Shown: positions 1-64,000 of the stretch, one piece after another | Layout: every line of letters begins with the position of its first letter | Numbering within the stretch: position 1 is the stretch's first letter | Assembly: GCF_000219605.1 (NCBI RefSeq) | Contig: NC_015740.1 | Span: forward strand, 2,418,001 to 2,482,000 | DNA: 64,000 nt | Origin: Stutzerimonas stutzeri | GTDB lineage: Bacteria; Pseudomonadota; Gammaproteobacteria; Pseudomonadales; Pseudomonadaceae | Direction: 5' to 3' | Translations under genes and position numbers: made by a program | Notes under the pieces: model-generated | What the model was told of the DNA's origin: nothing | The model's input: only the letters and a program-made list of their open reading frames with translations | The model's database searches: none

Positions 1-1
1 T

Positions 2-250
2 GAATCAGCCTCAAAAAAGCCAAACAACGCAACTGGTGGCGTTTATCGATCAAGGAAATTAACTATTATTAACGAGGTTGCGAAAGCCATCGAAGATAAA
101 TTTTTGGAAACCGGCGGAAAGCGGGAAAAAGCAACAACAATACAACTTGAACTTATAAATAAACACCACTTTACAACAAATCTTGCCATCGCAGCCTCCA
201 CCATAATCAATTTAAAAAAACGAAAAAACAAAAAAATTAACACTCGTTAA
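2..250 (+). CDS. 3' part of an unrecognised protein, cut by the window edge
   Basis: A plus-strand frame stays open for 82 codons from the window edge to a TAA at 248-250 in AT-rich DNA where stops should be frequent. The visible protein is hydrophilic and helical, with a strongly basic Lys/Arg-rich tail. Its stop overlaps the stop of the convergent Gp2-like gene by two bases, which is compatible with two real genes meeting tail to tail. I recognise no family. The start is outside the window, so this could be either a gene tail or a chance open frame. Confidence 0.4.
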   Translation, partial: ESASKKPNNATGGVYRSRKLTIINEVAKAIEDKFLETGGKREKATTIQLELINKHHFTTNLAIAASTIINLKKRKNKKINTR

Positions 251-1350
251 ACCTCAGAAGCAACTAATTTACAGAGCTTTCTAGGCCGCCCTCTCTTCAC
301 CGCAGTTTTTTTGGGCATATTACCTCTAAAGAAAGCTCTTCCCTTTCGCGGAGATAAGCGAACCCAGTAATCAACCTTAGTAAGATATGATGCCACCCGC
401 CTTTTTAAAGCATCAATGTATTCTACTTGATCGAAGTTAATCATACCTATTCCCAAATGCCGATACTTTGCTTTTACGGCATTACAGTTGAAATACGCCC
501 CTGCCCCATTAGTAATTGAGTCTCTCCAGTGCTCCCCCACCATCCTAGCCAGCACTCCATCTTGACGACGAACTGAGCCGTTATAAAAGAGTAAAAGATG
601 GAGATGAAATCCTTTCAACTGTCCATACTCAAGCTTACAAGCGAACCCAAGCAGACCATCAACCGGCTTTCCCTTATGTAGATCCCTTTGCATACCAGCC
701 CAATGAGACCTAACCAATTTTAATTTATCATCAAACCCGTCCCCCTTATTAAAGAAGCCAGAGCGATAAGAAAGGTCGATTCTTACCACAAGCATCCTAG
801 AGTGCTCAACAAAAAGAGCATCTATATATTCCTCAAGGCTCTTAGATCTCTTCTTAGAAGCCTTCACAAACCTTTTGCTTATTTTTTTGAAAGCCTTGCT
901 AGACAATTCACAACGAGCAAAACAAACAATACCATTCATCTGAACTATAAAACTCAAAGCATCTTCATTTATTAAATCAGCCCAACCATTCAGCATGTTC
1001 GAGCCTTCCAACTTATTAATACACTTGTAAAAAACCTCAACGTAAGGATTCATCTCATGAACTGGAAAATGATAATCAAATTTTGACACTCCCTGAAGTA
1101 GGTTCGATATAAAATCCCTCCCTAGCCTTGTAGCTTTTACTCTCACATCATTCCGAACATTGGAGCATGAGAAAAGCTCAACCTCTTCACTCATCTCCAA
1201 GCATCTCATCATCCTTTCAATCCTGCGAAGATCTAGCAACAAGGTCTCCTCCACTCTCAGTAGAGGAACATCTCCGATCTCCTCTACTATCAAGCTTGAC
1301 ACCCCATTACAATCAATCCAGTCTTTAGTATCACCCATTGAAATCACCAT
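247..1350 (-). CDS. Inovirus Gp2 / YagK-YfjJ-type protein (putative HUH replication protein)
   Basis: A 367-residue protein with a C-terminal region typical of the inovirus Gp2 / YagK-YfjJ family found in phages, prophages and islands. The strand following 'MLVVRIDLSY' leads to an HxH motif in 'GFHLHLLLFYNG', and about 85 residues later comes a Tyr-Leu-x-Lys motif (SYLTKVDYW). Histidine pair plus Tyr-x-x-Lys is the arrangement of HUH-type nicking/replication enzymes, so rolling-circle initiation or DNA nicking is a reasonable inference, not proven. The end is very basic (KKTAVKRGRPRK), suited to DNA binding. A second ATG lies at 1338; neither start has a strong ribosome site. It lies downstream of the YfjI-type gene, with a perfect hairpin just upstream (1361-1384). 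AT-rich, foreign-looking composition. Confidence 0.8.
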   Translation of the reverse strand: MVISMGDTKDWIDCNGVSSLIVEEIGDVPLLRVEETLLLDLRRIERMMRCLEMSEEVELFSCSNVRNDVRVKATRLGRDFISNLLQGVSKFDYHFPVHEMNPYVEVFYKCINKLEGSNMLNGWADLINEDALSFIVQMNGIVCFARCELSSKAFKKISKRFVKASKKRSKSLEEYIDALFVEHSRMLVVRIDLSYRSGFFNKGDGFDDKLKLVRSHWAGMQRDLHKGKPVDGLLGFACKLEYGQLKGFHLHLLLFYNGSVRRQDGVLARMVGEHWRDSITNGAGAYFNCNAVKAKYRHLGIGMINFDQVEYIDALKRRVASYLTKVDYWVRLSPRKGRAFFRGNMPKKTAVKRGRPRKLCKLVASEV

Positions 1351-1360
1351 AATTTTCTAA

Positions 1361-1384
1361 TGACATGATGTAGGCATCATGTCA
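1361..1384. promoter_or_regulatory. Perfect inverted repeat upstream of the Gp2-like gene
   Basis: Arms TGACATGATG and CATCATGTCA (10 bp, perfect) flank the four bases TAGG, ten bases before the Gp2-like start at 1350. There is no T-run, so it is not a standard terminator. It could be an operator or the nick-site hairpin of the putative HUH protein. The rest of the 208-bp gap (1351-1558) is AT-rich, with two copies of ACCAAATCAA near 1514 and 1545. Confidence 0.5.
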
Positions 1385-1558
1385 TTCATCATTAACTTCC
1401 AACACACATCTAATTCCAACATCACTAGCAATATAGTAATAATTTAGTAATTAATTAGAATATAAACCATAATTGAAAAAAATAGATATCACGTAAAAAT
1501 AAGGATTACCCCACCAAATCAAAAGTAGAGCCTCGATAATAGGCTAACCAAATCAAGC

Positions 1559-3058
1559 CTAGATCGAAGATAAGTTAGTGGAATTTGCGTAGAGCGGAAT
1601 AAGCGGCATCGCGCTCTGCCCTGGACAAATATCTAGATAAATTGTTTTATCACCAACGTAGGAGCAGTATTGGACAACTCCAATTGTCGAGAGATATAAA
1701 AGCAGCCTGTCAAGAACATCTTTCCTCCTAAATTTGCCCGGGCCATACTGCCTGATGTAATTCTTTTTAACTAACCGCCTCCCGGTCATTCGAAGCGCGT
1801 CTAGCCACTCATTCAACTCTCGCGCCTCCTCCTCCTCTTTGGATGCACGGCCGAATAATTTAATAAAATTATCTGAATACCACTTAGCAACCCCCTCAGC
1901 TGCTCGCAGCGTAGTTATCGATATATCTCCCGCAAACCCTTCGAAACAGTGAAACAGCGCTGCCAATCGACAAATCACATCCGCAAGCTTTGATCCGTGA
2001 TCCCCCAATCCATCTAAGATTCCTTTTGGGCAAATCTTTGATTCAATTTCATTTGCAATATTTATCCAATATCGAGAAGCCTCACAATCAAAATGAATCA
2101 GCTCCTTCTCCATGCTCTTATCTGAAAATTTTTTAAGATTTCTATCCAGTAAATATTCAATACGGGCATTAAATCTATCTAAACACTCCCATGACTGTGT
2201 TGCGCCATCAATAAACCTATTTCCTTGCCTAGATTTAGGATGGCAAATTAAGAAGCGCGCCAACAAACCTGACCCTCTAGACTGCTCGCCTTTATTATTC
2301 ATGTATTCTGAAAAAGCACTTTTCTGCACCATCATTGAAACGGTTAGCCTACCTCCTACAAGCTCAAAACTTTCAGATGTTTTCCGATCGACCGTAATTG
2401 CATCTCCACTCCAAATTGAATTTTGCTTAGAAAGATCATTAAAAGCTCGACCTCCTAATACGCCTCCTCCCTCGCTCGAAACCAACCCTGCCGTTGGTAA
2501 ATTCTTGTACATGCCATAAAACAAAGCTTCAGACGTTGAATCCTCATAAAGAATTTTAAATTCTTTAGGCTTCACTGGACACTCACGATCTACTTGTAAC
2601 AACACCATTTCATCTTCTTTTGTCGATAATCCTTTCGACATTTTTTTCTCAATGTTTTTTAGAACTGCCTTACGCCTAACCACCCAAGAGTCATGCTTCG
2701 CATTCCAAACCAGTAGCTTCTCAGAAAAAACTCTCGCCTGCCTTGACTGAAACTCCCTAATAGGCTTCAGAAAAACACTTTCAGCAGTCGATTTTCTTTC
2801 TCCAGAATTTGCTATAGCGAGCAGCATGAGAGATACAGGCACCCTCTGAGCGTTAGGTTTACTAGCATCAATAAGCCCCTGCAAAGCTATTGAGATGGCC
2901 GTTAATGCAGAGTTTATAACTAACCCTCTCGGCGCCTGTATATTTATCTCAGCTTCATTTATCGCAGCACTCAGCAATGGAAGAGAGGCAAGCGCAGTTC
3001 GCCCGTTATCAGCGACCTCAACGCACTCTTGATTCCATATTTCTTTTTTAGAAAACAC
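1559..3058 (-). CDS. YfjI family DUF3987 protein
   Basis: A 499-residue protein of the YfjI/DUF3987 family, common in P4-like and other integrative elements beside AlpA regulators. A phosphate-binding-loop-like segment (ANSGERKSTAE, near residue 90) is characteristic of the family, which is thought to act in element replication as primase- or helicase-related proteins; the biochemical role is not established. The start is GTG at 3058, supported by GGAG in ACTGGAGAAATTAGT. It lies 52 bp downstream of alpA and 208 bp upstream of the Gp2-like gene, so alpA-yfjI-gp2-like may be one transcription unit. AT-rich like its neighbours. Confidence 0.8.
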   Translation of the reverse strand: MFSKKEIWNQECVEVADNGRTALASLPLLSAAINEAEINIQAPRGLVINSALTAISIALQGLIDASKPNAQRVPVSLMLLAIANSGERKSTAESVFLKPIREFQSRQARVFSEKLLVWNAKHDSWVVRRKAVLKNIEKKMSKGLSTKEDEMVLLQVDRECPVKPKEFKILYEDSTSEALFYGMYKNLPTAGLVSSEGGGVLGGRAFNDLSKQNSIWSGDAITVDRKTSESFELVGGRLTVSMMVQKSAFSEYMNNKGEQSRGSGLLARFLICHPKSRQGNRFIDGATQSWECLDRFNARIEYLLDRNLKKFSDKSMEKELIHFDCEASRYWINIANEIESKICPKGILDGLGDHGSKLADVICRLAALFHCFEGFAGDISITTLRAAEGVAKWYSDNFIKLFGRASKEEEEARELNEWLDALRMTGRRLVKKNYIRQYGPGKFRRKDVLDRLLLYLSTIGVVQYCSYVGDKTIYLDICPGQSAMPLIPLYANSTNLSSI

Positions 3059-3110
3059 TAATTTCTCCAGTAACTTTTACGCTATAAAACAAGCACCGTA
3101 CCTTCACCTG

Positions 3111-3344
3111 CTATGTTTTAGGTTCTCTCGATAAGGCTATACACTTCTCGATCCAGGCAGTTATTTCAGACTCAATCCATCGCACAGATCCTCTGCCTAC
3201 ACGTACTTGCTTTGGAAACATTTCATCGTAATGCGGCGAGTCGACATCAAGCTTGTTGTAGATAGTTGACCTTGAAAGCCCTGTGCGATTTAAAACATCT
3301 CTAAGCCGAATCATTACTAATGGCTTTGATCTTTGGCTGAACAT
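3111..3344 (-). CDS. AlpA family transcriptional regulator
   Basis: A 77-residue DNA-binding protein with the AlpA/MerR-like winged-helix pattern: 'MIRLRDVLNRTGLSRSTIY' is the helix-turn-helix, followed by 'FPKQVRVGRGSVRW' and the terminal 'EITAWIE' helix. AlpA proteins regulate excision or replication genes of integrative elements. An upstream in-frame TTG at 3401 exists, but the ATG at 3344 has a good ribosome site (AAAGGAG, eight bases before) and gives the normal family length. It heads a minus-strand cassette with the YfjI and Gp2-like genes. Two inverted-repeat blocks (3413-3432 and 3451-3485) in the upstream region are candidate operators. Confidence 0.85.
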   Translation of the reverse strand: MFSQRSKPLVMIRLRDVLNRTGLSRSTIYNKLDVDSPHYDEMFPKQVRVGRGSVRWIESEITAWIEKCIALSREPKT

Positions 3345-3412
3345 ACTTGTGCTCCTTTGGATTGGTTGCGCAGATCCTATAAGCCATGCGTCAAGATCCA
3401 AAGGAAAATGAG

Positions 3413-3432
3413 TTAACGTTTTCTAACGTTAA
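3413..3432. promoter_or_regulatory. Perfect inverted repeat upstream of alpA
   Basis: Arms TTAACGTT and AACGTTAA separated by TTCT, about 70 bp upstream of the AlpA start. Size and symmetry suit a dimeric regulator site. Which protein binds is unknown; AlpA itself or an element repressor are candidates. Confidence 0.45.
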
Positions 3433-3450
3433 AATTTTCGGCAGAGGTGG

Positions 3451-3485
3451 ATAGCTATTCTGCTATTAATAGCTGGAATAGCTAT
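3451..3485. promoter_or_regulatory. Nested palindromes between alpA and the divergent gene
   Basis: Outer arms ATAGCTATTC (3451-3460) and GAATAGCTAT (3476-3485) are perfect. Inside them lies the 12-bp palindrome GCTATTAATAGC (3462-3473), centred within half a base of the outer pair. The repeated unit AGCTATT or its complement therefore occurs four times in 35 bp. It sits in the divergent intergenic region, consistent with a multi-dimer operator or a small replication/recombination site. Confidence 0.5.
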
Positions 3486-3630
3486 AGCCTCCAGAGCCCA
3501 CAGCCTCGGGCTTCCTAGACTTGAGGCCAGACCCGATTCAAAAAGATTTTAGAAATGTATTACCCACAGGAAGACGAGCACGAAAGGCTCGTTTCTACCT
3601 CTGGGTATCCTCTTTTGAACAGGAGTCTGA

Positions 3631-3966
3631 ATGATGAGTATTTGCTGTCCTTCCTGCGGTTCTCTTCGAGTTGTAGCGCGCAATCATGGTCGCAAAGTCG
3701 GTGGCGCTATTGGCGCCGTTGGCGGCACGGCGAGCGGAGCAGCAGGCGCTATGGCTGGCGCAAAAAGCGGCGCGCTTATAGGTGCTTTCGCTGGCCCCGT
3801 GGGTATTACGCTGGGTAGCCTGGCTGGCGCGATTCTGGGCGGCCTGGCAGGTGGAACTGCCGGGGGGCTGGCCGGCGCCAAGATGGGTGAAGAGTTCGAT
3901 TCTCACGTACTCGACAACTATGAGTGCCATCACTGCGGCACTGCCTTTACACAAAATGAGCGCTGA
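3631..3966 (+). CDS. Glycine-zipper protein flanked by split zinc-ribbon cysteine pairs
   Basis: A 111-residue protein. The N-terminus has a Cys-x-x-Cys knuckle (CCPSCGS) and the C-terminus a second (YECHHCGTAF), as in the two halves of a zinc ribbon. Between them lie about 70 residues of Gly/Ala-rich repeats (GGAIGAVGGTASGAAG and similar) typical of glycine-zipper membrane-inserting or oligomerising segments. Function unknown; the layout suggests a zinc-stabilised protein with a membrane-associated insertion. The start is ATG 3631 (or 3634) behind AGGAG. It opens the plus-strand cassette continuing with the DUF932, YqaJ, Gp3-like and RadC genes. Confidence 0.75.
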   Translation: MMSICCPSCGSLRVVARNHGRKVGGAIGAVGGTASGAAGAMAGAKSGALIGAFAGPVGITLGSLAGAILGGLAGGTAGGLAGAKMGEEFDSHVLDNYECHHCGTAFTQNER

Positions 3967-4025
3967 ACTCATCGTACCGATATACGAAACGTTATTACGT
4001 ATACATACGTAGAAGGAGTATTGTA

Positions 4026-4994
4026 ATGGCTCATCTCATCGAAACCATGGCCTACGCTGGCGCTACCCCGTGGCACGGTCTGGGCAACAACCTGCCGCAG
4101 AAACAACCCATCGAAGTCTGGCAACGCGAAGCCGGCATGGACTGGCAGATCCTGGAAAGCCCTGTGCATTTCAAGTCGGATGCCATCGGCCATCTGGGCG
4201 CGATCCACTCATTCCCGGAACAGAAAGTGCTCTACCGCTCGGACACCAAGGCACCGCTGTCGGTGGTCTCGCAGCGCTATCACACCGTGCAGCCAAAGGA
4301 TGTCTTGGAGTTTTATCGCGACCTGACCGAGGTCTCCGGCTACGAGCTGGAAACTGCTGGCGTGCTCAAGGGGGGTCGCAAGTTCTGGGCGCTGGCACGC
4401 ACCGGCCAGGGCGCTGCACTCAAGGGTAACGACCAGGTAAATGGCTACCTACTGTTGGCCACTTCCTGCGACGGCACTCTGGCCACCACGGCAACGCCCA
4501 CCACCATTCGCGTGGTCTGCAACAACACCCTCACCATCGCCCTGGACGGCACCAGCCGTGCGATCAAGGTGCCGCACAGCACCCGCTTCGATGGTGAGCT
4601 GGTGAAGAAGCAGCTTGGTGTCGCCGTCTCGCAATGGGACGACTTCATGTACCGCATGCGCTACCTGGCTGAACGCAAGGTGCAGTGGCATGAGGCACTG
4701 GGCTTCTTCATGAACGTGATGTGTGAAACCAGCCCGACCGGTCCGCTTCCTGAACAGCTGCCGAACGAGCGCGCTCTGCGCAAAGTTCAGGAGCTGTACG
4801 AAGGTCGTGGCCGTGGCAGTCAGCTCGACTCGGCACGTGGCACCGCCTGGGGCCTCCTCAATGCCGTCACCGAGTACGTCGATCACGAGCGCCGGGCGCG
4901 CAGCACTGAGTATCGCCTCGACTCAGCCTGGTTCGGCCAGGGCGCGCAGATCAAGCAACGCGCCTTGGACGCAGCGCTGCAGCTCGCCGCTTAA
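4026..4994 (+). CDS. DUF932 family phage/plasmid-like protein
   Basis: A 322-residue protein with the N-terminal pattern of the DUF932 / phage-plasmid-like family (MAHLIETMAYAGATPWHGLG, then 'KAPLSVVSQRYHTVQPKDVLEF' split by the family's conserved region). These proteins are common in plasmids, integrative elements and phages; their biochemical role is not established. The ATG at 4026 has a good ribosome site (GAAGGAG). A short palindromic stretch (TACGTAT, two bases, ATACGTA, about 3995-4010) precedes it. Strong codon bias and GC content near that of the host contrast with the AT-rich genes to the left. Confidence 0.85.
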   Translation: MAHLIETMAYAGATPWHGLGNNLPQKQPIEVWQREAGMDWQILESPVHFKSDAIGHLGAIHSFPEQKVLYRSDTKAPLSVVSQRYHTVQPKDVLEFYRDLTEVSGYELETAGVLKGGRKFWALARTGQGAALKGNDQVNGYLLLATSCDGTLATTATPTTIRVVCNNTLTIALDGTSRAIKVPHSTRFDGELVKKQLGVAVSQWDDFMYRMRYLAERKVQWHEALGFFMNVMCETSPTGPLPEQLPNERALRKVQELYEGRGRGSQLDSARGTAWGLLNAVTEYVDHERRARSTEYRLDSAWFGQGAQIKQRALDAALQLAA

Positions 4995-5015
4995 GCTGAT
5001 GCGGCATAAACACAG

Positions 5016-5044
5016 CCCCTGATCGCCACAAGGGTGATCAGGGG
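5016..5044. terminator. Hairpin between the DUF932 gene and vapC
   Basis: CCCCTGATC and GATCAGGGG form the stem of a hairpin between two convergent genes. There is no long T-run on either side, so it is a weak candidate for a bidirectional terminator. Confidence 0.5.
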
Positions 5045-5077
5045 TTCAGCTGCTCTGCGTTAAATGATCGCCCTTAC

Positions 5078-5482
5078 TCAGGCGCTCACCCAATCCTCGA
5101 CGCGCAAACCCGGTACTCGCTCGAATTCACGAAGATTATTCGTGACCAGAATCAGTCCCTGGGCACGTGCGTGTCCTGCAATCATCTGATCATACGGGCC
5201 AATAGGCTTGCCGATACGAGCCAACTCAGCTCGCAATTGCCCGGAATGAGCCGCTGCCTGAGCGTCGTAAGGCAGTACTTCCAGGCGCGCAGCGAAACCT
5301 TCAACGTCCGCCAGATTACGCTCGGGATTAGCGGACTTCTCGGCGCCGTAAATAAGCTCCATCAGGGTGACAGTGCTGATGCTCAGCTGCCCTGAATGGC
5401 GCTTGAAGGCTTCCCGCACCTGCTCAGGACGATTCTTGATCGTGAAAATGCACATGTTGGTATCAAGCATGTACTTCAGCAT
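5078..5482 (-). CDS. vapC: VapC-type PIN-domain toxin ribonuclease
   Basis: A 134-residue PIN-domain protein. Expected acidic residues are present: Asp in 'MLDTNMCIF' at the N-terminus, Glu in 'TLMELIYGA', Asp in 'GPYDQMIAGHA' and the C-terminal 'LVTNNLREFERVPGL'. VapC toxins cleave tRNA or rRNA and are held inactive by VapB. The start ATG overlaps the vapB stop by one base (ATGA), so the pair is translationally coupled. The C-terminus matches the VapC subgroup common in Proteobacteria. Confidence 0.93.
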   Translation of the reverse strand: MLKYMLDTNMCIFTIKNRPEQVREAFKRHSGQLSISTVTLMELIYGAEKSANPERNLADVEGFAARLEVLPYDAQAAAHSGQLRAELARIGKPIGPYDQMIAGHARAQGLILVTNNLREFERVPGLRVEDWVSA

Positions 5483-5712
5483 CAGAACGCATCCCGCTCT
5501 TGATCTGCAGGCTGCTCGCGATCCGCCATGTAGTCAGCGGTCACACCTTCGCCATCGAACCAGACGTCCCAGGCCTCGCCTGCCGGCGTGATGATTCGGG
5601 CTCGACCAACTACCACTACATCCACCCGCTTCACATCCTCAGGCAGCGCAACCGCCTTGGGCAAACGCACCGCCTGACTGCGGTTGCTCTGAAAAACTGC
5701 ACCTTGTTCCAT
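5482..5712 (-). CDS. vapB: VapB-type antitoxin
   Basis: A 76-residue antitoxin with an N-terminal AbrB/SpoVT-like DNA-binding fold (FQSNRSQAVRLPKAVALP) and an acidic C-terminus expected to occupy the VapC active site. A longer frame runs to 5757, but the ATG at 5712 is preceded by GGGGAGG and gives the standard family start (MEQGAVFQSNRSQ). Upstream, inverted copies of GGGATATG overlap a possible -35 box, fitting autoregulation by VapB or VapBC. One-base overlap with vapC. Confidence 0.92.
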   Translation of the reverse strand: MEQGAVFQSNRSQAVRLPKAVALPEDVKRVDVVVVGRARIITPAGEAWDVWFDGEGVTADYMADREQPADQERDAF

Positions 5713-5763
5713 GGAAACCTCCCCGGGATATGCCTTGCGTATAGCCCATTGTGTCAATCAAGC

Positions 5764-5786
5764 GGGATATGTCAACGGCATATCCC
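5764..5786. promoter_or_regulatory. Candidate VapB(C) operator
   Basis: Inverted arms GGGATATG (5764-5771) and CATATCCC (5779-5786) are perfect, with seven bases between. A third half-site GGGATATG lies at 5725-5732 close to the vapB start. On the minus strand the spacer and second arm include TTGACA, a consensus -35, so binding would block the vapBC promoter. No clear -10 was found at ideal spacing. Confidence 0.55.
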
Positions 5787-5865
5787 CAACTAGCCATCCA
5801 CCTACCACCATAACCGCCCGGTCAGCCTTGTGCTGGCTGGGCGTTTTTATGCCTGCAGGAGAAAC

Positions 5866-6873
5866 ATGATGAAAGCCACTTCATTGAACCGCAGCCCCAG
5901 CAAACCCCGCCCAGCCCTACGCCTGATCAGCACCAAGGAATTGCCCCGTGAGGACTGGCTGCAGATCCGCAAGCAAGGCATCGGCAGCTCGGATGCCGGC
6001 GCAGCCGTCGGCCTCAATCCGTATAAATCGCAGCTGGAGTTGTGGATGGAAAAAACCGGCCGCGACACCACATTGCCCAAGGCCGACCCGCACGATGAGG
6101 AAAGCCCGATGTACTGGGGCAACGTGCTGGAGCCCATCGTGGCCTGGCATTACAGCAAGCGCACGAAGAACAAGGTACGGCGCATCAACGCCGTACTGCA
6201 GCATCCGGATCCGGAGCTGCCCTGGATGCTGGCCAACATCGACCGCGAGGTGATCGGGGCCGATGGCGTGCAAATCCTCGAATGCAAGACAGCCGGCATA
6301 AACGGCGCACGCCTCTGGAAAGAGGGCGTACCCGAGTATGTGCAACTGCAGGTGATGCACCAGCTCGCCGTCACCGGCAAGCAGGCGGCGGATGTGGCGG
6401 TACTGCTGGGTGGTCAGACGCTGGAGATCCACCGCATCGAGCGGGATGAGCAGATGATCGCTCGCCTGATCGAGCTGGAGCGCCAGTTCTGGCACTACGT
6501 GGAGACTGATACGCCGCCACCGGCTGATGGCACCGCTTCGGCAGAGTCAGCACTGCGCTGCCTCTACCCGGAGGACAACGGCCAAGTCGTCGACTTCACC
6601 CAGCATGCCGGGCTCAGCGCGGCTTACGTCGAGCTGAGGGCTGTTCGTCAGTCGATTGCCGACAAGGAAAAACGCGAGGCTGAGCTAAAGCAGATGCTGC
6701 AGCAGGCCATGGGCGATGCCAGCAGAGCGGAGTTTTCCAGCGGCTATGTCAGCTGGCGCAAAGCCAAGGACAGCATCGGCCTCGATGTCGCTCAACTGCT
6801 CAAGGACAAGCCCTACCTGCAGACCAAATACCCACTGCTGAAACCGGGTGCACGGCGCTTCCTGGTCGGCTGA
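5866..6873 (+). CDS. YqaJ-type viral recombinase / lambda-exonuclease-like nuclease
   Basis: A 335-residue protein of the YqaJ family (PD-(D/E)XK exonuclease fold). Visible signatures: 'GIGSSDAGAAVGLNPYKS' near the N-terminus, 'MYWGNVLEPIVAWHY' with the first catalytic Glu, 'ANIDREVI' with Asp, and 'ILECKTAG', the ExK motif. Such enzymes resect double-stranded ends for single-strand annealing recombination. The frame extends to 5830, but the ATG at 5866 has AGGAGAAAC immediately upstream. It is followed by the Gp3-like and RadC genes. No RecT/Bet/Erf annealing protein is recognisable next to it. Confidence 0.88.
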   Translation: MMKATSLNRSPSKPRPALRLISTKELPREDWLQIRKQGIGSSDAGAAVGLNPYKSQLELWMEKTGRDTTLPKADPHDEESPMYWGNVLEPIVAWHYSKRTKNKVRRINAVLQHPDPELPWMLANIDREVIGADGVQILECKTAGINGARLWKEGVPEYVQLQVMHQLAVTGKQAADVAVLLGGQTLEIHRIERDEQMIARLIELERQFWHYVETDTPPPADGTASAESALRCLYPEDNGQVVDFTQHAGLSAAYVELRAVRQSIADKEKREAELKQMLQQAMGDASRAEFSSGYVSWRKAKDSIGLDVAQLLKDKPYLQTKYPLLKPGARRFLVG

Positions 6874-6964
6874 AACCAACCTCATTCATCCCTTCCCTCC
6901 CCTTGGCCAGTCCATGCAGTTCGCACTGCGTGGCTGGCCTTTTTTCATTTCCAGGAGAATTACC

Positions 6965-7915
6965 ATGCTCAAAGGTCTGGCTATCACTCCACCGGTACTC
7001 GGGCGGATTTCCATCGGTAAGGTCATCGAGAAGAACGGCAAACGGCTGCCGGAGAAGGATGACCAATTCACCATCACATCCCAGGTGCAGGGTAAGGACG
7101 GCTGGCTGCTGCACCCGCTCAATGACGAGCTACGTCAGGGCAAGGACGACAAGCTGCGCAGCATTCCGGTACGCCTGCTGTTCAACGAACCGGAGCTGAA
7201 TTTCCGGGCTGACTACACGCTGTTCGACCGGCAATCGGGTCGACCGGTTTGCGTCGGTAATGGCGAGACCTGTAAGCGGGTCACACAGGACGGCATGCAG
7301 TCGCTGCCCTGCCCTTCACCGGATGCCTGCCCACTGGCCAAAGGCAGTGCCTGCAAGCCCTACGGCCGACTGAACGTAGTCATTGGCGATGAGGATCCGC
7401 TGGGCAGCTTCGTGTTCCGTACCACCGGTTTTAACAGCATCCGCACCCTGGCCGCGCGCCTGCATTACTTCCAGGCCATCTCGGGCAACCGCCTGGCCTG
7501 CCTGCCACTGGAACTACGTCTGCGTGGCAAGTCGACACGCCAGAGTCATGGCACGCCGATCTTCTACGCCGACCTGACGGTACGCGGTGGCATGGAAATG
7601 GCCGAAGCATTGGTGACAGCCAATGAACTCGATTCACGACGTCAGGCTGCAGGCTTCAATCAGGCCGCTTTGGATGAGGCGGCACGACGCGGCTTCGGCA
7701 ACGGTGCGTTCGAGGACAGCGAGGAGGATGTCGGCGCCATCGTCGATGAGTTCTACCCCGAGGGTGAAGCCACTGCTGTAGCAACAATGTCTCAACTCAA
7801 CCCCACCAAACCCAGCCTGGCTGAAAAGCTCGATGCACAGGCTGCACGTCAAACCCCACCCACAGACCAAAACCAAGGAGGCCGCCATGCGCCTGCACAA
7901 GCTGAAAGCCAGTGA
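6965..7915 (+). CDS. Cys-rich protein resembling Gp3-like recombination directionality factors
   Basis: A 316-residue protein often labelled 'hydrolase or metal-binding protein' in Pseudomonas elements. Order of motifs: N-terminal 'LGRISIGKVIEKNGKRLP' and 'DDQFTITSQ', then a cysteine cluster (GNGETCKRV, LPCPSPDACPLAKG, SACKPYGRLNV), then 'GSFVFRTTGFNSIRTLAARL'. This order resembles the Gp3-like recombination directionality factor family of serine-integrase phages as I remember it; the assignment is inference. Four cysteines could bind zinc. The C-terminus is acidic and low-complexity. The ATG at 6965 follows CAGGAGAAT. Its end overlaps the radC-like start by 29 bases, so the two are co-translated. 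Confidence 0.65.
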   Translation: MLKGLAITPPVLGRISIGKVIEKNGKRLPEKDDQFTITSQVQGKDGWLLHPLNDELRQGKDDKLRSIPVRLLFNEPELNFRADYTLFDRQSGRPVCVGNGETCKRVTQDGMQSLPCPSPDACPLAKGSACKPYGRLNVVIGDEDPLGSFVFRTTGFNSIRTLAARLHYFQAISGNRLACLPLELRLRGKSTRQSHGTPIFYADLTVRGGMEMAEALVTANELDSRRQAAGFNQAALDEAARRGFGNGAFEDSEEDVGAIVDEFYPEGEATAVATMSQLNPTKPSLAEKLDAQAARQTPPTDQNQGGRHAPAQAESQ

Positions 7916-8384
7916 CACGACAGGCACCTACCTGGTCGAGTCGCCGGTGACGGAAAACGACATCCTGCTGATGGCCAAGCAACTGGCCAGTCTGCGCCTG
8001 CGCAAGGGCCGAGCACTGACTTCCCCCAAGGACGTGTTCTGCCACCTGCAAACATTGCTGGCCAACTATGAGCATGAAGTATTTGCCCTGCTCATGCTCG
8101 ACAGCCGGCACCGAGTGATCGCATTTGAGGAAGTGTTTCGCGGCACGCTGGATAGCGCCAGCGTCTACCCACGGGAGGTCGTGAAGCTCGCCCTGGAGCA
8201 CAACGCCGCTGCCCTGATCCTGGTGCACAACCACCCTTCGGGAGACCCTGAGCCCAGCATGGCGGATCGCAATCTCACCACAAAACTGCAGGACGCGCTG
8301 AATCTGGTCGGAGTTAGAACGCTCGATCACGTTGTGGTGGGGAACGAAGGCTGCGTGTCACTGGCCGAACGGGGATACCTCTAA
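7887..8384 (+). CDS. RadC/JAB-domain (MPN+) protein
   Basis: A 165-residue RadC-like protein with a JAB1/MPN+ metalloprotease-type domain: 'HNHPSGDPEPSMAD' carries the His-x-His...Ser...Asp metal-binding motif, after the conserved 'LDSRHRVIAFEEVFRGTL'. RadC-family genes are typical of integrative elements; despite the name the role in DNA repair is doubtful. It is shorter than chromosomal RadC, lacking the N-terminal helix-hairpin-helix part, as is normal for element copies. The ATG at 7887 follows AAGGAGG. It overlaps the preceding gene and is followed nine bases later by a tiny membrane-peptide gene. Confidence 0.92.
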   Translation: MRLHKLKASDTTGTYLVESPVTENDILLMAKQLASLRLRKGRALTSPKDVFCHLQTLLANYEHEVFALLMLDSRHRVIAFEEVFRGTLDSASVYPREVVKLALEHNAAALILVHNHPSGDPEPSMADRNLTTKLQDALNLVGVRTLDHVVVGNEGCVSLAERGYL

Positions 8385-8393
8385 GGAGGCGAT

Positions 8394-8561
8394 ATGAAGC
8401 AATTGCTACGCACGTTCGCAGCTGCGTTCATGTTTGCCGGGATCTTGGCAGGCTGCTTAGCGGTACTGCTGCTGGTGATTCTGATGGTGCGCTTTCCACC
8501 ATTGCTGATTGCCGTGGTGTTGGCGTGCTGGATCTACCGGAAGCTAAACGCCGAATCGTAA
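8394..8561 (+). CDS. 55-residue putative membrane peptide
   Basis: A small gene directly after the RadC-like stop, with a very strong ribosome site (AAGGAGGCGAT then ATG). The peptide starts MKQLLRTFAAAFMFAGILAG and has two hydrophobic stretches (roughly residues 8-33 and 35-46), ending in a short basic/polar tail (YRKLNAES). Predicted inner-membrane peptide. The lipobox-like 'ILAGC' is possible but the second hydrophobic segment argues against a simple lipoprotein. I recognise no family. Position and ribosome site indicate translation with the recombination cassette. Confidence 0.65.
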   Translation: MKQLLRTFAAAFMFAGILAGCLAVLLLVILMVRFPPLLIAVVLACWIYRKLNAES

Positions 8562-8579
8562 CAATGAACTAAATCCAAA

Positions 8580-8603
8580 ATGGGCAGCCGAGAGGCTGCC
8601 CAT
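8580..8603 (-). terminator. Hairpin, probable terminator of the defence operon
   Basis: ATGGGCAGCC and GGCTGCCCAT form a perfect 10-bp stem with loop GAGA. Read on the minus strand it is followed by TTTT, so it fits termination of the DUF499 operon coming from the right. The rest of 8,562-8,812 shows no convincing gene. Confidence 0.55.
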
Positions 8604-8812
8604 GGCTAAGGACATATTTCTTTTTTCAGTATGGCGAGGTGAAACTTCTTGGCCCGCTCCCGGTGCTCGCGCTCGACTGCAAGATGATCCCCACAGGCAA
8701 AGTTTTAACCCAGCCCCATCAATTGGCAGGCCTCGTAGCCTCAAGCAAATTTGCTCCCACATCCTGGCTTTCGGCAGAGAATTGTCATAACGCTCAGATA
8801 CTGACCAAATTG

Positions 8813-11644
8813 CTACTCCCCCTCAAACTCCGCCTCGCCAAACCGCAGCACATTGCAGTTTTCCTTGATCGTGCGCTGCAATGACTCGTCAAAGCCGGTG
8901 GTGCTGTTCGCCTCAATCTCGATGGAGATGCGCACATCCACGCCCAGGCGTGAGCTGAACTGCTCCACAATCTCGTCATAGATCTGGGCAAAATCCATTT
9001 TGGCTTTGACCGGGTCGATATTGATACTGCCGTAAAAACGCTTCTTGATCGCTGCGGTGGGCGCCACAGTTGAGCCAGGCGCAGCGGGAGCTGTTGGTGC
9101 AGCGGTTGTGGGTGTTGTGCCGGCATAGTCTCCCTTGTCGCCTTCGCTGGCCGTTGGGACCTGGGGCTGGGGTACCGGCTTGGTCGCTTCACGGTAGGCA
9201 ATAGCCGCATCCTGCTGGATCAACAGGGCGTCGGTATCGAGGGTGACCATGGTGTCGCGCTCGAAGATGAAGCCCAGGTATTTATCGCCATCACGCCCCG
9301 CAGCAAAGCCGAAGTAGTCTGCCGTGGCCAGACCCTTGGTCAAAGTAGCCTTGAACACGTTGTCGTTGAGCAGGCGCGGCATGTAGAGATAATGGCAGCA
9401 GTCCTGATACACCTTGAGGGCACTGACATCTTTACCGCCATCGCGGAAGTACCATTTTTCCAACAGGTTCTTCAGGTGTACTGGGCTCCAGTCAGTGACC
9501 AGCCACTCCTCTTCCTTGAGCTTGTTTTCAATCTCGGCAATCAGGCTGGTGGCCGCGCTGGAGACGATTACGCCTTCCCAACGCAGTTGCGGCTTACCAC
9601 CGACAAAGTCCTCGGATGGGCATAGCAGCCACTTATAGCAATCGCGCACAACCTGTTTGAGCGTCTGCTCGGCACCGTCGCGGTTTTTCTTTGCCTGCTT
9701 GGCCTGGAACAGGTCGAGGTTGAGCTTACCCTCGTCAATGTCCGCGACTATTTCTTGCCAGGCGATAAAGATCCGCCCGGCCTCTTTCAGGCGGCTGACC
9801 ACGTCGTAGTCTGGCGCCAGGAAGATCAGACGGTTGCGTTTTTGCCGTGGCTGATCGCCACGTTTGGTCAGGATTTCCTCAGCGGCGGTCTGTGCGGCCT
9901 TGCCATCGACGCGGCTGTAACCAGCATCTGGCGGCAACACTACCAAGCGAGGGCCATTACCGTACTCATCGGGCACATCCGTTGACGGGGTGAAAACGTG
10001 AATGCCGGCAAAGCTGTGGTTGGTGGCAAAGACATTGCGTACCTTGTCGCGCAGCAGCGGAATCAGCTGCTCACGGGTGCTGATGTTCTGGATACGGCTT
10101 TCCATCTCGCGGCGCAGGTTCGGCTTGGTATCCAACCAGAAGCGGTCCTGCTCGGCATACAGGTAATGCAGTCGATCACGCAGACGCTTCAGCACATCCT
10201 CAAACACGCCGATGGTCTGCTCCGGCTGAACCGAGCCCAGCAGAATACGCTCAACCTGAATACCCTTGACCATCTGGCCAGTCCCCGAGGGAGCGCTACC
10301 CAGAAAGATGGTGCGCATGGAGCGGCGTGCCGCCTGTACGCTACCAAAACGGGTATCCCGGCTATCAATCTCGTAGGGCTCCGAGCGCGGGCCATCCACT
10401 TCACGCTCGATCACCGGCTCCCAGCCCTGGGGCAGGTAATGAATGCTCTTGTCACGCACGTTGCTGTCATCCAGGGCAATCGAACCCGGCATGATCAGGG
10501 CGTCACGGTTGTCCGAGTTCCACAGCCGGTGAATGACGATAGCCATGTACTGCAAGACGCCACGCGTGCGCTGAAACTTGTCCAGGGTCGACCAGTCCTC
10601 ATAGAGGCGGTCAAAGATTTCCGGATGGATCGGATAGGATTTACACAGCCGCTCGAAATAAACATTGGACTGGGTTTCCAGCGGGAACTTGCTGCTGTTG
10701 TTGCGATAAAAATCGGCAAACTGGCGGCAGATACCTTCAACGTGAGCCTGCTCGCCAGCGGTCTCGAACAGCCGACGCCGCACGATTTCAAAGGCTTCTT
10801 CCGAGGCCACTGGTTTCCAGACTGACTCGACCCGGGCAAAGTACTTCTCCAGTGAGTTCAGCGCCCGCTGGCCTGTGGTGCCACCCACCTCTACTTCCGA
10901 CTCCGGCAACGACGCCAGCAATATCGCGTTAGGCACTGCTTTCATCGCTTCAGTCAGCGCCTGGATAAAGGTCAGGTTGGAGTCAAAGGTACCGGCACGG
11001 TAGCTCTTACCCGGTTCAAACTGACGCAGGAAGGCCACCAGCTCGTCGATCAGCACCACGCAGGGCGCCGCCTTTTGTAGCAGCTCAACCAGCAAACGCT
11101 TGCCCGGCGAAGTACCTTGCTCGTCCGACTCGCGCACCATGGCAAGGCCTTCTTCACCCAGCAGTTGCCAGGCTAGCTCGCCCCACAGTGTTGTGACCTT
11201 CTGGCCGTTCTTTTTTACCAGCTCCTGGCTGGGTGCCAGGGCGATGCCGTCAATCACCGCCACCTTGGCTTGGGGCAAATCCGTGATACCCGCATCATCC
11301 AGAATAGGCGGTATGCCTTCCAGAGCGCTGGTGGCGACCTTGCGCGAGGCCAGGTGATACACCGCCAGCATGGTGTGGGTCTTACCGCCACCAAAGGCGG
11401 TTTGCAGCTGAATGACCGGATCACCGCCCTGCCCAACCAAACGCTGGGCTACCGACAACAGCAGCAGGCGCATACCTTCGGTAATAAATGTACGGGCGAA
11501 AAACTTCTCCGCATCCTGGTATTCAGCTGGTGCAGTACCGGCAGCAACCTGAGAAATATCCGCGGCGAACTCGGATTGTTTGAAGGTGCCTTCGAGGACA
11601 TCTTTGTGCGGTTGCGCAATCTCACGCCAGGGCTTCAAGCTCAT
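8813..11644 (-). CDS. DUF499 domain AAA-type ATPase of a predicted defence operon
   Basis: A 943-residue DUF499 ATPase. A Walker A-like loop ([11 protein letters not shown], residues ~82-92) and Walker B ([10 protein letters not shown], Asp ~200/Glu ~201) are intact, indicating ATP hydrolysis. Near residues 825-870 a Pro/Ala/Thr-rich low-complexity linker separates a conserved C-terminal domain ([16 protein letters not shown] onward). DUF499 proteins are linked to DUF1156 methyltransferases and helicases in defence islands; the exact mechanism is unknown to me. The frame extends to 11686, but the ATG at 11644 ([10 protein letters not shown]) has AAAGGA upstream. It lies 13 bp after the methyltransferase stop and is the last gene of the four-gene operon. 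Confidence 0.9.
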
Positions 11645-11657
11645 TGTCAGTATCCTT

Positions 11658-14522
11658 TCAGAGTTCCAGTCCGATCTGTTCGTCACGGTGACCGGTGTCG
11701 TGCGAGGCAGCGACGATGGCGTGCCAGGAGCCGATCAGTTCGTTGTAGGCGCGGGCTTCTTCAGCCCATTTCTTGCGCTCGCAGAGGGTGTACAGGTGGT
11801 AGGCCAGTTGGCGGATGGGTTCGCCCTGCTCTGGCATACGCGCCAGCAAGGCGCCAGCGGCGGCTTCGCCCTGCTGATTGAGAGCGCGGATCATCTGGTG
11901 GCAGGCCTCCCAGACCGGGGTGCGCGTATCATTTCGTGGGTCCCAGTCACTGGGGTACTCGCTCCACTTGAGCAGACGCACCTTGCCGCTACCGGATTCG
12001 ATCACTCCGGCAGAATGCACGCCATCCACTGAGGTGCCTTTCGCCTGAGCCAATGTGTTTGCATCACCGAAGGCACCTGCACTCCAGCCGTACTGGGCAA
12101 ACCAGTCATCGCAGAACAGGGTATCGGCATCAAAGCTGCCGCTGTCTGGGTTCAGATAATCGCTGATGGCGCGATTGATCATGATCAGTGCGTCATGCAC
12201 GCTCATGCGTGAACCATCCTGATTGAGCACGGCGGCATATTTGGAATAGATAGCCATACCGGGGCCAATTGCAGACTGAGCCAGATCCACCGGAGCAATG
12301 GGCGTCTGGCCGGTTTCACCACCAATCATCGCCTCCAGGGCCTCCGGCATCCCCTCCCGAAGCTGGCGCTGGAAGTCGCGACGAGAAATTGATTCAGCAT
12401 CGAGTTTACGCGTTCGACAGACCAAAACAATTGATGAAGCTAACGCATTTGATCCCTGACCTCGCATCCGGGCAGCACGCTCTGTTCTCAGAGGCCAGGT
12501 ACCTGTTATCTTAAATCCGCCCTGAATAACTGACTCAAGAAAAGTTTCCCAGCCTGTTGATTTAGTAGAGTCGTCTTTGGTTTCTGACTGCTTGAAAGCA
12601 TAATAAATTGTTACAGGGAAAGCAGGGTGAGTGTTTTCGGCCAATTTCTGTATTGCTAGAAGCATACCACTTGTGAAGAAATTTTGAGCCTGATCTTTCC
12701 CACCCCAGCGTTTAAAATCTGCTACAAGCTCTTGCTCCTTCGGCGTAGTGATAGTGCTAAACAAATCTCGGTCTACTTCCTTGAGAATACGTCTCTCCCA
12801 AATATAAAAGAAATCTGAAAGATCAGAATATGGAACGTTGTCATAATAAGGGGGATCACAAGAAATAATTGCGTTAGCAACATTATTTTCAACCGCATTC
12901 ATTTGCCTCACATGCGCAGGCGAACCATCAGTAGCCGTTTGCCCAATGCTAATAATGCCCCGCTGCACCCCCTTGCTCACGGTTAACCAAGAACCTGATG
13001 AAGTTCCTATTGGATTTGCTTCTGCAAAGTCCCATGCCATTGGTATAGCTTGCCGAGTAAATAAGTGCAAGGGACATTCTTGAATATGCCCCCATGCGGC
13101 AAGAGAATTGTTTATATCCGCTAACTTTCCTAGCGAAAAAGCCAAGTAATGAACTATGGCATCTGCATAAACTGAAGAAAAGCTTTCCCCATAAGAGGCG
13201 ATAAATTTTGAGCAGTGTAGAGCATCTTTTTCAACCTCACTCCGAACCTCTTTGATCAGCTCACAGAAAGTTTCCAATGCCAACAACTGTCGTTTTGTAT
13301 ACAGGTCCGAATGCTTTGTTAGCCCATAAGAAATCGTTCCCATATATTGGGAATGTTTCGACAACTCAACATCCGGAGGAGTTTCTGGCTTAGCACTTCT
13401 AGCTATCTCTTCATCATATTCAGAAGGATCAATGTAAACACGACCCTTTCTCCCCAAAGCGACTATTGCTATCAGCTTCGCACCAAGCTCACCCATTAAT
13501 CCTTGCTCGCGGACATAATTAGAAGTTATTGGTGCGCCAGAAAGTATGCATTCAAAATTAGCCCCCCTTGATTGTTTTGTGCCTTTCTTTAATGTAGCAG
13601 GGTCTGAAGGGACGCCATGAATTACTTTAAATCTGTACCCTGAACCATTCTTTTCTATCTCAGCCCATACCTGCCTCCCCTTCTTGGAACAAAGAAAGAA
13701 ATTTGTCATCAAAGGAACATGAATATTACTGAAAGCTGGACTAGGGCTTCTAACCGTTCTAGCCCAGACGTAAGAAACCACTGGGAGCCCATCGTGATCG
13801 GAGCCACCCAAACTTTCAGAAAGCTTTATTTCTGGGTAATATCTTTGCAATTTATCTTTTGCTCGACGATAAACAACGTGAGCATATCTTTTTACATCTT
13901 CAGACAGTCCATGAGCACCACTGTATTCCCGATCAAAAACAGCTTGTTTTTCATTTTTTGGTATCGGACCAACAGGCGAAACTTCCGAAAAAAGTGCTGG
14001 ATAATAGGTAAGGCCTTTGTTAATTGAAACTGAAATAGGGTTGATATCTGTTGCATGCACAGCCAACCCCAATCTCTGCGCCTCGAGAGGGATAGAACCA
14101 CCACCTGAAAAAGGATCATGAAACTCAGGGAGCAAGGCTTCGTTCCAATTCAAAGCAGGGTTTAATGCACAACTCTCTTTCCATGACTCAAGTATTTTAG
14201 TTCGAGCACGCTTAAAAAGGCTTTTTTTGTTTGAGTTATTGAAATCAGACAACTCTCGTAGAATATCGAACAACTCCTCCCGCTCTGACTCAGCTTGAGC
14301 CTTAGTTTTCCCTTTACTCCACCCTCTTTCCCCCCCAGGATCATTGACTAACTGAGCGAAAAGTATAGCCCGTGCAGTTACAAACGGGCGCCTAGCCCAC
14401 CAAAGATGGAGATTTGAAGGGTGCCCTAGGCGAATTGATTTTTCAGATGATGAAAATCCATTGATGTCGTCCAATGGCAGCGCAACTTCGATAAGTTTTT
14501 TGGGAGATTTGATCGGATGCAT
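11658..14522 (-). CDS. DUF1156 domain adenine-specific DNA methyltransferase
   Basis: A 954-residue methyltransferase. The N-terminus has the DUF1156 signature ([19 protein letters not shown], residues ~28-46). SAM-binding motif I is '[13 protein letters not shown]' (from ~136); the catalytic motif is '[13 protein letters not shown]' near residue 555, DPPY being typical of N6-adenine methylation. Such enzymes are thought to mark host DNA within defence systems. The frame is open to 14741, but the family N-terminus begins at ATG 14522. The segment 14,560 to about 12,390 (residues 1 to ~710) is AT-rich (33-43% GC in counted lines) while the C-terminal ~245 residues are GC-rich like the flanking genes, so the gene is a mosaic. 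It lies 73 bp after the helicase and 13 bp before the ATPase. Confidence 0.9.
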
Positions 14523-14595
14523 TAGCAGTACTCGGGCCAAAGGCTGGCGCAAAATAAAACGAAAGGGTTTGAAAGTCTGTTGACTGAATGGGGCA

Positions 14596-17500
14596 TCATG
14601 GCAATGCCTCGGGCATAACGGCCTTAGATAGCAACTCATCAAGGCTGTAGTTGATGCTGGCCACGCCAAAATCCGGCTCGCTGCTGAACGGGTTGCGAAT
14701 GTAGTAAGGCCCTTCAAAGGCATCGCCATCGACAACCACAATGGCCAGTATGAATTTATCCGCCTGGTTCAGCCCATAGATAATCTCGTTACGGGTGACG
14801 GTGATGGTGCTCTGCCCCTTGGCGCGGCCTTTGACTTCGATGTGCCGATCCGTCGGTAGTGAGCCGTCAGGTCTGACGGGCGGACGAGCAGTCACATCCC
14901 AGCCGCATTTCTCGGCGCTGACATCCTTGATCTCATGCCCTAGTGCCTGTTCGGCACTGATCACCGCTTGCATGGCTACACGTTCAACGCGGGCACGCGC
15001 CGCGGCATCCACACTGAACTGGGTTTCACCCTTGCGCGCAGACAGCAAGCCCTGGGGGATGACCAAGGCGCCACCCATCACCACCGGGGTACTGGACACC
15101 ACGTTTTTCATCGCGCTTAGCTCGGCAGTACGCTGTTGCAGCCGGGCCGTCAGCTCATCAACGGTACGTTTGGCATTATGCGGCTGAAGCCGTGGCTGCT
15201 TGCCAGCGGCAACATCATCGGTCAGCTTCATGTAGCGGTCTGACCAGTAGCTGATCTCCTTGACCAGTCGCTCATGCACGGCGGCGAGGATCTTGTCGGC
15301 CTGGCGCTCACGGCGGGCTTTCACTTCGCTGTAATGCTCCGGCACCAGGTGCCGGGATGCCTGTTGCAGGGCCAGGACCTCAAGATTCTGATTCAGCCAG
15401 GGCGCTTGCAGGATGTCACTGACCAGTTTGCGGTCGTAGTCATCGATGGGCTGCAAATCCAGATGCGGTGCCCAGCCCGCATTGACAGCATTGCCTTGCT
15501 GGTCGATCTGCACAAATTGCAGGCGACGCGATACCACAGGCTGGTTGCCGCGACTGTCTGTGGTGCTCTCGCGCACGTTGTGCTCGATCATAAACAGCAC
15601 CTTGGGCTCCAGGCTGTCATCCGCCGGATCAATCAGCACTGCGCCCTGCTTCAACCGTGGTCGGTTGCTCTGCAATATCAGGTCGGTGGTGGCGTGCATC
15701 AGCGGGTGCGCTGGGTGGATCAGGTCAGCCATAGGCTTGCCCGGCAGGCGGGTGTGGCCTTTTTCAAAGCAGACGCGTTCGTACTTGCGCAGCACCGGGG
15801 TGCGGGTTTCGCTGATCACCCGATCGCGCTCACGAATGACCGCCGGTACATGCTTGACCTCATAGCGACCCGTTTCCCGGGGGCGCAGCTCGCCGCCCAG
15901 CCGGGCAAAGGCTTCAGTGAAGAAAGCACGAATGAAATAGGGTTGCAGCTTGCGCGCCTCGGCCTTTTCCATTTCGTCTTTGACGGCATAGAGGTCTTCC
16001 AGCCCCATGTGCTGCTCGGCCAGGGCGTTGCGCTTGAGGATGTCGCGCAGGTGTTCGGTGTCCAGGGCGCCTTCGATCACCTGATTCATCTTGGCGCGTG
16101 TTTCCGGGGCGTCGCCGTAACGAATGGCCTCGATCAACAGATCCTTGAGGGAGACTTCCTCAAAGGCTTCACCGAGCACGTCAAATACCTTGCCACCGAG
16201 TGCGGCGCGCTCGATTTCGATCTTCTCGAACAACTTCTGGAAAACCTCACCTTCACGGGTGCCCGCGGCAATGATGTTCCACAAGTGGCAAACCTCGGTC
16301 TGACCAATCCGGTGAATACGGCCAAAGCGCTGTTCAAGGCGGTTGGGATTCCAGGGCAGGTCATAGTTGACCATCAGGTTGGCGTTTTGCAGGTTGACGC
16401 CCTCGCCCGCTGCATCGGTCGCGATGAGTACGGTGACTTCAGGATCGTTGCGGAACTCTTCCTGTACCTTGCGGCGCTCGTCGCGGTTGGTGCCGCCATA
16501 GATGACGCGCACGGCATTGGGGTTGCCGAGCATATTCTGGATGCGCGCTACCAGGTAATTCAACGTGTCCTTGTGCTCAGTGAAGATGATCAGCTTGCGC
16601 CGGGAACCCGAGGCGAGGAACATTTCCGGCTTGTCTTGCAGCAGGCTGGACAGCTGTTCCCACTTTTTGTCGTTACCCGACTCCACCAGCTGGTGGGCCT
16701 GATGCTCCAGGTCCTTGAGGATCAGGATTTCGGCTTCCAGTTCGGGAATGGTTTCAGCCGCAGAGGCCTGATCCACTACCTGCTCGGTGTAGAGCTCATA
16801 TTCCTCGGCGCTGAGTTCATCGTCGATGTCATCCAGGCTGTCGGGCAGGTCGAGCTTCTTCTTGACCACATACTCGCCGAGGGTTTCAGCGCTGTGCAAT
16901 CCCTTGTTGATGGACTCGCCCCGGGCCAGTAGTTTGGTTTCATCCAGGCGCAGCTCAAGGCGCTTGCGACGGCGCTTGAGGGACTGGTAAATGGCTTCAG
17001 GGCTGGACGCCAAGCGGCGCTGTAGCTGGGTCAAGGCAAAGCCGATGGTGCTGCGCTTGCTGCCATCGAGCTTGTCGGCGCGGTTCATTTCCTCGCGCAC
17101 GTAGGTGGTTACCTGCTCGTAGAGCGAGGCTTCCAGCGACGACAATTCATAGCTGGCGGTATAGGCCTTGCGCTCGGGGAACAGGGGCGTGCCGTCAAAC
17201 TTCAACAGCTCTTCCTTGACCATGCGGCGCATCATGTCGGAGACATCCACCTTGTGCGCGCCTTCACGGAACTTGCCATAGAAGCGATCACCATCAAGCA
17301 ATGACAGCCAGATCTGGAAGTCCTCTTCCTTGCCGTTGTGCGGCGTGGCGGTCATCAGCAGGAAGTGCCGAGTAATAGAACTGAGTAGCTCACCTAATAC
17401 AAAGCGCTTGGTTTTGTTGACCTTGTTGCCGAAGTAGTTGGCCGAGAGTTTGTGCGCCTCGTCAACGATGATCAGATCCCAATGGGTGTTCTTGAGTTTT

Positions 17501-18150
17501 TCCTGGTAGTCCTCGTTGCGCGATAACTGGTCGAGCCGGCAAATGAGTTGATCCTGGTCCTCGAAGAAATTGCCCGAGGCGCTCTGCTCCTGCTTCTCGC
17601 GACTGAATATCTCGAACTGGACGCCGAATTTCTCCAACAGCTCGTCCTGCCACTGCTCAGTCAAGGAGCCAGGTGAGACGATCAGAATACGCCGGGCATC
17701 GGCGCGCATCAGTAGCTCGCGGATCAACAAGCCCGCCATGATGGTCTTGCCAGCACCGGGGTCATCGGCCAGGACATATCGCAGGGGCTGGCGCGGCAAC
17801 ATGCTTTCATACACCGCTGAAATCTGATGCGGCAACGGATCAACGTTGGAGGTATGCACCGCCATCATCGGATCAAACAGAGCTGCTTGACTGATGCGGT
17901 AGGCCTCAAGACCCAGCTTGAAGTCTTCACCATTGGCGTCAAAGGCCCATGGGCGGCCAGCCTGCGCCAGCTCCAGGCGCGCTTCATCGGTACGAAACAG
18001 CATTTGCTCGCCCAACTTGCCCTGGCTGTCGCGGTAGATGATGGTGACGGCGTGGTCGCCCACCTTTTCTACCTGTGCGATACGCACGATCTGATCGGGT
18101 ACTACGCCGCTGAGCTGGGCGTCTTTGGTGATCTCTTCAAGCTTCAGCAT
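14596..18150 (-). CDS. SNF2-type DEAH helicase with C-terminal DUF3883 nuclease-like domain
   Basis: A 1184-residue superfamily 2 helicase. Walker A '[12 protein letters not shown]' at ~129-140, the DEAH box '[10 protein letters not shown]' at ~226-235, and helicase motif VI '[12 protein letters not shown]' in the second RecA domain. After a long coiled middle region the C-terminus has a DUF3883 domain: '[10 protein letters not shown]' (Asp ~1085) followed by '[10 protein letters not shown]' (Glu/Lys ~1105-1107), the spacing of PD-(D/E)XK nucleases. It probably translocates on DNA and may cleave it. Its start overlaps the WYL regulator by 14 bases, so the two are coupled. It lacks the DrmA/DrmB partners of DISARM nearby. 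Confidence 0.92.
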
Positions 18151-19057
18151 CCATTGCCTCCGTGTGTCTATGCTGGCTTACTTCCATGAAGCCAGGCGCT
18201 ATGGTCAAAGCAGATTGGGATTGCAGCTGGGCAGCATTGCTCAGCCACAGCAGATACTCAGGCCCTTGCAAGCAGTGGTCGGGAGTGCAATCGACGTTCC
18301 AGCGGCGAAGCAGGTAGCCGGCCAGGGCGGCACGGACCTCAAGGGATAAACTGCCATCGCGCATGGCGTATTCATGGGCCACCGTGTCTGGATGTCTCAA
18401 CTGCGGGTGCGGCTTGATCTCCAGGTGCAACATTTGCTGCCAGGTTTGATCCGCTTGGCGCAGCTCGGACTGATCTGTTCTGCCGGCCAGCACTTGTACC
18501 TGGTCCATCCGGTTGAGGACAAAATCAGCATAACGCTGCTGCTCGGGCTCGTAAGCGCGCAGGTGCCAACGCAGGCCGTTGTCGACCAGCACCAGGGGAA
18601 CGATGGTTTTATGCGTTAAACCACTGGCAAGGGAACGGTAATCCATTTGCAGAGGGTTGCCGTTGAACAGCGCCCTGGCCACGGGGATCAGTACATCAAT
18701 TGCAGGCGCATTGAGCCGACTCGGTAGCTCGCATGGCAACCAGGATCTGGGCGTAGCGACGAAATCATCACCAAAGCCCTCTGCCAGCGCAGTGAGTACC
18801 TGGGAAGCAGAATAATGAAAGAGTGGTGCAAGGTCAGGCGCAGGGATGTACAAGGCGCTTGAGCGGTCGTAATGCAGGTTGCTGGGCGCCAACTGACGGT
18901 AGAGAGCAAAGTCACGCGAGGCTGCCGACTCGCTCACCCCAAAGCGACGCGCCAGATCCGGGCGATTGGCAGAACCGAGAAACATCAGACGAAACTCGAT
19001 GAATGCCAGGCGTTCCTGCTGGGGTTGCGATATGTCGGCGAGTACGGCGTGTTGCAT
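18137..19057 (-). CDS. WYL-domain winged-helix regulator of the defence operon
   Basis: A 306-residue regulator. The N-terminal helix-turn-helix is '[19 protein letters not shown]', followed by a WYL-type ligand-binding domain ([34 protein letters not shown]). The layout resembles BrxR/CapW-type regulators that repress defence operons until a signal is sensed. An upstream TTG at 19060 exists; the ATG at 19057 is preceded by AAGGAC. It is the first gene of the operon and overlaps the helicase start by 14 bases. A near-perfect palindrome on the promoter (19110-19132) is the likely autoregulatory operator. Confidence 0.88.
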
Positions 19058-19091
19058 CAATCGTCCTTGCGGCCTGATCCTTGATGGCCTG

Positions 19092-19132
19092 ATGCTAGTT
19101 CAAACCGCCCCACTCGTCAATTTGACAAGTGG
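19092..19132 (-). promoter_or_regulatory. Promoter and operator of the defence operon
   Basis: On the minus strand TTGACG (19115-19120) is 17 bases from TAGCAT (19092-19097), a good sigma-70 promoter with a predicted start about 25 bases before the WYL ATG. A 23-bp inverted repeat at 19110-19132, arms CCACTCGTCAA and TTGACAAGTGG with one central base and one mismatched pair, covers the -35 box. A dimeric repressor bound there would block transcription. Confidence 0.7.
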
Positions 19133-19219
19133 ATTGGCAAAGAGAATTGCTCTCCCCCGTATGGCCCATTCGTCGGTCTGAGTTAATGGCTGCAAAGGTC
19201 AAGTAGCATTGCCATTCAC

Positions 19220-19587
19220 TTATCCGCGACGAGCACGGTTCAGAGCCCCCTTACGCAGGCAACGCGCCCCTGCAGGCTTCAAGCGCAGGTGCTGATCGTC
19301 CTTGACCAGGTACTTCATCGCGAAGTGCGTATGGGGCCGTCTCGACTGATCCTCCCTCTGGATCAGGCCGATGCCGCACTCGTCACCATACCCTTCCTTG
19401 TCATGGTTGCAGCTGTGGGCATAGCCCTGACCACGCGTGACCCCCTCCCATAGCTCACTGATCTCAATCGCCTTCCAGACATCCCGGCATACCTGGTTGC
19501 CATTGAAGTAGTAGGCTGCATGGATGTGGTAGCCGCTGCCATCATTGCGATCGCCCTGCTCCACTGAGTACGTGTAGCCGATGAGGT
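19220..19587 (-). pseudogene. 3' part of a Gp2/YagK-YfjJ-type gene split by IS21
   Basis: The C-terminal ~120 residues of a Gp2-like protein. It keeps the HxH motif (GYHIHAAYYFNGN) and the Tyr-Leu-Val-Lys motif (KYLVKDDQH) with a basic tail. Removing the IS21 element and one copy of ATGAGGT joins it in frame to the 5' part at 22208-22818, giving 'FEHL' followed by 'IGYTYSVEQG' and an intact protein of about 323 residues. It is therefore a recent disruption with no other decay seen. Distinct in sequence from the Gp2-like protein at 247-1350. Confidence 0.85.
19581..19587. repeat. Target-site duplication of IS21, left copy
   Basis: ATGAGGT directly abuts the left end of the element and recurs immediately beyond the right end. 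Confidence 0.75.
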
Positions 19588-19683
19588 TGCGGATTCCACA
19601 CCATCCGGCCACCCAGTCCACGCTCATCTGGCCAGGCATTCCACGGCCATCTGGCCACCTGTTCCACGGCCATCCGGCCGGGC
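19588..19683. repeat. Left IS21 end: four tandem 23-bp repeats
   Basis: Units start at 19588 (terminal, 27 bp), 19615, 19638 and 19661. The shared core is TTCCACGGCCATCTGGCCA, inverted relative to the right end. Confidence 0.85.
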
Positions 19684-19715
19684 AGTCGGAGCGCAGCGAC
19701 GCAGGGGTTGCATTG

Positions 19716-20471
19716 TTAGTCTGAGGTGCCCGGTGTCGTCAATTTCTTCGTCTGTTTGCGCATCGATTCGCCCTTGAGGTTGATCCGATAAGCGTTGTGC
19801 ACCAGGCGGTCGAGGATGGCATCGGCCAGGGTCGGATCGCCGATCAGTTCGTGCCAGTTGTCCACGGGCATTTGGCTGGTCACGAGGGTCGAGCGCTGGC
19901 CGTAGCGGTCGTCCAGTAGCTCCAGCATGTCACGGCGCTGTTCAACGGTGAACGGGGCCAGACCCCAGTCATCAAGGATCAGCAGGTCGGTCTTGGCATA
20001 GCCGCTCATCAGCTTGGCGAAGCGCCCGTCGCCGTGGGCTAGGCCCAACTCTTCCAGCAGGCGTGGCAAGCGCAGGTAACGCACGCTGTAACCCTCTCGG
20101 CAGGCCTGGTGGGCCAGGGCGCAGGCCAGCCAGGTTTTACCCACGCCGGTGGGGCCGCCGATGATCAGGTTGAGGCCGTCGCGTAGCCACTGGCCGCCGC
20201 TCAGTTGCAGGATCAGCGCCTTATCCAGCCCGCGCGGGCTGCGGTAGTCGATGTCTTCGAGGCAGGCGTTGTGCTTGAGCCGGGCCTGGCGCAGGCGGCT
20301 GCTGAGGCGCTTGTCGTCGCGTTCGGTCAGTTCGCGGTCGACCAACAGGCCGAGGCGTTCCTCGAAGCTCAGGCTGTTGATGTCGGGGGTTTTCAGTTGC
20401 TCGGCGAGTGCCTTGAGCATGCCGGTCAGGCGCAGGGTCTGGAGCTTGTCCAGGGTCGGATGGGGCAGCAT
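19716..20471 (-). CDS. istB: IstB-like ATP-binding protein of IS21
   Basis: A 251-residue AAA+ helper of IS21 transposition. Walker A 'IIGGPTGVGKTWLA' and Walker B 'DLLILDDWGLAPF' are intact; the N-terminal 'LDKLQTLRLTGMLKALAEQL' is typical. The frame is open upstream to 21038 inside istA, but the ATG at 20471 gives the family's normal length and follows an AAGGA-type ribosome site. It loads and regulates the IstA transposase on target DNA. Confidence 0.96.
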   Translation of the reverse strand: MLPHPTLDKLQTLRLTGMLKALAEQLKTPDINSLSFEERLGLLVDRELTERDDKRLSSRLRQARLKHNACLEDIDYRSPRGLDKALILQLSGGQWLRDGLNLIIGGPTGVGKTWLACALAHQACREGYSVRYLRLPRLLEELGLAHGDGRFAKLMSGYAKTDLLILDDWGLAPFTVEQRRDMLELLDDRYGQRSTLVTSQMPVDNWHELIGDPTLADAILDRLVHNAYRINLKGESMRKQTKKLTTPGTSD

Positions 20472-20488
20472 GGTGGGATTCCTTGGGG

Positions 20489-22018
20489 TCAGTGGTAGTA
20501 GGCGGGGCCGCGCAGGTTGGCGTGGTCGTCCGGCAGCAGGGGCAGGTTGGCTTGAGCCAACGGCAGGTTTTCCAGCCCCTGGCGCAGGATCGATTCGAGG
20601 CTCTTGTAGCTGCACGCGCCGAGGCTGAGGGCGCGACGGCAGGCCAACTCCAAGCGCACTTCGCCATGGGTCTTGCCCAGGCGCAGGATGCCCAGGCAGG
20701 CCCGGTAGCCCTGCTGCGGATGGATGCGCCGTTCGAGGATGTGCCGGATCACGCCGGCCGTGTTCGGCCCGGTCTGCTCGGCCCAGCGGATCAGCCGCTG
20801 CGGCGTCCACTCGGCATGCTCGCGATGGCTCTTGGGCATGTGCTCGGCCTGCGTGCTGTGCCTGCCCTTGTGCATTGAGCGAAGGTGACTGGCCACCCGC
20901 TGATTGGCGTGGAAGCACTCCACCGTGCGCGCTGTCAGGCGTACTTCCAGTTGTTTCTTCACCAGTTGGTACGGCACCGAGTAGTAGTGCCCATCGACCT
21001 CGACGTGGTAGTCGATGTGCACCCGCGCCTTCTTCCACTCGGCGTAGACGTAGGGTTGCTCCGGCAGGGGGCGCAGCGCCGGACGATCCAGAGCTTCGAA
21101 GGCCGACTGCCGGGAGCCCGGCAGCTTGCGAAACGGTCGTCGGTTGAGCCGCTCCAGCAATAAGGCGATGGCGCTGTTGAGTTCATCCAGGGAGAAGAAC
21201 TGCCGATTCCTCAGCGCGGCGAGGATCCAGCGCTCGACCACCTGCACGCCGACCTCGGCCTTGGCCTTGTCGCGCGGTTTACGCGCCCGCGCCGGCACCA
21301 CCGCCACGCCATAGTGCTCGGCCAGATCGCGGTAGCTCGGGTTGATGTCCGGCTCGTAGCGATGGCTCTTACTCACCGCGCTGCGCAGGTTGTCCGGCAC
21401 CACGATCTCCGGCACGCCGCCGAGGAAGGCAAAGCAGCGGGTATGCGAGCCCAGCCAGTCCGGCAGCTGCTGCGACCAGGTGGCTTCGGCGAAGGTGTAG
21501 CTGGACGCACCGAGCACCGCGACGAACACCTGCGCCTGGCGGATCTCGCCGCTGTGGCGGTCGATCACCGGCACCGTCTGCCCGGCGTAGTCGACGAACA
21601 ACTTCTCGCCGACGCGGTGCTCCTGGCGCATCACCACGTCCAGCTTGCCCTGCCAGGCCCGGTAGTGCTCGCAGAACCAGCTGTACTGAAAGCCTTTCGG
21701 CTGGCTCAGGCGATACTCCTGCCAGAGCAGCGCCAAGGTCACGCCCGGCCGGCGTAGCTCGGCATGCACCCAAGACCAATCAGGCAGTGGCCGCTGCTCG
21801 CTGGGCACTGCCGGCGCCGGTGGGAACAGCTGCTGTTCCAGCTCGGAATCGGACAACGAACAGGGCCAACTGAGGCCGCTGGCGGCAAAGCGGTTGAGGT
21901 AATCGCCGACGGTGACACGACCGATCTGCACGCTGACCGCAATCTGGCGAGCCGATAGCCCGACCTCGAACTTGAGACGAAGTACTTCGCGAATCTTACG
22001 CATGGATAAACGCTCCAC
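20489..22018 (-). CDS. istA: IstA transposase of IS21
   Basis: A 509-residue DDE transposase. An N-terminal helix-turn-helix (GLSARQIAVSVQIGRVTVGDY) precedes the rve-type catalytic core: Asp in 'LFVDYAGQTVPV', Asp in 'EIVVPDNLRSAV' and Glu in 'DKAKAEVGVQVVERW'. The C-terminal beta domain begins 'HIDYHVEVDGHYYSVP'. It ends 17 bp before istB. Full length with no frameshift seen. Confidence 0.96.
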   Translation of the reverse strand: MERLSMRKIREVLRLKFEVGLSARQIAVSVQIGRVTVGDYLNRFAASGLSWPCSLSDSELEQQLFPPAPAVPSEQRPLPDWSWVHAELRRPGVTLALLWQEYRLSQPKGFQYSWFCEHYRAWQGKLDVVMRQEHRVGEKLFVDYAGQTVPVIDRHSGEIRQAQVFVAVLGASSYTFAEATWSQQLPDWLGSHTRCFAFLGGVPEIVVPDNLRSAVSKSHRYEPDINPSYRDLAEHYGVAVVPARARKPRDKAKAEVGVQVVERWILAALRNRQFFSLDELNSAIALLLERLNRRPFRKLPGSRQSAFEALDRPALRPLPEQPYVYAEWKKARVHIDYHVEVDGHYYSVPYQLVKKQLEVRLTARTVECFHANQRVASHLRSMHKGRHSTQAEHMPKSHREHAEWTPQRLIRWAEQTGPNTAGVIRHILERRIHPQQGYRACLGILRLGKTHGEVRLELACRRALSLGACSYKSLESILRQGLENLPLAQANLPLLPDDHANLRGPAYYH

Positions 22019-22089
22019 GACGACCTCTCTGCTTCGAAAAAGAGGTCGATGGTAGTGAAGAAATCCTGCGTAGCTGCCTACCCGGTTGG

Positions 22090-22207
22090 GTGGCCGGATG
22101 GCCGTGGAATCAGTGGTCGGATACGCGTGGAATGGGTGGCCGGATCACCGTGGAATCGGTGGTCAGATGCTCATGGAATGGGTGGCCAGATGACCGTGGA
22201 ATCCGCA
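22090..22207. repeat. Right IS21 end: five tandem 23-bp repeats
   Basis: Units start at 22090, 22113, 22136, 22159 and 22182; the last includes the terminus CCGCA. The common core is GTGGCCGGATCACCGTGGAA, alternating GTGGCC and GTGGTC. Confidence 0.85.
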
Positions 22208-22214
22208 ATGAGGT
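22208..22214. repeat. Target-site duplication of IS21, right copy
   Basis: Second copy of ATGAGGT, adjoining the right element end. Confidence 0.75.
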
Positions 22215-22818
22215 GCTCGAATATCGGTTGACGGCTGTGTTTATCGATCAAATCATCCAGGTGCTCGAATACCTGCTCGACTCGCAGCCTGGCCTGAGCC
22301 TCAGGGCGGTAATACAAGTCCAGTCTGATGACCGTAGTGCGGGAGTAAAGGCTCATCACTGCATCCGTGTACGCGATGATCTCCGTCGCTTGCTTGCGTG
22401 CCTCATAGGCTCGATCTCCAGCTTTGCGCTGATACCGACGCTGACGGGTCAACTCACGGATCCGTTCGGTCAGGACGTTCATGCTCTGTTGATGACTGAG
22501 CCAGTACGTACCCGTCTCGCTCATGCAGACAGGGCCATTGGGTGAACGCTGGAGGCCGATGTATTCCCATGCCTCCCTGAACGCTAACAGGTGCTCGCTG
22601 TAGTCGTATGGCACCCGATCATCGAACAGGTTGTACATCTGCTGCACGTTGGTGAAGTACCGGGAGAGTCTGGTCTGCTCGACCTGCTCATAGCCTGACC
22701 GTTTGTGCGTGATCCGATATGCGGGTGTATCGCTGCGCTCGATAGCCTGGACGAGTGATTCGATCTGCAGGGCTATGTCGGACTGTGAGAGGTGGGTGTT
22801 GTGCTTGCGGTTGTTCAT
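22208..22818 (-). pseudogene. 5' part of the Gp2/YagK-YfjJ-type gene split by IS21
   Basis: The first 203 residues of the interrupted protein (MNNRKHNTHLSQSDIALQ onward), including the 'TTVIRLDLYYRPEAQ' strand that precedes the HxH region in this family. The open frame runs on into the IS21 end and stops after 11 or 12 foreign codons. The missing metal-binding and Tyr motifs are at 19220-19587. The truncated product should be inactive as a nicking enzyme. Confidence 0.85.
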
Positions 22819-23115
22819 GGCTGAGTACCTGGTTGGTTATGTCGCATACCAGGTACGTGGTCTGTTTCTTTTTACTGGTCGTCTTACCCTCTTGTAGTAG
22901 TCAGTGGTGATGGGGAGTGATGGTTACTATTGATTAGGTAGAGTAGATAGTTAATAGCTATATCAATAGATGCATCCCTGCCCATAACCGACCGTCCCGA
23001 TCAGGCCGGGCAATGGGGAGCAACATTGCCAAGCCTGTCGAGAGAAATTCCGCATTGAGCTTTGGGAGAGTTAACTGAGTGGCGCTCCGGCTTAGCAGAG
23101 CCTCAAGATGGCCTA

Positions 23116-23175
23116 AACGGTGACGAGGCCGACGTGGAAAAATCAGATTAGGGCTAACGGTGACCCAACGGTGAC
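23116..23175. repeat. Three direct repeats AACGGTGAC near the island junction
   Basis: Copies at 23116-23124, 23156-23164 and 23167-23175. Short direct repeats beside a tRNA attachment site resemble integrase arm-type or excisionase sites, but no integrase is visible to match them to. Confidence 0.4.
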
Positions 23176-23219
23176 CAAAACGCAGAACTCTGGGCGGGGG
23201 GAGAAAACCATCAGGCATA

Positions 23220-23254
23220 AAAAAATCCAGTCACCGCTAAGTGACTGGATTTTC
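23220..23254 (-). terminator. Rho-independent terminator of tRNA-Pro(GGG)
   Basis: AATCCAGTCAC and GTGACTGGATT pair perfectly around CGCTAA. On the minus strand the stem is followed by a run of seven T. It lies just past the tRNA 3' end. Confidence 0.8.
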
Positions 23255-23264
23255 TAGGGTTTTT

Positions 23265-23342
<78 letters not shown>

Positions 23343-23425
23343 CGAATGCTGTCAGCACTGCTGAAAGCGGATCGAACTATACATTAAGCATCTGAAAATG
23401 TGAAAGTTTTTTAGAGCCAAGGAAG

Positions 23426-23782
23426 CTATTTCCTCAGAACCTGCAGCACTTCCTCAAGCTCCGAAATCATCTGCCGAATCAGCTGCTTGTATTGGGTGGT
23501 GTCGTCGCGCGCTTCATCACCGGACATGCGCTGCCTGGCGCCTCCGATGGTGAAACCCTGATCGTAGAGAAGCGCGCGAATCTGACGGATCATCAACACA
23601 TCTTGCCGCTGATAGTAGCGCCTGTTACCACGACGCTTCACCGGGTTCAGCTGAGGAAACTCCTGCTCCCAGTAACGCAGCACATGGGGTTTCACCGCGC
23701 AGAGTTCGCTGACCTCACCAATGGTGAAATAGCGCTTGCCCGGAATGGCAGGAAGCTCGTCGTTATGGCTTGGTTCCAGCAT
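23426..23782 (-). CDS. MerR-family transcriptional regulator next to ihfA
   Basis: A 118-residue regulator with an N-terminal MerR helix-turn-helix ('[19 protein letters not shown]' then '[20 protein letters not shown]') and a C-terminal helix likely to dimerise ([18 protein letters not shown]). It lacks the cysteines of metal-sensing MerR proteins. It overlaps the end of ihfA by 20 bases and is the last gene of the rplT-pheST-ihfA cluster, a position conserved in pseudomonads. Target genes unknown. Confidence 0.93.
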
Positions 23783-24065
23783 AGGCCTCGACTCTCGCTT
23801 TGAGTTTCTGCCCAGGACGGAACGTCACCACACGACGCGCCGTGATAGGAATTTCCTCACCCGTCTTCGGATTACGACCTGGGCGCTGACGTTTATCGCG
23901 CAAGTCGAAGTTGCCGAAGCCGGACAACTTGACCTGTTCGTTGTGCTCGAGCGCCTGTCGGATTTCCTCGAAAAACAGCTCGACCAGTTCCTTGGCCTCG
24001 CGCTTATTCAAGCCCAGCTCTTCATAAAGACGTTCCGCCATTTCAGCTTTCGTCAGAGCCCCCAT
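23763..24065 (-). CDS. ihfA: Integration host factor subunit alpha
   Basis: A 100-residue HU/IHF-family protein: '[20 protein letters not shown]' start, '[19 protein letters not shown]' and the beta-arm '[20 protein letters not shown]'. With IhfB it bends DNA at specific sites in replication, recombination and transcription. It starts three bases after the pheT stop, showing co-translation within the pheST-ihfA operon. Confidence 0.98.
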
Positions 24066-24068
24066 ACG

Positions 24069-26447
24069 CTATTTCCTTAACGTGGCATTGAACCTTTCTT
24101 CCAGGGAGGTGAGGATTTTCTGCATTACGTCGTTCACCTCATCGTCGTTTAGAGTGCGCGATGGGTGCTGCCAGGTCAAGCCGACTGCCACACTTTTGCT
24201 AAGAGGATCAATACCTTTCCCCTGATAGACATCAAATAGCTTGAGGTCCGTCAGATTCTCGCCCGCGCCACCGCGAATGCAGTCAAGGATTGCCTGCGCG
24301 GCGACGTCACGATTGACGAGGACCGCAAGGTCACGCCGCACCTCAGGAAAGCGCGACAGCTCGGAGAACTGCGGCATGCGGCCGTCTGCGATCTCGGAAA
24401 GCTTCAGCTCGAACAGGTATACCGACTGATCGATCCCCAGCGTACCTGCCAGTTCGGGATGCAGACTTCCAACAAAGCCGACCAGCCGGCCATCGCGCTC
24501 GATCCGAGCAGTTTGACCGGGATGCAAGGCGGGATGTTCACCAGGAACGAATCGATAGGCGCCGCCGTTCCCAGCGAATGCGAGCAGCGCTTCGACATCA
24601 GCCTTGACGTCGAAGAAATCCACCGCTTCGCGGGCGTTCGCCCAGCCTTCAGGCTCGCGGCTACCTGTCACCACACCTGCCAGCATGGCTTCCTGCTCGA
24701 GCGCTGGCAGCTGACCGACAAAGCGCAGCCCTGCTTCGAACAGGCGCACACGCGATTGCTGGCGATTGAGGTTGTATTGCAGCGCCTTCACCAATCCCGG
24801 CCAAAGCGAGGCGCGCATTGCCGCCATATCTGCGGAAATCGGGTTGGCCAGTTCCAGTGGTTTCATGCCCGGGCTGAACAGCTCAAAGAGCTTGGGGTCG
24901 ATGAAGCTGTAAGTGATCGCTTCCTGATAACCACGAGCCACCAGCAAACGACGCAACAACGGCAACTCTGCGCGCGCTTCCGGCTTCGCCTCAGGCGCGA
25001 GACGAGCCTGCGGGTACCGCACCGGCAAGCGATCATAGCCGTATAGGCGGCCCAACTCTTCGATCAGGTCGATTTCAAGACTGATGTCGAAACGATGACT
25101 TGGAACGGAGACTTGCCAGCGCCCTTCACCCTCGCCCACCACAACAAGACCCAGCGATGTCAGCAGGCGGACCACTTCGGTATCGTCCAGCTCCAACCCA
25201 AGCATCTGGGTAATACGCTCGGCGCGGAGGGTTACAGGTGCAATATTTGGAAGATCGCGTTCGCTGACGACCTCGACGATGGGACCCGCCTTCCCGCCGA
25301 CGATATCGAGCAGCAAGCTGGTCGCCCGCTCCATCGCCTGCCGCGGAAGTTGCGAGTCGACACCCCGCTCGTAGCGATGCGAAGCGTCCGTATGTAGACC
25401 GTAGGAGCGTGCTTTGCCGGCCAGCGCAATCGTGTCGAAGAACGCACTCTCGAGAAAGATGCTGCGGGTGGAAGCGCTGACACCGCTATGCTCGCCTCCC
25501 ATCACGCCGGCGATGGCGAGTGGCCGCTCATGATCCGCAATGATCAGCGTATCGCTGCGCAAGGAGACTTCCTGGCCATCCAGCAGAACCAGCTTTTCGC
25601 CTTCTTCAGCCATACGAACCCGGATGCCGCCCTTGACTTCATCCAGATCAAACGCGTGCAGCGGCTGGCCCAGCTCGAGCATCACATAGTTAGTGACATC
25701 AACAACCGCGTCGATACTGCGAATATCGGAACGGCGCAGGCGCTCCACTATCCAGAGTGGCGTCGGGCGTGTCAGATCGACATTGTGGATCACTCTCCCG
25801 AGGTAGCGCGGACAAGCCTTCGGCGCCAACACCTCGACCGGGCGTACATCTTCATGGGCGACACTGGCCACGCCGACTTCCACCGGACGCACTTCGGCAC
25901 CATAGATGGCACCGACTTCCCGAGCCAAACCAGCTAGAGAGAGGCAATCGCCACGATTGGGTGTCAGACCGATCTCGATAGACACATCATCGAGCCCGAG
26001 ATACTCGCGCAGATCTGTACCAACCGGCGCATCGGCGGCGAGTTCCATCAGGCCGCTGTCGTCGCCTCCGACCTGCAACTCGGTTTCCGAGCAAAGCATG
26101 CCGTTGGACTCGACGCCCCGCAGCTTGGCCTTCTTGATCTTGAAATCGCCGGGCAGTTGGGCGCCGAGCATGGCGAACGGAATCTTCAGGCCCGGGCGCA
26201 CATTGGGCGCGCCGCAGACCACCTGGAAGGCCTCGCTACCGTTGCTGACCTGGCAGACACGCAGCTTGTCGGCGTCGGGATGCTGCTCGGTCGCCAGCAC
26301 TTCGCCCACGACCACGCCACTGAACGCGCCGGCAACCGGCGTGACCGCATCGACCTCGAGGCCGACCATCGACAGACGAGCGACCAGCTCCTCACGGGAA
26401 ACCTGCGGATTGACCCAGCTCCGCAGCCATTGTTCACTGAATTTCAT
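24069..26447 (-). CDS. pheT: Phenylalanine-tRNA ligase beta subunit
   Basis: A 792-residue beta chain of the alpha2-beta2 synthetase. Domains in order: N-terminal tRNA-binding OB fold (about 40-150), B3/B4 editing domain (about 210-390), B5 domain (about 400-480), synthetase-like core, and the C-terminal ferredoxin-like anticodon-binding domain (from about 695, 'SELSRFPEVRRDLAVLVN'). It charges tRNA-Phe and edits mischarged tyrosine. It lies 31 bp after pheS; full length. Confidence 0.98.
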   Translation of the reverse strand: MKFSEQWLRSWVNPQVSREELVARLSMVGLEVDAVTPVAGAFSGVVVGEVLATEQHPDADKLRVCQVSNGSEAFQVVCGAPNVRPGLKIPFAMLGAQLPGDFKIKKAKLRGVESNGMLCSETELQVGGDDSGLMELAADAPVGTDLREYLGLDDVSIEIGLTPNRGDCLSLAGLAREVGAIYGAEVRPVEVGVASVAHEDVRPVEVLAPKACPRYLGRVIHNVDLTRPTPLWIVERLRRSDIRSIDAVVDVTNYVMLELGQPLHAFDLDEVKGGIRVRMAEEGEKLVLLDGQEVSLRSDTLIIADHERPLAIAGVMGGEHSGVSASTRSIFLESAFFDTIALAGKARSYGLHTDASHRYERGVDSQLPRQAMERATSLLLDIVGGKAGPIVEVVSERDLPNIAPVTLRAERITQMLGLELDDTEVVRLLTSLGLVVVGEGEGRWQVSVPSHRFDISLEIDLIEELGRLYGYDRLPVRYPQARLAPEAKPEARAELPLLRRLLVARGYQEAITYSFIDPKLFELFSPGMKPLELANPISADMAAMRASLWPGLVKALQYNLNRQQSRVRLFEAGLRFVGQLPALEQEAMLAGVVTGSREPEGWANAREAVDFFDVKADVEALLAFAGNGGAYRFVPGEHPALHPGQTARIERDGRLVGFVGSLHPELAGTLGIDQSVYLFELKLSEIADGRMPQFSELSRFPEVRRDLAVLVNRDVAAQAILDCIRGGAGENLTDLKLFDVYQGKGIDPLSKSVAVGLTWQHPSRTLNDDEVNDVMQKILTSLEERFNATLRK

Positions 26448-26478
26448 GCTGTTCTCCTGGAAAGTACTGGGTCATGCC

Positions 26479-27611
<1,133 letters not shown>

Positions 27612-27655
27612 ATCGATGACTTGCAACGAATCCGAGGATCCGTGATTGCCGGGGC

Positions 27656-28012
27656 TTAAGCCAGAGAAGCTTTGGCTTTCTCGACAATCGCAGCAAAGGC
27701 TGCTTTTTCGTTCACTGCCAGATCGGCCAGAACCTTGCGATCGATCTCGATGGCCGCCTTCTTCAGACCGGCGATCAGACGGCTGTAGGACAGACCGTTG
27801 ACACGAGCACCAGCATTGATACGGGCGATCCACAGAGCGCGGAACTGACGCTTGCGCTGACGGCGGTCACGGTAGGCGTATTGGCCAGCCTTGATTACCG
27901 CCTGCTTGGCAACGCGGAATACGCGCGAACGCGCACCGTAGTAGCCTTTGGCGAGTTTCAGAATTTTCTTGTGACGGCGACGGGCAACGACGCCACGCTT
28001 AACACGAGCCAT
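27656..28012 (-). CDS. rplT: 50S ribosomal protein L20
   Basis: A 118-residue basic protein with the L20 signature ([40 protein letters not shown]). It binds 23S rRNA early in large-subunit assembly and, in E. coli, represses rpmI-rplT translation. It lies 27 bp after rpmI. Confidence 0.99.
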
Positions 28013-28039
28013 GAGTTATTCCTCTGAGTCTTGACCGGA

Positions 28040-28234
28040 TCAACGAACGCGCAGCATGCGCTCCACTTTTGCAACGTCGGACGGATGCACTTGCGAGCAA
28101 CCGCGCAGCTGACGCTTACGCTTGGTGGTCATCTTGGTCAGGATGTGGCTCTTGAAAGCGTGCTTGTGCTTGAAGCCGTTAGCAGTCTTTTTGAAGCGCT
28201 TCGCAGCACCACTTTTGGTTTTCATCTTTGGCAT
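28040..28234 (-). CDS. rpmI: 50S ribosomal protein L35
   Basis: A 64-residue basic protein ([20 protein letters not shown] start). An upstream in-frame ATG at 28249 gives five extra residues not found in the family, so 28234 is preferred. Between infC and rplT, as in most gammaproteobacteria. Confidence 0.98.
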
Positions 28235-28293
28235 GTTCGTACTCCGCATTCAATAACAACAGTTAACCATCAGGCCTGCCAGTGCCCGGGAGG

Positions 28294-28842
28294 TTACTTA
28301 CGCTTCTTGGGAGCGATGACCATCATCAGCTGGCGTCCTTCCAGCTTCGGATGCTGTTCGACGGTACCAATCTCAATGAGGTCAGCTTCGACCCGCTTGA
28401 GCAGTTCCATCCCCAGCTCCTGGTGAGCCATCTCACGGCCGCGGAATCGCAATGAAACCTTGGCCTTGTCCCCATCTTCAAGGAAACGTACCAGGTTGCG
28501 TAGCTTTACCTGGTAATCCCCCTCTTCCGTCCCTGGACGAAACTTGATTTCTTTGATTTGTTGCTGGTGCTGATTCTTCTTTGCAGCCGCAGCCTGCTTC
28601 TTCTTTTCGAAGAGATGCTTGCCGTAATCCATGATCCGGCAGACCGGGGGATTCGCATCAGCGGAAATCTCCACCAGATCCAGCTTTGCCTCTTCGGCGA
28701 CCCGCAACGCTTCATCAATAGAGACGATGCCAATCTGCTCGCCATCGACACCGATCAGGCGCACTTCGCGCGCGGTGATGTTTTCGTTGATCGGTGCCTT
28801 GGGCTGAGCTCTTCTATCCTGTCTCATTTCACGCTTAATAAT
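28294..28842 (-). CDS. infC: Translation initiation factor IF-3, non-ATG start
   Basis: IF-3 prevents premature 50S joining and checks the start codon. N-domain '[20 protein letters not shown]', linker rich in Lys/Gln, C-domain '[17 protein letters not shown]' and '[16 protein letters not shown]'. The first ATG is at 28827, but the ribosome site GGAG, which overlaps the thrS stop region, is ideally spaced for the ATT at 28842 ([11 protein letters not shown]; 182 residues), with ATC 28845 and ATT 28839 as neighbours. AUU starts are known for infC and underlie its autoregulation. Exact codon uncertain within these three. Confidence 0.93.
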
Positions 28843-28844
28843 GA

Positions 28845-30767
28845 TTACTCCGATTCTTGGCGACCACGCCGGGAAACCGCCTGTGCAAGCAGCTGGGCGA
28901 ATTGTTCGAGCGGCATGGAGTCCATATCGACGCCTTCGCGGGTGCGCACAGCAACGGATCGTGTTTCGACTTCCCGATCCCCAATAACCAAGAGATAGGG
29001 AGTCTTGAGCAAAGTATGCTCGCGGATTTTAAAGCCGATCTTCTCGTTTCTCAAGTCACACTTGGCACGGAACCCGCTTTGGACCAGCGTTTTTTCCACC
29101 TCTACGGCAAATGCGGCCTGCTTGTCGGTGATATTCATGATCACCGCCTGGGTCGGCGCCAACCATGCAGGGAAAGCGCCGGCGTAGTGCTCGATGAGCA
29201 TGCCGATGAACCGCTCGAACGACCCGAGGATCGCACGGTGCAGCATCACCGGACGCTGACGGCTGTTGTCCTCCGCCACATAGCTGGCATCGAGACGCTC
29301 GGGCAGATTCGGATCGTACTGCAGCGTACCGCACTGCCAGTTGCGACCCAGGCAATCACGCAAAGTGAACTCGATCTTCGGCCCATAGAAGGCTCCCTCG
29401 CCCGGCTGATACTCCCAGGCCAGACCTGACTCATTGAGCGCTTCGGCCAGCGCACCTTCGGCGCGATCCCACAACTCGTCGGAACCGACACGCTTCGCCG
29501 GACGGGTCGAAAGCTTCATCGCGATATCGCTGAAACCGAAATCGGCATAGACCTTGAGCGTCAGCTTGATGAAGTCGGCAGCTTCCTTCTTCACCTGCTC
29601 CTCGGTGCAGAAGATGTGCGCGTCATCCTGAGTGAAGCCACGCACACGCATGATGCCATGCAGCGCACCAGACGGCTCGTTGCGGTGGCAGGCGCCGAAC
29701 TCGGCCATGCGCAGCGGCAGATCGCGGTAGGATTTCAGGCCCTGGTTGAAGATCTGCACATGACACGGGCAGTTCATCGGCTTGACTGCGTAATCGCGGT
29801 TTTCCGACGAGGTGGTAAACATGTTCTCGGCGTAGTTCGACCAATGTCCGGACTTCTCCCAGAGGATGCGGTCGACTACCTGCGGCGTGCGCACCTCCTG
29901 ATAGCCGTTCTCGCGCTGCACCTGACGCATGTACTGCTCGAGGTTCTGGTAGAGCGTCCAGCCAGCCGGGTGCCAGAAGACCATGCCAGGGGCTTCTTCC
30001 TGAGTATGGAACAGGTCGAGTTGCTTGCCGATCCGGCGATGGTCACGCTTCTCGGCCTCCTCGATGCGCTGGATATAGGCGGCCAACTGCTTCTTGTCGG
30101 CCCAGGCAGTGCCGTAGATGCGCTGCAGCTGTTCGTTCTTCGAGTCGCCACGCCAGTACGCACCGGAAATGCGGGTCAGTTTGAATGCTTTCAGGAAGCG
30201 GGTATTCGGCACGTGCGGGCCGCGGCACATGTCCACATATTCTTCGTGGTAATATAGACCCATCGCCTGCTCGTCGGGCATATCTTCGACCAGGCGCAGC
30301 TTGTAATCCTCACCTCGCGACGTGAAGACCTCGATGACTTCAGCTCGCGGCGTCATCTTCTTGATGACGTCGTAGTCCTTGTCGATCAACTCGGCCATAC
30401 GCTTCTCGATGGCCGCCATGTCTTCCGGGGTAAAGGGACGATCGATGGCGATGTCGTAATAGAAACCCTCATCGATGACCGGACCGATTACCATCTTGGC
30501 GTTCGGATACAACTGCTTTACAGCATGACCGACCAGATGCGCGCAGGAGTGGCGAATGATCTCCAACCCCTCCTCATCCTTCGGCGTGATGATCTGCAGC
30601 GAAGCATCGCGCTCGATCAAATCACAGGCGTCGACCAGCTTGCCGTCGACCTTGCCAGCCAGGGTTGCCTTCGCAAGGCCGGCGCCGATGGACTGAGCAA
30701 CCTCAGCCACGGTAACGGGATGATCGAACGAACGCTGACTGCCATCGGGAAGAGTAATGGTGGGCAT
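28845..30767 (-). CDS. thrS: Threonine-tRNA ligase
   Basis: A 640-residue class II synthetase. Domains: TGS ([20 protein letters not shown] start, to about 60), editing domain with '[16 protein letters not shown]', catalytic core with zinc ligands (Cys in '[10 protein letters not shown]', His in '[19 protein letters not shown]' region and near '[12 protein letters not shown]') and C-terminal anticodon-binding domain. The frame opens at 30857, but the ATG at 30767 is the family start. It is the first gene of the thrS-infC-rpmI-rplT cluster; its stop region holds the infC ribosome site. Confidence 0.98.
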
Positions 30768-30957
30768 GGCGCCTCCTCTCCTAGTGGTGACCCGTACCAA
30801 AGGCCACATGGGTTGGGATGAGCCAGGAAAGCGACCCGGCGAGCAGGCCTGCCGCACAATGGCAGGCGCCTGATAGGCTCACTCTCGACCGGACCGAAGT
30901 CACTGGGAAATACGACTGGCGATGCTTCCAGAACACCGATGCGCTGGCAAGCAAGCC

Positions 30958-30990
30958 AAAAAAAAGGGTCGCTTGCGCGACCCTTTTTCG
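30958..30990 (-). terminator. Rho-independent terminator of tRNA-Val
   Basis: AAAAGGGTCGC and GCGACCCTTTT pair around TTGC; the minus strand continues in a T-run. It directly follows the tRNA-Val 3' end. Confidence 0.85.
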
Positions 30991-30993
30991 AAT

Positions 30994-31070
30994 TGGTAGG
31001 CACAATTGGATTCGAACCAACGACCCCCACCATGTCAAGGTGGTGCTCTAACCAACTGAGCTATGTGCCT
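30994..31070 (-). tRNA. tRNA-Val (anticodon GAC)
   Basis: A 77-base cloverleaf from AGGCACATAGCTCAG to an encoded CCA on the minus strand. Anticodon stem CCACC/GGTGG with loop TTGACAT gives GAC. Confidence 0.97.
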
Positions 31071-31238
31071 TCGATGGGGGCGCATTCTAAATGGATGAAA
31101 AAAAGAGTCAAGCAGTTTTTTCTGCTAACTCACTGATATTTGGAAAATTTGGAAATCCACACGTATCGCTGGGCCTACCTGGCAAGGCGGCCGGTTAAGC
31201 GCTAGCATGCGTAAAATATTTAGAACAGAGATTGCAAT

Positions 31239-32522
31239 ATGCCGCACAAGGACTATCCAACTTCCTACTATGCTGCGACCGCCAATCAAACCGTATCTCG
31301 CCCCGCGCTAGCTGATCATCATCAGGTCGACGTGTGCGTCATTGGCGCCGGTTACACCGGTCTGTCCACTGCCCTGTTCCTGCTCGAGAAGGGCTTCAGC
31401 GTCACCGTTCTGGAAGCCGTGAAGGTTGGCTTCGGCGCATCCGGTCGCAACGGCGGGCAAATCGTCAACAGCTACAGCCGAGACCTCGACAGCATTGAGC
31501 GCAGCGTCAGCGAGCCTGCCGCCAAGCTGATCGGCGAAATGGCATTTGAAGGCGGAAGGATCATCCGCGATCGGGTCGCCCGCTACCACATCAGGAGCGA
31601 CCTGAAAGACGGCGGCGTGTTTGCTGCTTTCAACAAGAAGCAGATGCACCATCTCGAAGCGCAGAAGGCGCTATGGGAGCGATACGGCTACCAGCATCTC
31701 GAATTGCTGGACCAGCATGATATCCAGCAGGTTGTAGCGTCTGATCGCTACGCCGGCGGCATGCTCGATAAACAAGGCGGCCATATCCACCCGCTCAATC
31801 TGGCCCTGGGAGAAGCCACGGCGATCGAGTCTCTCGGCGGCATCATCTATGAGAACTCGCCAGCGATCCGCGTCGAGCGCGGCGAGCAGCCGGTAGTGCA
31901 CACGCCTGATGGGAGTATTCGCGCTAGGTTCGTGGTGGTGGCAGGCAATGCGTACCTAGGCGGCCTGATCCCTGAACTGGCGGCAAAATCGATGCCTTGC
32001 GGAACCCAGGTGATAGCTACCGAGCCTCTTGACGAGGAACTCGCTCGCAGCCTTCTGCCCCAGGATTACTGCGTCGAGGACTGCAACTATCTGCTCGACT
32101 ACTATCGGCTCTCGGCAGACAAGCGTCTCATCTACGGAGGTGGGGTCGTTTATGGTGCGCGAGATCCAGCTGATGTCACCTCGATCATCCGACCGAAGAT
32201 GCTAAAAACATTCCCACAGCTGGCGAATGTGAAAGTCGACTACGCCTGGACGGGCAACTTCCTGCTCACGCTGTCGCGCCTACCGCAAGTCGGGCGGCTG
32301 GGAAGCAACATCTATTACTCTCAAGGCTGCAGCGGTCACGGCGTCACCTACACCCACGTCGCAGGCAAAGTGATCGCCGAAGCACTGAGCGGCCAGGCCG
32401 AGCGTTTCGATGCTTTCGCCAGCCTGCCGCACTACCCGTTCCCAGGCGGTCAGCGCTTCCAGGCGCCGCTCAGCGCTCTCGGCGCCATGTACTACAGTCT
32501 GCGCGACCGAATCGGGTTCTAG
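31239..32522 (+). CDS. FAD-dependent oxidoreductase, gamma-glutamylputrescine oxidase-like
   Basis: A 427-residue DAO-family flavoprotein. The N-terminal dinucleotide-binding motif 'VCVIGAGYTGLSTALFL' and the 'GFGASGRNGGQIVNSYSRDL' motif are typical of the PuuB/PauB/OrdL group, which oxidises gamma-glutamylated polyamines. By gene neighbourhood (followed by PA2778/PA2779-type genes) it corresponds to a PauB-type enzyme of pseudomonads. Substrate not provable from sequence alone. The ATG at 31239 is weakly preceded by a ribosome site. Confidence 0.88.
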   Translation: MPHKDYPTSYYAATANQTVSRPALADHHQVDVCVIGAGYTGLSTALFLLEKGFSVTVLEAVKVGFGASGRNGGQIVNSYSRDLDSIERSVSEPAAKLIGEMAFEGGRIIRDRVARYHIRSDLKDGGVFAAFNKKQMHHLEAQKALWERYGYQHLELLDQHDIQQVVASDRYAGGMLDKQGGHIHPLNLALGEATAIESLGGIIYENSPAIRVERGEQPVVHTPDGSIRARFVVVAGNAYLGGLIPELAAKSMPCGTQVIATEPLDEELARSLLPQDYCVEDCNYLLDYYRLSADKRLIYGGGVVYGARDPADVTSIIRPKMLKTFPQLANVKVDYAWTGNFLLTLSRLPQVGRLGSNIYYSQGCSGHGVTYTHVAGKVIAEALSGQAERFDAFASLPHYPFPGGQRFQAPLSALGAMYYSLRDRIGF

Positions 32523-33478
32523 TGAACAGGCAGCGGGCACGACGGTGGCGGAGCGCATTGCCGAGCCGCCTGCTCTGCGGCAGCCGGCAAAGGCGCCTTT
32601 AGACGGTCATCACCCGGTGCAAGTCGGGCCGAACAGGCTCGAGCCTGCCGGGCCTCCGAGATGCAGCCCTGCTCGGCCATTACCTGCGACAGATTGAACC
32701 AACCGATCGCGAACCTCTGGTCCACGCGCACGCTGGCACGCAACGATGCCTCCGCAGCGTGTATCTCACCCGAACCGTACTGGCTGTTAGCCAAGGCGAA
32801 GTACGCCAGCGCTGACCCCCAGCGCGCCGTAGCGGCATCGTATGCCTGCCGGGCACCCCGCCGTTGCCCGACCTCCTCCATATCACTGGCACTGCGAAGC
32901 CAAACGGCCTCCTGCGCAGTCTCTGGAATCTGAGCTGGTGTCAGGGTGAGCACAGCCCAACGGCCGCCTTTGGCCCAGGATCGTTCGAACTCCCGAAATC
33001 CACCAACCCATCGTTCCGTGGTACCGGAACGCAAGATGATCTCCTGCCGCTCAAGATCGAATCCCACCACCACAGCAAAATGCCACTGCGGCCATCGATC
33101 GAATGCTAGGTTTTGCAACACAAGCACCGGATTACCCGACGCGATCTCGGTCAGAACATCCTCCAGACGGGGGCGCAGCGGGTAGACCAGCAGCCCGGCG
33201 GAGCGAGCAGCAGCCACCATTTCCACCTGTAGACTGCCCTTGCGCTGAGGGATGTAAACCTGCTCGACCAATGCATCGGGCGTCGCGTCAATTCCCCGTT
33301 GCGACAGCATCGTGGCCAGCGCAGCGGGCCCGCATTGGAAGTCTTCCTGCGGATAGAACGGTACATCAGCCAACTCGGCCCGAACGGGGAGGTGCGAGGC
33401 GTCGACAAGCGTCACTGTCGTACGAGCACAGGCCCCGAGCAGGCCGAACAATACAAGCAGGGCTAACCGCAGGCTCAA
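32519..33478 (-). CDS. PA2778-type C39-like cysteine peptidase lipoprotein
   Basis: A 319-residue exported protein. Signal peptide with lipobox (LFGLLGACA; Cys near residue 17), then a C39-like peptidase domain: Cys in 'DFQCGPAALATMLSQRG', His in 'WPQWHFAVVVGF', and 'LRSGTTERWVGGF'. The C-terminal third has TPR-like repeats (AYDAATARWGSALAYFAL). The start codon is TTG at 33478, overlapping the stop of the PA2779-type gene, so translation is coupled. The stop overlaps that of the convergent oxidase. Substrate unknown. Confidence 0.85.
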   Translation of the reverse strand: MSLRLALLVLFGLLGACARTTVTLVDASHLPVRAELADVPFYPQEDFQCGPAALATMLSQRGIDATPDALVEQVYIPQRKGSLQVEMVAAARSAGLLVYPLRPRLEDVLTEIASGNPVLVLQNLAFDRWPQWHFAVVVGFDLERQEIILRSGTTERWVGGFREFERSWAKGGRWAVLTLTPAQIPETAQEAVWLRSASDMEEVGQRRGARQAYDAATARWGSALAYFALANSQYGSGEIHAAEASLRASVRVDQRFAIGWFNLSQVMAEQGCISEARQARACSARLAPGDDRLKAPLPAAAEQAARQCAPPPSCPLPVH

Positions 33479-33876
33479 CGGTTGATGCAGTTGACGAAGT
33501 TGAAGATGTTGGTCGCGCAGAGCATGTCGGTGATGATGAAGATCACCAGAAACAGCACGATCACACCAACCACACCAGCGCCTGCCGGCGCTTGGTCAAG
33601 CTGCTGGTTGAATTGCGCCAGCTCTGCGGCGGTCAGACTGTTGATACGCTTTTCCACTTGGTCACGCTCAACGCCCATAGACTCGAGCTTTTTTTGCACG
33701 TCCTGATCTTCCAGCATGGTCAGCAACTGCTGTCTGTCGACTTGCTGCTGATGCTCGGCGACCACTTCCGGCGTTCCGATCATGGCAGCCTGCGCCATGG
33801 GAATCTGTGCCACCAACAGGATATGCAAAGCAGCCAGTACGGTAGCGATACGCTTGAGTAACGGGGAGGTAAACAT
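33475..33876 (-). CDS. PA2779-type membrane protein
   Basis: A 133-residue protein with an N-terminal signal peptide (VLAALHILLVAQIPMAQA), a helical middle rich in Gln/Glu (HQQQVDRQQLLTMLEDQD) and a C-terminal transmembrane segment (GVVGVIVLFLVIFIITDML). It is the standard partner of the PA2778-type peptidase; the role is unknown, possibly a substrate or membrane anchor. The ribosome site AAGGAGT precedes the ATG. Confidence 0.88.
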   Translation of the reverse strand: MFTSPLLKRIATVLAALHILLVAQIPMAQAAMIGTPEVVAEHQQQVDRQQLLTMLEDQDVQKKLESMGVERDQVEKRINSLTAAELAQFNQQLDQAPAGAGVVGVIVLFLVIFIITDMLCATNIFNFVNCINR

Positions 33877-34038
33877 AGCGGAAACTCCTTGTTTTTCTTC
33901 AGCCAGGATTGCAAAGCGCCATCAAGCAATAAGACGAAATGACGCCGCTTCGGTTCCCGCCCATAGCCTCTTTTTTCCCCGGACGACAAGGCCCAGCAAG
34001 CCAATACCCAGCAACACGGCAAATGCAATTCAGAGGCG

Positions 34039-34221
34039 GTGAGCAGCCTTGTCGGCAAGGTCGCAACCCCCGAATTACTGGAACAGGCGAGGGACAAGGC
34101 AGGTGCCGATGTAGCCCGAATACTTCGGCCCGATGACGTCGTTACACTGGAGTACAACTCCCAGAGACTGAACCTTAATACTGACGCAAATCTGACCATA
34201 GAACGCGTCAGCTGCGGCTGA
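34039..34221 (+). CDS. Short I78-family peptidase inhibitor
   Basis: A 60-residue protein matching the I78 inhibitor core: 'LVGKVATPELLEQARDKAGA', 'RILRPDDVVTLEYNSQRLNL' and a terminal 'IERVSCG'. Family members inhibit serine peptidases. The only plausible start is GTG at 34039 after AGAGGC; no ATG and no signal peptide precede it in frame, so it is a cytoplasmic short form or a 5'-truncated gene. It lies opposite the PA2778/PA2779 pair. Confidence 0.75.
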   Translation: MSSLVGKVATPELLEQARDKAGADVARILRPDDVVTLEYNSQRLNLNTDANLTIERVSCG

Positions 34222-34235
34222 ACCCGCACCTGAGC

Positions 34236-34270
34236 CCGACTGACCGCCAGTATCTTCTGGCGGCTGTCGG
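34236..34270. terminator. Hairpin between the I78 gene and the acyltransferase
   Basis: CCGCCAG and CTGGCGG pair, extended by CCGAC and GTCGG, around TATCTT. Two convergent genes end beside it; no T-run, so moderate support as a bidirectional terminator. Confidence 0.5.
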
Positions 34271-34290
34271 GAGGACCTAGCGGATGCGCA

Positions 34291-35319
34291 TCACGCCACG
34301 GCCTTGCGCATACGCAGATGCGAAGCGGAGATTCGCTTTGGCGGAGTAAGCAGAAAGTGCAGGTTGAAACGATTGATCACGATCTGAGCCAGCAGCGGAG
34401 CAACGAGCCCAATCAGTGTGCCGACCACGAGATGTGCAGCAATCGAGTCGATGCCTAGGAACTTGCTGAGAATCACCCGCACGCCGCTCCCGGCCAGGAT
34501 ATGCATGAGGTAGATCGTCATCGAGGACGCGCCGATAAACAGAAACCAGTCGACACGGAATTGTCCAAGCCACATCGAAAGCGCGACCATAAAAAAGATG
34601 GATATCGTTGCCAGAGCCAGCACCGGCAGGCCGCCGTCGGTGTAGTTCATGCCAAATGTGATATGAAACAGATACTGGCCGATAATGAACAAAGCACCGA
34701 AAAACACGGTTAATTGCGTGCAGCGTGCCAGGAAAAAAGCCTTCACTTCGTTGAACCAGACCCCCAGCGCGAAGAACACCGTATTCCCCAGGATGAAGCG
34801 CGTCATGTTGTTGATCGTCAGTTCCTGCTGGAAGACGAACAGGACTCCGAACAGCACCACGAACGGTAGAAAGTATCGGCGATCGGCTTTCGCATACAGG
34901 AACGTGCAGACCAGAAACACCAGGAACAGGGCATAAAGGAACCAGAACTGGGCACGCGGCAGCCATAGCAACGAGAACACCTCAGTCAAGGTGACCTGGC
35001 CATTGGTGTAATTCGACAGGACGACTTCTAACAGCCCTTGCAGCAAGGACCAGACAATGAATGGATAAACGATCGTATCCACCTTGTTGATGATCAGGCC
35101 GCCCCTACCCCGCTTTTGCAGCGAATCGAAAAAAAACAAGCCGGAAAGGAAGAAGAACAACGGCATGTGGAAGCTATAGATGATGCTGTCCACAAGCACG
35201 AATTCACCTTCATCCATGGGCAGCCCTGCATTGAAGACGCCCCGCGCGACATGCCCGTAGACAACGAGAATGATTCCGATCGCCTTGGCATAATCAACCC
35301 AAACGTTTCTCTCCTGCAT
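34291..35319 (-). CDS. Membrane acyltransferase 3 family protein
   Basis: A 342-residue multi-pass membrane protein of the acyltransferase 3 (OafA/WecH-like) family: 'WVDYAKAIGIILVVYGHVARG' start with the catalytic-type His, then 'SFHMPLFFFLSGLFFF' and about ten hydrophobic segments. These enzymes acylate sugars of surface polysaccharides or other envelope molecules; the substrate is unknown. The ATG at 35319 follows CAAGGAGAACA. AT content is slightly higher than the neighbours, as often in envelope-modifying genes. Confidence 0.85.
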   Translation of the reverse strand: MQERNVWVDYAKAIGIILVVYGHVARGVFNAGLPMDEGEFVLVDSIIYSFHMPLFFFLSGLFFFDSLQKRGRGGLIINKVDTIVYPFIVWSLLQGLLEVVLSNYTNGQVTLTEVFSLLWLPRAQFWFLYALFLVFLVCTFLYAKADRRYFLPFVVLFGVLFVFQQELTINNMTRFILGNTVFFALGVWFNEVKAFFLARCTQLTVFFGALFIIGQYLFHITFGMNYTDGGLPVLALATISIFFMVALSMWLGQFRVDWFLFIGASSMTIYLMHILAGSGVRVILSKFLGIDSIAAHLVVGTLIGLVAPLLAQIVINRFNLHFLLTPPKRISASHLRMRKAVA

Positions 35320-35520
35320 TGTCTGTTCTCCTTGTATTTCGGCCAATAAGCAGGCGGCACACCGCCCTCTGCAGAAAGCGGATGGAGGAGATAGACAACA
35401 GGATTTCTCGATGGTTTAGCGACACAACGGCTGCATGTCCGTATCTGCCGGACGGACAGCGACGCCACAGCCGCGTAGGATTGCCGGCACGGTCCGATTG
35501 CACGCTTCAGGAGCCACCTA

Positions 35521-36129
35521 ATGACCGACTCAACTTTCCAGTCCTGCTCCATTCTGCTTCTGGCCGGAGGCCGCGGGCAGCGTATGGGCGGTCAGGATAA
35601 GGGGCTGCTGGAGTGGCGAGGTCGCCCACTGATCGCCTGGCTGCATGACGTTGCCCGCCCACTGACCGATGAGCTCTTGCTGTCCTGCAATCGGAACCAT
35701 GCGCGTTACGCCGGCTATGCCGACCGCCTGGTCAGCGATGACGAAGACGGATTTCCTGGCCCGCTCGCAGGGATACGCGCCGGGCTTGCCGCCGCGAGCC
35801 ACCGCTGGCTGCTCCTGCTGCCATGCGATACACCCCTTGTAGATCGTCCGCTGCTGCATTCGCTGTACTCGGCAGCAATCAGCACGCCCGACCAACCCGT
35901 GATGCTCCGCTGCGGCGAACAATGGGAGCCGCTGTTCTGTGTCATACCTACCAGCATGCGAGCAGAAATAGACGCTTTCTGGCGTGCCGGGGAGCGCAGC
36001 CCGCAACGCATTCTGCTGAAGCTCGGCGCGCGTGAACTGCAAGTCAGAAAAGACGATCCTCGCCTGGCCAACCTCAACACACCGGAGCTTCTCAAAGCCA
36101 GCCGTTCAGAGCTGGGAACTTCATCGTAG
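35521..36129 (+). CDS. mobA: Molybdenum cofactor guanylyltransferase
   Basis: A 202-residue nucleotidyltransferase. The signature '[19 protein letters not shown]' near residue 12 and '[18 protein letters not shown]' and '[12 protein letters not shown]' (metal-binding Asp) are those of MobA, which links GMP to molybdopterin. This is needed for nitrate reductase-type enzymes, in keeping with the nitrate regulators at the end of the window. Normal length. Confidence 0.95.
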
Positions 36130-36175
36130 CGCGCTTCGTCCGATGGTTATCGTTACTCGCAGAAGGAACAGCGTC

Positions 36176-36397
36176 ATGCAAACACGCACCCTACCCACCC
36201 TCATTCTTGCGCTGAGCTTCGGCATATTGGCCGGTTGCGCCAATCCGAGCGTTATCACCCTGAACGACGGTCGCGAGATCCAGACCCTGGACCGTCCGGA
36301 TTACGACGACGAGTCGGGGTTCTATGAATACGAGCAGCTCGACGGCAAGCCGGGCAAAGTGAACAAGGATCAGGTCCGCACCGTACGCGAACTCTGA
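36176..36397 (+). CDS. YgdI/YgdR-like small lipoprotein
   Basis: A 73-residue lipoprotein precursor: signal peptide ending in 'GILAGCAN' (lipobox, Cys ~21), then an SH3-like YgdI/YgdR domain ('SVITLNDGREIQTLD', 'YEYEQLDGKPGKVNKDQV'). Function unknown. The ATG at 36176 follows AGAAGGAACA; the longer frame from 36032 overlaps mobA and is not used. A strong hairpin follows. Confidence 0.9.
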   Translation: MQTRTLPTLILALSFGILAGCANPSVITLNDGREIQTLDRPDYDDESGFYEYEQLDGKPGKVNKDQVRTVREL

Positions 36398-36408
36398 TCA
36401 GTCTGAAC

Positions 36409-36442
36409 GTCGTGCTGTCGGCTTCGGATCAGACAGCACGAC
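36409..36442. terminator. Hairpin after the YgdR-like gene
   Basis: GTCGTGCTGTC and GACAGCACGAC pair perfectly (11 bp) around a 12-base loop. No T-run; moderate terminator candidate. Confidence 0.5.
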
Positions 36443-36541
36443 AAGCCTCAGCATGTCTCACCGGGCCAGCACGGCGTGTGAAAAAAATCCGGCGTAACGT
36501 CTTGTGCGACAAAACTTTTTCTGTAGAATGCGCGCCATCTT

Positions 36542-36618
36542 CGGAGCGTAGCGCAGCTTGGTAGCGCGTCTCGTTCGGGACGAGAAGGTCGCTGGTTCGA
36601 ATCCAGTCGCTCCGACCA
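36542..36618 (+). tRNA. tRNA-Pro (anticodon CGG)
   Basis: A 77-base cloverleaf from CGGAGCGTAGCGCAG to an encoded CCA. Anticodon stem TCTCG/CGAGA with loop TTCGGGA gives CGG. Confidence 0.97.
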
Positions 36619-36652
36619 TATCCCGCGGATCTGCTATTGAATGGCAGACCAT

Positions 36653-36683
36653 AAAAAACCGGCCAACGAGCCGGTTTTTTTAT
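36653..36683 (+). terminator. Rho-independent terminator of tRNA-Pro(CGG)
   Basis: AAAACCGGC and GCCGGTTTT pair around CAACGA and are followed by a T-run. Confidence 0.88.
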
Positions 36684-36697
36684 GCATGTCATTTGAC

Positions 36698-36946
36698 CTA
36701 CTTTGCGGCAGCCTGCAGAAAGCTCACTACTTGTTCGGCCTCGAACGGCCAATCCAATTCTGCACCATTGTCAACGCGGCGAAGCACCGGTATCCGTAGC
36801 CCGTAGAGTTCGACCCAGTCGGAGCGCTCGGCAATATCCATCAATTCCACTAACAGACCATGCTCTACAAGCGGCATGAGCACCTCTTCTGCCTGCTCGC
36901 AGAGATGGCAACCCAGAGTTCCGAAAAGCTGGCATTCAGGCAACAT
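36698..36946 (-). CDS. Glutaredoxin-like protein
   Basis: An 82-residue thioredoxin-fold protein with the redox motif Cys-His-Leu-Cys (LFGTLGCHLCEQAEEVL) and the cis-Pro region 'LRIPVLRRVDNGAELDWPF'. It belongs to the short glutaredoxin-like family common beside tRNA-Pro in pseudomonads. Longer in-frame starts (to 37033) exist; ATG 36946 gives the natural fold start although its ribosome site is weak. Substrate unknown. Confidence 0.85.
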   Translation of the reverse strand: MLPECQLFGTLGCHLCEQAEEVLMPLVEHGLLVELMDIAERSDWVELYGLRIPVLRRVDNGAELDWPFEAEQVVSFLQAAAK

Positions 36947-37366
36947 TGGCGATCTCGCAATCATTCGTGTCGAAATTCTAGCAAGGCCGAGGTGGTTAGC
37001 CATCTTAGTTACGAAGCGTGAATGCGCCTTCACGCAGTCAAAAATGTGAAATCGGCCCCACTCACTAGGCGATTATGCTCAGGCCATTCGACTCTGCCCG
37101 AGCAAAACGCTAGGATGCTGCCACCCGCGGCGACGCAGATTGCCCGGTTGACCCTTTAGTGTTTAATCGCCAGATCATGCGACGTGAATATTTGATGCGT
37201 GACCGACCGACAGCCTTAAACGGCCGTCAGGGCTGCGACCGTCTAGCACGTTGACTTGCAGGGCTTGGCGACTAAAGTCTAAGGGTTGAAAAACCTCTGT
37301 AATGTTTTATTGCATGGCGCCGTAAAGAGCGACTTCAGAGCATCATCCAACGAGGAGAAATAAGAA
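36947..37366. other. 420-bp intergenic region upstream of the OprD-type gene
   Basis: No convincing gene. It holds the 5' end of the glutaredoxin-like gene, a likely sigma-70 promoter for the porin (37251-37278) and an 80-90-base leader. Confidence 0.5.
37251..37278 (+). promoter_or_regulatory. Probable promoter of the OprD-type porin gene
   Basis: TTGACT at 37251-37256, a 16-base spacer, TAAAGT at 37273-37278. About 85 bases before the ATG, with GAGGAGA as ribosome site at 37351-37358. Confidence 0.5.
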
Positions 37367-38659
37367 ATGCTCAAGACCCCCATCGCCCGGGGCGTGGCCC
37401 TCGCCACTCTGGGAGCAACACTGGCTATCCCAACCATGGCTCAAGCCGCCTTCATCGAAGACACCAAGGCTGGCCTGGAACTGCGTAACTTCTATTTCAA
37501 CCGCGACTATCGCAACGAGGGTGGAAACACCGCATCTACCGCTAGCGGCCAGTCGAAGTCCGAAGCTTGGGCTCAAGGTTTCCTGCTGCGCGTTGAGTCG
37601 GGCTATACCGAGGGCACCGTTGGTTTTGGTGTTGACGCGCTCGGTCTTCTGGGGGTGAAGCTCGATGGCGGCGCCGGCCGCACTGGCAGCGGTCTGATGC
37701 CCGACAACTACGACCACAAAACTCCAGACGATTGGTCAGAGATCGGGTTTGCGGGCAAGGCAAAAGTATCCGAGACCGTTCTGAAAGTAGGTACTTTGCA
37801 GTTCAAAAATCCTGCCATCGGCACTAGCGACAGCCGCCTGCTGCCTCAGACTATGCAGGGCGCGCAAATCGTCTCCAAAGAAATCAAAGGTCTGACACTT
37901 GATGCTGGCTATGCAAACCGCATCAACCATCGCGATTCCACCAACAACCAAGTGATGTCTTTGAATACCGGTGGTCGCCGTGGTATTAGCGTTGATGGTG
38001 GCACGCCGAATAATCAATCTGACGACTTCCGCTTCTTGGGCGGTAGCTACCAAGTCACCAAAGATCTGACAGCTACTTATTACTACAGCAACCTTGAAGA
38101 ACTTTATAAGCAGCACACGTACAACCTTGTGCATGTACTGCCGATCGCTGACGGCCAGTCGCTGAAGACTGATCTGCGGTACTCGCGCTCCAAAGACGAC
38201 GGCAGCACCAACGTTGACAACAAAGCGTTCGGCGCCATGGTTACTTACTCGCTGAGCGGCCATAGCTTCGGCGTCGGCTATCAGAAGATGAGCGGCGACA
38301 CCGGCTTTGCTTATGTTGGCGGCGCGACCGATCCGTTCCTGGTCAACTACGTCCAGATCAATGATTTCGCCAACGCTGATGAGAAATCCTGGCAGGCTCG
38401 CTACGATTTCAACTTCGCGTCCATCGGTATTCCGGGCTTGACCTTCATGACCCGCTACATCACTGGTGACAACTTCGAGCGCGCCAACGGCACCGAAGGA
38501 AAGGAGTGGGAACGCGACATGGACATCGGTTACACCTTCCAGGAAGGTGCGCTGAAGAACCTGAACGTCAAATGGCGTAACGCGACTGCTCGTAACAACT
38601 ACGGCAACGACATCGACGAAAACCGTCTGATCGTCAGCTACACCATTCCGCTGATGTAA
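37367..38659 (+). CDS. OprD-family outer-membrane porin
   Basis: A 430-residue porin. Signal peptide 'VALATLGATLAIPTMAQA', then 'FIEDTKAGLELRNFYFNRDY', the OprD-family beginning, 'KVGTLQFKNPAIGTSDSRLLPQT' region, and a C-terminal beta strand ending in 'IVSYTIPLM'. OprD proteins let small nutrients across the outer membrane; the neighbours (DUF883 operon, dgt) suggest the OpdQ-type position in pseudomonads, by memory of gene order. Followed by a clear terminator. Confidence 0.93.
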   Translation: MLKTPIARGVALATLGATLAIPTMAQAAFIEDTKAGLELRNFYFNRDYRNEGGNTASTASGQSKSEAWAQGFLLRVESGYTEGTVGFGVDALGLLGVKLDGGAGRTGSGLMPDNYDHKTPDDWSEIGFAGKAKVSETVLKVGTLQFKNPAIGTSDSRLLPQTMQGAQIVSKEIKGLTLDAGYANRINHRDSTNNQVMSLNTGGRRGISVDGGTPNNQSDDFRFLGGSYQVTKDLTATYYYSNLEELYKQHTYNLVHVLPIADGQSLKTDLRYSRSKDDGSTNVDNKAFGAMVTYSLSGHSFGVGYQKMSGDTGFAYVGGATDPFLVNYVQINDFANADEKSWQARYDFNFASIGIPGLTFMTRYITGDNFERANGTEGKEWERDMDIGYTFQEGALKNLNVKWRNATARNNYGNDIDENRLIVSYTIPLM

Positions 38660-38693
38660 TTAGCGGCTATAGCACGATCGTGCTGTAGAACAA

Positions 38694-38720
38694 GAAAACC
38701 CGCTTCGGCGGGTTTTCTTT
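38694..38720 (+). terminator. Rho-independent terminator of the OprD-type gene
   Basis: AAAACCCGC and GCGGGTTTT pair around TTCG and are followed by T-rich sequence. Confidence 0.88.
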
Positions 38721-38885
38721 TGGTTATTTTCCAGATTTGCCATAGCGACGAGCCAATCTTTCTTCCGCCAACCTCATATCAATCGGATATCCCCAACGAA
38801 ACGGGAACCTTTGCAGCGGCAGCATGCTCGAAACTTGAGGCAGCGGGACCTTTCGTCGCCGCTAGATTCAGAAAAGGAGCTGCGA

Positions 38886-39287
38886 ATGTCTACCGAATCC
38901 ACCTTCGGCACCAGCGACAACACCCCGATCCCCGAGGGCCCCGCTGGGAGCACCCGCCCCCTTATCGACACGTCGGCCCATCGCCGCAACCTGCAGGCTG
39001 CGCAGAACGCCCTGATCGAGGAATTCCATACCCTGATCGGCGACACCGAACGCCTGCTCAAGCACACGCAGGAAACTGCAGGTGGCCAGACCGAAGAGCT
39101 ACGCAGCAAGATCAACGCGAACATCGCCAAGGCGCGTGAGATGTTGAAAGACCGCGAAAGCTCGATGCGCGATCAGGGTCAGGCAGCCATCCAGTGCACC
39201 GAGGAATATGTACATAGCCACCCGTGGCAGTCGATTGGCATCGCCGCCGGTGTCGGTTTCCTGCTCGGCTTGATCACACGTCGCTGA
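38886..39287 (+). CDS. DUF883 (ElaB/YqjD-like) membrane-anchored protein
   Basis: A 133-residue protein of the ElaB/YqjD/DUF883 family: a long helical region (about 35-105) and a C-terminal membrane segment with the family motif 'HPWQSIGIAAGVGFLLGLI' and a terminal 'TRR'. Homologues in E. coli bind ribosomes at the inner membrane in stationary phase. The ATG at 38886 follows AAAAGGAG. It leads a three-gene operon. Confidence 0.93.
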   Translation: MSTESTFGTSDNTPIPEGPAGSTRPLIDTSAHRRNLQAAQNALIEEFHTLIGDTERLLKHTQETAGGQTEELRSKINANIAKAREMLKDRESSMRDQGQAAIQCTEEYVHSHPWQSIGIAAGVGFLLGLITRR

Positions 39288-39301
39288 TGGGAGAACCGCA
39301 G

Positions 39302-39682
39302 ATGGAAGCGAAGCCCGGCTCAGAAGCTCCCAGACCGTCGCTGAAGAAGCTGGGCGGCGCGTTCGTCGGCCTGCTCCAAGGGCATTTGGAGCTGGTGGGC
39401 ATCGAGGTTCAGGAAGAAAAAGCCCGGACGTTTCGGCTTTTTCTCCTGGCTGGCGTCAGCCTGATTCTTGGCCTACTGGTTCTGGTCGGCCTCTCGGCCG
39501 CGATCGTGATCGCGTTCTGGGAAACCCACCGAATGGCAGCAATCCTGACGTTGTGCGCCATCTATGCAGTGATCATGATCATCTGTATCAGCCGAGCCAT
39601 TTCACTGGCCAAGAAATGTGCAGCGCCGTTCCAGGCCACTCTTGAAGAGCTGGAGCGTAACCGGGAGCGTCTATTGCCATGA
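39302..39682 (+). CDS. YqjE-like / phage-holin-superfamily membrane protein
   Basis: A 126-residue protein with two central transmembrane helices (LFLLAGVSLILGLLVLVGLS and the following 'MAAILTLCAIYAVIMIICI'), a YqjE/PF07332-type arrangement. It follows the DUF883 gene, with GGGAGA before the ATG (an alternative ATG overlaps the previous stop at 39287). Function unknown, probably envelope stress-related. It overlaps the next gene by four bases (ATGA). Confidence 0.88.
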   Translation: MEAKPGSEAPRPSLKKLGGAFVGLLQGHLELVGIEVQEEKARTFRLFLLAGVSLILGLLVLVGLSAAIVIAFWETHRMAAILTLCAIYAVIMIICISRAISLAKKCAAPFQATLEELERNRERLLP

Positions 39683-39999
39683 GTCGACCCCTGAGCACCT
39701 CGAACGAGTTAAGCATGCGTAAGGATCTGGTGCGCCTTCGCATGGAAATGCATCGCCAGCAGATGCTCTACCACGCACAACCACTTTCCCATCCGCTTCA
39801 GCAGATCAAGGGATTCGTAACCTCCCGGCGCTCATCTGCCGACGCCTCTTCAGGCAAGGGCCCGCTGGTGATTGCCGCCACGGTTGTACTGGCTCTGTTC
39901 GGTCGCCGGATGGGCAGGCTGGGCAAGCTGGCTCGTGTCGCCTTGACGGTTTACCCCCTGATCAAAGGTCAGCAGAAGTTGCGCGAAAAGTTGCATTAA
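39679..39999 (+). CDS. Small membrane protein of the DUF883-YqjE operon (YqjK-like position)
   Basis: A 106-residue protein with a basic N-terminal helix ([19 protein letters not shown]) and a C-terminal hydrophobic stretch ([15 protein letters not shown]) followed by basic residues. It occupies the YqjK position of the E. coli yqjDEK operon but I cannot confirm homology. Four-base overlap with the YqjE-like gene. Confidence 0.8.
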
Positions 40000-40150
40000 T
40001 CGCTGGAGCAACACCTGTTGTACTGGCAGCTCGATCCAGCTTCAACTGGGTCAAGCTGCGTGTGCGCGCGGGTCGCATAGTGCGATAGTAGCGATTCGCG
40101 GCTGGACGGTTATGGTAGCTTTGCACCAGCCCGCTAATGGCAATATGGAG

Positions 40151-41488
40151 ATGGTCTTGGACTGGCACACACTGCTTACCCGTGAACGACTCGGCAAGTC
40201 CGCTCATAGCAGCGACGAGCTGGGGCGCAGCCCGTTCCACAAGGATCATGACCGCATCATTTTCTCCGGCGCGTTTCGCCGCCTCGGCCGCAAGACCCAG
40301 GTCCATCCGGTTTCCAGTAACGACCATATCCATACCCGGCTTACCCATTCGCTCGAAGTGAGCTGCGTGGGGCGCTCGCTCGGCATGCGCGTCGGCGAAG
40401 TCCTTCGCGATGACTTGCCCGAGTGGTGCAGCCCCGCCGATCTCGGCATGATCGTCCAGTCGGCCTGCCTCGCCCATGACATCGGCAACCCGCCATTCGG
40501 CCACTCCGGGGAGGATGCCATTCGCTGCTGGTTTCAGCAGGCTGCGGGACGCGGTTGGCTGGACGACATGACGGATGCGCAGCGGGCGGACTTCCTCAAC
40601 TTCGAGGGCAATGCCCAAGGCTTCCGTGTGCTCACGCAGCTGGAGTATCACCAGTTCGACGGAGGCACCCGGCTTACCTACGCCACGCTGGGCACCTATC
40701 TCAAATACCCATGGACGTCTCGCCATGCCGAGGCGCTGGGGTACAAGAAACACAAGTTCGGTTGCTACCAGAACGAGTTGCCGTTGCTGGAGCAGATCGC
40801 ACACAAGCTGAACCTGCCGAAGGTTGCCGATCAGCGCTGGGGGCGCCACCCCCTCGTGTATCTGATGGAGGCCGCGGACGACATCTGCTACGGGCTGATC
40901 GACCTCGAAGATGGCCTCGAAATGGAGTTGCTCGAGTACGCGGAGGTCGAGGAGTTGCTGCTGGCGCTGGTTGGCGACGACATTCCGGAAACCTATCGCC
41001 AACTCGGCCCAGGCGACTCCAGGCGCCGCAAGCTGGCGATCCTGCGCGGCAAGGCCATCGAGCACCTGACCAATGCCGCTGCCGCTGCGTTCGTCGAACA
41101 GCAGAATAACCTCTTGCGCGGCGAACTGCCGGGCGACCTGGTCGAGCATATGCACGGTCCTGCCAAGGCCTGCGTGGTGCAGGCGAAAGCGATGGCCCGC
41201 CAGAAGATTTTCCAGGACAAACGCAAGACCCTGCACGAGATCGGCGCCTACACGACGCTGGAGATCCTGCTCAACGCTTTCTGCGGGGCGGCGCTGGAAC
41301 AGCATCGCGGCGGTACACCTTCATTCAAGAACCAGCGGATCCTCGATCTGCTCGGACGCAGCGCACCCTCTCCCGAGCTACCGCTCTACCAGTCGTTTCT
41401 GCGAATGATCGATTTCATCGCCGGCATGACCGACAGTTACGCCACGGAAATGGCCGGAGAAATGACCGGTCGCTCCAGCCCGGTCTGA
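40151..41488 (+). CDS. dgt: Deoxyguanosinetriphosphate triphosphohydrolase
   Basis: A 445-residue HD-domain enzyme that splits dGTP (or dNTPs) to nucleoside and triphosphate. The family start '[14 protein letters not shown]' is followed by '[18 protein letters not shown]', the His of '[14 protein letters not shown]' and the HD motif '[16 protein letters not shown]'. Alternative upstream ATGs at 40112 and 40145 exist; 40151 is chosen because it is closest to the conserved start, but no strong ribosome site decides. Confidence 0.93.
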
Positions 41489-41492
41489 CCCC

Positions 41493-42587
41493 ATGAAGCG
41501 TCTGTTGCGGCAAAGCATTCACTGGCATCCCGGGCGCCCCGCCTGGGGCGCGGCGATGGTCGCAGGCTTCGGCTGTGCGCTGCCGCTATTGCTGGGCCTG
41601 TTCAGTGGTCACCCGGGTTTTCTCTGGGCGACGGTAGGTGCATTCCAGGCCGCCAAGGCCAATCCGCTTCATCGCTTCGGCATGCTACGGATGCTGCTCC
41701 TTATCGCACTGGGCGCCGGCAGTGCCGGCCTGGGTTTCTGGTCAGCCACCCACCCGTTGATCAGCCTCGGCCTGTTCGCCTTCTACGGTTTGCTTCTGGC
41801 CTGGTTGCAACGATATGGCAGCGAAGCCGGCAAACTCGGCATCGGCCTGGCGATCTGCCTGTGCCTCGGCCAGGGCCAGCATGGCGTCGCCGATTTCAAC
41901 AACCCCTATGCGATTGCCGTGCTGTTCGCGCTTGGCGGTCTGTGGGTGACGCTGCTGGCGTTCGGTCTGCGCGGCATGCATGGCTTGCGTATGTGGCCGT
42001 ACATGCCACGATTGCTGAGCATCCTGCGGGTGCTGCGGCGGCACGCTCGACGGACGCCGATCCGGCAATGGCGAGTACACGCGCTGACCTACATGCTGGC
42101 CGGCGCGCTGGGTGGTGTGATCGTGAACATGGCGCAGTTGCCGAGAGGCTACTGGCTGACGCTGGCGGTGTTCACCACATTGCAGATGGACCTCGAGCGC
42201 AGCCTGGTTCGCGCGCTGCAGGCCAGCCTCGGAATCCTGGCTGCCGCCGCCATCCTCATCTACATCGGACATGGCCTGGCCGACCCGCCGCTGATGGTTA
42301 TGATCCTGCTGCCGCTGGTTGTGCTCGGCAGGGCCTTCCAGGCGAATCACTACGGGCTGTTCGTGCTGCAGACCACCCTGCTCTTCCTGCTGCTGGCAGA
42401 AACCCTGGCGCAGGATTGGAACCTGCCGCAGATACGCCTCATCAATGCCAGCCTTGGCGTGGGCGTTGCGTTGCTCATCGCAACGCTGATGCACCTGCTG
42501 CATCTGCTGCTGGCCAGGCGCTCACGAAGGAAAGCCCAGCTGGCAGCAGCGCAACGAACCGACGAGCAGACTACTTCTCGGTCCTGA
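41493..42587 (+). CDS. FUSC-family membrane protein
   Basis: A 364-residue protein with ten or more hydrophobic segments of the FUSC / aromatic acid exporter type: 'GFLWATVGAFQAAKANPLHR' N-terminal module and a second related module from about residue 205 ('GYWLTLAVFTTLQMDLERS'). This is a likely efflux component; substrate unknown. It starts five bases after the dgt stop, so co-transcribed. Its 3' end overlaps the convergent yggL gene by 17 bases. Confidence 0.82.
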   Translation: MKRLLRQSIHWHPGRPAWGAAMVAGFGCALPLLLGLFSGHPGFLWATVGAFQAAKANPLHRFGMLRMLLLIALGAGSAGLGFWSATHPLISLGLFAFYGLLLAWLQRYGSEAGKLGIGLAICLCLGQGQHGVADFNNPYAIAVLFALGGLWVTLLAFGLRGMHGLRMWPYMPRLLSILRVLRRHARRTPIRQWRVHALTYMLAGALGGVIVNMAQLPRGYWLTLAVFTTLQMDLERSLVRALQASLGILAAAAILIYIGHGLADPPLMVMILLPLVVLGRAFQANHYGLFVLQTTLLFLLLAETLAQDWNLPQIRLINASLGVGVALLIATLMHLLHLLLARRSRRKAQLAAAQRTDEQTTSRS

Positions 42588-42915
42588 TCGGGTTTTCCGG
42601 ATACCACACATCCATCAGAGGGCTGACGTTGTACTCAGCAAGCTCGCTACGGCCTTTCAGCCAGGCATCCACCTTGGCGCGCTGCTCTTCGGTGACCGAA
42701 CCACGGCGCGCCAGGCAGACGAAACCGTAGTCTTCACCGCCGATATAACCAAGCTCGTTGGCTTCCATCGCCTCGCTGATGAATGCTTCGAGGAAGTCAT
42801 CCACGGCCTTGCTTTCGATACCTTCGCGATAGGTGAGATTGATCTCGAAGCCCAGCTCCTGGAACTCATCGACACAGAGTTTCTTGCGCAGGCGACGCGA
42901 ACGATTGGTAGCCAT
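42571..42915 (-). CDS. yggL: YggL family (DUF469) ribosome-associated protein
   Basis: A 114-residue protein with the YggL pattern 'SRRLRKKLCVDEFQELGFE' and 'GGEDYGFVCLARRGSVTEEQ'. YggL binds the 50S subunit in E. coli. Conserved single gene beside dacB in pseudomonads. Confidence 0.93.
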   Translation of the reverse strand: MATNRSRRLRKKLCVDEFQELGFEINLTYREGIESKAVDDFLEAFISEAMEANELGYIGGEDYGFVCLARRGSVTEEQRAKVDAWLKGRSELAEYNVSPLMDVWYPENPIRTEK

Positions 42916-43180
42916 TGGATCGATCCCTTTTTCAACGTGATGACGGCGCGCACTCTAACAGCAACCCGATGCCAAGGCGATGACCGAGAACCGCCACCGC
43001 AACGGCTCGCCACCTTTTTTTGCAGTAACCCCTGCGACGCAGCTACGCTTATCGGATAGAGGCACAGCGCCTCTACGGGCCGGGCATAATGGCCCGCAAT
43101 CGTTCCCTTAGTGCAGTGGGAAATCGCATGCCGAATCGAATCGCCAGCAGCCCCCTGTGTGCGCTCAGAGGCGCTCGCAA

Positions 43181-44638
43181 ATGAACAGAATCCTTCGTGG
43201 TATCTCCCTGGCCGTTCTGGCCTTGCCCATTGCGCTGCCGATTCATGCGGCCGGCGTGAACCAGACGCTGCCAGCCCGTGTGGAACAGGCGCTCAAGGCC
43301 AACAAGATCAACAACGATGCGCTGTCGGTCGTCATGCTGCCGCTTACCGGCAACGCGGCACCAACAATCGTCAATGCAGACGTATCGGTCAATCCCGCCT
43401 CGACCATGAAACTGGTCACCACCTACGCCGCACTTGAACTGCTCGGGCCCAATCATCAGTGGAAAACCGAGTTCTATGCCGACGGTCCGCTGGTGGATGG
43501 CGTGCTCAATGGCAATCTTTATCTGAAAGGTGGCGGCGATCCCAAGCTGAACATGGAGAAGCTCTGGTTGCTGCTGCGTGATCTGCGCGCCAACGGTGTG
43601 AGCAAGGTCACCGGCGATCTGGTGCTGGATCGCAGCCACTTCGTCCAGCCCGACCTGCCGGTATTCGACGATGACGGCGGCGACCAGAACAAGCCGTTCC
43701 TGGTCGGCCCCGATTCGCTACTGGTCAACCTCAAGGCGCTGCGCTTCATCGTCCGCAACGATGGGGGCAAGGTGAACGTGGCGGTGGAGCCGCCCATTGC
43801 CAGCGTCCGCATCGACAACCGCGTTCAGGCCTTGCCGGCAGCCAAATGCCCAGGCTGGCCAGAGGTGCTGTACAACCCCGTTGCCGACGGCGACGGGGTC
43901 ACCGTGGTGGTCACGGGCAAGCTCGCCGCTGGTTGCAGCGCGCAGACCTATCTTTCCCTGCTGGACCACGAACGCTATGCCGCAGGCGCGGTGCGGGCGA
44001 TCTGGGGCGAACTCGGCGGCAGCATCCTGGGCACTGATCGTGTCGCCCAGGTACCGAGCAGCGCCCGCCTGCTGGCCAGGGCCTACTCCCCGGACCTCAC
44101 CGAGATCATTCGCGACGTCAACAAGTACAGTAACAACACCATGGCCAAGCAGCTGTTCCTGAGCCTGGGTGCTGCGTTCCGCAACGAAGCGGATGCCGAT
44201 GACGCCAAGGCGGCACAGCGAGTGATCCGTCAGTGGCTGGCCAAGAAAGGGCTGATTTCCCCGCACCTGGTGATCGAAAACGGCTCCGGCCTTTCCCGTG
44301 CCGAGCGGGTCAGCGCGCGTGAACTGGCGAGTTTGCTGCAGGCCGCCTGGCGCAGCCCCTACTCGGCCGAGTTCATCTCCTCGATGCCCTTGGCGGCCGT
44401 GGACGGCACCATGCGCAAGCGTCTGCGCAACACGCCGGTCGCCGGCAAGGCACACGTGAAGACGGGCACGCTGAATACCGTGCGCGCGATCGCGGGCTAC
44501 AGTCGAGACGGCGACGGCAATGTCTGGGCGGTGGTCGCGATCCTCAACCACCCGCGTCCATGGGGCGCCTCGTCGATCCTGGATCAGGTGCTGGTCAGCC
44601 TGTACAACCAGCGCAGCGAAAGCACCGCTCAGCGCTGA
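43181..44638 (+). CDS. dacB: D-alanyl-D-alanine carboxypeptidase/endopeptidase (PBP4)
   Basis: A 485-residue penicillin-binding protein. Signal peptide (GISLAVLALPIALPIHAAG); active-site Ser74 and Lys77 in 'NPASTMKLVT'; second motif 'KYSNNTMAKQL' (SxN); third 'AHVKTGTLNTV' (KTG). It trims or cleaves peptidoglycan cross-links in the periplasm. A longer frame opens at 43157; the ATG 43181 begins a proper signal peptide. Confidence 0.96.
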   Translation: MNRILRGISLAVLALPIALPIHAAGVNQTLPARVEQALKANKINNDALSVVMLPLTGNAAPTIVNADVSVNPASTMKLVTTYAALELLGPNHQWKTEFYADGPLVDGVLNGNLYLKGGGDPKLNMEKLWLLLRDLRANGVSKVTGDLVLDRSHFVQPDLPVFDDDGGDQNKPFLVGPDSLLVNLKALRFIVRNDGGKVNVAVEPPIASVRIDNRVQALPAAKCPGWPEVLYNPVADGDGVTVVVTGKLAAGCSAQTYLSLLDHERYAAGAVRAIWGELGGSILGTDRVAQVPSSARLLARAYSPDLTEIIRDVNKYSNNTMAKQLFLSLGAAFRNEADADDAKAAQRVIRQWLAKKGLISPHLVIENGSGLSRAERVSARELASLLQAAWRSPYSAEFISSMPLAAVDGTMRKRLRNTPVAGKAHVKTGTLNTVRAIAGYSRDGDGNVWAVVAILNHPRPWGASSILDQVLVSLYNQRSESTAQR

Positions 44639-44652
44639 TTGCTACAGAAAGA

Positions 44653-44673
44653 GCGGGCCTGCCTGAGGCCCGC
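44653..44673. terminator. GC hairpin after dacB
   Basis: GCGGGCC and GGCCCGC pair around TGCCTGA between the convergent dacB and rlmKL genes; no T-run. Confidence 0.5.
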
Positions 44674-44685
44674 GCAGAACCGTCA

Positions 44686-46863
44686 TCACCGTGCCTGGAG
44701 TTTCCAGGCACGGTGGATTCGCGGATTGCGGCGGAAGTCCTCATCCAGCGTTGAAGCCGTGATTTCCTCTACTGCGTAACGATCCATCAGGCTCGCGTCC
44801 AGCACGAACTTGCGGAAGTTGTTGGAGAAATACAGCGTCCCGCCGGTAGCCAGCCGCGCCATCGCCAGGTCGAGCAGGGCAACGTGGTCACGCTGCACGT
44901 CGAACACGCCTTCCATGCGCTTGGAGTTGGAGAAGGTCGGCGGGTCGATGAAGATCAGGTCGTATTCGCCGCGATCCGCTTCCAGCCAGGCCATCACGTC
45001 TCCCTGTTCCAGCCGCTGGCGGTCCGAGAAGCCGTTGAGCGAAAGGTTGCGCCGCGCCCAGTCCAGATAGGTCCTGGACAGGTCGACACTGGTAGTGCTG
45101 CGGGCGCCGCCCTTGGCCGCGTGCACGGTTGCCGTTGCGGTATAGCAGAACAGATTGAGAAAGCGCTTGCCGGCCGCTTCGCGCTGTATGCGCAGGCGCA
45201 GCGGGCGATGGTCGAGGAACAGGCCGGTATCCAGGTAGTCGGTCAGGTTGACCAGCAGCTTGACGCCACCCTCGCTGACTTCGAGAAATTCACCCTGGGA
45301 GGCCTGGCGCTCGTACTGGCGAGTGCCGCTCTGGCGCTCGCGACGTTTGACCACCACCTTCTCGCGCGCAATGCCCAGCGCCTGCGGAATAGCCGCCAGG
45401 GCATCGAGCAGGCGAGCCTGGGCCTTGTCCGGATCGATGGAGCGTGGCGGAGCATATTCCTGCACATGCACCCAATCGCGATACAGATCGACCGCCAATG
45501 CGTACTCCGGCATATCGGCATCGTACAGTCGATAACACTCGATGCCTTCGCGACGCGCCCATTTGCCGAGCTGCCGCAGGTTCTTCTGCAAGCGGTTGGC
45601 GAACATCTGCCCACCTTCGCTCAGACGTGCCTGCTCCACCGGAGCCTGCTGAGGCTGTGGCTCGGTGGAGGCGGCGCGCTGGCCGGTAACGAACTGGTCC
45701 AACTCGACCTTGATCAGTAGCAGTTTGCACGGCAGTGCACCGTTCCAGAAGGCGTACTGCTTGTGGCTGCGGATACCCATGCGTTTGCCGAGGTCCGGAG
45801 CGGCAGTGAACACTGCAGCCTCCCAGCCTAGGCAGGCCTGGCGCAGGCGCTCGCCCAGGTTCTGGTAGAGATAAAGAAGGCTGGCCTCGTCACCCAGGCG
45901 TTCGCCGTAAGGTGGGTTGCAGATGACCAGCCCTTTCTGGTTCTGGTCTGGGCGCGGCTCGAAACTCCCGACGTCACCCTGGTAGATACGAATCCAGCTC
46001 GACAGTCCGGCGCGCTCGATGTTGTTGCGACCAGGCTGGATCAGACGCGGATCGGCTTCGTAGCCACGAATCCACAGCGGTGGTCTGGCCAAACCGGCCT
46101 CCGCGCGCGCCTGGGCGTCGGCGTGCAGGCGATTCCACAGCGCCGGCACATGCCCCAGCCAGGCGCTGAAGCCCCAGCGTTCGCGCTTGAGATTGGGTGC
46201 GATATCTGCCGCCATCATCGCGCCTTCCACCAGGAAGGTACCCACACCGCACATGGGGTCGGTCAGCGCACCACCAGCGGCGGCGATGCGCGGCCAGCCG
46301 GCGCGGATCAGGATGGCGGCGGCAAGGTTTTCCTTCAGTGGTGCAGCACCTTGCTGCAGACGATAGCCGCGTTGATGCAGGCTATGACCGGACAAGTCCA
46401 GCGAGAGCACGGCCTGCCCCTTGTCCAGGCGCAGGTGCACCCGCAGGTCGGGGTCGAGCTTATCAATGCTTGGCCGCTCGCCCGATGCGCTGCGCAGCCG
46501 GTCGACGATGGCATCCTTGACCTTGAGCGCACCGAAATGCGTGTTGTCGATCCCCGAACCACGCCCGCTGAACTCCACGGCCAGGCTGCCGGATGGCAGC
46601 AGGTGCTCGGCCCAATCGACGGCGTGCACGCCCTGGTAGAGCGTCTCGGCATCGACCGTCGGGAAGCGACTGATCACCAGCAGTACGCGGTTGGCCAGGC
46701 GTGACCACAGGCAAAGCCGATAGCCCACCTCCAATGCGCCATACCCGCGAACGGCAGAAGTCTGTTCGCGCCCCTCCTCCAGACCAAGCGCGGTGGCCTC
46801 CTCAAGCAAAAGGCCTTCGAGCCCCTTGGGGCAGGTCAGGATCAGTTCATGGCGATCGGTCAT
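44686..46863 (-). CDS. rlmKL: Bifunctional 23S rRNA methyltransferase RlmKL
   Basis: A 725-residue fusion enzyme. The N-terminal RlmL half has a THUMP region, 'LTDPMCGVGTFLVEGAMM' (SAM motif) and 'VICNPPYGERLG' (catalytic), making m2G2445. The C-terminal RlmK half has 'FLNLFCYTATATVHAAKGGA' and 'LIFIDPPTFSNSKRM', making m7G2069. Both catalytic motifs are intact. The last codons and stop form a perfect 13-bp hairpin (44687-44715), which could act as a terminator. Confidence 0.97.
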   Translation of the reverse strand: MTDRHELILTCPKGLEGLLLEEATALGLEEGREQTSAVRGYGALEVGYRLCLWSRLANRVLLVISRFPTVDAETLYQGVHAVDWAEHLLPSGSLAVEFSGRGSGIDNTHFGALKVKDAIVDRLRSASGERPSIDKLDPDLRVHLRLDKGQAVLSLDLSGHSLHQRGYRLQQGAAPLKENLAAAILIRAGWPRIAAAGGALTDPMCGVGTFLVEGAMMAADIAPNLKRERWGFSAWLGHVPALWNRLHADAQARAEAGLARPPLWIRGYEADPRLIQPGRNNIERAGLSSWIRIYQGDVGSFEPRPDQNQKGLVICNPPYGERLGDEASLLYLYQNLGERLRQACLGWEAAVFTAAPDLGKRMGIRSHKQYAFWNGALPCKLLLIKVELDQFVTGQRAASTEPQPQQAPVEQARLSEGGQMFANRLQKNLRQLGKWARREGIECYRLYDADMPEYALAVDLYRDWVHVQEYAPPRSIDPDKAQARLLDALAAIPQALGIAREKVVVKRRERQSGTRQYERQASQGEFLEVSEGGVKLLVNLTDYLDTGLFLDHRPLRLRIQREAAGKRFLNLFCYTATATVHAAKGGARSTTSVDLSRTYLDWARRNLSLNGFSDRQRLEQGDVMAWLEADRGEYDLIFIDPPTFSNSKRMEGVFDVQRDHVALLDLAMARLATGGTLYFSNNFRKFVLDASLMDRYAVEEITASTLDEDFRRNPRIHRAWKLQAR

Positions 46864-47222
46864 GGCGTTTCCAGAAAAAGTGCTGCGGGCCGCTACGACC
46901 CTTTCGTCGGAACAAACGCAGCAACGAACAAAAAATGAATGGCAAGAAAAAGATGGCTGGCAATTAGGCGGGGCGGCCGGGCGTGCACTTCAGATGCCTC
47001 GCCGACTCCGGCTTATGGGCAGAACCATAGATTCGTTACCTACTTATGACAAAACGATCATTCCAGCCTCAGGGGCATTGGGTTAGAACTCACCTCAGGC
47101 CGTCATCGCAAGGATGTCGGCGAGGCGCGCCACGCCGGCAGCGCGCTTCAATCGGCAGTCTATCTGCCCGGTCTCGCCATGAGGCCACAGGAACACCAGT
47201 CAACCACTGAGGGCAATACCCA
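46864..47222. other. 359-bp intergenic region upstream of rmf
   Basis: No convincing gene. It presumably holds the divergent promoters of rlmKL and rmf; GAGGG precedes the rmf ATG. I could not pick a promoter with confidence. Confidence 0.5.
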
Positions 47223-47438
47223 ATGAGAAGACTCAAGCGTGATCCGATGGAACGAGCATTTCTGCGCGGTTATCAACATGGCATACATGGCAAATCTCGC
47301 GACCTCTGTCCCTTCTCCCATCCCCAAGTTCGCCAAGCCTGGATCAACGGCTGGCGGGAGGGTCGCGGCGACAACTGGGATGGTCTGACCGGCACGGCCG
47401 GTCTGCATAGACTCAACGAACTTCACGCGGTCGGCTGA
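47223..47438 (+). CDS. rmf: Ribosome modulation factor
   Basis: A 71-residue basic protein with the RMF motif (MERAFLRGYQHGIHGKSRDL, QVRQAWINGWREGRGDNWDG). It converts 70S ribosomes into inactive 100S dimers in stationary phase. It lies divergent to rlmKL, the conserved pseudomonad position next to pyrD. Confidence 0.98.
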   Translation: MRRLKRDPMERAFLRGYQHGIHGKSRDLCPFSHPQVRQAWINGWREGRGDNWDGLTGTAGLHRLNELHAVG

Positions 47439-47498
47439 TTTACCGATCCACCCGACTTGATACGGCACGCCCTACCCGGGCGGCGGGCTAGAAGCCCA

Positions 47499-47519
47499 GG
47501 GGCTCCAAACAGGAGCCCC
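47499..47519. terminator. Hairpin between rmf and pyrD
   Basis: GGGGCTCC and GGAGCCCC pair around AAACA. Convergent genes end on both sides; no T-run. Confidence 0.5.
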
Positions 47520-47529
47520 TTCCCACCAC

Positions 47530-48561
47530 CTACTTCGCCTGCGAACGCAGCGCCGCGATGGCATCCACCGCCTCGCGGATCAGTGCCGGTCCCTTGTAGA
47601 TGAAGCCTGAGTACAACTGGACCAGGCTGGCACCCGCCTCGATCTTCTCGGCCGCGTGACGACCCTCGGTGATACCGCCTACGGCGATGATCGGCAGTCG
47701 CCCACCCAGCGTCTGCGCCAGCACTTTCACCGTATGGGTGCTCTTGTCCCGTACCGGCGCGCCGGACAGGCCACCTGCCTCATCGGCATGCGCCAGGCCG
47801 GCGACGCCTTCGCGGCCAAGAGTGGTATTGGTGGCGATGATCGCGTCCATTCCCGCCTGGAACACGGCCTCCCCCACCAGCGCGGTTTCATCATCGGTCA
47901 TGTCCGGCGCGATCTTGATGGCCAGCGGTACACGCTTGCCATGCATGATCTCCAGATCTTCACGACGCAGCCGCAACGCGTCGAGCAACTGCTTGAGCGA
48001 GTCGCCGAACTGCAGGCTGCGCAGGCCCGGAGTATTGGGCGAACTGACGTTCACGGTGACATAGCTGGCGTGGTGGTAGACCTTGTCGAGGCAGAGCAGA
48101 TAATCCTCATCGGCGCGCTCGACGGGGGTGTCGAAATTCTTGCCGATGTTGATCCCCAGCACGCCTTTGAACCTGGCCGCTTCGACACGAGCCAGCAAGG
48201 CATCGACACCGTGGTTGTTGAAGCCCATGCGATTGATGATCGCCTCGGCTTCCGGCAGGCGGAAGATTCGCGGCTTCGGGTTGCCGGGCTGCGGGCGCGG
48301 CGTCACGGTGCCGACCTCGATAAAGCCGAAACCCAGCTGCGACAGCCCGCGAATGGCCTCACCGTTCTTGTCCAGCCCCGCGGCCAGACCTACCGGGTTG
48401 GGAAAGTCCAGCCCCATCACCCGCACTGGCAGGCTGGCCGGCGGCTTGCTAAGCATCGCATTCAGCCCGAGACGGCCGCCCGCGCCAATCAGCTCGAGGG
48501 AAAGTTCGTGGGAAGTTTCCGGAGATAACTTGAACAACAGCTGGCGGGCCAGGTTATACAT
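47530..48561 (-). CDS. pyrD: Dihydroorotate dehydrogenase (quinone), class 2
   Basis: A 343-residue membrane-associated flavoenzyme of pyrimidine synthesis. N-terminal membrane helix segment ([20 protein letters not shown]), catalytic Ser in '[15 protein letters not shown]', FMN-binding '[12 protein letters not shown]' and '[13 protein letters not shown]'. Length and order are those of quinone-linked class 2 enzymes. Confidence 0.98.
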
Positions 48562-48673
48562 ACGCAGCCTAAAGTCTCGGTAAAGGTGGACGCGGAGTAT
48601 AGCAGCCCGAGGTCCGTACAGCCGCAGCGGCGGGTGATGAAATACGGGCGTCGCCAGCAGTCGGCGAGGCGCG

Positions 48674-48895
48674 TCATTTCAGCCGCCGCAAGCCCAGCAA
48701 CTGACCCTGTTCGGCAAACTCGAGCTCGAAGGAACCATATACGCCTTCGTGGGTCAGAAACGGGCGCAGATGATGCGCAGGCAGGCTGACCCGCGTGCCA
48801 TCGCGACTTCGGATCAGGATGCGATTCGCATGGCCTTGGTATACCGCTTTCATTCGTTCGGCGGATAGCGCGATATCCAGCACCAGATTTGGCAT
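48674..48895 (-). CDS. DUF2835 family protein
   Basis: A 73-residue conserved gammaproteobacterial protein ('[20 protein letters not shown]', '[15 protein letters not shown]') of unknown function. GAGGAG precedes the ATG. It lies divergent to the following gene; pyrD lies downstream. Confidence 0.88.
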
Positions 48896-49053
48896 GGAGG
48901 CTCCTCAGTGATCTACCCAGCGATATTGCCACATCGACACGCCATGATTGGCCGCCCCTGGTGCGTGTGGCATCGGCACGCGCGGTGCAAAGCCCGTGCG
49001 CAAATGCCACAGGTCTGCCACACTTCGGCCGTAGCCCTGAGAGCTCAAGCATC

Positions 49054-49968
49054 ATGATGAGCCTGCCCGAGCCCATGCCTTCATTGACATCTCAAATCGC
49101 CAGACTTGCGCAACGCCTCGGGCTGCGCTCGAAGTCCGCGCTTCCCGTACAGGAACGCGCCAGCGGTCTGCAGTTGCCATTCGCGCGCCTGCCCGAGCCC
49201 GAACCGAGCATCTTCTGGAACGATGGTCCGTGCCTGCAACGCCTCCTGGAGCTGCCGCGCGGTGCGCTGTCCGGTCCGGTTCAGGAGGACAAGGCCCGCG
49301 CCCACGCAGCCCTGACTCGGCTGGTAAGCAAGCTCAGCGTGCAGACGCTGGTCGACCTGCGCCAGGTCGACGGCTTCGGCGCGCAGCGCAAGAACGAGCC
49401 CAGCTACCCGACCTTCGAGGCCTTCGCCAGCACAGCGGCATGTCGGCAGGTTCGCATCATCAGCTACAAGGACTTCGCCCGCGCCCTTGGCACTGCCCTC
49501 CCCGGCTTCGACACAGGCGCAACGATCGAGCTGCGTCAGGCCAGCTGGCTCGGCGAACGCCTCTACTGGGCCGGCGATCATCACCTCGAAGCGTTCGCCT
49601 CCGCCGTGGCCTATGCTCGCCTGCGCGGGCTGGAAGTATCACTGCCCGCCAACGTCACCGAATATCGACTCGACCGTCCCGGCCTGCATGCGCTGGATGC
49701 GGACTACCATGCCGTTACTATGCCTGCGCAGGCCTGGAGCGATCGCGAATTCATGGCGCTGCTGCTGGACAGCCATGTCCCCTACGCCCGCCTGACGCTG
49801 TTGCGCGACACCAGCAACTCGGAGCTGCTCCTGCTGGAGAGACGCGACCCGACTGCAAACGCCATCGGCGAAGGGCTCAAGCTGGCCGGCGCGCCGGATC
49901 TGATCCGTTATCTGCGTGACCTGCCGCAGATTACCCGCTTCAAGGTCGGCCAGCCGTCGCAGGACTGA
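49054..49968 (+). CDS. Conserved hypothetical protein of pseudomonads
   Basis: A 304-residue soluble protein without signal peptide, transmembrane segments or recognisable catalytic motifs. Highlights are 'LVDLRQVDGFGAQRKNEPS' and 'YARLTLLRDTSNSELLLLER'. I do not recognise a functional family. The frame is open to 48889, but the ATG at 49054 (or 49057) is a natural start and clears the divergent DUF2835 gene. It is followed by a strong terminator. Confidence 0.75.
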   Translation: MMSLPEPMPSLTSQIARLAQRLGLRSKSALPVQERASGLQLPFARLPEPEPSIFWNDGPCLQRLLELPRGALSGPVQEDKARAHAALTRLVSKLSVQTLVDLRQVDGFGAQRKNEPSYPTFEAFASTAACRQVRIISYKDFARALGTALPGFDTGATIELRQASWLGERLYWAGDHHLEAFASAVAYARLRGLEVSLPANVTEYRLDRPGLHALDADYHAVTMPAQAWSDREFMALLLDSHVPYARLTLLRDTSNSELLLLERRDPTANAIGEGLKLAGAPDLIRYLRDLPQITRFKVGQPSQD

Positions 49969-50006
49969 ACCGCACCACGGTGCGATTTCGAACGCAGCTC
50001 AAATAG

Positions 50007-50039
50007 AAAAGCGCACCGCTGCCGCGGTGCGCTTTTTTT
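50007..50039 (+). terminator. Rho-independent terminator
   Basis: AAAAGCGCACCGC and GCGGTGCGCTTTT pair around TGCC, followed by a T-run. It separates the hypothetical gene from the convergent gdhB and may act both ways. Confidence 0.88.
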
Positions 50040-50092
50040 GTGTTTGACCAAATGTACGCCCCCTGCGACCTGTGCGCAGGGGGCGCAGCGGT

Positions 50093-53000
50093 TCAGCCAT
50101 GCCCTACCGATTGCGCCAGCCCCTGCAGCTCCCGACTGGCAACGGCATAGATCGCATAGTCATTGCCGCTGGCGCTGCGCAACTCGGCAAGCATCGATCG
50201 CCACCGCTCCAGCGGAGCCGGCCGCAGGGCCAGCCAGCTATCGACTCGCTCGCCGATCGACTCCGGTCCGTTGTCCATCTGCAGCACAGACACCGTGATG
50301 CTGCGCTGCTGCGAATCGAGGTCGTCGCGGAAGCCTTCGCGGGCCATCGCCTGCCAGTTGTTGGACACCGGCATGTTGGTCAGCTGGTGCAGATACCACG
50401 GCAGCTCCAACGCCCCGCCGACGGCGAAATACGCCGCGGCCACGTGCGCCGGAACCTGCCCGGTTTCGTCGGCGGCCTCGAGGATCGGCAGCAGCGTGTA
50501 CAGATGGTTCGTGCCGGCAACCATGCGCGCCAGCAGCTCGGGCACGCCAGCTTCGGTGTAACGCCGATAGCGCTCCTGCCAATGGTCGCGGGTCGAGCCT
50601 TGCAACAGCTCGTCCAGCTTCAATCCCAGGGCTGCAACCCGCGGACCGAAATGCGCTACATCCCGCGCGGCATCCAGTTCGCTGCGCCGGTTACGCAGGA
50701 ACCAGCGCGTCGCACGCCGACCGAGACGCATCAGCTCATCCATCAGACTGAGCTGCAGCTCGGCAGGCACCTTGTGGTCCAGCGCCTCGATCTGGCGGAA
50801 CCAGTGCGGCAGATGGAAGATATCGCGCACGATGACATAGGCTCCGGCCACATTGGCGGCGCTCATGCCCGTCGCCTCGTGCAGCCGCTGAACGAAGGTG
50901 ATGCCCATGTTGTTGACCAGATCGTTGGCGATCTGGGTACTGACGATCTCGCGCTTGAGGCGGTGCTGCAACATGGCACCACGGAAGCGTTCGACCAGCT
51001 GCTGCGGGAATGCGGTTTCCATCTCGCGCGCGAGGTAGTCATCGTCCGGCACACGGGAATCCAGCAGCGCCTTCTTGAGCTCGATCTTGCTGTACGAGAT
51101 CAGCACCGACAGCTCCGGACGGGTCAGCCCCTTGCCGATATTGGCGCGCTCGGCGAGCGCCTCGTCAGAAGGCAGGAACTCCAGCGCGCGATCGAGCTGT
51201 CCGGAAGCCTCCAGCGCATTGATCAGCCGCACGTACTCGGAGGCCCGCTCACGGGAGCGATGCTGCGCCTGGGACAGTGCCTGGGTCTGCTTGTAGTTGT
51301 TCTGCAGCACCAGATCCGCCACCGCATCGGTCATATCGAACAGCAACTGGTTGCGCTGCTTGGCGGTCATGTCTCCCGCGCTGACAACCTCGTTGAGCAG
51401 AATTTTGATATTCACCTCATGGTCGGAGCAGTCGACCCCACCGGCATTGTCGATGAAGTCGGTGTTGCTCGAGCCACCATGCAGCGCGTACTCGACGCGT
51501 CCCAGCTGGGTCATGCCGAGGTTGCCGCCCTCGCCCACCACCTTGGCGCGCAGATCGGCGCCGTTGACCCGCACCGCATCGTTGGCCTTGTCGCCGACCT
51601 CGGCGTGGCTTTCGCCGCTGCTCTTCACATAGGTGCCGATGCCTCCGTTCCAGAGCAGATCCACCGGCGCCTTGAGCAGGGCGTGAATCAGTTCGGCCGG
51701 CGTCAGCTGATCCGCCTCGATGGCGAAACGCTCCTTCATCTGTGCGGTGATCTGCACCCGCTTGGCCGAACGCGGGAAAATGCCGCCGCCCTCGGAGATC
51801 AGCGAAGCGTCGTAGTCGGTCCAGGATGACCGCGGCAAGTCGAACAGGCGTTTGCGCTCGGCAAAGCTGCGTGCGGGGTCGGGATTCGGGTCGATGAAGA
51901 TATGCAGATGGTTGAAGGCTGCCACCAGTTGCAGGGTTTCGGACATCAACAGGCCATTGCCGAATACGTCGCCGGCCATGTCACCAATGCCGATCACGCT
52001 GATCACATCGGTCTGCACGTTGATGCCGCGTTCACGGAAATGACGCTGCACCGATACCCAGGCACCACGGGCCGTGATGCCCATCTTCTTGTGGTCGTAA
52101 CCCGCCGAGCCGCCCGAGGCGAAGGCATCGCCAAGCCAGAAGTCGTACTCGGCGGCAATGCCGTTGGCAATATCGGAAAAACTCGCCGTACCCTTGTCCG
52201 CGGCAACCACCAGATAGGGATCATCGCCGTCGTAACGCAGCACGTTGGCGGGTGGAACCACCTGGCCCTCGCGCAGGTTGTCGGTGATATCCAGCAGCCC
52301 GCTGATGAAGATGCGATAGCAGGCGATGGCTTCGGCCTGAATATCGTCACGCGAGCCGGTGGTCGGCAGCCGCCGCGGCACGAAGCCGCCCTTGGCCCCA
52401 CCCGGGACGATGACCGCGTTCTTCACCTGCTGCGCCTTGACCAGGCCGAGTACCTCGGTGCGGTAGTCCTCCTCGCGATCCGACCAGCGCAACCCGCCAC
52501 GGGCCACCTTGCCACCGCGCAGATGTACGCCCTCCACCCGCGGCGAATAGACGAAGATCTCGTACATCGGTGCCGGCCGCGGCATTTCCGGAATGGCCCG
52601 GGGATCGAGCTTGAAGCTGAAATACGGCTTGGGTTTGCCGCTGGCGTCCGGCTGATAGAAGTTGGTACGCAGCGTTGCCTGAATCAGGGCCAGGTAGCGC
52701 CGCAGAATCCGGTCCTCGTTGAGTACCGCCACGTCATCCAGGGCGCTGAGGATCGCCTGCTCCAGGCGTTGCTGCTTGTCGGCCAGGTCTTCGTCACCCA
52801 GCTTGCGCGCCAGGTAGAAGCGCATCTTGAACAGTCGAACCAGCTCACGCGCGATGTCGGTGTGGTTGAGCAGCGCGCTGGCGATATAGCCCAGATCGAA
52901 GCCCATGCGGATCTGCTTGAGATAGCGCGCATAGGCCCGCAGCAGCGCGACCTCCCGCCAGGCGAGGCCCGCCGTCAGGACCAAGCGGTTGAAGGCATCG

Positions 53001-54943
53001 TTCTCGGCGAAACCGCCATAGATGTGGATGAAGGCGTCCTGCAGCGCCTCGTTGATCTCCAGCAGATCGATTTCCAGGCCTTCGGAATAGGTGAAGGCGA
53101 AATCATGGATCCAGTAGTCGCGGCCGCTGCTGTCGCGCAGCTGGAACGGAAACTCACCGAGCACGCGCAAGCCCAGGTTCTCCATGATCGGCAGGATGTC
53201 CGACAGCGGCAGCGGCGTATCCAGGTGGTAAAGCTTGCAATGCAGGCGGTTCTCTTCCGCGGTGATCGGCTGGTAGAAACTCATCACCAGCGGACGCTCT
53301 TCGCTCAGATCGAGCACATGCTGCATGTCGACGGTGGCCGATTGCGGCGAGAAGCGCTCGCGGTAGCCGGCCGGGAAGCCCTTGGGAAACTGGCTGAGCA
53401 GGTGCGTGCCCTTCGCTTCGCCGAAGCGCTCGACCACCAGGCCCTGGTAATCGTCCTGCCAGGTACGGCAGGCCTGCAGCACTTCCTGCTCGAGACGCGC
53501 CGGATCGACCTGCAGCGCTCGGCTGGGGTCCAGGCGCAGAATGAACTGCACCCGCGTCAGTACGGATTCGGAGAAATAGGTGGAGAACTCGCAGTCGCTC
53601 GCCTCGAGCCGCTCCTGCAGAACCTGCTGGATCTTCAGCCGCGTCTCGGTGGAATAGCTGTCGCGCGGCACGTAGACCAGGCAGTAGCAGAAGCGACGGT
53701 ACGGATCGAAGCGCAGGAACAGCCGCAGGCGATTGCGCTCCTGGATCTGCACGATGGCGATGGCATTTTCGAACAGCTCGTCGATGGGCGCCTGGAACAG
53801 CTCGTCGCGCGGCAGCACTTCCAGAACCTGCACCAGCTCCTTGGCCAGGTGCGCCGAGTTGCCGAAGTTGGCGCGCTGTACCACCGTCTCGACCTTGCGC
53901 CGGATGAAGGGGATGCGCCGCACGCTCTGGGTGTAGACCGACGAGGTGAACAAACCGAGGAAGCGGCACTCGCGCACCACTCGGCCCTGCTCGTCGAATT
54001 CGCGCACCGAGACGAAGTCCGGATAAGCCGGGCGGTGCACACGGCTGGGCATCGCCGCCTTGGCGAACGACAGCAGAAGCGGCTCGCGCAGATAGCTGAC
54101 CGACTGGCCGGTAAGCGATTGCTCCTCCTGCGACAGCCCGGTGCGCATGCTGCGCGAGAGCCCCAGCAGCGAATTCTCGTCATAGACGATCTGACCGCCG
54201 TCGCCCTGCTCCAGCACGGAGAACTCCTCGTAACCGAGGAAGGTGAAGTGGTCATCGGCCAACCAGCGCAAGAAGTCACGGATCTCGTCCAGCTCATCGG
54301 CATCAATGCGCAGGTTGACCTGCTCCAGCCGCGCCTGCAGGTCGCCTACCTTGCCTTTCATGGCCGCGAAGTCACCTACCACCTGACGCACGTCGGCCAG
54401 CACACCGAGCAGCGACTGCTCCAGCTCGCGCAGGGCCGAAGCGCTGGCGCAACGGTCGATCTCGACGAAGATGAGCGATTCGGCGTGGCTGTCCGGGGCG
54501 CGCTCGTCCTTGGGCAGCAGCTCCAGCAATGTTCCGTCGGCTGCGCGGCGCACCTGCAGGACACTGGTTTGCAGGGTGTGGATGCTGTAACCACGGCGGG
54601 TCAGCTCCATGCGCACCGAGTCGACCAGGAACGGCATGTCCGGATGCAGCACCTCGACCACGCTGTGGGTGGATTGCCAGCCATGCTTTTCATAATCGGG
54701 ATTGAAGACCTGCACTTCCGGCACGGCAGGGTCGAAGCGCTCGAGCAGCCGCCAGCTGGCCAGCGTCGAGCCAACCAGGTCGCTCATGCGCCGCTCGGTC
54801 AGCTCGGGCAAGGCGACGATGCCGAAGAACTGTTCGGCGAACAGATTAAGTTGGGGCAGGATTTTCGGGTCTACGTGTTGGGCCAACGCTGTCTGCAATT
54901 GCTGCTGAAAGTCGGCCTTGCTGGCCGCTGAAAAGAACGCCAT
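50093..54943 (-). CDS. gdhB: NAD-specific glutamate dehydrogenase, 180-kDa type
   Basis: A 1616-residue catabolic glutamate dehydrogenase converting glutamate to 2-oxoglutarate and ammonia with NAD. Long N-terminal regulatory region with ACT-like segments, central catalytic domain (about 730-1220) with 'KVARGGLRWSDREEDYRTEV' and 'KNAVIVPGGAKGGFVPRRLP', then 'GIGDMAGDVFGNGLL' for the nucleotide-binding part and a helical C-terminus. Length matches the arginine-responsive GdhB of Pseudomonas aeruginosa. Monocistronic and flanked by convergent and divergent genes. The long opposite-strand open frame here (51902-54931) is a high-GC shadow. Confidence 0.97.
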   Translation of the reverse strand: MAFFSAASKADFQQQLQTALAQHVDPKILPQLNLFAEQFFGIVALPELTERRMSDLVGSTLASWRLLERFDPAVPEVQVFNPDYEKHGWQSTHSVVEVLHPDMPFLVDSVRMELTRRGYSIHTLQTSVLQVRRAADGTLLELLPKDERAPDSHAESLIFVEIDRCASASALRELEQSLLGVLADVRQVVGDFAAMKGKVGDLQARLEQVNLRIDADELDEIRDFLRWLADDHFTFLGYEEFSVLEQGDGGQIVYDENSLLGLSRSMRTGLSQEEQSLTGQSVSYLREPLLLSFAKAAMPSRVHRPAYPDFVSVREFDEQGRVVRECRFLGLFTSSVYTQSVRRIPFIRRKVETVVQRANFGNSAHLAKELVQVLEVLPRDELFQAPIDELFENAIAIVQIQERNRLRLFLRFDPYRRFCYCLVYVPRDSYSTETRLKIQQVLQERLEASDCEFSTYFSESVLTRVQFILRLDPSRALQVDPARLEQEVLQACRTWQDDYQGLVVERFGEAKGTHLLSQFPKGFPAGYRERFSPQSATVDMQHVLDLSEERPLVMSFYQPITAEENRLHCKLYHLDTPLPLSDILPIMENLGLRVLGEFPFQLRDSSGRDYWIHDFAFTYSEGLEIDLLEINEALQDAFIHIYGGFAENDAFNRLVLTAGLAWREVALLRAYARYLKQIRMGFDLGYIASALLNHTDIARELVRLFKMRFYLARKLGDEDLADKQQRLEQAILSALDDVAVLNEDRILRRYLALIQATLRTNFYQPDASGKPKPYFSFKLDPRAIPEMPRPAPMYEIFVYSPRVEGVHLRGGKVARGGLRWSDREEDYRTEVLGLVKAQQVKNAVIVPGGAKGGFVPRRLPTTGSRDDIQAEAIACYRIFISGLLDITDNLREGQVVPPANVLRYDGDDPYLVVAADKGTASFSDIANGIAAEYDFWLGDAFASGGSAGYDHKKMGITARGAWVSVQRHFRERGINVQTDVISVIGIGDMAGDVFGNGLLMSETLQLVAAFNHLHIFIDPNPDPARSFAERKRLFDLPRSSWTDYDASLISEGGGIFPRSAKRVQITAQMKERFAIEADQLTPAELIHALLKAPVDLLWNGGIGTYVKSSGESHAEVGDKANDAVRVNGADLRAKVVGEGGNLGMTQLGRVEYALHGGSSNTDFIDNAGGVDCSDHEVNIKILLNEVVSAGDMTAKQRNQLLFDMTDAVADLVLQNNYKQTQALSQAQHRSRERASEYVRLINALEASGQLDRALEFLPSDEALAERANIGKGLTRPELSVLISYSKIELKKALLDSRVPDDDYLAREMETAFPQQLVERFRGAMLQHRLKREIVSTQIANDLVNNMGITFVQRLHEATGMSAANVAGAYVIVRDIFHLPHWFRQIEALDHKVPAELQLSLMDELMRLGRRATRWFLRNRRSELDAARDVAHFGPRVAALGLKLDELLQGSTRDHWQERYRRYTEAGVPELLARMVAGTNHLYTLLPILEAADETGQVPAHVAAAYFAVGGALELPWYLHQLTNMPVSNNWQAMAREGFRDDLDSQQRSITVSVLQMDNGPESIGERVDSWLALRPAPLERWRSMLAELRSASGNDYAIYAVASRELQGLAQSVGHG

Positions 54944-55154
54944 GTATGGCTCCGCTTGGCTTGCTGGGGAAAGGCTCGTCGGTAGTGACTGACGGCACAG
55001 GACGAAGGTTCAAGGTTAGTCTAGACGAGGGTTAATGCAGTAAAGTGGCGCATCCCTTGCGGCCCTCTGCGACCGTCTGTAGCAGCCGATGACGGCCACG
55101 CTGGCATCGGCGTCAACAGCCGGGGCCAGCCGCCCACCAGGAAGAACCGAAACG

Positions 55155-56113
<959 letters not shown>

Positions 56114-56114
<1 letters not shown>

Positions 56115-57076
56115 TGCAACCGCAGGCGTCGGGCACCGGGCAGCCGCCCGAACAGGACATCGGTGTCCGGGTGAGCCTGTCCGAACTCATCGACATTCGT
56201 CACCGTGTGCGCGAGGTCCCGCTGTTCTCCACGCCACACAGGCGCAGCCCGCTGGTGGGGCTGCATCATTCCAAGCTGCGCGGCCGCGGCGTGGATTTCG
56301 ATCAGGTGCGCGTCTACCAGGCCGGCGATGACGTGCGCACCATCGACTGGCGGGTGACCGCCCGCACCCAGGAGCCGCACACCAAGCTGTTCCACGAAGA
56401 ACGCGAACGGCCCATCTACATCGTCGTCGAACAGAGCCCGCGCCTGTTCTTCGGTAGCGGCCGGCAATTCAAATCGGTACTGGCGGCCCAGGCAGCCGGA
56501 TTGATCGGCTGGGCCGCGCTCAGCCACAACGATCGCGTCGGCGGACTGGTGTTCGGCAGCGAGCAGCAGGAGATCAAGCCGCGCCGCAGCAAGCAGAGCC
56601 TGCTGCAGCTGCTCGATCGCATCACCCGCGCCAACCGGCAGCTGCGGCCGGACAGCCCACTCGACCCGGAGGCCTTCAGCCTGGCGCTACGCCGCGTACG
56701 CGAAGTGCTGCGGCCCGGTAGCCTGTCGGTGATCCTCTGCGACGAACGCACCCTGAGCGACGCCGCCGAACAGCAGCTCAGTCTGCTGGCGCGCCATGTC
56801 GATCTGTTGCTGCTGCCAGTGTTCGACCCCCTCGATCGTGCATTGCCCGCAGCCGGGCTGCTGCGCTTCAGCCAGGGCAACGCACGGCTGGAGCTCGACA
56901 CCCACGACGCTACCCTGCGCCAACGCTACCGCGAGCTGGGCGAGGCGCGCAGCGCGCGTTGGCAGCGCCTGGCCGATCGCCTGCGGGTGCCGCTGATGCC
57001 GCTCGATACCCAGCATGACCTGGTCGAGCAGCTGCGCGAACACCTGAGCGTTCGTCACCCGAGCGCGCGGCCATGA
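56114..57076 (+). CDS. DUF58 domain protein
   Basis: A 320-residue VWA-like DUF58 protein: the conserved 'SPLVGLHHSKLRGRGVDFD' and 'YQAGDDVRTIDWRVTARTQ' motifs are intact, followed by a VWA-like fold. It partners MoxR in the BatABD-type cluster; role probably in envelope or stress functions. It overlaps moxR and the following DUF4381 gene (ATGA). Confidence 0.93.
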
Positions 57077-57567
57077 ACCCGCTCGACCAGCTCGCTCCCC
57101 TGATCGATCCGGAGCCCATCTCCTGGTGGCCGCCGGCACCCGGCTGGTGGCTGCTTGGGCTGGCGTTGCTGCTCGGACTCGCTGCGCTCTGGCGGTTTCG
57201 CCATCGACTCATCAAACGCAAGCCGCGCGTGCCCCCCGAGCCGGTACTGGACCCGCAACGCCAGGAGGCGCTGGCGGAACTGGCCCGCCTGCACAAACCC
57301 TATGGCGGCCAGCCCGCCAGCCAGTGGCTGCAGCAGCTGAACGCCCTGCTCAAGCGCCTCTGCCGCATTCGCTACCCTGCTGACCATCCGCACACGCTCA
57401 GCGGGCGGGCCTGGCTGGCATTTCTCGACAGTCGCTGCCCGGCGGCCGGTCTGACGCGCTGGATGGTCCTCGTCGAAGGCGCCTATCGGGCCGAATGCCG
57501 CCTCGACGACAAGGCGATCGACGGCCTCGAGCAATCCGTCGACATCTGGATTCGCAAACATGTTTGA
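57073..57567 (+). CDS. DUF4381 membrane protein
   Basis: A 164-residue protein with one N-terminal transmembrane helix (WWLLGLALLLGLAALWRF) after 'PEPISWWPPAPGWW', the DUF4381 signature, and a cytoplasmic helical domain. Usual third member of this cluster. It overlaps the next gene by eight bases. Confidence 0.92.
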   Translation: MNPLDQLAPLIDPEPISWWPPAPGWWLLGLALLLGLAALWRFRHRLIKRKPRVPPEPVLDPQRQEALAELARLHKPYGGQPASQWLQQLNALLKRLCRIRYPADHPHTLSGRAWLAFLDSRCPAAGLTRWMVLVEGAYRAECRLDDKAIDGLEQSVDIWIRKHV

Positions 57568-58579
57568 GTTGGCCTGGCCCTGGGTCTTCCTGCTGTTGCC
57601 GCTGCCCTGGCTGCTGCGCGCACTGCTGCCGCCAGCCGATAGCGGCGAGGCCGCCCTCAAGGTCAGTTTCCTCGATGAACTGCAGCAGCTGGCCGGCCGT
57701 CGTGCGCGGGTCGCGTTGCCTGCCTGGCGCCAGCAACTGCCCTATCTCACTGTCTGGCTGTTGCTGCTGTTCGCCGCAGCGCGCCCACAATGGCTGGGCG
57801 AGCCGCTGCCATTGCCCACCAGTGGCCGCGACCTGCTGCTCGCAGTGGATGTCTCCGGCTCGATGGATTACCCGGACATGCAGTGGCAAGGCGAGGAGCT
57901 CACCCGACTGGAGCTGGTCAAGGTGCTGCTCGGCGACTTCATCGAGCAGCGCCACGGCGATCGGGTCGGTCTGATCCTCTTCGGCAGCAAGGCCTACCTG
58001 CAGGCGCCGCTGACCTTCGACCGACGTACCGTGCGTGTCTGGCTGGACGAGGCGCGGGTCGGCATCGCGGGCAGCAATACCGCCATCGGCGATGCCATCG
58101 GCCTTGCCGTCAAGCGCCTGCGCGAGCGCCCGACCAACAGCCGCGTGCTGGTCTTGATTACCGATGGCGCGAACAACGGCGGCGAACTCGATCCACTGTT
58201 GGCCGCGACACTGGCCGCAGAAGAGAGCGTGCGCATCCACACCATCGGCATTGGCGCGGTCCCGGAAGAAGGGGGCGTGCTCAGCCGTTTCGGCTTCAAC
58301 CCGGGGCTGGATCTGGACGAACCGACGCTGCGCGCCATTGCCGAGCAGACCGGCGGCGAATACTTCCGCGCCGCGTCCAGCGCCGAGCTCAAGGCCATCG
58401 GCGCAGCGCTGGACCGCCTCGAACCTGCCGCGCAGCAGCCGACCCAGGCACGCCTGGCCGAAGCGCTTTACATCTGGCCCCTCAGCGCTGCGCTACTGAT
58501 CAGCCTGCTGATGGTCGCGGCCAATCTCTGGAGCGCGCAGCTGCAACGCCTGGCATGGCGACGGGAGCAGCGGCGATGA
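57560..58579 (+). CDS. batA: BatA-like VWA domain membrane protein
   Basis: A 339-residue protein with N-terminal membrane segments, a VWA domain carrying a perfect metal-ion site (AVDVSGSMD, Asp-x-Ser-x-Ser) and 'LVLITDGANNGGELD', and a C-terminal transmembrane helix. VWA domains mediate metal-dependent protein contacts, here probably with MoxR and BatB/BatD. It overlaps the next gene by four bases. Confidence 0.93.
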   Translation: MFELAWPWVFLLLPLPWLLRALLPPADSGEAALKVSFLDELQQLAGRRARVALPAWRQQLPYLTVWLLLLFAAARPQWLGEPLPLPTSGRDLLLAVDVSGSMDYPDMQWQGEELTRLELVKVLLGDFIEQRHGDRVGLILFGSKAYLQAPLTFDRRTVRVWLDEARVGIAGSNTAIGDAIGLAVKRLRERPTNSRVLVLITDGANNGGELDPLLAATLAAEESVRIHTIGIGAVPEEGGVLSRFGFNPGLDLDEPTLRAIAEQTGGEYFRAASSAELKAIGAALDRLEPAAQQPTQARLAEALYIWPLSAALLISLLMVAANLWSAQLQRLAWRREQRR

Positions 58580-60285
58580 GCGAGCTGCTGCCCCACCTGC
58601 TTCGCCCCTGGTGGCTGGCCATCGTGCCGCTGCTGGCCTGGCTGCTCTGGCGCCTCTGGCATAGACAACTGCAGGTCGGCCGGTGGCAGCGGCTGCTGCC
58701 GGAAGCCTTTCACGCGGCCTTGCTGACCCGCGGCCGGCTGCGCCACAGTCGCCTGCCCTGGCTGGTGCTGGGGCTCGCCTGGCTGCTGGCGGTCATCGCG
58801 CTGCTCGGCCCGAGTTGGCAGCGCTTCGAGCAGCCCAGCATCAAGCGCAGCGACCCACTAGTGGTCCTGCTGGAAGTCACGCCTTCGATGCTGGCGGCCG
58901 ACGTCGCCCCCACCCGCCTCGAGCAGGCCAAACGCAAGCTGCTGGACCTGCTGGAGCGGCGCCAGGACGTGCAGACCGCCGTAGTGGTATTCGCCGGCAG
59001 CGCACATACCCTGGTGCCGCTGTCCGACGATCTGGCGACCACCCGCAACCTGCTGGCGGCCGTACACCCGGCACTGATGCCCGAGCCCGGCCAACGTGCA
59101 GACCTGGCCGTTGCCAGGGGGCTCGAACTGTTGCGTCAGGCAGGCCTCGGCCGCGGACGCCTGCTGCTGATCGGCAGCAGTCTGGACCAGCACGAGCGCA
59201 GCGCCATTGCCACGCTGCTGCAAGGGCAAGGCGAGCGGCTGCTGATGCTTGGCGTGGGGACCGAACAGGGTGCCCCGATTGCCGGCGAGAACGGCAGCTT
59301 CCTCAAGGATACGAACGGCGCGATCCTGATTCCGCGGCTGGACAACGCCGGGCTGCAGCGCTTCGCAACCGAGCTCGGCGGGCGCTACCGTCAGGCACGT
59401 CTCGGCGATGAAGACCTCGCGGCGCTGGGGCTGCTGGACCAAGCCGGCACACTGCAGCGCGACGACGGAGTGACCCGCCTGGAGGCCTGGCTCGACCAGG
59501 GCTATTGGCTGCTGCTGCCCTTGCTCCTGCTGGCCGCGCTGGCTGGCCGTCGCGGCTGGCTGTTCTGTCTGCCATTGCTGCTGTTGCAGCCGCAACCGGC
59601 CAGCGCATTCGAGTTCGAAGATCTCTGGCTGCGCCGCGACCAGCAAGGCCAACGCCTGCTGGAGGCGGAACAACCGGCGAAGGCCGCCGAGCGCTTTGCC
59701 GACCGGCGCTGGCAGGCGATGGCGCTGTATGAGGCCGGTGACTACGCCGGTGCCGCCGAACGCTTCGCCGAAGGCAATACGGCCGCCGACCACTACAATC
59801 GCGGCAACGCCCTGGCACGCGACGAGGCTCTGGAGGCCGCCATCGAAGCCTATGAACAGGCGCTTGAGCTGCAGCCCGACCTGCAAGCGGCGCAGCGCAA
59901 CAAGGCATTGGTGGAGGAGCTGCTGCGCCGCCGTCAGGAGCAGGCCGAGCCAGAGCCTGAGCAGCAGGAACAGGAACAGACGGAGCCGGACGAGCCGCAG
60001 CCACAGTCGCAACCACCGGAGTCCGGCTCGGCCAGCAGTCCGTCGACGGAGGACGCACAGGGCGAGCCGGCCAGCGAAGCCAGTGGCGCCCCGCAGGCAT
60101 CCACAAGCGAAGCGACGGACGAAACCGGCGAATCGTCCGCTCAGGCACAGCACGAGGGCCTGCCCGATCTGGAACGGCAACAGGCCACCGAACAATGGCT
60201 GCGGCAGATTCCGGACGATCCCGGCGAGCTGTTGCGGCGAAAATTTCTCTACGAACAACGCAAGCGCCAGGGAACCAATCGATGA
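58576..60285 (+). CDS. batB: BatB-like VWA and TPR membrane protein
   Basis: A 569-residue fusion of a VWA domain (about 85-270) and a C-terminal TPR region (BatC-like; 'RWQAMALYEAGDYAGAAERF' and 'AIEAYEQALELQPDLQAAQR'), then a Gln/Glu/Pro-rich low-complexity stretch. The expected metal-site Asp is replaced: 'VVLLEVTPSML' has Glu where BatA has Asp, so the site is non-canonical. The frame extends upstream in batA but the ATG at 58576 overlaps its stop. Confidence 0.9.
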   Translation: MSELLPHLLRPWWLAIVPLLAWLLWRLWHRQLQVGRWQRLLPEAFHAALLTRGRLRHSRLPWLVLGLAWLLAVIALLGPSWQRFEQPSIKRSDPLVVLLEVTPSMLAADVAPTRLEQAKRKLLDLLERRQDVQTAVVVFAGSAHTLVPLSDDLATTRNLLAAVHPALMPEPGQRADLAVARGLELLRQAGLGRGRLLLIGSSLDQHERSAIATLLQGQGERLLMLGVGTEQGAPIAGENGSFLKDTNGAILIPRLDNAGLQRFATELGGRYRQARLGDEDLAALGLLDQAGTLQRDDGVTRLEAWLDQGYWLLLPLLLLAALAGRRGWLFCLPLLLLQPQPASAFEFEDLWLRRDQQGQRLLEAEQPAKAAERFADRRWQAMALYEAGDYAGAAERFAEGNTAADHYNRGNALARDEALEAAIEAYEQALELQPDLQAAQRNKALVEELLRRRQEQAEPEPEQQEQEQTEPDEPQPQSQPPESGSASSPSTEDAQGEPASEASGAPQASTSEATDETGESSAQAQHEGLPDLERQQATEQWLRQIPDDPGELLRRKFLYEQRKRQGTNR

Positions 60286-61910
60286 AGCGCCTGATGGCTT
60301 TTCTCCTGCTCTGCATCCTGGCCGGACAGGCGACCGCCGCCGGCCTGTTCGCCCGTGTGGATCGCACCCAGCTGAGCATCGACGAAACCCTCGAACTCAG
60401 CCTGGAAAGCCAGGGCGGCGCCGTCTTCGGCAAACCCGATCTGGAGCCGCTGGAGGAACTGTTCGAGGTCTTCGACACCCGCCAGGTCAACCAGCTGTCC
60501 AGCAGCAACGGCGAAGCCCGGGCGATCACCCGCTGGCTGATCACCCTGCGCCCACGCCAGACCGGCTACGTCGTCATTCCGCCGCTGCAGCTGGGCGACT
60601 GGCGCAGCGAGCCGATTACCCTGCTGGTCCAGGAGTCGCTCAAAAGCAGCGAAGGCGATCAGCTGGCGCCCATCTTCATCGACTCCAGCGTCGATCAGGA
60701 AAGCGTCTACGTGCAGGCCCAGGTGATTCTCACGCTGCGCATCTACCATTCGGTCTCGCTGTACGACGACAGCACGCTTTCTCCGCTGCAGATGCCCGAA
60801 GCGCTTGTGGAGCGCCTCGGCGAGCCGCGCACCTACGAGAAGACCATCAACGGCATCCGCCACGGCGTCATAGAGGTGCGCTATGCGCTGTTCCCGCAGA
60901 AATCCGGTGAACTGACCATCCCCGCTCAGCTGTTCAGCGCCACCACCGTCACCAACGGCAGCAACTCGGTATTCGGCTCGCGCGGCGGCCGGTCCACCCA
61001 GGTCCGCTCGCCGAGCATCCCGCTGACGGTCAAGGCCAAACCGGCCGACTATCCAGCCGGCGCGCCCTGGCTGCCGGCGCGCAGCCTGACGCTGGTCGAA
61101 GCCTGGAGCCCGGAGCCGCAGCAGGCCCAGGCCGGCGAATCGCTCACCCGCAGCCTGCTGCTCAAGGCCGAGGGGCTGACTAGCACGCAGCTGCCGGCGA
61201 TCGGCTCCACACCGAGCGCCGAACTGCGCCGTTACCCCGACCAGCCCAGCCTGGCCAACGAGGTCAGCTCAGCCGGCCTGGTCGGCAGTCGCGAACAGCG
61301 CGAAGCCTTGATCCCCACCCGCAGCGGGCCATTGCAGCTGCCTGCTCTCGAAGTCGTCTGGTGGAACACGGTCGAAGATCGCCTGGAGCGCACCACGCTT
61401 GAGGCGCGAACGCTGGATGTCGCGGACAATCCGAATCTCGCCCCGCCAGCGGCCGAACCACCGGTGCTGTCTGCAGTACCCGCCGAACAGGCCGTGCTCT
61501 GGCCGTGGCAGCTGAGCACAGCGCTGCTGGCACTCAGCACGCTGATCGGCTTCGGTCTGTGGCTGCATGCGCGGCGCCAGCCTGCGGTGCAGCGCGCACT
61601 GCAACCCGGCCCTACTCCGCGCAGCCTGCTCGACGATCTGCGCCGCGCCTGCCAGGCCAACGATACACAGGCCACCCGCCAGGCACTGGACGCCTGGGCG
61701 CGGCAGCAACCGGAAACACTGGCGGACATGGCCGCGCGTTTCGTGCCGCTTTCCGACGCCCTGGACGGCCTGAATGGCGCGCTGTATAGCGAAGCCGGCC
61801 AACGCTGGCAGGGCGATGCGCTGTGGCAGGCGATCCAGGCGCTGCCACCGGCCAGCAGCCCGGATCTCGACCAGGAACAGGGTGCATTGCCGCCGCTCTA
61901 TCCACGCTGA
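60282..61910 (+). CDS. batD: BatD-like protein
   Basis: A 542-residue exported protein: signal peptide (LMAFLLLCILAGQATAAG), 'FARVDRTQLSIDETLELSLE' start of the BatD family, immunoglobulin-like repeats, then a transmembrane helix near residue 435 (LSTALLALSTLIGFGLWLHA) and a cytoplasmic tail. It completes the moxR-bat operon; the ATG overlaps the batB stop. Confidence 0.93.
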   Translation: MKRLMAFLLLCILAGQATAAGLFARVDRTQLSIDETLELSLESQGGAVFGKPDLEPLEELFEVFDTRQVNQLSSSNGEARAITRWLITLRPRQTGYVVIPPLQLGDWRSEPITLLVQESLKSSEGDQLAPIFIDSSVDQESVYVQAQVILTLRIYHSVSLYDDSTLSPLQMPEALVERLGEPRTYEKTINGIRHGVIEVRYALFPQKSGELTIPAQLFSATTVTNGSNSVFGSRGGRSTQVRSPSIPLTVKAKPADYPAGAPWLPARSLTLVEAWSPEPQQAQAGESLTRSLLLKAEGLTSTQLPAIGSTPSAELRRYPDQPSLANEVSSAGLVGSREQREALIPTRSGPLQLPALEVVWWNTVEDRLERTTLEARTLDVADNPNLAPPAAEPPVLSAVPAEQAVLWPWQLSTALLALSTLIGFGLWLHARRQPAVQRALQPGPTPRSLLDDLRRACQANDTQATRQALDAWARQQPETLADMAARFVPLSDALDGLNGALYSEAGQRWQGDALWQAIQALPPASSPDLDQEQGALPPLYPR

Positions 61911-62046
61911 TGGCCGTCTTTGGGCGGCACTGGCGAACCCCAGTGACCGCTCGCGGCATGCACCATTTTCTCGCTGGCATATGGCTTGCTTCAGGGTTGG
62001 CATAACCAATCTTGCGCACCGCGCCACCGGAAAAAGGCCATCAAGC

Positions 62047-63264
62047 ATGACCGACCCTCTCTCGCCGCCCCGACACGATGCACTCACCTGGGTCGCCGGC
62101 AGCGATGCACCGGAAAAGAGCTCGATCAACCTCGGCTTTCTGCCGCTCACCGATGCCGCCTCGCTGATCGTCGCCGCCACCCAGGGTTTCGCCCAGCCGT
62201 TCGGACTGACGCTCAACCTGCAGCGGCAGAACTCCTGGTCGGCCCTGCGCGACAAGCTGATCGGCGGCGAGCTGGACGCGGCCCACGGGCTGTACGGCCT
62301 GATCTATGCGGTGCATCTGGGCATCGGCGGCAGCCCGGCAGTGGACATGGCCGTGCTCATGGGCCTGGCGCAGAACGGCCAGAGCATCAACCTGTCCGCC
62401 CCGTTGAAGGCGGCAGGCGTGACCGATGCCGAGGCACTGCGCGCCAGCGTGCGCCATAGCGGTGCACGCCTGACCCTGGCACATACCTTCCCCACCGGCA
62501 CCCACGCGCTCTGGCTCTATTACTGGCTCGCCGCCCATGGCATCGATCCGCTGCGGGACGTGAAGACGCTCGTGCTGCCGCCTTCGCAGATGGTGGCGCA
62601 CCTGCGCGCCGGTCGCATCGATGGCTTCTGCGCCGGCGAACCCTGGGGAGCACAGGCCATTACCGAAGGCGTCGGCTTCACCCTGGCGACCAGCCAGTCG
62701 ATCTGGCCTGACCACCCGGAAAAGGTGCTCGGCTGCACCCACGCGTTCGTCGAGGAATACCCCAACACCGCCCGAGCACTGGTCATGGCCGTGCTGGAGG
62801 CGAGCCGCTTCATCGACCAGAGCCAGGAGAATCGCCGCAGCACCGCACAGCTGATCGCCGGGCGTGACTACGTCGATGCACCGCTGGCGGCCATCGAGTC
62901 ACGCTTTCTCGGCCTCTACCAGGATGGTCTCGGCAATGCCTGGCAGGACGAGCATCCGCTGCGCTTCTTCGGTGAGGGGGCGGCGAACCTGCCCTATCTC
63001 TCCGACGGCCTCTGGTTCATGACCCAGCTGCGCCGCTGGGGCCTGCTGCGCGAAGACCCGGACTACCTGCAGGTGGCCAACCAGGTGCAGCAGATCGAAC
63101 TGTATCGCCAGGCCGCCGGCGCGCTGGGCATCGCCCTGCCTGACACAGCCATGCGCAGCGCCACGCTGATGGATGGCAAACACTGGGACGGCAGCGACCC
63201 GGCCACCTATGCCCGCAGTTTCGCGCTGCATTCCATGGCGAGCCCTGCCATGGCTGCGCTTTGA
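62047..63264 (+). CDS. nasS: Nitrate/nitrite sensor NasS (NrtA-like, cytoplasmic)
   Basis: A 405-residue NrtA/periplasmic-binding-protein-like polypeptide without a signal peptide, which is the hallmark of NasS: 'INLGFLPLTDAASLIVAATQ', 'NSWSALRDKLIGGELDAAHG', 'GRIDGFCAGEPWGAQAITEG'. In nitrate assimilation NasS holds the antiterminator NasT inactive until nitrate or nitrite binds. It is followed 13 bp later by nasT, as expected. Confidence 0.93.
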   Translation: MTDPLSPPRHDALTWVAGSDAPEKSSINLGFLPLTDAASLIVAATQGFAQPFGLTLNLQRQNSWSALRDKLIGGELDAAHGLYGLIYAVHLGIGGSPAVDMAVLMGLAQNGQSINLSAPLKAAGVTDAEALRASVRHSGARLTLAHTFPTGTHALWLYYWLAAHGIDPLRDVKTLVLPPSQMVAHLRAGRIDGFCAGEPWGAQAITEGVGFTLATSQSIWPDHPEKVLGCTHAFVEEYPNTARALVMAVLEASRFIDQSQENRRSTAQLIAGRDYVDAPLAAIESRFLGLYQDGLGNAWQDEHPLRFFGEGAANLPYLSDGLWFMTQLRRWGLLREDPDYLQVANQVQQIELYRQAAGALGIALPDTAMRSATLMDGKHWDGSDPATYARSFALHSMASPAMAAL

Positions 63265-63277
63265 GAAGGACTCCGGC

Positions 63278-63856
63278 ATGCTGCGTATCCTCCTGATCGA
63301 CGACACCCCGCGGAAGATCGGCCGCCTGAAGAGTGCGCTGATCGAAGCCGGCTTCGAGGTCATCGACGAATCCGGCCTGACCATCGACCTGCCCGAGCGG
63401 GTCGAGGCGATCCGTCCCGACGTGGTGCTGATCGACACCGACTCACCCGGCCGCGATGTGCTCGAGCAGGTGGTGCTGGTCAGCCGCGATCAGCCACGCC
63501 CCATCGTCATGTTCACCGATGACAGCGACCCGGACGCCATGCGTCAGGCCATTCGCGCCGGGGTCAGTGCCTATATCGTCGAAGGCATCCAGGCCCAGCG
63601 CCTCAAGCCGATCCTCGACGTGGCAATGGCCCGCTTCGAAAGCGACCAGGCAATACGTGCGCAACTGCAGGCCCGGGAGCAGCAGCTGGCCGAACGCAAG
63701 CGCATCGAGCTGGCCAAGGGCATGCTGATGAAGATGCGAAACTGCAAGGAAGAAGAGGCCTACACCCTGATGCGCCGCCAGGCGATGAGCCGGCAGCAGA
63801 AGCTGATCCAGGTCGCCGAGCAGATCATCGCGATGAACGAGTTGCTCGGCGAATGA
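63278..63856 (+). CDS. nasT: ANTAR-domain response regulator NasT
   Basis: A 192-residue protein: receiver-like domain ('LRILLIDDTPRKIGRLKSAL', with Asp in 'VVLIDTDSPGRD') and a C-terminal ANTAR RNA-binding domain ('RIELAKGMLMKMRNCKEEEA', 'LMRRQAMSRQQKLIQVAEQI'). NasT binds tandem hairpins in nitrate-assimilation leader RNA and prevents termination. The ATG at 63278 lies 13 bp after nasS. The remaining 144 bases show no further gene start. Confidence 0.95.
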   Translation: MLRILLIDDTPRKIGRLKSALIEAGFEVIDESGLTIDLPERVEAIRPDVVLIDTDSPGRDVLEQVVLVSRDQPRPIVMFTDDSDPDAMRQAIRAGVSAYIVEGIQAQRLKPILDVAMARFESDQAIRAQLQAREQQLAERKRIELAKGMLMKMRNCKEEEAYTLMRRQAMSRQQKLIQVAEQIIAMNELLGE

Positions 63857-64000
63857 CCGCGCCCGGTCACGGTGCGCCAGGCAAGCTACTGCACCAGCGG
63901 CGGGCAGGCGCTACAGCGAATCATCGTGCGCCACCGCTGCCGAGAAACGCCGCTGCGCCCCGACCTAGTGGCATCGCACTGGCCGGCGAGCGTCAAGCGC

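Follow-up and report, generated by a model that had tools for sequence, protein, structure and literature searches.

The Hma system was named in 2021 as a candidate system with 1,638 instances in 26 phyla (PMC8565338), and was re-described in 2026 as a BREX-related (BR) system centred on a DUF499 protein, with the Type-1 BR form found in 2446 taxa (PMC12839542). In the available passages of the 2026 account, the antiphage action of the HmaA helicase is attributed to a 2024 Halomonas study, and a restriction-modification-like reading of the family is an inference (PMC12839542). The available passages of both accounts likewise treat target recognition as inference only (PMC8565338, PMC12839542).

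Here we analyse 64,000 nucleotides of Stutzerimonas stutzeri DNA (contig NC_015740.1, 2,418,001 to 2,482,000; hereafter the window, whose positions are used unless the genome is named). Reading from sequence, we put a probability of about 0.75 on the window holding a complete Hma (Type-1 BR) operon behind a BrxR-family WYL gene, which would provide restriction-modification-like phage defence, with HmaB choosing and methylating self sites and HmaA cutting unmarked DNA.

Four genes lie on the minus strand at 19057-8813. They encode a 306-aa WYL-domain regulator of the BrxR/CapW family (18137-19057), the 1184-aa HmaA, a SNF2 helicase with a C-terminal NOV_C nuclease-like domain (14596-18150), the 954-aa HmaB, a predicted DUF1156 adenine-type DNA methyltransferase (11658-14522), and the 943-aa HmaC, a DUF499 AAA+ ATPase without an N-terminal HEPN extension (8813-11644). 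The mechanical open reading frame (ORF) list gives longer frames for the methyltransferase (from 14741) and the ATPase (from 11686), within which the PADLOC profiles do not start until residues 74 and 15, respectively. With the shorter starts that the profiles support, WYL and hmaA overlap by 14 bases, hmaA and hmaB are 73 bp apart, and hmaB and hmaC 13 bp, as a first-pass annotation of this DNA had described. The WYL gene starts with ATG, and its frame also opens at a TTG one codon upstream. The hairpin that the same annotation had placed at the operon end is present, just outside the span it had given the operon: a candidate terminator with a 10-pair stem and a T-rich tail (8580-8603, minus strand) lies about 210 bases past the hmaC stop, in a terminator scan that overall was not above chance (9 found versus a mean of 11.1 in shuffles).

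No genes are embedded among hmaA, hmaB and hmaC in the window operon, and both gaps are shorter than 300 bases in 14 of the 58 relatives in which all three hma genes were found. Between hmaA and hmaB, two E. coli loci (L130 and L132) carry genes for an AAA ATPase and for a putative HNH endonuclease, at 14540-16546, and just a short ATPase-like ORF is left there in other E. coli loci. In seven Thermus loci (L140-L144, L146 and L147), hmaA is on the strand opposite to hmaB and hmaC and points away from them; the intervening DNA carries Fic-family ORFs or small ORFs together with toxin-antitoxin-like genes. On the Thermus thermophilus plasmid pTthSNM7-6b (L145), hmaA and neighbouring HTH genes are kept without an annotated DUF1156 or DUF499 gene in the fetched stretch, and loss of hmaB and hmaC is possible.

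The three large proteins match the PADLOC models near full length (HmaA, 2228.4 bits, residues 1-1181; HmaB, 1389 bits; HmaC, 1571.3 bits, profile positions 1-940 of 941), in the same gene order and on the same strand. Pfam domains comprise WYL in the regulator (38.7 bits), SNF2-rel_dom, Helicase_C and NOV_C (76.5 bits) in HmaA, DUF1156 and MethyltransfD12 in HmaB, both above cut-offs, and DUF499 in HmaC. These agree with the domains called earlier, where we take NOV_C to be the DUF3883 named at that stage. We identify the quartet as a complete copy of the already named Hma system plus its own regulator gene. The first-pass annotation had considered it a candidate for a poorly described system and had proposed a profile search against PADLOC; that search returned full-length HmaA, HmaB and HmaC, a system named in 2021 (PMC8565338), and the claim of poor description is not supported.

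We assign the operon to Type-1 BR because its helicase has a C-terminal nuclease domain and neither PglZ nor DUF3780 was matched among the four operon proteins and the neighbouring ORFs, the latter scanned in part. The Type-1 set of DUF499 ATPase, DUF1156 methyltransferase and SNF2 helicase is all present, and the models for Type-2 BR and NCBI anti-phage DUF499 proteins (NF042962, NF042963 and NF042964) stayed below their cut-offs (203.6 of 1200, 82.5 of 1000 and 171.7 of 1100 bits). Two other systems were considered. For BREX, the matches listed for the four proteins (the best 25 of 56 for the helicase) hold no PglZ or BrxC at an E-value of 1e-3 or better. For DISARM, the helicase scores 376.7 against the DrmD cut-off of 610 and fits HmaA far better, and DrmB is absent among the matches listed. 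The earlier view that the locus is neither DISARM nor canonical BREX stands.

An alignment of 29 HmaA sequences shows no variation in the helicase motifs (DDPG.GKT at 129 and DEAH at 230) or at the nuclease-type residues D1085, E1105 and K1107. The NOV_C domain spans residues 1055-1144, and the C-terminal nuclease-type motif is intact; an active C-terminal PD-(D/E)XK nuclease is reported on the helicase in 79% of Type-1 BR taxa (PMC12839542). Residues 23-52, checked for the N-terminal Tudor domain of Type-1 BR, form three short strands in a poor model (pTM 0.32). The genome encodes one full-length HmaA, with the remaining 10 matches to the HmaA model at 173 bits or less, and full-length HmaB occurs in 2 of 56 Stutzerimonas genomes, the window genome included.

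HmaB carries the motifs DPF.GGG at 136 and DPPYY at 556 (DPPYYDN), invariant in an alignment of 45 sequences save single positions. Because of the DPPY motif and the D12-class match, HmaB is predicted to methylate adenine at N6. In the structural model of HmaB (mean pLDDT 75.1, pTM 0.73), an insert separates the strand that follows motif I (155-159) from the strand ahead of DPPYY (551-555), which fits the Type-1 BR trait of a target-recognition insert after core strand 2. A single zinc finger is mentioned as usual in that insert, not as defining, in the available text of PMC12839542; judged by CxxC spacing only, at least one CxxC is found in 11 of 194 HmaB inserts, and two in none of the 194.

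Two hypervariable modules lie within the insert. Among 194 HmaB sequences clustered at 80% identity, module V1 (residues 281-400; 13323-13682, minus strand) falls into 125 clusters and V2 (residues 461-545; 12888-13142, minus strand) into 112, and the stretch between them is variable too (88 clusters). Other segments form 11 (residues 1-120), 28 (121-240), 37 (546-665), 11 (706-825) and 27 (835-954) clusters. Pairs with alike C-termini show two dips in identity, near 281-400 and 461-540. The modules also vary separately: V1 is at least 90% alike with V2 below 65% in 15 of 38 pairs, and the reverse holds in 38 of 73, whereas the halves of the C-terminus, taken as a control, never split in this way (0/686 and 0/460). 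Between the E. coli loci L130 and L132, for example, V1 is 100% identical and the V2 region 49%. By strain name, E. coli ET846 and AW1.7 have natural alleles with V1 in common. In the model, V1 falls on strands 285-302 and 347-364, helices occupy 410-470, and V2 falls on a strand-helix-strand unit at 498-540. We infer from sequence and model that V1 and V2 are two recognition modules. Two modules with helices between them are reminiscent of HsdS.

Variation of HmaB stands out among closely related operons. Comparison of 59 operons gave 1711 pairs, 70 of them with HmaA at least 90% identical; in these 70, HmaB identity lies below that of HmaC in 60, and in 67 no region of HmaB is less identical than the insert (178-545). 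Across nine E. coli loci, HmaA is 97.1-100% and HmaC 97.5-100% identical, with HmaB at 81.2-91.7% in 27 of 36 pairs and nearly the same in the remaining nine. Seven loci on Thermus thermophilus plasmids have HmaB as the lowest of the three in every pair (21/21; 88.9-96.9% versus at least 98.4% for HmaA and HmaC). One counterexample, the pair L010 and L014, has HmaA at 95.8% and HmaB at 94.5%, with no excess divergence of HmaB.

These comparisons also bear on the possibility that HmaC, not HmaB, recognises the invader sequence through variable C-terminal domains, as the available passages of PMC12839542 suggest for DUF499 proteins, which we consider unlikely here. At large distance HmaC is the less conserved protein (medians of 54.8% versus 62.8% for HmaB in pairs with HmaA at 60-70%), and HmaB lies below HmaC in only 118 of 793 such pairs; thus, recognition may be shaping HmaC as well. 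In close pairs, its least conserved blocks lie near residues 801-900 and go down to 64-75%. Against this, over 51 close pairs each 50-residue block of HmaC has a median of 94-100%, so HmaB alleles change without a matching change in HmaC.

The nearest operon, from S. stutzeri TS44 (L001), is 97.4% identical in WYL, 99.5% in HmaA and 97.1% in HmaC, and 62.4% in HmaB. Between the two operons, blastn aligns 4695 bases at 96.4% on one flank and 4607 bases at 93.4% on the other, with one 41-base match in the middle. Identity of the DNA drops to 42-65% within hmaB, in the 200-base blocks with labels 14400-14000 to 12600, versus 88-100% elsewhere, save the hmaB edge blocks (78 and 84%) and one end block (78%). 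HmaB sequences from metagenomes (P0006-P0009) are 90-98% identical to the window protein at residues 41-80 and 481-520, where TS44 reaches 55 and 62%, and 59-85% identical at residues 801-954, where TS44 reaches 98-100%. The window HmaB is a mosaic: some stretches of the N-terminal two thirds are closer to the metagenome sequences, and the C-terminus is closer to TS44. Fast point mutation under selection, in place of segment exchange, is a rather improbable source of this variation: the dips do map to an insert of surface type, on which selection favouring new specificity would act as well, but the sharp DNA borders against TS44, the switch in closeness along the protein and the separate sharing of V1 and V2 among HmaB pairs all argue against it. 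We conclude from these alignments that the two modules are exchanged separately between closely related operons whose HmaA and HmaC are alike. Such variation probably enables Hma to alter its target sequence.

In the mechanism that we favour, HmaB alone would set the target, with V1 and V2 acting as recognition parts swapped by recombination, and would methylate the host sites picked by its two modules, at adenine N6 judging by its motif. HmaC, an AAA+ protein, may assemble or license the complex, and HmaA would move along DNA and cut where the mark is missing. By binding a palindrome over the -35 box, the WYL protein would keep its own promoter repressed, and may release it on an infection or damage signal. 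More broadly, Hma may be a shuffling restriction system, in which two HmaB modules inside the catalytic domain are swapped independently of each other among strains and species, the helicase-nuclease and the ATPase are blind to specificity, and a plug-in regulator slot (WYL with a palindromic operator, or a small HTH protein) sets the on-state; for this wider reading we see the chances as even. The predicted restriction-modification-like action, already proposed in the first-pass annotation, agrees with the published inference for the family (PMC12839542). It is very unlikely that HmaB instead marks phage DNA for attack rather than protecting the host: such an order of events is reported for the Pgl system (PMC10273834), but there is no sign of Pgl-like action in the present data, and the intact HmaA nuclease-type motif suits classical restriction.

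Turning to the regulator, the WYL protein matches the solved chains of a BrxR-like protein (7qfz, 1.2e-73, residues 5-293), BrxR (7t8k, 8.8e-24) and CapW (9c5g and 7tb6), and is a BrxR-family relative by its kinship over the HTH, WYL and C-terminal parts. Its association with hma was assessed in 80 hmaA loci from named genomes, 69 of which have enough upstream DNA for a search within 800 bases. A relative of the window WYL stands beside hmaA in 28 of these 69, and 41 are without a detectable one; two loci counted as too short upstream (L001 and L074) also carry a relative. In the 10 E. coli loci fetched, the WYL position is taken by an HTH-like ORF of 80 aa, which has a 97% match in Kosakonia; L010, L014 and L031 (two Legionella species and L031) have a different family of small HTH-like ORFs there. 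Given these other small DNA-binding-like ORFs, the regulator slot is interchangeable, and we regard the WYL gene as an optional partner of hmaABC. The earlier annotation had also proposed neighbourhood statistics for its four-gene set; by the count of 28 in 69, the WYL gene is not a fixed part of it. An undescribed four-gene system with WYL as an essential fourth part is scarcely credible, given the 41 loci without a WYL relative, the small ORFs that E. coli, two Legionella species and L031 carry instead, and three core genes that already make up Hma, even with the 14-base overlap of WYL and hmaA and the 28 loci in its favour.

A sigma-70-like promoter site, TTGACG-17-TAGCAT (19092-19120, minus strand; 9 of 12 matches), is the only one before the WYL gene, where a promoter had been annotated. 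The promoter scan overall was not above chance (4 found versus a mean of 5.5 in shuffles), so the call depends on position and on the palindrome that covers the site. This 23-base palindrome (19110-19132) lies over the -35 box, has no second site in the genome when up to 3 mismatches are allowed, and is a candidate WYL operator. Twelve of 30 WYL upstream regions contain its core, TCAWWWTGA, versus 63 of 7432 background windows of 200 bases and 1 of 46 hmaA upstream regions that have no window-type WYL; the core is common to 10 of 28 loci besides the window and TS44. We treat the core as a lead, not proof: it was chosen with these sequences already in view, the window and its near-twin TS44 account for two of the 12 occurrences, and 18 of 30 regions are without it. 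Repression of hma by the WYL protein would fit its BrxR kinship.

The operon sits within a 25.7-kb island in tRNA-Pro(GGG). The right attachment repeat, in the tRNA gene (23230-23309), is identical at 77 of 80 positions to the left copy (genome 2415585-2415664), 2.4 kb left of the window, and a tyrosine integrase gene lies just within the left end of the island (genome 2415772-2417172). G+C content is 54.9% in window 1-23229 versus 61.8% in 23345-64000. A YqaJ-like recombinase borders an island hotspot of Pseudomonas where Hma has been located (PMC12629846), and the window island also has a YqaJ gene (5830-6873), next but two to hmaC. Mobile-element cargo adjoins the operon (4026-8384, plus strand, and 5078-5482, minus strand), including DUF932, PIN-domain, YqaJ exonuclease-like, Gp3-like and RadC proteins, and a DUF3987 protein is encoded at 1559-3058 (minus strand; 277.9 bits). 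An ORF at 247-1350 (minus strand) has a weak YagK/YfjJ (inovirus Gp2-like) match (25.6 bits versus a cut-off of 25.8), and such a gene or its remains also lie upstream in several E. coli hma loci. An IS21-family element (IstA, IstB) lies between two gene pieces (19220-19639, 19716-22018 and 22171-22818, minus strand). Both pieces resemble the ORF at 247-1350 (28% and 22% identity) and make up a second such gene, split by IS21 insertion just upstream of WYL. The PADLOC DrmD model PDLC02630 matches the frame of the IS21 helper ATPase (89 bits); thus, this model may contain transposon sequence and may yield false calls.

In passages of the open-licence literature we found no report of the HmaB modules, the WYL-Hma link or the palindrome, and the two-module exchange and promoter palindrome go beyond the published accounts found there. 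Should HmaB set the target by itself, by way of its two exchangeable modules, methylomes of naturally occurring allele pairs (the window strain with TS44, or the E. coli or Thermus sets) would assign half-sites to modules, and specificity would be seen to change without change of the cutting machinery. Hma/BR is widespread, as its 26 phyla (PMC8565338) and 2446 Type-1 BR taxa (PMC12839542) indicate.

Compared with Hma as first described, all three window proteins fit the models along their length, with gene order and strand unchanged; the window copy differs by the extra WYL gene ahead of hmaA, and its HmaB looks to be of the N6-adenine type, whereas PMC8565338 terms the methylase m5C. With Type-1 BR (PMC12839542) it shares the DUF499 ATPase, the DUF1156 methyltransferase whose insert follows strand 2 and the SNF2 helicase with a C-terminal nuclease-type domain, likewise without PglZ among the window genes examined, and an ATPase without the HEPN extension is a known variant. 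The Type-1 BR traits also include a C-terminal RRM-like domain on the DUF499 ATPase. The available description there has one target-recognition insert, in contrast to the two separately exchanged modules that we see in the window family.

With the BrxR/CapW regulators (PMC9122601), the WYL protein shares sequence kinship, a gene position ahead of a defence operon and an inverted repeat at the promoter. The window palindrome is unlike the pEFER box bound by BrxR, and Hma is not named among the partners in the available passages of that study. Finally, exchange of recognition parts is described for Type I and Type III restriction enzymes too (PMC10273834). By contrast with those enzymes, both HmaB modules sit within the methyltransferase itself, between the cofactor motif and DPPYY.
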